IMG/VR virus record: IMGVR_UViG_3300032285_000366
Span: 1-20,429 of that record
Strand: one strand, 5' to 3'
DNA from: a virus
Length of the DNA: 20,429 nt
This document shows positions 1-20,429 of this stretch, in pieces; position 1 is the stretch's first letter, and every line of letters starts with the position of its first letter. The position numbers were made by a program, and so were the translations under genes. The notes below the pieces were generated by a model. The model did no database searches, was not told the origin of the DNA, and saw only the letters and a program-made list of their open reading frames with translations.

Positions 1-2697
1 ACTGGTGGAACAACTACTACTCTAACAGCATCTAGTTCTGCCAACCAATTCTTTACTGGTTCGACTACTCAAACTGTTAAATTACCATCAACTGCTACTT
101 TAACAGCTGGTCAAGAATTTTTTATCACCAACCAAAGCACTGGCGCTTTAACAATTCAAGATTCTACTGGTGGTGCAGTTGCTACAATTAACGCTGGTAT
201 TTCTGCATGCTTCACTGTTGCTTCTACTGGTTCTCAGAGTTGGGTAACAATATTTGATGGCGCAACAACTTCAACTGGTTCTGGGTCATTAGTATTAGGT
301 ACTAGCCCATCGCTTGCTACTCCAACAATCACTAGCCCAACATTTGCCACTACAATTTTGGGCGACTTTGATAATGCAACTATTGCTAATAGAACATTAA
401 TCAAAACAACAACTACCAACGCAACAACTGGTGTCTATGTTGTACCTAACGGAACTGCAACTGCTGCTTCTATTCAAGCAACAAACAATGTGGATCCAAC
501 TAATGCTAGTAAGATCCTTATCGCAACTAACGGATCAACTGATGTTCAGTTGGTTTCTGGTCGCAACGGAACTGGTACTTATCTACCATTAAGTTTCTAT
601 GTCAACGGCAGCAGTCAAATGCAGTTGGCAACCAGCGGTAACTTAACACTACAAACTGGTGGCGCAACTCTATCTTTAACTGGTTCTTCTTCTGGTGCTA
701 CTGCTCTTCAAGCATCGGCAACTGCTTCTGGCACATTAACATTACCAGCTGCAACAGATACATTGGTTGGTCGTAATACTACAGATACTTTAACCAATAA
801 AACTCTTACTAGCCCAACATTAACAACTCCATCTCTTGGTGTTGCAACTGCTACTAGTATTAATGGTTTAACAATCACCACAACTACTGGCACTTTAACT
901 ATTGCCAACGGTAAAACTCTAACAGCAAGCAATACACTAACCTTCACTGGTACTGATGGTTCTTCTGCTGCATTCGGTTCTGGTGGTACTGTTGCTTATC
1001 AAGGTGGTACTCTTGCTCAGTTTGCTTCTACTACTTCTAGCCAATTGGCTGGTGTTATCTCTGATGAGACTGGTTCTGGCGCATTAGTATTCGGTACTAG
1101 CCCAGCAATCGGAACACCAACTATTACTGGTGGTACTCATAGCGCAATTACTACTCTTGGTATTCGCGATACTTCTGCTGCGTTTGATGTTACTATCGGC
1201 GCAACTTCTTCAGTTACTTTAACTGCTGGTCGCGCATTAACAATTGATGTACAGAACGCTGCTAGAACTATTGCTCTTGGTGGTAATATTTCTCTTGCTG
1301 GAACATTAACTACAGCTGGTGCGTTTACTACTTCAGGTGCTTTCGGTGTAACATTAACTGCTACAGCAACTACTGCTCTAACATTACCAACTACTGGCAC
1401 TCTAGCAACTCTTGCTGGTTCAGAAACATTAACTAACAAGACACTATCAACTGGTTCTACTTGGAACGGTAATACTGTTGGTGTTGCGTATGGTGGTACT
1501 GGTACTACAACTGGTTCTATTACTGGTACTGGTGCTCTAACATTCACTGCTGGTGGTTCAAATACCAATGTCAACTTAGTTCCTAACGGCACTGGTACTG
1601 TTGATGTTGCTGGTTTCCGTATTACTTCAGTTGGTACTCCAACTCAAACAACTGATGCTGCTACTAAAGGTTATGTTGATTCAGTAAAACAAGCACTGGA
1701 TATTAAAGATTCAGTTCGTGTTGCTACAACTGGTAACTTAACAGCAACTGCTTCTGGAACTGGTCTTGGTAAAACTCTTACTAACTCTGGCACTCAAGCT
1801 GCGATTACTATTGATAGCGTTCCACTATCTGCTGGCGATCGTGTTCTTGTTAAAGATCAATCAACTGGTGCAGATAACGGTATCTATACTGTTACAACAG
1901 TTGGTACTATTTCCACAAACTGGGTATTGACTCGTGCTACTGATGCAGATAACTCTGCTCCTACCAACGAAGTTACTGCTGGTATGTTTACTTTCGTTGA
2001 AGAAGGTACTGTCAATGCTGACTCTGGTTGGGTATTAACAACTAATAACACAATTACTTTAGATACAACTGCTCTTGCTTTTGCTCAGTTCTCTGGTGCT
2101 GGTCAAATTATTGCAGGTGCTGGTTTAACTAAGACTGGTAACCAAATTGATGTAATCGGAACATCTAACAGAATTACTGTTAATGCTGATAACATTGATA
2201 TTTCTGCATCTTATGTTGGTCAAACATCTCTTACTACTTTAGGTACTATTACTACTGGTACTTGGAATGGTTCAGTAATTAGTGGAACTTATGGTGGTAC
2301 TGGTGTAAACAACGGATCAAATACTATCACTCTTGGTGGTAATATTTCTACTGCTGGTGCTCTTACACTAAGTGGCGCATACTCAACTACACTAACATTA
2401 ACTGCTAACACTTCTGTTACTTTACCAACAACTGGTACTCTTGCTACTTTAGCAGGAACTGAATCATTAAGTAATAAAACAATTACTTCTTCTTCATTCA
2501 GTGGTACTACTGTTGCTGCTTCTGGTAATGTGACTTTCACTTCTACTACTGATGCTTCCGCTCTTGGAACTGCTCCAGTTGTATTGTCTGGTGGTTTATC
2601 TGTTGCTAAGTCAATGTATATTGGTACTAACATTACTGGTGCTGGCGCAGCAACTTCTACTCTTGATGGTTTCCAAATTGATGGTGGTACTTATTAA
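1..2697 (+). CDS. Repeat-rich tail fibre / virion adhesin, 5'-truncated
   Basis: Frame 1 is open from the first base to TAA at 2695-2697, giving 898 visible residues; the true start is outside the window. A TTG at 358 is internal, because the same frame continues upstream with fibre-like sequence. The protein is extremely Thr/Ser/Gly/Ala-rich and made of short beta-type modules: TLTNKTLTSPT-like units, 'W.G..V...YGGTG' units, and a TKGYVD-DIKDSV segment followed by an 'AGDRVLVKDQ...NGIYTV...TRATDAD...VEEGTVNADSGWVL' domain at about visible residues 551-705. That last domain is widespread in phage tail-fibre proteins. The visible C-terminus ends in a GTAPVVLSGGLSVAKSMYIG-like module with no obvious receptor-binding or chaperone domain, so it may be a shaft or need a partner protein. 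It heads a run of five adhesin-type genes. The exact fibre position is inferred, not shown. Confidence 0.8.
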   Translation, partial: TGGTTTTLTASSSANQFFTGSTTQTVKLPSTATLTAGQEFFITNQSTGALTIQDSTGGAVATINAGISACFTVASTGSQSWVTIFDGATTSTGSGSLVLGTSPSLATPTITSPTFATTILGDFDNATIANRTLIKTTTTNATTGVYVVPNGTATAASIQATNNVDPTNASKILIATNGSTDVQLVSGRNGTGTYLPLSFYVNGSSQMQLATSGNLTLQTGGATLSLTGSSSGATALQASATASGTLTLPAATDTLVGRNTTDTLTNKTLTSPTLTTPSLGVATATSINGLTITTTTGTLTIANGKTLTASNTLTFTGTDGSSAAFGSGGTVAYQGGTLAQFASTTSSQLAGVISDETGSGALVFGTSPAIGTPTITGGTHSAITTLGIRDTSAAFDVTIGATSSVTLTAGRALTIDVQNAARTIALGGNISLAGTLTTAGAFTTSGAFGVTLTATATTALTLPTTGTLATLAGSETLTNKTLSTGSTWNGNTVGVAYGGTGTTTGSITGTGALTFTAGGSNTNVNLVPNGTGTVDVAGFRITSVGTPTQTTDAATKGYVDSVKQALDIKDSVRVATTGNLTATASGTGLGKTLTNSGTQAAITIDSVPLSAGDRVLVKDQSTGADNGIYTVTTVGTISTNWVLTRATDADNSAPTNEVTAGMFTFVEEGTVNADSGWVLTTNNTITLDTTALAFAQFSGAGQIIAGAGLTKTGNQIDVIGTSNRITVNADNIDISASYVGQTSLTTLGTITTGTWNGSVISGTYGGTGVNNGSNTITLGGNISTAGALTLSGAYSTTLTLTANTSVTLPTTGTLATLAGTESLSNKTITSSSFSGTTVAASGNVTFTSTTDASALGTAPVVLSGGLSVAKSMYIGTNITGAGAATSTLDGFQIDGGTY
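1351..1443 (+). repeat. TLPTTGTLATLAG-NKT module, copy A
   Basis: This 31-codon module sits in the truncated fibre and contains LPTTGTLATLAGSETLTNKT. It matches copy C at 11108-11200 in 30 of 31 residues, yet 19 of 31 codons differ in sequence. It is a protein-level repeat rather than a recent DNA duplication. Confidence 0.85.
2395..2481 (+). repeat. TLPTTGTLATLAG-NKT module, copy B
   Basis: This is a second, more diverged copy in the same truncated fibre, two residues shorter than copies A and C. It keeps LPTTGTLATLAG but reads TESLSNKTI after it. It is preceded by an alternating Thr/Leu segment like the other copies. Confidence 0.75.
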
Positions 2698-2702
2698 AGT
2701 AT

Positions 2703-2710
2703 CATAAATA
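2703..2710 (+). promoter_or_regulatory. Late-promoter-like CATAAATA
   Basis: CATAAATA differs at one base from the T4 late promoter element TATAAATA and lies just downstream of the first fibre stop. A transcript starting a few bases downstream would begin inside the hairpin at 2712-2734. This is a motif match only; no start site is known. Confidence 0.4.
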
Positions 2711-2711
2711 C

Positions 2712-2734
2712 ATGGTGGGTGTAAGTCCCACCAT
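2712..2734 (+). other. Perfect 8-bp hairpin in intergenic gap
   Basis: ATGGTGGG (2712-2719) pairs perfectly with CCCACCAT (2727-2734) around a 7-nt loop, TGTAAGT. No T-run follows directly, so it is not a classic terminator alone. It sits immediately 5' of a second hairpin at 2735-2750. Confidence 0.6.
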
Positions 2735-2760
2735 CTCAGTATATACTGAGTATTGTTTTC
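2735..2760 (+). terminator. Possible terminator after the first fibre gene
   Basis: CTCAGTATATACTGAG (2735-2750) is a perfect 16-bp palindrome. As RNA it can fold as a 6-bp stem with an ATAT loop, and it is followed by TATTGTTTTC. The short, AT-containing stem and interrupted T-tract make it weaker than the terminator after gp19. It could alternatively be a protein-binding palindrome. Confidence 0.45.
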
Positions 2761-2766
2761 TAAATA
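2759..2766 (+). promoter_or_regulatory. Late-promoter-like TCTAAATA before the second fibre
   Basis: TCTAAATA differs from the T4 late element TATAAATA at one base. It lies 12 nt before the ATG at 2779. The CTAAATA core recurs before gp18 and gp19, which supports a genuine phage-specific late motif. The predicted leader would be very short. Confidence 0.5.
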
Positions 2767-2778
2767 GAATAGGTTATT

Positions 2779-5700
2779 ATGGCCAATAAAGTTTTAATAA
2801 AACGCTCTTCAGTAGCGAGCAAGAATCCAGCAACGACAGATTTATCGTTGGGAGAACTTGCGTTAAACACTTATGATGGTAATCTATTCTTCAAGAAATC
2901 TCCAAATGGCAATGATGCCATTGTCACTGTTGTCACATTAGATGGCACACAAACCCTAACAAACAAAACACTAACAACTCCAACCATCGGAACAATCTAT
3001 GCTCCTAGTGGTAGTAACCTCGTTCTTTCAGCGAATGGTTATACTTGGACACACGGAACTAATGGTAATCTAACATTTCCTGATGGTAGTGTTCAACCAA
3101 CAGCCTATACTGGTCCATTTTCAAAAGTTATTGCAAACACAACGGCAACTGCTAACTGTGGTTACTTAGCAAACACTGGCGCAGGTGCTTTCACAATAAC
3201 ATTACCAGCATCTCCATTAACTGGACAGTTTGTCGTTATTGCGGATGATAATAATTTTGGAACAACTCCGCTTTATGTTGGTCGTAACGGAAACCCAATC
3301 GCAGGACAACCACAAGATTTAACAATAGATATTGCTGGCGCATCAGTTACACTTATGTATGATGGTGGTAGCTGGAATGTTTATTCGCAAATTGGCGCAA
3401 CTGGTGGATCTGGTTCTGGTGGAACTCAGTATAACTTTAGTAGTTTTCCTCAAGGATTAATTCCTGACACAAATAACACTTATGCTCTTGGCAACACAAC
3501 ATATAAGTGGTCAGCTGTTAATGCTTATACATATCGTTTCGGCGATAACACTACTCAAACAACAGCATCAAATGCTGATAGTTCTTCTATTACTAATAGT
3601 GGTGGAACTATTACTGCTCAAGCAGGTGGTCTTGCTGGAAACACACTAAACTCTGGTGTAGTTTATTCAAGTTTACAAACTCTTGGAACACAAACCCAAA
3701 GAATTAATTGGCAAGGTAGCGGTGTCGCTGCTCCACAATTTACTTCCTCAAGTGTTGGAACAAAGCTACTTCTATATCCTGCTATTAGCAGTGGTAGCGC
3801 AGATTATGCTATTGGTATTGAAAGTGGAACAATCTGGTATGGTCTTCCAAACGCATCTTCAGGGTATTTCTTTAAGTGGTATGGTGGAACCACAAACCTA
3901 ATGCAGTTGGAAGGAAGTGGTGCGCTAACTATTACCACCCCTACTCTATTAACAACTAGCACTGGTACTGCTTCCGTATTTAATACTAATGCTACTACCC
4001 TAAACATGGGTGGTGCAGCAACTACTGTTAGTATCGGATCTTCTTCTGGTACTACAACTGTTAATAATAACTTGGTTGTTACTGGAACATTTACTGTTAA
4101 TGGTGCCACAGAAACAATCAACGCAACAACAATCCAAGTAGCAGATAAAAATATTGAACTTGGCAAGGTAGCAACACCAACTGACACTACAGCAGATGGT
4201 GGTGGTATCACATTAAAAGGTGCTACTGATAAAACTATTATTTGGGATAGCGCAAATAATAACTGGACATCTTCAGAAAACTGGAATATTGCTACTGGTA
4301 AATCATTTAAAATTAATAATGTTTCAGTTTTAAACTCAACGACTCTTGGTTCAGGTGTTACTGGTTCTTCTCTAACTTCTGTTGGAACAATTACTTCTGG
4401 TACTTGGTCAGGTTCTTTCGGTGCTGTTTCTGGCGCAAACTTAACATCGCTTACTGCTGGTAACTTAACAGGAACAATTCCTTCAACAGTTTTAGGCAAT
4501 TCAACTGTTTATATTGGTACTACTGCAGTTGCATTAAATCGTGCGTCTGGTAATTTAGCGTTGACTGGTATTCTTAGTGAAACCTATTCAGGTTCTACAT
4601 CTGGAACAATTCAACTTATCCCAGCTGCTATTGCTGGCACTGGTACTGTTATTACTTTGCCAGCTACAACTGGTACTGTTGTAACAACAGGCGATTCTGG
4701 CACTGTTACTAATACTATGTTGGCTGGTTCTATTGCTACTAGTAAAATTACTGGTTTAGCAACATCAGCAACAACTGATACAACAAATGCTACAAACATT
4801 ACAAGCGGAACATTACCAAATGCTCGTTTGTCAAGCATTCCAAATACAGCTCTCGCAAACAGTTCAGTAACAGTTGGAACAACTGCGATTGCGCTTGGTG
4901 CTTCTAGCACAACTCTTGCTGGTTTGACATCTGTTTCGTCTACAAGTTTTACTGGTGCATTAACAGGTAACGCATCGACTGCCACTACTTTGGCAACTGC
5001 TCGTGCTATTAATGGTGTAAACTTTGATGGTTCTGCTGCGATTACTGTTAAAGCGAGTACAACAAATGCTTTAACAATTAGTACTGGTTTATCTGGAACA
5101 TCTTTCGATGGTTCTTCTGCTGTTACTATTGCTATCGACTCAACAGTTACTACGCTTACTGGTACACAAACCCTAACAAATAAAACTCTAACAACACCAA
5201 CTATTAATGGTGCTGCTCTTTCAGGCACATTATCTGGAACTCCAACTTTTTCTGGTTTAGTTACACTAAACTATACTGGCGCAGGTTCTACTTCTACTCT
5301 GAACCTTGCTGGTTATAACAGCAAAGGTGGTACTGGTTATCATGACTTCTTAATTGCCACAAACGGATACGGTAGCGCAACTAACCCAAGCAAGTGGTTT
5401 AGGATAAACAGCACTGGTGCATTGGAAATTATTAACAATGCATATACTGCTTCACTATTCAACCTAAGTGATAGCGGAGATTTGGTAATTGCTGGTAACT
5501 TAACTCAAGGTGGTTCTCGTCCAGCATTCCGTGTTTATGGTGGTGGAACAACAGCGATTAACGCAACAAATACGCTTACTAGCAGTAACTGGGTTGTTGA
5601 TTATCAGCAAGGTTCTAACTTAAATGGAACTACTGGTGTCTTTACTGCGCCAGTAGCAGGATTATATCAAGTTGGTCTTGTGGCAAGATGGGGTGGTTCT

Positions 5701-5913
5701 GCTAGTACATCAGCAATTCAAGTCCAAAAGGTAAGTGGTGGTACTACAACAACCCAACTTTATCTAGAATGGGCAGGGAATTCAACATCATTCCATATGG
5801 GCGGTTCTGCAATTGTTAAAATGGCAACAAACGACACGCTTAAATTAACTGTTACTGCAGGTACTGTTACATTCGATGCCAACGACCAGTGGTCTGTTGC
5901 GTTCATAGGATAA
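2779..5913 (+). CDS. Tail fibre with C-terminal C1q-like domain
   Basis: This 1044-residue protein starts at ATG 2779, with a weak AGG 5 nt upstream. Residues 1-45 (KVLIKRSS...LGELALNTYDGNLFFKK) match the N-terminal virion-attachment segment common in marine phage fibres. The shaft holds NKTLTTPT units, a 'TTLNMGGAATTVSIG' unit near 400, an 'ADKNIELG...TTADGGGITLKG' domain near 456, and an 'LATARAINGVNFDGSAAITV' module near 735. Residues 917-1044 (nt 5527-5910) look like a C1q/TNF-like beta sandwich: FTAPVAGLYQVGL in the middle and NDTLKLTV...DQWSVAFIG at the end, with the usual length of about 130 residues. C1q-like domains are trimeric and common at fibre tips, so this is a candidate receptor-binding end. 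The next gene starts 3 nt after its stop. The family call is firm, the C1q call moderately firm, and the receptor role inferred. Confidence 0.85.
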   Translation: MANKVLIKRSSVASKNPATTDLSLGELALNTYDGNLFFKKSPNGNDAIVTVVTLDGTQTLTNKTLTTPTIGTIYAPSGSNLVLSANGYTWTHGTNGNLTFPDGSVQPTAYTGPFSKVIANTTATANCGYLANTGAGAFTITLPASPLTGQFVVIADDNNFGTTPLYVGRNGNPIAGQPQDLTIDIAGASVTLMYDGGSWNVYSQIGATGGSGSGGTQYNFSSFPQGLIPDTNNTYALGNTTYKWSAVNAYTYRFGDNTTQTTASNADSSSITNSGGTITAQAGGLAGNTLNSGVVYSSLQTLGTQTQRINWQGSGVAAPQFTSSSVGTKLLLYPAISSGSADYAIGIESGTIWYGLPNASSGYFFKWYGGTTNLMQLEGSGALTITTPTLLTTSTGTASVFNTNATTLNMGGAATTVSIGSSSGTTTVNNNLVVTGTFTVNGATETINATTIQVADKNIELGKVATPTDTTADGGGITLKGATDKTIIWDSANNNWTSSENWNIATGKSFKINNVSVLNSTTLGSGVTGSSLTSVGTITSGTWSGSFGAVSGANLTSLTAGNLTGTIPSTVLGNSTVYIGTTAVALNRASGNLALTGILSETYSGSTSGTIQLIPAAIAGTGTVITLPATTGTVVTTGDSGTVTNTMLAGSIATSKITGLATSATTDTTNATNITSGTLPNARLSSIPNTALANSSVTVGTTAIALGASSTTLAGLTSVSSTSFTGALTGNASTATTLATARAINGVNFDGSAAITVKASTTNALTISTGLSGTSFDGSSAVTIAIDSTVTTLTGTQTLTNKTLTTPTINGAALSGTLSGTPTFSGLVTLNYTGAGSTSTLNLAGYNSKGGTGYHDFLIATNGYGSATNPSKWFRINSTGALEIINNAYTASLFNLSDSGDLVIAGNLTQGGSRPAFRVYGGGTTAINATNTLTSSNWVVDYQQGSNLNGTTGVFTAPVAGLYQVGLVARWGGSASTSAIQVQKVSGGTTTTQLYLEWAGNSTSFHMGGSAIVKMATNDTLKLTVTAGTVTFDANDQWSVAFIG

Positions 5914-5916
5914 TAA

Positions 5917-6459
5917 ATGGCTAATACATTACTCTCATCTATTGTCGCACCTAGTGCTATTGTCACTCTTACTGGAACACAGACATTAACGAATAAAACA
6001 CTTACTAGTCCTACAATAAATAGTGCGACAGCCAATAACTTAACTCTTACTGGCTCACTAACTGCTGGTGGTAATACTGGTTCTAATGGTCAGTTTTTAA
6101 AATCTACTGGTTCAGGTGTTGTTTGGGCAACTCCTGGCGGAAGCACATTGGCATCACTTTCTGATGTTGCGTTATCAAGCCCAACAACGAATCAAGTTTT
6201 AACATATAATGGAGCAAACTGGGTCAATGCTGCATCTAATGCGCAAATTGCTTCTGCCGTATTTGCGTCTTCAGCTTCTGATCTTGGATTTGTTTATGAT
6301 TCTGCTTCTATTACTGAAGATGAAGGATCGGTTACTGGATCGAATAACTATGTATATGATCTAGGCATTTTAAGTTTTACAGGTATTATATCATTGGGTA
6401 ACTTGGATCAATCAGTTAAAACTGATTATCTTGGATACTCTATTATTTTTGGATTCTAA
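5917..6459 (+). CDS. Small fibre-like virion protein (180 aa)
   Basis: It starts at ATG 5917 after a double stop (TAATAA) ending the preceding fibre. The Shine-Dalgarno AGGA at 5907-5910 lies inside that gene's last codons, so translation is probably coupled. Residues 1-60 contain one TLTGTQTLTNKTLTSPT unit, followed by a 'GSNGQFLKSTGSGVVWAT' unit and 'LASLSDVALSSPTTNQVLTYNGANW', all typical fibre linkers. The last ~70 residues (SASDLGFVYDSASITEDEGS...YDLGIL...YSIIFGF) resemble the acidic 'DLG/YDLG' tails of proteins in T4-like aquatic phage fibre clusters. It lacks a recognisable N-terminal anchor or C-terminal chaperone. It could be an accessory fibre or adaptor; no specific function can be assigned. 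Confidence 0.7.
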   Translation: MANTLLSSIVAPSAIVTLTGTQTLTNKTLTSPTINSATANNLTLTGSLTAGGNTGSNGQFLKSTGSGVVWATPGGSTLASLSDVALSSPTTNQVLTYNGANWVNAASNAQIASAVFASSASDLGFVYDSASITEDEGSVTGSNNYVYDLGILSFTGIISLGNLDQSVKTDYLGYSIIFGF

Positions 6460-6467
6460 GGAATAAC

Positions 6468-9341
6468 ATGGCTCGCCAACTAATTGAAAAATATATTTTT
6501 AGCCCAGGAACTGCTGGTAATGGAACATTAAAGTTTCCAGGAAAGTGCGATTTAACTCAATTGTTGATTATCGCAAACAAAACCAATCAAGCAAACATGT
6601 ATGCGATTGGCGATCCAACTCGCAGTGGTACTATTTCTTACGATCCCGCAGATAATACTACATTTTATTCAGAACAACAAGGTGTATCAACTGTAACTTT
6701 TTCTGCTGATACTTCTTCATATACTTCATCTGATAAAATTTCTATCTATACTGATGCTCCTAAAAACATTGGTAATATTGTTCGCCCATATGCCTTCGGT
6801 GTTGATGCGATTGAACGCCAGCGTGTTTCTAATCCACAGTCACTAATTGACGCTGACTTTGAATATGGATTACAGCCTACTAAGTGGACAAACTATGCGG
6901 ATATTAGAAATATTCCAGGCATTTATGAGCGTCCAGGTCTTGACTTGTTTGTTACTAATGTAACAACAGATGGCGCATCTCCTTCACTAATTACAGTAAC
7001 AACTTCAGCAGATCATGGTTTAAGTGCTGCTAACCCTGTTATTGTTTATGGTTTAAGTGGAACTAGCACTGCGTCAAGAGCAGAAGGTTCATATGTTGTT
7101 AACACTGTTCCAACAACTAAAACTTTTACTTATTACTCAAAGGGTATTGTTGGAACAAACGGACAATCGCTGTTTAATCCAAGCACTTACGCTCGTAAAG
7201 GTGGTTTTTATACTGGCGCAGGTTTAGCAGTTTCTTCTATTACTTCAAACGCAGCTTCCCCATCAGTAATTACTGTAACAACTTCAGCAAATCATGGTCT
7301 TGTCCCAGGATCTCCATTAGTCGCAGTTGCTACTTCTTCAGGAACAAATCATAGTTTATTAACTGGAGACTTTTTCGCAGAAACAGTTCCATCATCGACT
7401 ACTTTTACTTTTACTGCTCGAGTTGGCGGTGCTGTTGCTAACTCAGCAATTGCCGCAAACATTTATACTCGTTCTGATGCGTTTACTTTACATCGACCAT
7501 TTGATGGTGGTGTTCAGCTTGGTAACTTTAACCCATGTCATGGTGCGTCGATTTCTCGTCAAACTAAAAAGTATATGCGTTATCAATCTGGTAAAGGATT
7601 GCTTTGGACATCTGGTGTTTTGTTCAACCCAGTTTTAAACCTTGATCAAATTTCTGCATCTGGTACGGCATCAGGTTCTTTAATTACAATTACAACTGAA
7701 ATTGACCATGGTCTTCAGGCTGGTGCAATTGTTGTAGTTAGTGGTGTTCTTACTTCTGGATATAATGGAACATATGGTATCTATGCGATAACAAGCGAAA
7801 CATCATTCCAAGTAGTTGCATCTGCCACGCTTGGTTCTGCTTCTGCTGTTCTCACTTCATTCCCTCGTGTTACTTGTACTAACTGGTCAGGTGCCACTGT
7901 TCGATGCGGTCCATTCGATGAACAGAATGGAGTTTTCTGGGAATATGATGGTAAAGAATTGGCAGTTGTTAAGCGTTCTTCAACATATCAAATTTCAGGA
8001 TCAGTTACTGTAAATAATAACTCACAATCAGTTACTGGTTCTTCATGTCGTTTTACCCAACAATTAAAAGTTGGTGATAACATTGTTATTCGTGGTATGA
8101 CTTATAAAGTTGGTACGATTACTGATGATAATACCATGACAATTAACCCTGCTTATCGTGGATTAAATACATCATCTGGTGTTAAAGTTGTTTTAACATC
8201 TGACCAAAGAATTCCTCAATCTCAGTTTAACTTTGATAAAATGGATGGAACAGGATTCTCTGGGTATAATGTAAACTTAAATAAAATGCAGATGATGGGA
8301 ATTTCTTTCTCATGGTATGGTGCTGGTTTTATTGACTTTATGATGCGTGGCGCAGATGGTAACATGGTTGTTGCTCATCGTATGAAACAAAACAACTTAA
8401 ACGATGAAGCGTACATGAGAACAGGTAACATGTCTGTTCGATATCAAGTTAAAAATGAATCAGCAGTTTCTACTCTTGCTTCGGATATCACAAACTCAGC
8501 AACATCTATTCCTCTAGTTGATGCTTCTCGTTTCCCTTCTACTGGTGGAACAGTGCTAATTGAAAACGAAATTATTAACTATACTGGTATTTCTAGTAAT
8601 ACTCTAACTGGATGTACTCGAGCAGCAACTCTTTCTTGGTTTGCTTCTGGAACAACAAGAAACTTTACTGGCGGTTCTGCTGCATCACATAGTGCTGGCG
8701 CAGCATTGAAAACATCTGTAATTTTAATTAGCTGTACTGCTTCTCCTACCATTGCTCACTGGGGATCTTCTTATATTATGGATGGTGGATTCGATAGTGA
8801 TCGTGGTTATTACTTTAACTATACACCATCAACAGTTACTCTAACAACTGGTCAATCAAAAACTGCATTCTTCCTTCGTTTGGCTCCTGCAGTTTCTAAC
8901 TCTATTTCTGGAACACTGGGCGACCGCGATTTGATTAATCGTTCATTGTTGTTACTACAAAAATTACAGATTCAGTCTGATGCTTCTGTTCAAGTTTATG
9001 GCATTTTGAATCCATCAAACATTTCAGCATATACCGATTTGACATGGACATCTGTTAATACTGTTGCATTGGGTTCTCAACCTTCATTCTCTCAGATATC
9101 GACTTCAGTTACTACTGTCGCCAATCCAGGAGAACAGGTTTTCTCGACTCTGGGTCAACCAAACGGATTTGCCGAAATTGACTTGGGGCAGTTGAAAGAA
9201 CTTTCAAATTCATCCATTGGTGGATATAATAATTATCCAGATGGTCCCGATGTCTTGGCAATTGTCGTTAAAAATATTGCTGCTGGCGGTGGTTCTGCCA
9301 ATGTAAACATTAACTTATTCTGGTCAGAAGCGCAAGCATAA
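6468..9341 (+). CDS. Large modular virion structural protein with HGL repeats
   Basis: This 957-residue protein starts at ATG 6468 with AAGGA 5 nt upstream, overlapping the preceding stop. The N-terminus (MARQLIEKYIFSPGTAGNGTLKFPG) and 'DADFEYGLQPTKW' near residue 128 resemble uncharacterised virion proteins of aquatic T4-like phages. Three repeats 'ITVTTS..HGL..G.P..V' are centred on His183, His276 and His414, each followed by a '..Y.V.......TF..' strand. Residues ~507-566 hold a 'VTGSS.RF...LKVGDNIVIRGMTYKV...NPAYRG' module. Residues ~668-720 hold 'LVDASRFPSTGGTVLIENEIINYTGISSNTLTGCTRA', another common phage tail module. Composition is more balanced than in the neighbouring repeat fibres. 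In T4 this locus would hold gp10-gp12-type tail proteins, so a tail/baseplate-attached adhesin scaffold is plausible, but direct homology is not visible. Confidence 0.7.
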   Translation: MARQLIEKYIFSPGTAGNGTLKFPGKCDLTQLLIIANKTNQANMYAIGDPTRSGTISYDPADNTTFYSEQQGVSTVTFSADTSSYTSSDKISIYTDAPKNIGNIVRPYAFGVDAIERQRVSNPQSLIDADFEYGLQPTKWTNYADIRNIPGIYERPGLDLFVTNVTTDGASPSLITVTTSADHGLSAANPVIVYGLSGTSTASRAEGSYVVNTVPTTKTFTYYSKGIVGTNGQSLFNPSTYARKGGFYTGAGLAVSSITSNAASPSVITVTTSANHGLVPGSPLVAVATSSGTNHSLLTGDFFAETVPSSTTFTFTARVGGAVANSAIAANIYTRSDAFTLHRPFDGGVQLGNFNPCHGASISRQTKKYMRYQSGKGLLWTSGVLFNPVLNLDQISASGTASGSLITITTEIDHGLQAGAIVVVSGVLTSGYNGTYGIYAITSETSFQVVASATLGSASAVLTSFPRVTCTNWSGATVRCGPFDEQNGVFWEYDGKELAVVKRSSTYQISGSVTVNNNSQSVTGSSCRFTQQLKVGDNIVIRGMTYKVGTITDDNTMTINPAYRGLNTSSGVKVVLTSDQRIPQSQFNFDKMDGTGFSGYNVNLNKMQMMGISFSWYGAGFIDFMMRGADGNMVVAHRMKQNNLNDEAYMRTGNMSVRYQVKNESAVSTLASDITNSATSIPLVDASRFPSTGGTVLIENEIINYTGISSNTLTGCTRAATLSWFASGTTRNFTGGSAASHSAGAALKTSVILISCTASPTIAHWGSSYIMDGGFDSDRGYYFNYTPSTVTLTTGQSKTAFFLRLAPAVSNSISGTLGDRDLINRSLLLLQKLQIQSDASVQVYGILNPSNISAYTDLTWTSVNTVALGSQPSFSQISTSVTTVANPGEQVFSTLGQPNGFAEIDLGQLKELSNSSIGGYNNYPDGPDVLAIVVKNIAAGGGSANVNINLFWSEAQA

Positions 9342-9344
9342 ATA
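9337..9344 (+). promoter_or_regulatory. Late-promoter-like CATAAATA before the S74 fibre
   Basis: CATAAATA overlaps the stop of the HGL virion protein and lies 20 nt before the next ATG. It differs from TATAAATA at one base. It is followed by AGAGGAAAA (9351-9359), the Shine-Dalgarno for the ATG at 9365. This is a motif match only. Confidence 0.4.
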
Positions 9345-9364
9345 TACCAAAGAGGAAAATATAA

Positions 9365-11785
9365 ATGTCATCCCAAGTCCAATTTCGAAGAGGTACAACT
9401 ACTCAGAACAATGCGTTCACTGGAGCGCAGGGCGAACTTACAATCGACACTGATGTAAAAACAATTCGTATCCATGATGGTTCAACTGCTGGTGGTGGTG
9501 CGACTGTTGTTACTTTAACTGCTACACAATCATTACAGAATAAAACACTATCGACTGGTTCGACTTGGTCTGGTAATGCTGTTGGTTTAGGTTATGGTGG
9601 TACTGGGTCATCATTGTCTGCTGTAGCTGGTGCTGTTACTTATTCTACTTCTGGCGGTTTAGCATTAACTGCTGCTGGATCTTCTGGTCAACTATTACAA
9701 TCTGCTGGGTCAGGAACTCCAATTTGGGTCAGTGCTTCTAGTTTAACAACTGGCACTGCAACAAACGCAACAAACGCAGTAAATATTACTGGTGGTTCTG
9801 CTGGTTATCTTGTCTATCAGTCTGATGTTAATACTACTGCGTTTATTGCTCCAGGAACTGCTGGTTATGTATTAAAATCTACTGGTGCTTCTACTGCACC
9901 ATCTTGGGTTACATCAAACTTTACTGTTGGTTCTACTGCAGTTTCCGTTGGTACTACTGTTACTGACTTTGCTGGATTTACTTCTTTAGATGGAACATCT
10001 GGTTCTACTTCATATTTCCCAACACCAACTGCTCCAGTTTTATTTGCTGGTGCAACAACTCTAACAGTTGGATATGGTTCAACTGCTTCTTCTACAACAA
10101 ACTTATCGACTGGCACAACAGGTTCTGGTAATACTAAAACAGTAAACATCGGTACTGGCGCAGCAGCAAGTTCAACAACTAATATTAACATTGGTTCTTC
10201 TAATGGTGGGACAACTACTATTAACTCAGGAACTGTTGTTGGTGCGTTGACTACACAAAACTTATTTAATACTGTAGCGACTACACTTAATATCGGTGGT
10301 GCTGCTACAACTTTAGCATTAGGTGCTTCTACTGGTACTGCGACTATCGCCAACCCAACAGTCACATTAACTAATGCTACTGCGTTGAACCTTAATGGCT
10401 CATCTCCAGTTATTGCTACAACGAGTACCACTGCTTCTGTGTTTAACACCAATGTTACAACACTTAATATTGGTCAAGCAGCAACTACTATTTCGATGGG
10501 TGCTTCTGGTTCTGGAACAACAACTGTTCGTAATGATTTAACTGTAGGTGGTAACTTAACTGTTCAAGGTACTACTAATACCGTTTCATCAACTAATACA
10601 ACTTATGCTGACTCCATTTTAGAATTACATTATTCTAATGGTGGAACTTTAACATCTGATGATGGTAAAGATATCGGTCTTCGTTTCCACTACTACAAAA
10701 CTACAGATAAAAACGCTGCGCTGGTTTTAGCGAACGACTCCTCAAATATGGAGTTTTATTTAAATGGTACTGAAACTACTGGTGTATTTTCTGGAACATA
10801 TGGTTATTTTAAAGGTGCTGGTTTTAACTACGCTGGTTCTACTTCTGGTGTTATTACATTACAAGCAGCAGCAACAGCTGGCACAAATACTATAACACTA
10901 CCAGCTGTAACTGATACTCTTGTTGGATTAGCTGCTACTCAGACATTAACTAATAAAACTCTTACCAGTCCAACTCTAACAACACCAGCATTGGGTGTTG
11001 CTACTGCGACTTCTATTAACAAAGTAGCAATTACTGCTCCAGCAACTTCTGCTACTTTAACATTGGCAGATGGTTCTACTCTGGCAACTTCAGGAGCATT
11101 TAGTACAACTCTAACTGCCACTGCCACGACTGCTGTAACATTACCAACAACTGGTACTTTAGCGACATTGGCTGGTAGCGAAACTCTTACTAATAAAACT
11201 ATTTCTGGTGGAACATTAACTGGTACTCTAACTGCTGGTGCTTCTGTTGGAACTAACGGACAATATTTACAATCTACTGGAACTGGCGTTCAGTGGTCAA
11301 CTGTTTCAACTACATTTACTCTTGGTTCTACATCAATCTCTGGCGGTTCAACTACTACATCAGTTGCTGGATTTACTGCTATCGCAATTAATGGTACAGG
11401 TGGATCGCTTGGTGTTGGTACTACTGCTTCTGGTACTTCTGGAGAAATTCGTGCAACTAACGCAATCACTTCTTATTACTCTGACGATCGTTTAAAGACT
11501 AAAACTGGTAATATTCAGAATGCTCTTGAGAAAGTTCTTTCTCTTGATGGTTTTCACTACCATGCAAACGAAATTGCTGCAGAGTTAGGATATGATTCTA
11601 CTAAACAAGAAGTTGGTTTATCTGCTCAACAGGTTCAAGCTGTTATGCCAGAAGTTGTTGTTCCAGCTCCAATCGGTCGCGATTATCTAACTATTCATTA
11701 TGAAAGAGTTATCCCATTGTTGGTTGAAGCAATCAAAGAGCAACAAAAACAAATCGAAGAATTAAAAGCAAAACTAGGAAACTAA
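9365..11785 (+). CDS. Tail fibre/whisker-like protein with Peptidase_S74 chaperone domain
   Basis: This 806-residue protein starts at ATG 9365, with GAGG 9 nt upstream. Residues 1-45 (QVQFRRGTTTQNNAFTGAQGELTIDTD...IRIHDG) match the N-terminal segment of Mtd-like phage adhesins. The shaft carries three NKT units, several 'TTLNIG.AATT...GAS.G' units, and a 'YADSILELHYSNGG...DDGKDIGLRFHYY' domain at about residues 413-440. Residues 706-806 (nt 11480-11782) are a Peptidase_S74 intramolecular chaperone: SDDRLK start, GLSAQQVQAVMPEVV core, LTIHYERVIPLLVEAIKEQ, then a coiled-coil-like QKQIEELKAKL tail. Ser706 and Lys711 have the Ser-to-Lys+5 spacing of the autocleavage dyad in this family. Cleavage before Ser706 would release about 101 residues after trimer folding. 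It lies directly upstream of gp13, the position of wac (fibritin) in T4. Domain call firm; whisker role inferred. Confidence 0.9.
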   Translation: MSSQVQFRRGTTTQNNAFTGAQGELTIDTDVKTIRIHDGSTAGGGATVVTLTATQSLQNKTLSTGSTWSGNAVGLGYGGTGSSLSAVAGAVTYSTSGGLALTAAGSSGQLLQSAGSGTPIWVSASSLTTGTATNATNAVNITGGSAGYLVYQSDVNTTAFIAPGTAGYVLKSTGASTAPSWVTSNFTVGSTAVSVGTTVTDFAGFTSLDGTSGSTSYFPTPTAPVLFAGATTLTVGYGSTASSTTNLSTGTTGSGNTKTVNIGTGAAASSTTNINIGSSNGGTTTINSGTVVGALTTQNLFNTVATTLNIGGAATTLALGASTGTATIANPTVTLTNATALNLNGSSPVIATTSTTASVFNTNVTTLNIGQAATTISMGASGSGTTTVRNDLTVGGNLTVQGTTNTVSSTNTTYADSILELHYSNGGTLTSDDGKDIGLRFHYYKTTDKNAALVLANDSSNMEFYLNGTETTGVFSGTYGYFKGAGFNYAGSTSGVITLQAAATAGTNTITLPAVTDTLVGLAATQTLTNKTLTSPTLTTPALGVATATSINKVAITAPATSATLTLADGSTLATSGAFSTTLTATATTAVTLPTTGTLATLAGSETLTNKTISGGTLTGTLTAGASVGTNGQYLQSTGTGVQWSTVSTTFTLGSTSISGGSTTTSVAGFTAIAINGTGGSLGVGTTASGTSGEIRATNAITSYYSDDRLKTKTGNIQNALEKVLSLDGFHYHANEIAAELGYDSTKQEVGLSAQQVQAVMPEVVVPAPIGRDYLTIHYERVIPLLVEAIKEQQKQIEELKAKLGN
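11108..11200 (+). repeat. TLPTTGTLATLAG-NKT module, copy C
   Basis: This 31-codon module in the S74 fibre is 30/31 identical in protein to copy A at 1351-1443, but 19 codons differ, including Ser AGC against TCA. It links the first and fifth adhesin genes as protein-level paralogues. Confidence 0.85.
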
Positions 11786-11786
11786 T

Positions 11787-12824
11787 ATGGCGATTCCAGC
11801 AACTAGAGCCGATTTTAAAAATTATTGCCTACGCAATCTTGGCGCACCTGTGCTTGAGATAAATGTGGACGATGATCAATTAGAAGATCGTATTGATGAG
11901 TCGTTAGATATCTTCCGTCTTTACCACTATGATGGCATTGAAAAATTATATTTGAAGCATCAAATTACTGCTTCAACGATGAAGATTACATCCAATAACG
12001 GATTATCTTTTGCTGGTAATTCTAAAATTGTTGGACAAACATCAGGTGTTTCGGCAACTGTTTATGGATCACAGAATGGTGTTACACCATATAACACTGA
12101 TCAATCTTTACTTTATGTTGCTCGTTTAATTCCTGTTGTTGCTGGTCGCCCAACTGGACCAACAGTTATGTTTACTCCTGGAGAAACTATTAAAGGTGTT
12201 AATGCTTCAGGCGCAACAGTTACTGGAACAATTAGCACTGATACAGATTGGTTTACTCCTGGCGATATTGAGAATAGATATATTCCTATCGCTGATTCAG
12301 TTTATGGTGTAACAAGAGTTATGCCATTGTTCCAAGGAACATCTTCTTCTAAATCAATTTTTGACTTACAATATCAATTGCGTCTGAACGACCTTTATGA
12401 TTTGTCTAGTACCTCATTGATTTACTACACAACTGTTATGCAACACTTGGCTACTTTGGACTTGTTGCTTAATGGTAAACCTATCTATCGCTTCAATCGT
12501 TTAGAAAACAGATTACAAATTGACATCGACTGGCTCAATGGTCAAAAAATTGATGTCGGTAATTATGTTATCGTTGAAGCATATCGTGGTTTAGATCCTA
12601 ACGAATTCTCTAAAGTCTGGAATGAGCCATGGCTCAAGCGTTATACTACTGCGTTGTTTAAGCGTCAGTGGGGAACCAACCTTAAAAAGTTTTCTGGACT
12701 ACAACTTCCAGGCGGTGTAACTTTGGATGGTAATTTATTATATCGCGAAGCGAATGACGAAATTAAAGCACTCGAAGACGAACTACAAAATAAATCTGCT
12801 CCACTCGACTTTATGATGGGGTAA
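11787..12824 (+). CDS. gp13: gp13-like neck (head completion) protein with insertion
   Basis: This 345-residue protein starts 1 nt after the previous stop, with AGGA 7 nt upstream. Residues 1-60 (MAIPATRADFKNYCLRNLGAPVLEINVDDDQLEDRIDESL...YHYDGIEKLYLKHQIT) closely follow T4 gp13, which with gp14 closes the filled head and joins it to the tail. Residues ~160-345 (DIENRYIPIADSVYGV...IFDLQYQLRLNDLYDL...DIDWLNGQKI..GNYVIVEAYRGLDP) continue the family. Between them, residues ~65-158 form an insertion containing two similar units: 'FAGNSKIVGQTSGVSATV' and 'FTPGETIKGVNASGATVTG'. The insertion accounts for the excess over T4 gp13 (about 309 residues, from memory, with other loops shorter here). Family assignment is firm; the insertion's function is unknown. 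Confidence 0.93.
   Translation: MAIPATRADFKNYCLRNLGAPVLEINVDDDQLEDRIDESLDIFRLYHYDGIEKLYLKHQITASTMKITSNNGLSFAGNSKIVGQTSGVSATVYGSQNGVTPYNTDQSLLYVARLIPVVAGRPTGPTVMFTPGETIKGVNASGATVTGTISTDTDWFTPGDIENRYIPIADSVYGVTRVMPLFQGTSSSKSIFDLQYQLRLNDLYDLSSTSLIYYTTVMQHLATLDLLLNGKPIYRFNRLENRLQIDIDWLNGQKIDVGNYVIVEAYRGLDPNEFSKVWNEPWLKRYTTALFKRQWGTNLKKFSGLQLPGGVTLDGNLLYREANDEIKALEDELQNKSAPLDFMMG
11979..12260 (+). other. Insertion domain within gp13
   Basis: This marks residues ~65-158 of gp13, between KHQIT and DIENRYIPI, which I recall as nearly adjacent in T4 gp13. It contains two F..GE.I.G..SGA..TG-type units and a linker with RPTGP. The composition is beta-rich and close to the phage adhesin modules upstream. 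The boundaries are estimates. Confidence 0.6.
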
Positions 12825-12827
12825 TTA

Positions 12828-13886
12828 ATGCCACGCAATGTCTACTTTTCCCAAGGAACTGCCAATGAACAGTATCTTCTTGAAGATATTATCATTGAAT
12901 CAATGCAGATTTATGGGCAAGATTTCTACTATATCCCAAGAACTCTCGTAGCCAAAGATAATATTCTTGGCGAGGATAGACTGTCTGAGTTTAAGGAAGC
13001 ATATGGTATTGAAATGTATCTTGAAACCAATCAAGGATTTGAAGGTCAAGGTGCTTTCATTGAAAAGTTTGGTTTAATGATGGAACAGTCAGCAACTCTT
13101 ACAGTTGCTCGTCGCCGTTGGGATCAACTCGTTGGTCGTTTCGGGCAGACTCAATTACCAAATAGACCATGTGAAGGCGATCTATTATATTTTCCTTTGA
13201 CCAAAGGTCTATTTGAAATTAAGTTTGTTCAACATCAAGACCCATTCTATCAGCTTGGTAAACTTTATGTTTATCGTCTTAATGTTGAATTGTTCCAGTA
13301 TGCTTCTGAACATATTGACACTGGTCTTAAAGATATTGATGTGTTCGAAACTCTTAAGACTTACGATACTGACTACGCAAGAAATGCGATTGGTTCAGTA
13401 ACCCATGTTAATATTACTAATGCAGGTTCAGGTTATACAACCACACCAACTATTACATTGACAGGTGGTGGCGGAACTGCTGCTTTCCAACCAGCATCTC
13501 TTTCTCTAGTAATGACATCTGGTGCAGTTTCAGCAATTAATATTGTAGATGTTGGCACTGGTTATGACACTGCTCCATCTATAACTATTGGAACTTGGTG
13601 GACAGCTACGACTGCAGTAAATACTAATGTAAATATTGCCTACAGTAATAAATTATATAAAGTTACAACTGCAGGAACACTTGGAGCAACACCACCAACT
13701 CATACTACTGGTTCAGCTGCCAATGGTTCTGCTATTTTATTATATGTTGGTACGCCAGCTACTGCGGTTGCTACTATTGAATCTAATCCAGATTTACCAA
13801 ACTCATTTGGTGACAATATTAAATTTAAGGCAGAAGCAACTGATGTTGTGTTCAATGTTAATAATCCGTTCGGAGATATTCAATAA
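12828..13886 (+). CDS. gp14: gp14-like neck protein with beta-module insertion
   Basis: This 352-residue protein starts at ATG 12828, with only a GGGG run (12818-12821) as a weak Shine-Dalgarno, so coupling to gp13 is likely. Residues 1-180 (MPRNVYFSQGTANEQYLLEDIIIESMQIYGQDFYYIPRT...ENQ-type neck core...YQLGKLYVYRLNVELFQYASEHIDTGL) match T4 gp14, the partner of gp13 in the neck. The end (DNIKFKAEATDVVFNVNNPFGDIQ) is also family-like. Residues ~190-318 are inserted: two 'GSGYTTTPTITL'-type repeats at 199-212 and 242-254, then 'YSNKLYKVTTAGTLGATPPTHTTG' at 272-295, a module frequent in phage tail adhesins. T4 gp14 is about 256 residues, so the insertion explains the extra length. The gene ends in TAATG, shared with the gp15 start. 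Confidence 0.92.
   Translation: MPRNVYFSQGTANEQYLLEDIIIESMQIYGQDFYYIPRTLVAKDNILGEDRLSEFKEAYGIEMYLETNQGFEGQGAFIEKFGLMMEQSATLTVARRRWDQLVGRFGQTQLPNRPCEGDLLYFPLTKGLFEIKFVQHQDPFYQLGKLYVYRLNVELFQYASEHIDTGLKDIDVFETLKTYDTDYARNAIGSVTHVNITNAGSGYTTTPTITLTGGGGTAAFQPASLSLVMTSGAVSAINIVDVGTGYDTAPSITIGTWWTATTAVNTNVNIAYSNKLYKVTTAGTLGATPPTHTTGSAANGSAILLYVGTPATAVATIESNPDLPNSFGDNIKFKAEATDVVFNVNNPFGDIQ
13395..13781 (+). other. Insertion in gp14: GSGYT repeats plus LYKVTTAG module
   Basis: This marks residues ~190-318 of gp14. It holds ITNAGSGYTTTPTITL and IVDVGTGYDTAPSITI, the same repeat found four times in the gp18 insertion. The following LYKVTTAGTLGATPPTHT segment is a common phage adhesin unit. Boundaries are approximate. 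Confidence 0.7.
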
Positions 13887-14611
13887 TGCTTAATATCCCA
13901 CCATTCTATCACGGATTGACTCGTAAAGTTATCGTATCATTCGGTAGTCTATTCAGTAATATTAAAATTCAGCGTGAGAAAAACGATGGAACGATTGGCC
14001 AAGAACTGGTTATTCCTCTAACTTATGCTCCAAAAGAAAAATGGTTAGTTCGTATTGAACAAGATCCAGCATTGGAAAAGCACACATATATTACTCTTCC
14101 AAGAATGTCTTTTGAAATTACTGGTATGTCCTACGATGCGTCAAGAAAAACAAATCGTATGAATAAAATTACTGCCAATAACAGTAACACTTCACCAACA
14201 ACAGTAAATCAATCATATAGTCCTGTTCCTTATAATTTTGATATTTCTTTATATGTTATATCAAAAACGCAAGAAGATTGTCTTCAGATTATTGAACAAA
14301 TTCTTCCTTTCTTTACACCTGAGTTTACCCTAAGTATTAACGCTGTTCCAGAGTTAGACCTAACAATGGATATTCCTATTATTTTAAACAGTGTAAATAT
14401 TGAAGATAACTATGATGGGACATTTCAAGAAAGAAGATTTGTAACATATACTTTAAACTTTACTGTTAAGTCTAATTTCTATGGTCCAGTTACAAACGCT
14501 GGTCCAATTACTACTGTCTTTATCAATGATACTCAGCCAAGCAGGAAATATACTGCCACTGGCGATTTTACAACGAATACTATTACTGAATCTTGGCACG
14601 ATACCTTTTAA
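13886..14611 (+). CDS. gp15: gp15-like tail completion / sheath stabiliser protein
   Basis: This 241-residue protein's ATG (13886-13888) overlaps the last base of the gp14 stop (TAATG); GGAG lies 10 nt upstream, so reinitiation is likely. Recognisable T4 gp15 features are 'LFSNIKIQR' (22-30), 'VIPLTYAPKEKW' (42-53), 'LPRMSFEITGMSYDASRKTN' (71-90), 'YSPVPYNFDISLYV' (111-124), and 'CLQIIEQILPFFTPEFTLSIN' (132-152). T4 gp15 forms a hexamer that caps the tail tube and sheath and joins the tail to the neck. The protein is shorter than T4 gp15 (about 272 residues), mainly at the C-terminus, and unlike gp13, gp14 and gp18 it carries no extra beta module. Confidence 0.93.
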   Translation: MLNIPPFYHGLTRKVIVSFGSLFSNIKIQREKNDGTIGQELVIPLTYAPKEKWLVRIEQDPALEKHTYITLPRMSFEITGMSYDASRKTNRMNKITANNSNTSPTTVNQSYSPVPYNFDISLYVISKTQEDCLQIIEQILPFFTPEFTLSINAVPELDLTMDIPIILNSVNIEDNYDGTFQERRFVTYTLNFTVKSNFYGPVTNAGPITTVFINDTQPSRKYTATGDFTTNTITESWHDTF

Positions 14612-14614
14612 ATA

Positions 14615-16249
14615 ATGACTGATTTTTATAATGCTAATCCCAATCTGAAGTCGATTGGAGTACAGGTCAACTATACTCCAGAACAGGTACAGGAAATTAT
14701 TAGGTGTAAGACTGATTATATTTACTTCATTGAAAACTACTGTCAGATTGTTACTCTTGACCATGGTCTTCAGTTGTTTAAACTCTATGAGTGTCAAAAG
14801 AAAAAGTTAAAAATTATCCACGAGAATAGAAAAGTTATTCTTATGGAAGGTCGTCAGCAAGGTAAGACTACTTCTTCTGCTGCCTACATTCTTTGGTATA
14901 CTTTGTTTCAAGAAGCAAAAACAGTTGCTATTCTTGCCAACAAAGCAACAGCTGCTCGCGAAGTTTTAACTCGTTATCAAACTATGTACGAAGGACTTCC
15001 TATCTGGATGCAACAAGGTATCCGTGGTTGGAATAAAGGAGATATTGAGTTAGAAAATGGATCCAAAGTATTCACTGCTGCTACTTCTGCTTCTGGTATT
15101 CGTGGTAAATCTGTTAATCTTTTATATGTCGATGAAGCTGCGATCATTCCCAATACTGTTGCTGAGCAGTTTTTTACTTCTGTTTATCCTACAATTTCAG
15201 CTGGCGAAACGACAAAGATCCTGTTATCTAGTACCCCACTTGGATATAATCATTTCTGGAAATTCTGGAACGATGCCGAACATGGTCGTAATGGATTCGT
15301 AAACTGTTTTATTCCTTATTGGGAAATTCCAGGTCGTGATAAGAAATGGGCTGATGAACAAAAGGGAATTCTTGGCGACCTGAAGTTTAACCAAGAGGTA
15401 CTATGTAAATTCCTCGGCTCGGCAATGACTTTGATCAATGCCGATGTTATTGGTGCTATGTCTCCAACTTATCCTATGTTCTCGAAAGATGGACTAGATG
15501 TGTTTGAAGAGCCAGTCTATGAAATGGAATCTGGCAACTTCGATAACTTCGGTAAGCCAGTAATGAAACCACCACACACTTATGTGTTAATTGCCGATGT
15601 CTCGGCAGGTGTTGAGGGCGACTACTCAGCTTTCTCTGTTATTGATATTACATCAGCACCATACAAACAGGTTGCCAAGTTTAGAAAGAACGATGTTTCA
15701 GCTTTACTGTATCCAAACTTTATCTACAAGGTTGCCAAAGAATACAATAATGCCTACATTTTAGTAGAGATAAATATAAGTGAGCAGGTTGCTAACATTT
15801 TGCACAACGAATTAGAATATGATAACCTTTTGTTCGTGAATAGAAACACCCAAGGACAAGCAGTTTCTGGTGGTTTCGGTGGTGGTCGTGCCCAGTTGGG
15901 TGTGGTCACTGATAGAAAGGTAAAACGAATTGGTTGTATGAACCTGAAAACTATGGTCGAGGAACAAAAATTATTGATTCCAGATGCCGATACGATTTCA
16001 GAAATTACGACTTTCATCGAATCAAAGGGTTCTTATGCAGCAGATGATGGGTACTGTGACGATCTAGTAATGACTTTGGTTTTATTTGGTTGGCTAACTA
16101 CCCAGCCATATTTTAAAGATTTAAATGATATCAATCTAAGGGACTTAATTTATAGGTCTCGAATAAAAGCGATTGAAAATGAATTAACGCCATTTGGGTT
16201 TATAGCAGACGGACAGGGTTCAGAGGAAAAACCTCTTCTAAACTTCTAA
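14615..16249 (+). CDS. gp17: Terminase large subunit, gp17-like (ATPase + nuclease)
   Basis: This 544-residue protein is the DNA-packaging motor. Walker A is GRQQGKTT (79-86). Walker B is LLYVDE (169-174), with Asp173 and Glu174. The coupling motif is LLSSTPLG (203-210). The RNase H-like nuclease residues are Asp328 (DVSAGVEGDYS), Glu385 (VEINISE) and Asp482/Asp483 (DDLVM). The 57-residue spacing from Asp328 to Glu385 equals that of T4 Asp401 to Glu458. The family is intact, somewhat shorter than T4 gp17 (610 residues). It cuts concatemeric DNA and pumps it through the portal gp20, also encoded here. The gene begins 3 nt after gp15 with no visible Shine-Dalgarno (TTTTAAATAATG), so it probably relies on coupling and is made in small amounts. 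gp16, which precedes it in T4, is absent. Confidence 0.97.
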   Translation: MTDFYNANPNLKSIGVQVNYTPEQVQEIIRCKTDYIYFIENYCQIVTLDHGLQLFKLYECQKKKLKIIHENRKVILMEGRQQGKTTSSAAYILWYTLFQEAKTVAILANKATAAREVLTRYQTMYEGLPIWMQQGIRGWNKGDIELENGSKVFTAATSASGIRGKSVNLLYVDEAAIIPNTVAEQFFTSVYPTISAGETTKILLSSTPLGYNHFWKFWNDAEHGRNGFVNCFIPYWEIPGRDKKWADEQKGILGDLKFNQEVLCKFLGSAMTLINADVIGAMSPTYPMFSKDGLDVFEEPVYEMESGNFDNFGKPVMKPPHTYVLIADVSAGVEGDYSAFSVIDITSAPYKQVAKFRKNDVSALLYPNFIYKVAKEYNNAYILVEINISEQVANILHNELEYDNLLFVNRNTQGQAVSGGFGGGRAQLGVVTDRKVKRIGCMNLKTMVEEQKLLIPDADTISEITTFIESKGSYAADDGYCDDLVMTLVLFGWLTTQPYFKDLNDINLRDLIYRSRIKAIENELTPFGFIADGQGSEEKPLLNF

Positions 16250-16252
16250 AAA

Positions 16253-16260
16253 ACTAAATA
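16253..16260 (+). promoter_or_regulatory. Late-promoter-like ACTAAATA before gp18
   Basis: ACTAAATA lies 4 nt after the terminase stop and 68 nt before the sheath ATG. The CTAAATA core matches those at 2760 and 18534 and resembles the T4 late element TATAAATA. It would give an independent strong late start for the abundant sheath protein. Confidence 0.55.
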
Positions 16261-16300
16261 ATCTAGTGAATGCTTAAACTTTCAATGGCACAAACAAATA

Positions 16301-16312
16301 ACATGTACATGT
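16301..16312 (+). other. 12-bp perfect palindrome in the gp18 leader
   Basis: ACATGTACATGT is a perfect palindrome, also two tandem ACATGT units, placed 3 nt before the AAGGAG Shine-Dalgarno (16316-16321) of gp18. It would lie in the predicted 5' leader. Function unknown; chance occurrence is possible. Confidence 0.4.
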
Positions 16313-16328
16313 AACAAGGAGAATTACA

Positions 16329-18530
16329 ATGCCTTTTCAACTTAGTCCAGGTGTTGCAGTCGTAGAAAAAGACTTTTCGTCAATCGTTCCAGCAGTTAGT
16401 TCTTCTGTTGGTGCCTTTGCAGGTTCTTTTGCTTGGGGTCCAGTTCTGCAACCAATTACCATCTCTTCTGAGAATATTTTGGTTCAGCGTTTTGGAAAAC
16501 CTAACGATTCCAACTTTACCTCATTCTTTTCCGCTGCAAACTTTTTGTCATACACAAATAACTTGTTGACAGTTCGTGCTGATGGAACAAATTTAAGAAA
16601 TGCCGTTCACATTAAATCTGGTGGTTTATCTACACTAGCAATTAATGCTGCTGGTTCGGGATATACTTCAACTGCTGCAGCACCTGCTGTAACAATTTCT
16701 GCCCCAGACGAGGCTGGTGGTATTCAAGCCACTGCTACTTGCACACTTTCTGGTGGCGCAATTACTGCGATCGCTGTTTCTAGTGGTGGTACTGGATATA
16801 GCGGAACAGTTAATATTACTGTTACTCGTGGTGCTGGTGATACTACTGGTTCTGGCGCATCTGGTGTTGCTGTTCTTTCTGGCGGTGCAATCGCTTCTAT
16901 CACTGTTACTGGTGGTTCTGGTTATACTAAAACTCCAACTGTAGCAATTTCTGGCGCAAACCAATCAGCTACTTTAGGTGCTGTAACTGTTGGCACTTCA
17001 ACTATTACTGGTATTACTATTGGAACTTTTGGTTCTGGTTATGCTGCTACTCCTACTGTAACAATCGCTGCTCCTCCTTCAGGAACTACTGCCACTGTTA
17101 CTGTTGGCACGCCAAATACAACTGGTGTTAAGATTAAAAATTCTGAAGACTATGTAACAAGTTTTTCAACTGGACAAGGTTTGTTTGGAGAATTTGGCGC
17201 AAAATATCCAGGAACTTTAGGTAATGGTATAATTGTTTCCTACGCTGACAATGCTACTTACTCAACTTGGACATATAAATCACAGTTTGATTCTGCTCCA
17301 GGAACTTCTACTTACGCTACTAGCGTTGGCGCTTCTAAAGACGAACTCCATATTATCGTTGTTGATGGTACTGGTGTTTGGACTGGAACTCCAGGAACTG
17401 TTCTTGAGAAGTTCGCTTATGTTTCTAAAGCAGGTGATGCTAAAAAGCCAGACGGAACTAATAACTTCTACAAAGATGTAATTAATAGCAACTCACAATA
17501 TATCTGGTGGTTAGATTATCCACAAGTTGTTTCTCCAACTACTAACTGGGGTTCTTACGCTACTGGCGCAGTAACTTATACTGATGCTCAAACAGATGCT
17601 AAAGCTGGATTTACTCTTTCTGGTGGTGTTGATGATTTCACTTTCAGTGATGCCAACCAACAAGATGCGTATACATTGTTCTCTAATGCAGAACTCTATG
17701 ATGTAAGTTTGATTATCGCTGGTAAAGCATCTGCAACTAATGCTGCATTCATTGCTGACTTGGCTAAGACTCGTGCTGATGCCGTTGCTTTTGTTTCTCC
17801 ACAATCAGTTGCTGATGGTTCACCAATCGTTGGTAATACTTCAACTCAGACTGACGCAATCGTTGCTTTCCGTAATGCTATGAATACTATTCACAGCTAC
17901 GCTGTTATGGATTCTGGTTACAAATATCAATACGATCGTTATAACGACAAGTATCGTTATGTTCCATTGAACGCTGACATTGCTGGTTTGTGTGCTCGTA
18001 CTGATTACTCTAATGACCCATGGTGGAGTCCAGGTGGATATAATCGTGGACAAATTAAGAATGTTGTTCGTTTGGCTCATAACCCTGATCAAACAAATCG
18101 CGACACTCTTTACAAGGCTGGCGTAAACCCAGTTGTTTCTTTCCCAGGACAAGGTATTATCCTTTACGGCGATAAGACTCTACAAACTAAACCAAGCGCA
18201 TTCGATCGTATTAATGTTCGTCGCTTGTTTATCGTTCTAGAAAAAGCAATCGCAACTGCTGCTAAGTATCAGTTGTTCGAATTTAACGATTCGTTTACTC
18301 GTGCTCAGTTTGTTAACATGGTTGAACCATTCCTCCGTGATGTTCAAGGTCGTCGTGGTATTAACGATTTCCGTGTTAAGTGCGATGATACTAATAACAC
18401 TGGACAAGTTATCGATAGCAACCAATTTGTGGCTGACATCTTTATTAAACCAGCTCGCTCTATCAACTTTATTACTCTGAACTTTGTTGCTGCTCGCACT
18501 TCTGCGAACTTCACAGAGATCGGTGGATAA
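16329..18530 (+). CDS. gp18: Contractile tail sheath protein, gp18-like
   Basis: This 733-residue protein has ATG 16329 preceded by a strong AAGGAG with 7-nt spacing. The N-terminus (LSPGVAVVEKD...VGAFAGSFAWGPV...FGKPND...SAANFLSYTNNLLTVRAD) and residues ~524-733 (GYKYQYDRYNDKYRYVPLNADIAGLCARTD...SPGGYNRGQI...YGDKT...FDRINVRRLF...ARSINFITLNFVA) follow T4 gp18, the contractile sheath that drives tube penetration. Residues ~105-260 form a surface-type insertion with four 'GSGYT..P.V.I' repeats (109-123, 154-165, 196-207, 235-246). T4 gp18 also has extra protruding domains at this general place, but the repeat type differs and the total is longer than T4's 659 residues. The late-promoter-like motif and strong ribosome site fit its need for well over 100 copies per virion. 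Confidence 0.96.
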   Translation: MPFQLSPGVAVVEKDFSSIVPAVSSSVGAFAGSFAWGPVLQPITISSENILVQRFGKPNDSNFTSFFSAANFLSYTNNLLTVRADGTNLRNAVHIKSGGLSTLAINAAGSGYTSTAAAPAVTISAPDEAGGIQATATCTLSGGAITAIAVSSGGTGYSGTVNITVTRGAGDTTGSGASGVAVLSGGAIASITVTGGSGYTKTPTVAISGANQSATLGAVTVGTSTITGITIGTFGSGYAATPTVTIAAPPSGTTATVTVGTPNTTGVKIKNSEDYVTSFSTGQGLFGEFGAKYPGTLGNGIIVSYADNATYSTWTYKSQFDSAPGTSTYATSVGASKDELHIIVVDGTGVWTGTPGTVLEKFAYVSKAGDAKKPDGTNNFYKDVINSNSQYIWWLDYPQVVSPTTNWGSYATGAVTYTDAQTDAKAGFTLSGGVDDFTFSDANQQDAYTLFSNAELYDVSLIIAGKASATNAAFIADLAKTRADAVAFVSPQSVADGSPIVGNTSTQTDAIVAFRNAMNTIHSYAVMDSGYKYQYDRYNDKYRYVPLNADIAGLCARTDYSNDPWWSPGGYNRGQIKNVVRLAHNPDQTNRDTLYKAGVNPVVSFPGQGIILYGDKTLQTKPSAFDRINVRRLFIVLEKAIATAAKYQLFEFNDSFTRAQFVNMVEPFLRDVQGRRGINDFRVKCDDTNNTGQVIDSNQFVADIFIKPARSINFITLNFVAARTSANFTEIGG
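16641..17108 (+). other. Insertion in gp18 with four GSGYT repeats
   Basis: This marks residues ~105-260 of the sheath protein. Repeats read AGSGYTSTAAAPAVTI, GGTGYSGTVNITV, GGSGYTKTPTVAI and FGSGYAATPTVTI, each preceded by an 'I..I.V' strand. It probably folds as a repetitive beta domain on the outside of the sheath. The same repeat type occurs in gp14. Confidence 0.75.
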
Positions 18531-18532
18531 TA

Positions 18533-18540
18533 CCTAAATA
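18533..18540 (+). promoter_or_regulatory. Late-promoter-like CCTAAATA before gp19
   Basis: CCTAAATA lies 2 nt after the gp18 stop and 21 nt before the gp19 ATG, with the same CTAAATA core as before gp18 and the second fibre. AAGGAG (18549-18554) follows at the expected leader position. Confidence 0.5.
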
Positions 18541-18561
18541 GAGAATATAAGGAGATAACAA

Positions 18562-19152
18562 ATGGCAAATATTGCTGACTTTAAAGCGCAACTGATTGGA
18601 GGCGGTGCTCGCCCTAATCAGTTCCGTGTAGACTTATCATTCCCATCGTTCGTAACACTAGGTGCAGTTGCTGGTTTACAAGGTCAATTCCTATGTAAAG
18701 CAACAACTCTACCTTCATCTACAATCGAAAACATTGCTATGCAGTATCGTGGTCGTCAAATTAATTTGGCTGGCGAACGTACTTTCGAACAGTGGAGTGT
18801 AACAATCTATAACGATACTAACTTCAACATCCGCAATGCTTTTGAAAGCTGGTCAAACGGCATTCAAAACAACGTAGGAACTAATGGTCGTGTTAACCCA
18901 CGCGACTATCAGGTTGATATGTCTGTTAATCAGTTGGACCGTAATGGCGCAACTGTTAAGAACTATCGTTTCATTGACGCATACCCAATCTCTGTTGGAG
19001 CAATTGGATTGGATTATGAAACAACAAACCAAATTGAAACATTTGATGTGACATTCCAATACAACTACTGGACTTCCGATACATCTACATCAGGCTCTGG
19101 CTTCGGTGTTAGTGTTGCGGTTAATACACCAGTTGGTACATTCCCAATCTAA
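18562..19152 (+). CDS. gp19: Tail tube protein, gp19-like
   Basis: This 196-residue protein has ATG 18562 with AAGGAG 7 nt upstream. T4 gp19 hallmarks are 'ARPNQFRVDLSF' (16-27), 'FLCKATTLPSSTIENI' (43-58), 'YRGRQINLAGERTFEQWSVTIYND' split across 62-85, and 'IGLDYETTNQIETFDVTFQYNYW' ending at Trp170. The protein forms hexameric rings stacked into the inner tube of the contractile tail, through which DNA passes. Compared with T4 gp19 (163 residues), which ends just after the tyrosine-tryptophan pair, this one has a ~26-residue Ser/Gly/Val-rich C-terminal tail (TSDTSTSGSGFGVSV...). It lies between sheath and portal as in T4, with its own late-promoter-like motif and its own terminator. Confidence 0.96.
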   Translation: MANIADFKAQLIGGGARPNQFRVDLSFPSFVTLGAVAGLQGQFLCKATTLPSSTIENIAMQYRGRQINLAGERTFEQWSVTIYNDTNFNIRNAFESWSNGIQNNVGTNGRVNPRDYQVDMSVNQLDRNGATVKNYRFIDAYPISVGAIGLDYETTNQIETFDVTFQYNYWTSDTSTSGSGFGVSVAVNTPVGTFPI

Positions 19153-19172
19153 TCCTACGGGATTAGATTTTT
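19146..19172 (+). terminator. Rho-independent terminator after gp19
   Basis: AATCTAATCC (19146-19155) pairs perfectly with GGATTAGATT (19160-19169) around a TACG loop, giving a C(UACG)G tetraloop of the unusually stable UNCG class. Five T residues follow (19168-19172, partly in the stem), then ATTATT. The stem overlaps the gp19 stop codon (19150-19152). It should cut most late transcripts before the portal gene. Confidence 0.88.
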
Positions 19173-19189
19173 ATTATTGAGGATATATA

Positions 19190-20429
19190 ATGGCTGAGTT
19201 ATTCGGTTTTGAAATTAAACGCAAACAGGAGAAGCAGTTACCTTCAGTGGTAATGCCTTCTCCTGACGATGGTTCTACGGTAACATCGTCAGTCAATGCT
19301 GGGGCATATTATTCCCTAGTTGTTGACATGGAAGGTAATGTTAAAAACGAAAACGACCTAATCCGTCGTTATCGTGAAGTTGCACAATATCCAGATTGTG
19401 ATACTGCAATTGATGATATTGTAAACGAAGCAATTGTTGTTGAAGAAGATGTTGAAGCTGTTAAAATTGTAGCCGATGATGTTAAAGTTTCTGATGGTAT
19501 CAAGAAAAAGATACGAGAAGAATTCAATAATGTTTTAGAATTGCTAAAATTTAGCGAAAAAGGACATGATATTTTTCGTCAATGGTATATTGATGGAAGA
19601 TTAAATTTTCATATTCTTATTGATGAGAAGAAACCACGTGAAGGTATCGTTGAGTTAAGACCAATCGACCCACGTAAAATTCGTCGCAGTAAGAATGTTA
19701 AAAAAGATAAAGATAAAAAAGGTGTTGAAGTAGTAGTTGGTATTGAAGAATATTATATCTACAACGACAAAGGAATTACACAATCTACGACTCAGGGTAT
19801 TAGACTAAGTCTTGACTCTGTGTTATACTGTGGTTCGGGAATGGTTGATTTGAACACTGGTATGATGTTGTCTTATTTGCATAAGGCAATTAAACCTGTT
19901 AATCAACTTAAGATGATCGAAGATGCTGTTGTTATCTATCGTATCTCTCGTGCGCCTGAACGCAGAATATTTTATGTTGACGTGGGTAATCTGCCAAAGA
20001 TTAAAGCAGAACAATATGTTAATGATTTAATGAATCGTTATCGTAATAAGGTAGTCTACGATGCCAACACTGGCGAAGTCCGTGACGATCGTAAGTTTCT
20101 ATCAATGCTTGAAGATTTTTGGATGCCTCGTCGCGAAGGTGGTAAAGGTACTGAAATTACTACACTTCCAGGTGGTCAAAACCTTGGTGAAATCCAAGAC
20201 ATCCAATATTTCCAAGAAAAATTATATCAGGCACTTAATGTGCCAACAAGTCGATTAAAGTCTGGCGATGGTTTCCAGCTAGGTCGTTCTTCTGAAATTA
20301 GTCGAGATGAGTTGAAGTTTACAAAGTATATTGCCAGATTGCGTAAAAGATTTACTGGCATATTTAATGATGCTTTGAAGATTCAACTTATTGCTAAAGG
20401 CATTATTCGTGAAGACGAGTGGGATGATA
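19190..20429 (+). CDS. gp20: Portal vertex protein, gp20-like, 3'-truncated
   Basis: The frame opens at ATG 19190 (AGGA 6 nt upstream) and runs to the window end without a stop: 413 codons plus one base. It begins MAELFGFEIKRKQEKQ. The family core is clear: 'YSLVVDMEGN' (41-50), 'YREVAQYPDCDTAIDDIVNEAIV' (61-83), 'ELRPIDPRKIRR' (155-166), 'SYLHKAIKPVNQLKMIEDAVVIYRISRAPERR' (228-259, broken here by position only), 'VVYDANTGEV' (288-297), 'TTLPGG' (324-329) and 'RDELKFTKYI' (372-381), all matching T4 gp20. The portal is a dodecamer at one head vertex through which gp17 packages DNA and on which the neck assembles. T4 gp20 is about 524 residues, so roughly the last fifth is missing. A Lys-rich loop (KNVKKDKDKKG, 168-178) is notable. 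No late-promoter-like motif lies in the 37-nt gap, so expression may rely on read-through of the terminator. Confidence 0.96.
   Translation, partial: MAELFGFEIKRKQEKQLPSVVMPSPDDGSTVTSSVNAGAYYSLVVDMEGNVKNENDLIRRYREVAQYPDCDTAIDDIVNEAIVVEEDVEAVKIVADDVKVSDGIKKKIREEFNNVLELLKFSEKGHDIFRQWYIDGRLNFHILIDEKKPREGIVELRPIDPRKIRRSKNVKKDKDKKGVEVVVGIEEYYIYNDKGITQSTTQGIRLSLDSVLYCGSGMVDLNTGMMLSYLHKAIKPVNQLKMIEDAVVIYRISRAPERRIFYVDVGNLPKIKAEQYVNDLMNRYRNKVVYDANTGEVRDDRKFLSMLEDFWMPRREGGKGTEITTLPGGQNLGEIQDIQYFQEKLYQALNVPTSRLKSGDGFQLGRSSEISRDELKFTKYIARLRKRFTGIFNDALKIQLIAKGIIREDEWDD

Follow-up and report, generated by a model that had tools for sequence, protein, structure and literature searches.

The window, by which we mean the whole analysed stretch of 20,429 nucleotides (a 20.4-kb virus record), carries the structural cluster of a T4-like phage: fibre-like genes, gp13, gp14, gp15, gp17, gp18, gp19 and gp20. 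Several fibre-like ORFs at positions 1–11785 have common TQTLTNKTLT-type motifs; one of the fibre-like ORFs there ends in a weak C1q-like match, and another combines Mtd_N with a Peptidase_S74 chaperone. The gap between gp15 and gp17 (14611–14615) lacks the small-terminase gene gp16, which is present there in T4 and several relatives. For the AlphaFold2 model of gp14 the top Foldseek match was T4 gp14 in the portal-neck-tail complex (2.4e-10), while the whole gp18 model matched T4-type sheaths, this being a match of the entire protein and not a proof for the domain considered below. A reading of the DNA from the sequence only had noticed in these two proteins a common repeat, two copies in gp14 and four in gp18, and had taken it for a mobile module inserted on the tail exterior. 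The features concerned are:

12828–13886, plus strand: gp14 neck (head-closure Hc2) protein, 352 aa, core residues 1–187 (Pfam T4_neck-protein E=2e-31; PHROG 460 E=6e-85)
13389–13517, plus strand: gp14 repeat 1, residues ~188–230, GSGY at 200 (strands 189–198, 209–212, 224–230)
13518–13592, plus strand: gp14 repeat 2, strands 1–2, residues ~231–255, GTGY at 243 (motif and model)
13593–13751, plus strand: nested mini-domain, residues ~256–308 (~50), in the strand 2–strand 3 loop of repeat 2 (Foldseek, phmmer)
13752–13790, plus strand: gp14 repeat 2, strand 3, residues ~309–321 (model strand 312–319)
13791–13883, plus strand: conserved gp14 C-terminal tail, residues 322–352 (near-invariant SFGDN...NPFG in gp14 alignment A2)
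16329–18530, plus strand: gp18 tail sheath protein, 733 aa (Pfam Phage_sheath_1, Phage_sheath_1C, Gp18_domIII_N; PHROG 23 E=2.5e-126)
16617–16757, plus strand: gp18 repeat 1, residues ~97–143, GSGY at 109 (motif, model, copy scan)
16758–16883, plus strand: gp18 repeat 2, residues ~144–185, GTGY at 154 (motif, model, copy scan)
16884–16994, plus strand: gp18 repeat 3, residues ~186–222, GSGY at 196 (motif, model, copy scan)
16995–17117, plus strand: gp18 repeat 4, residues ~223–263, GSGY at 235 (motif, model, copy scan)

The same ~40-residue repeat is present in neck gp14 and sheath gp18, far above chance. The GxGY motifs follow each other with a spacing of 39–45 residues, and one repeat consists of a strand, the GxGY turn, a strand, a loop and a further strand. 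Against a profile built solely from sheath repeats of other contigs gp14 of the window scored 53.3 bits, whereas 2,000 shuffles of its segment with preserved composition gave at most 0.8 bits and the gp14 core −2.7, which refutes pure chance or composition as the source of this likeness and confirms the initial count of two and four copies. Nevertheless the six copies are not all plain, as the second repeat of gp14 is split by the mini-domain. The gp18 repeats are also recognized by the profile of PHROG 460, to which gp14 belongs (E=2.8e-14). In the AlphaFold2 models three strands per repeat were registered in gp14 and gp18 alike, with block-mean pLDDT of ~80–90 in gp18 and 68–91 in gp14, so that dissimilar folds of the two segments, named beforehand as an outcome fatal for a common module, are not what the predicted strand pattern suggests. 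Pfam has no family for the repeat, and none of 22 repeat pairs matched its Ig-like families at a significant E-value; PHROGs hold the repeat within several families without naming it, and PHROG 460 already includes it. With the repeat segments alone tblastn against phage records gave no match, probably due to masking and divergence, and profile search was used instead.

As judged from their sequences, the copies of gp14 and gp18 are anciently diverged. Their identity is 0.2–0.5 and within one phage no higher than between phages, for which reason recent gene conversion between the two genes was rejected; it is also disfavoured by the best DNA stretch that they have in common, a 53-nt motif-coding segment with 60–72% identity. 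Repeats 1–4 of gp18 are positionally orthologous across contigs (0.50–0.53 vs 0.37–0.41), and the four-copy array is therefore old.

Relatives in the viral collection, i.e. contigs bearing sheath and neck genes, were collected with window sequences as queries, and the sample is thus biased to repeat-bearing sheaths. All 68 complete sheath relatives have 2, 4, 6, 8 or 10 copies, 67 of them by scan (2 copies in 21 sheaths, 4 in 38, 6 in one, 8 in four and 10 in three) and one by eye, though few independent copy-number changes stand behind this even parity. The exceptional sheath (L039) was counted by the scan as having 5 copies, and a degenerate sixth one was found in its motif list. For gp14 of relatives the number of copies was 0, 2 or 4, the lone “3” being due to a weak match of 7.7 bits inside the nested mini-domain. 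The scan produced three matches in 21,383 control residues of sheath core. Since the parity is so strict, one can take two repeats together as the unit of evolution, and three strands per repeat therefore predict a six-stranded domain per pair; the AlphaFold2 models have 12 strands in the gp18 array, and in gp14 there are six apart from the nested element. According to these models each pair of repeats probably folds as one small surface domain, and the even copy number supplies domain boundaries for expression and structure work. Variation in copy number and absence in some relatives agree with the discrete accessory domain supposed at the outset.

In the alignment the gp18 array (residues ~97–263) lies opposite residues 91–195 of T4 gp18, starting at residue ~97. 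It is flanked by the conserved NAV and GVKI.N blocks, with the N-terminal part of Domain III before it and Domain II beginning after it, and in T4 this position belongs to Domain I. The latter comprises residues 98–188 of T4 gp18, forms a six-stranded barrel with a helix and protrudes outward; it takes no part in gp18–gp18 contacts, reaches the baseplate and serves as the binding site of the long tail fibres in their retracted state (PMC3004832), a role known for T4 only. Alignment to this outward-facing domain argues for the outward placement of the gp18 repeats that had been proposed. Among the nearest relatives the Domain I site of gp18 is a site of module change. The array was undetected there in the isolates Mosig, DLP6, ACG-2014d and SRB7757, the sheaths of S-WAM1 (L006) and S-SZBM1 (L007) have at this place another repeat, GD.L.ID.E...RG....H..G, and many T4-like sheaths are without any detectable copy of the repeat. 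In Variovorax phage V45v66 (L177, PV558790.1; sheath ORF in L181) the Domain I site is empty, and a GxGY pair occupies a second site of gp18 near the end of Domain II.

The gp14 pair is located in the C-terminal arm before the conserved tail. Its site corresponds to residues 178–256 of T4 gp14, which have no ordered structure until joining and, in the virion, are in contact with gp15 (PMC12270204). Relatives with gp14 of 203–219 aa have no pair. One contig without it in gp14 (L020), with 81% identity to the window across the residues aligned, still has the sheath array, while ACG-2014d has a pair in gp14 and no copy detected in gp18; the presence of the module in one protein is therefore independent of its presence in the other. 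The mini-domain nested in repeat 2 matched the tailspike of cyanophage Pam1 (7eea) with an rmsd of 0.9 Å over 55 columns, 36% identity and E=2.4e-3 by Foldseek, and with E=0.012 by phmmer. It is absent from gp14 of relatives such as L100, occurs in the same loop of gp14 repeat 1 or 2 in ten other contigs, and was found in the same loop of the last gp18 repeat in three (L045, L061, L077). The loop between strands 2 and 3 is thus a permissive insertion site in both gp14 and gp18.

Matches of the pair profile were obtained in 14 of 17 records. Annotated ones are virion proteins or unnamed genes of tail clusters: gp14, gp18, gp15, gp8-type wedges, large baseplate proteins and a tail fibre; no match was given by annotated replication or metabolic genes among those examined. 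Related aquatic phages have the pair in gp15 (Mosig), in gp8-type wedges (DLP6, BUCT-ZZ01) and in other wedge proteins, and matches in BFVD include the neck protein of S-RIM32. Thus, the profile search found the repeat in many virion proteins of related phages beyond gp14 and gp18, and the suggested sharing of the module by these two proteins stands, but not its specificity for them. The tailspike Dpo31 of a marine podovirus also matches the profile (E=4e-4), and in its solved structure the pair is D3*, an Ig-like domain that is inserted and protrudes; D3* alone has no depolymerase activity and by DALI is weakly similar to sugar-binding domains (PMC13317679). A separate observation in BFVD is a protein of Sylvanvirus, a giant virus (A0A3G5AH46), which matches part of the gp14 model with E=4.6e-6.

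Direct profile–profile comparison of the repeats with T4 Domain I was weak (E=0.12; the score of 16.7 was second-best against 60 shuffles, one of which scored higher), and the search with the GxGY-pair profile (A3) gave no match in T4 or RB69. A connection nevertheless appeared through a third protein. With T4 Domain I as a tblastn query of the phage collection, one non-sheath protein was found among the matches listed, a baseplate protein of V45v66 (E=6e-3, 38% identity over 79 aa), which the Straboviridae Domain I profile recognized with E=2e-5. Exactly the same stretch matches the GxGY-pair profile too (E=1.4e-6 and 2.6e-6), and GxGY stretches make up many of the matches that the Domain I profile gave below threshold. 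The first half of T4 Domain I contains a GSNY motif, while in the second half little of the motif is left (GKNY in T4, GKII in most relatives). Based on this transitive link through the baseplate protein of V45v66, T4 Domain I is likely to be a diverged GxGY pair of common origin with the others. The view of the gp18 repeats as a mere insert with no counterpart elsewhere was dropped, as T4 Domain I is aligned opposite them; they may have arisen by expansion of the Domain I common to T4-like sheaths and not be foreign at all. Insertion into gp18, as originally conceived, is weakened by this, although many T4-like sheaths without a detectable copy still speak for it; and if one takes T4 Domain I for a diverged pair, the ancestry of the repeat in T4-like gp18, which had been seen as the refuting case, holds in part. 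The mutation G106S in T4 gp18 inhibits tail-fibre retraction. Together with two other mutations of this kind, S175F and A178V, it fits the T4 numbering without the initiator Met, and in that numbering G106 is the first glycine of GSNY.

The explanation that we consider probable is that the repeats are half-units of a small transplantable surface-contact domain, of which T4 Domain I is a diverged member. What was observed here is the identity of the repeats, their even copy number, their location by alignment, their distribution and their absence in relatives. Two consecutive GxGY repeats of three strands each would form one six-stranded beta domain of predicted fold. By this count the window would have three of them: a tandem of two in gp18, presumably exposed on the sheath exterior where T4 has Domain I, and a single one in the C-terminal arm of gp14. 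The domain may be dispensable for assembly, as its absence in relatives suggests. It may have been gained, lost and expanded in pairs, and various proteins of the neck, sheath, baseplate and fibres may have received it at sites that tolerate an insertion. With its exposed contact surface it could hold retracted fibres on the sheath, as T4 Domain I does, and/or adhere weakly to glycans of the host or environment; stabilisation of the sheath, or no function at all, is also conceivable. A broader claim could equally prove right or wrong, namely that the GxGY pair is an unrecognised virion domain family of tailed phages that includes T4 Domain I, is reused across sheath, neck, baseplate and fibres, expands only by pairs and has the motif turn as its docking surface. 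If the latter is true, G106S would be a lesion of the signature glycine of the family, and the overlap of the motif with this classical mutation makes the docking role directly testable.

Among known systems T4 gp18 Domain I (gp18M, 3FOA) is the closest, sharing the place in the sheath, six strands per unit as predicted for the pair, the GSNY of its first half and the predicted outward position. However, it is a single domain with an extra helix while gp18 of the window has two tandem pairs, it is similar only transitively, the repeat profile giving no direct match, and its six-stranded barrel is compared here with six strands per pair as counted in the model. D3* of Dpo31 from marine phage Carin-1 has two GxGY repeats in a protruding inserted domain, but this is a single pair in the beta-helix of a podovirus depolymerase (PMC13317679), and the fold labels differ as well: D3* is reported as Ig-like, while T4 Domain I is called a barrel. 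Proteins of PHROG 460 (Hc2; gp14 of cyanophages such as ACG-2014d) have the same C-terminal repeats, and gp14 of the window corresponds to their layout of core plus GxGY repeats (E=6e-85 in two stretches), yet the name and annotation of the family are silent on the repeat and no nested mini-domain was identified there. Ig-like accessory domains of sheaths (types 2 and 3 of Evseev et al., PMC9230969) are also extra beta domains located away from the tube and are thought to help adhesion or stability; unlike the present case, no repeat-pair signature, even-numbered expansion or sharing with gp14 and baseplate proteins is described in the available part of that text. In the receptor-binding domain of the Pam1 tailspike (7EEA) segment 494–546 resembles the mini-domain of gp14, but the match is confined to these ~55 residues and does not involve GxGY repeats. 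Accessory domains of sheaths were known before; in the present case a single unit, defined by its sequence and missing from Pfam, connects proteins of the neck and baseplate in aquatic phages with a tailspike domain of solved structure and, probably, with T4 Domain I.

The sequence-only reading preferred a mobile decoration module that passes from one virion gene to another and helps the particle above all to adhere to surfaces of the host or the environment; this seems to us possible but rather unlikely. The same domain in many non-homologous virion proteins, the second sheath site in V45v66, the independent presence in gp14, the tailspike-like mini-domain of gp14 and the weak resemblance of D3* to sugar-binding domains (PMC13317679) agree with it. 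That reading is supported in part, but gp14 and gp18 show no sign of having exchanged repeats recently, the gp18 array with its orthologous repeats is old, and D3* alone shows no depolymerase activity. Still more doubtful is a structural brace, in which tandem domains give the virion stability through contacts with gp15 or with adjacent sheath subunits. Extra sheath domains were proposed to cement tails (PMC9230969), and the site of the gp14 module contacts gp15 in T4 (PMC12270204); T4 Domain I, however, makes no gp18–gp18 contacts (PMC3004832), and copy numbers from 2 to 10 with total absence in many T4-like sheaths misfit a fixed interface. Convergent Gly/Ser/Thr-biased filler, with gp14 and gp18 copies of no common origin, is very improbable despite the low-complexity composition and just 20–50% identity of the copies, given the shuffles, the periodic three-strand pattern, the even parity and the nested insert in the same loop.

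Next to the transplantable surface-contact domain, which we prefer, an insertion and other repeats were seen in the window. In gp13 (11787–12824) there is an insertion of ~95 residues relative to PHROG 211 (335 aa on 241 profile positions), at residues ~60–160; its G.SGA.A.V-type sequence by eye looks like a stretch of the S-WAM1 sheath. The ORF at 6468–9341, a virion protein of PHROG 5838, has by eye about three [DN]HGL-type repeats near residues 170–420, and a stretch like the sheath repeat of S-WAM1 and S-SZBM1 was also seen in this ORF.
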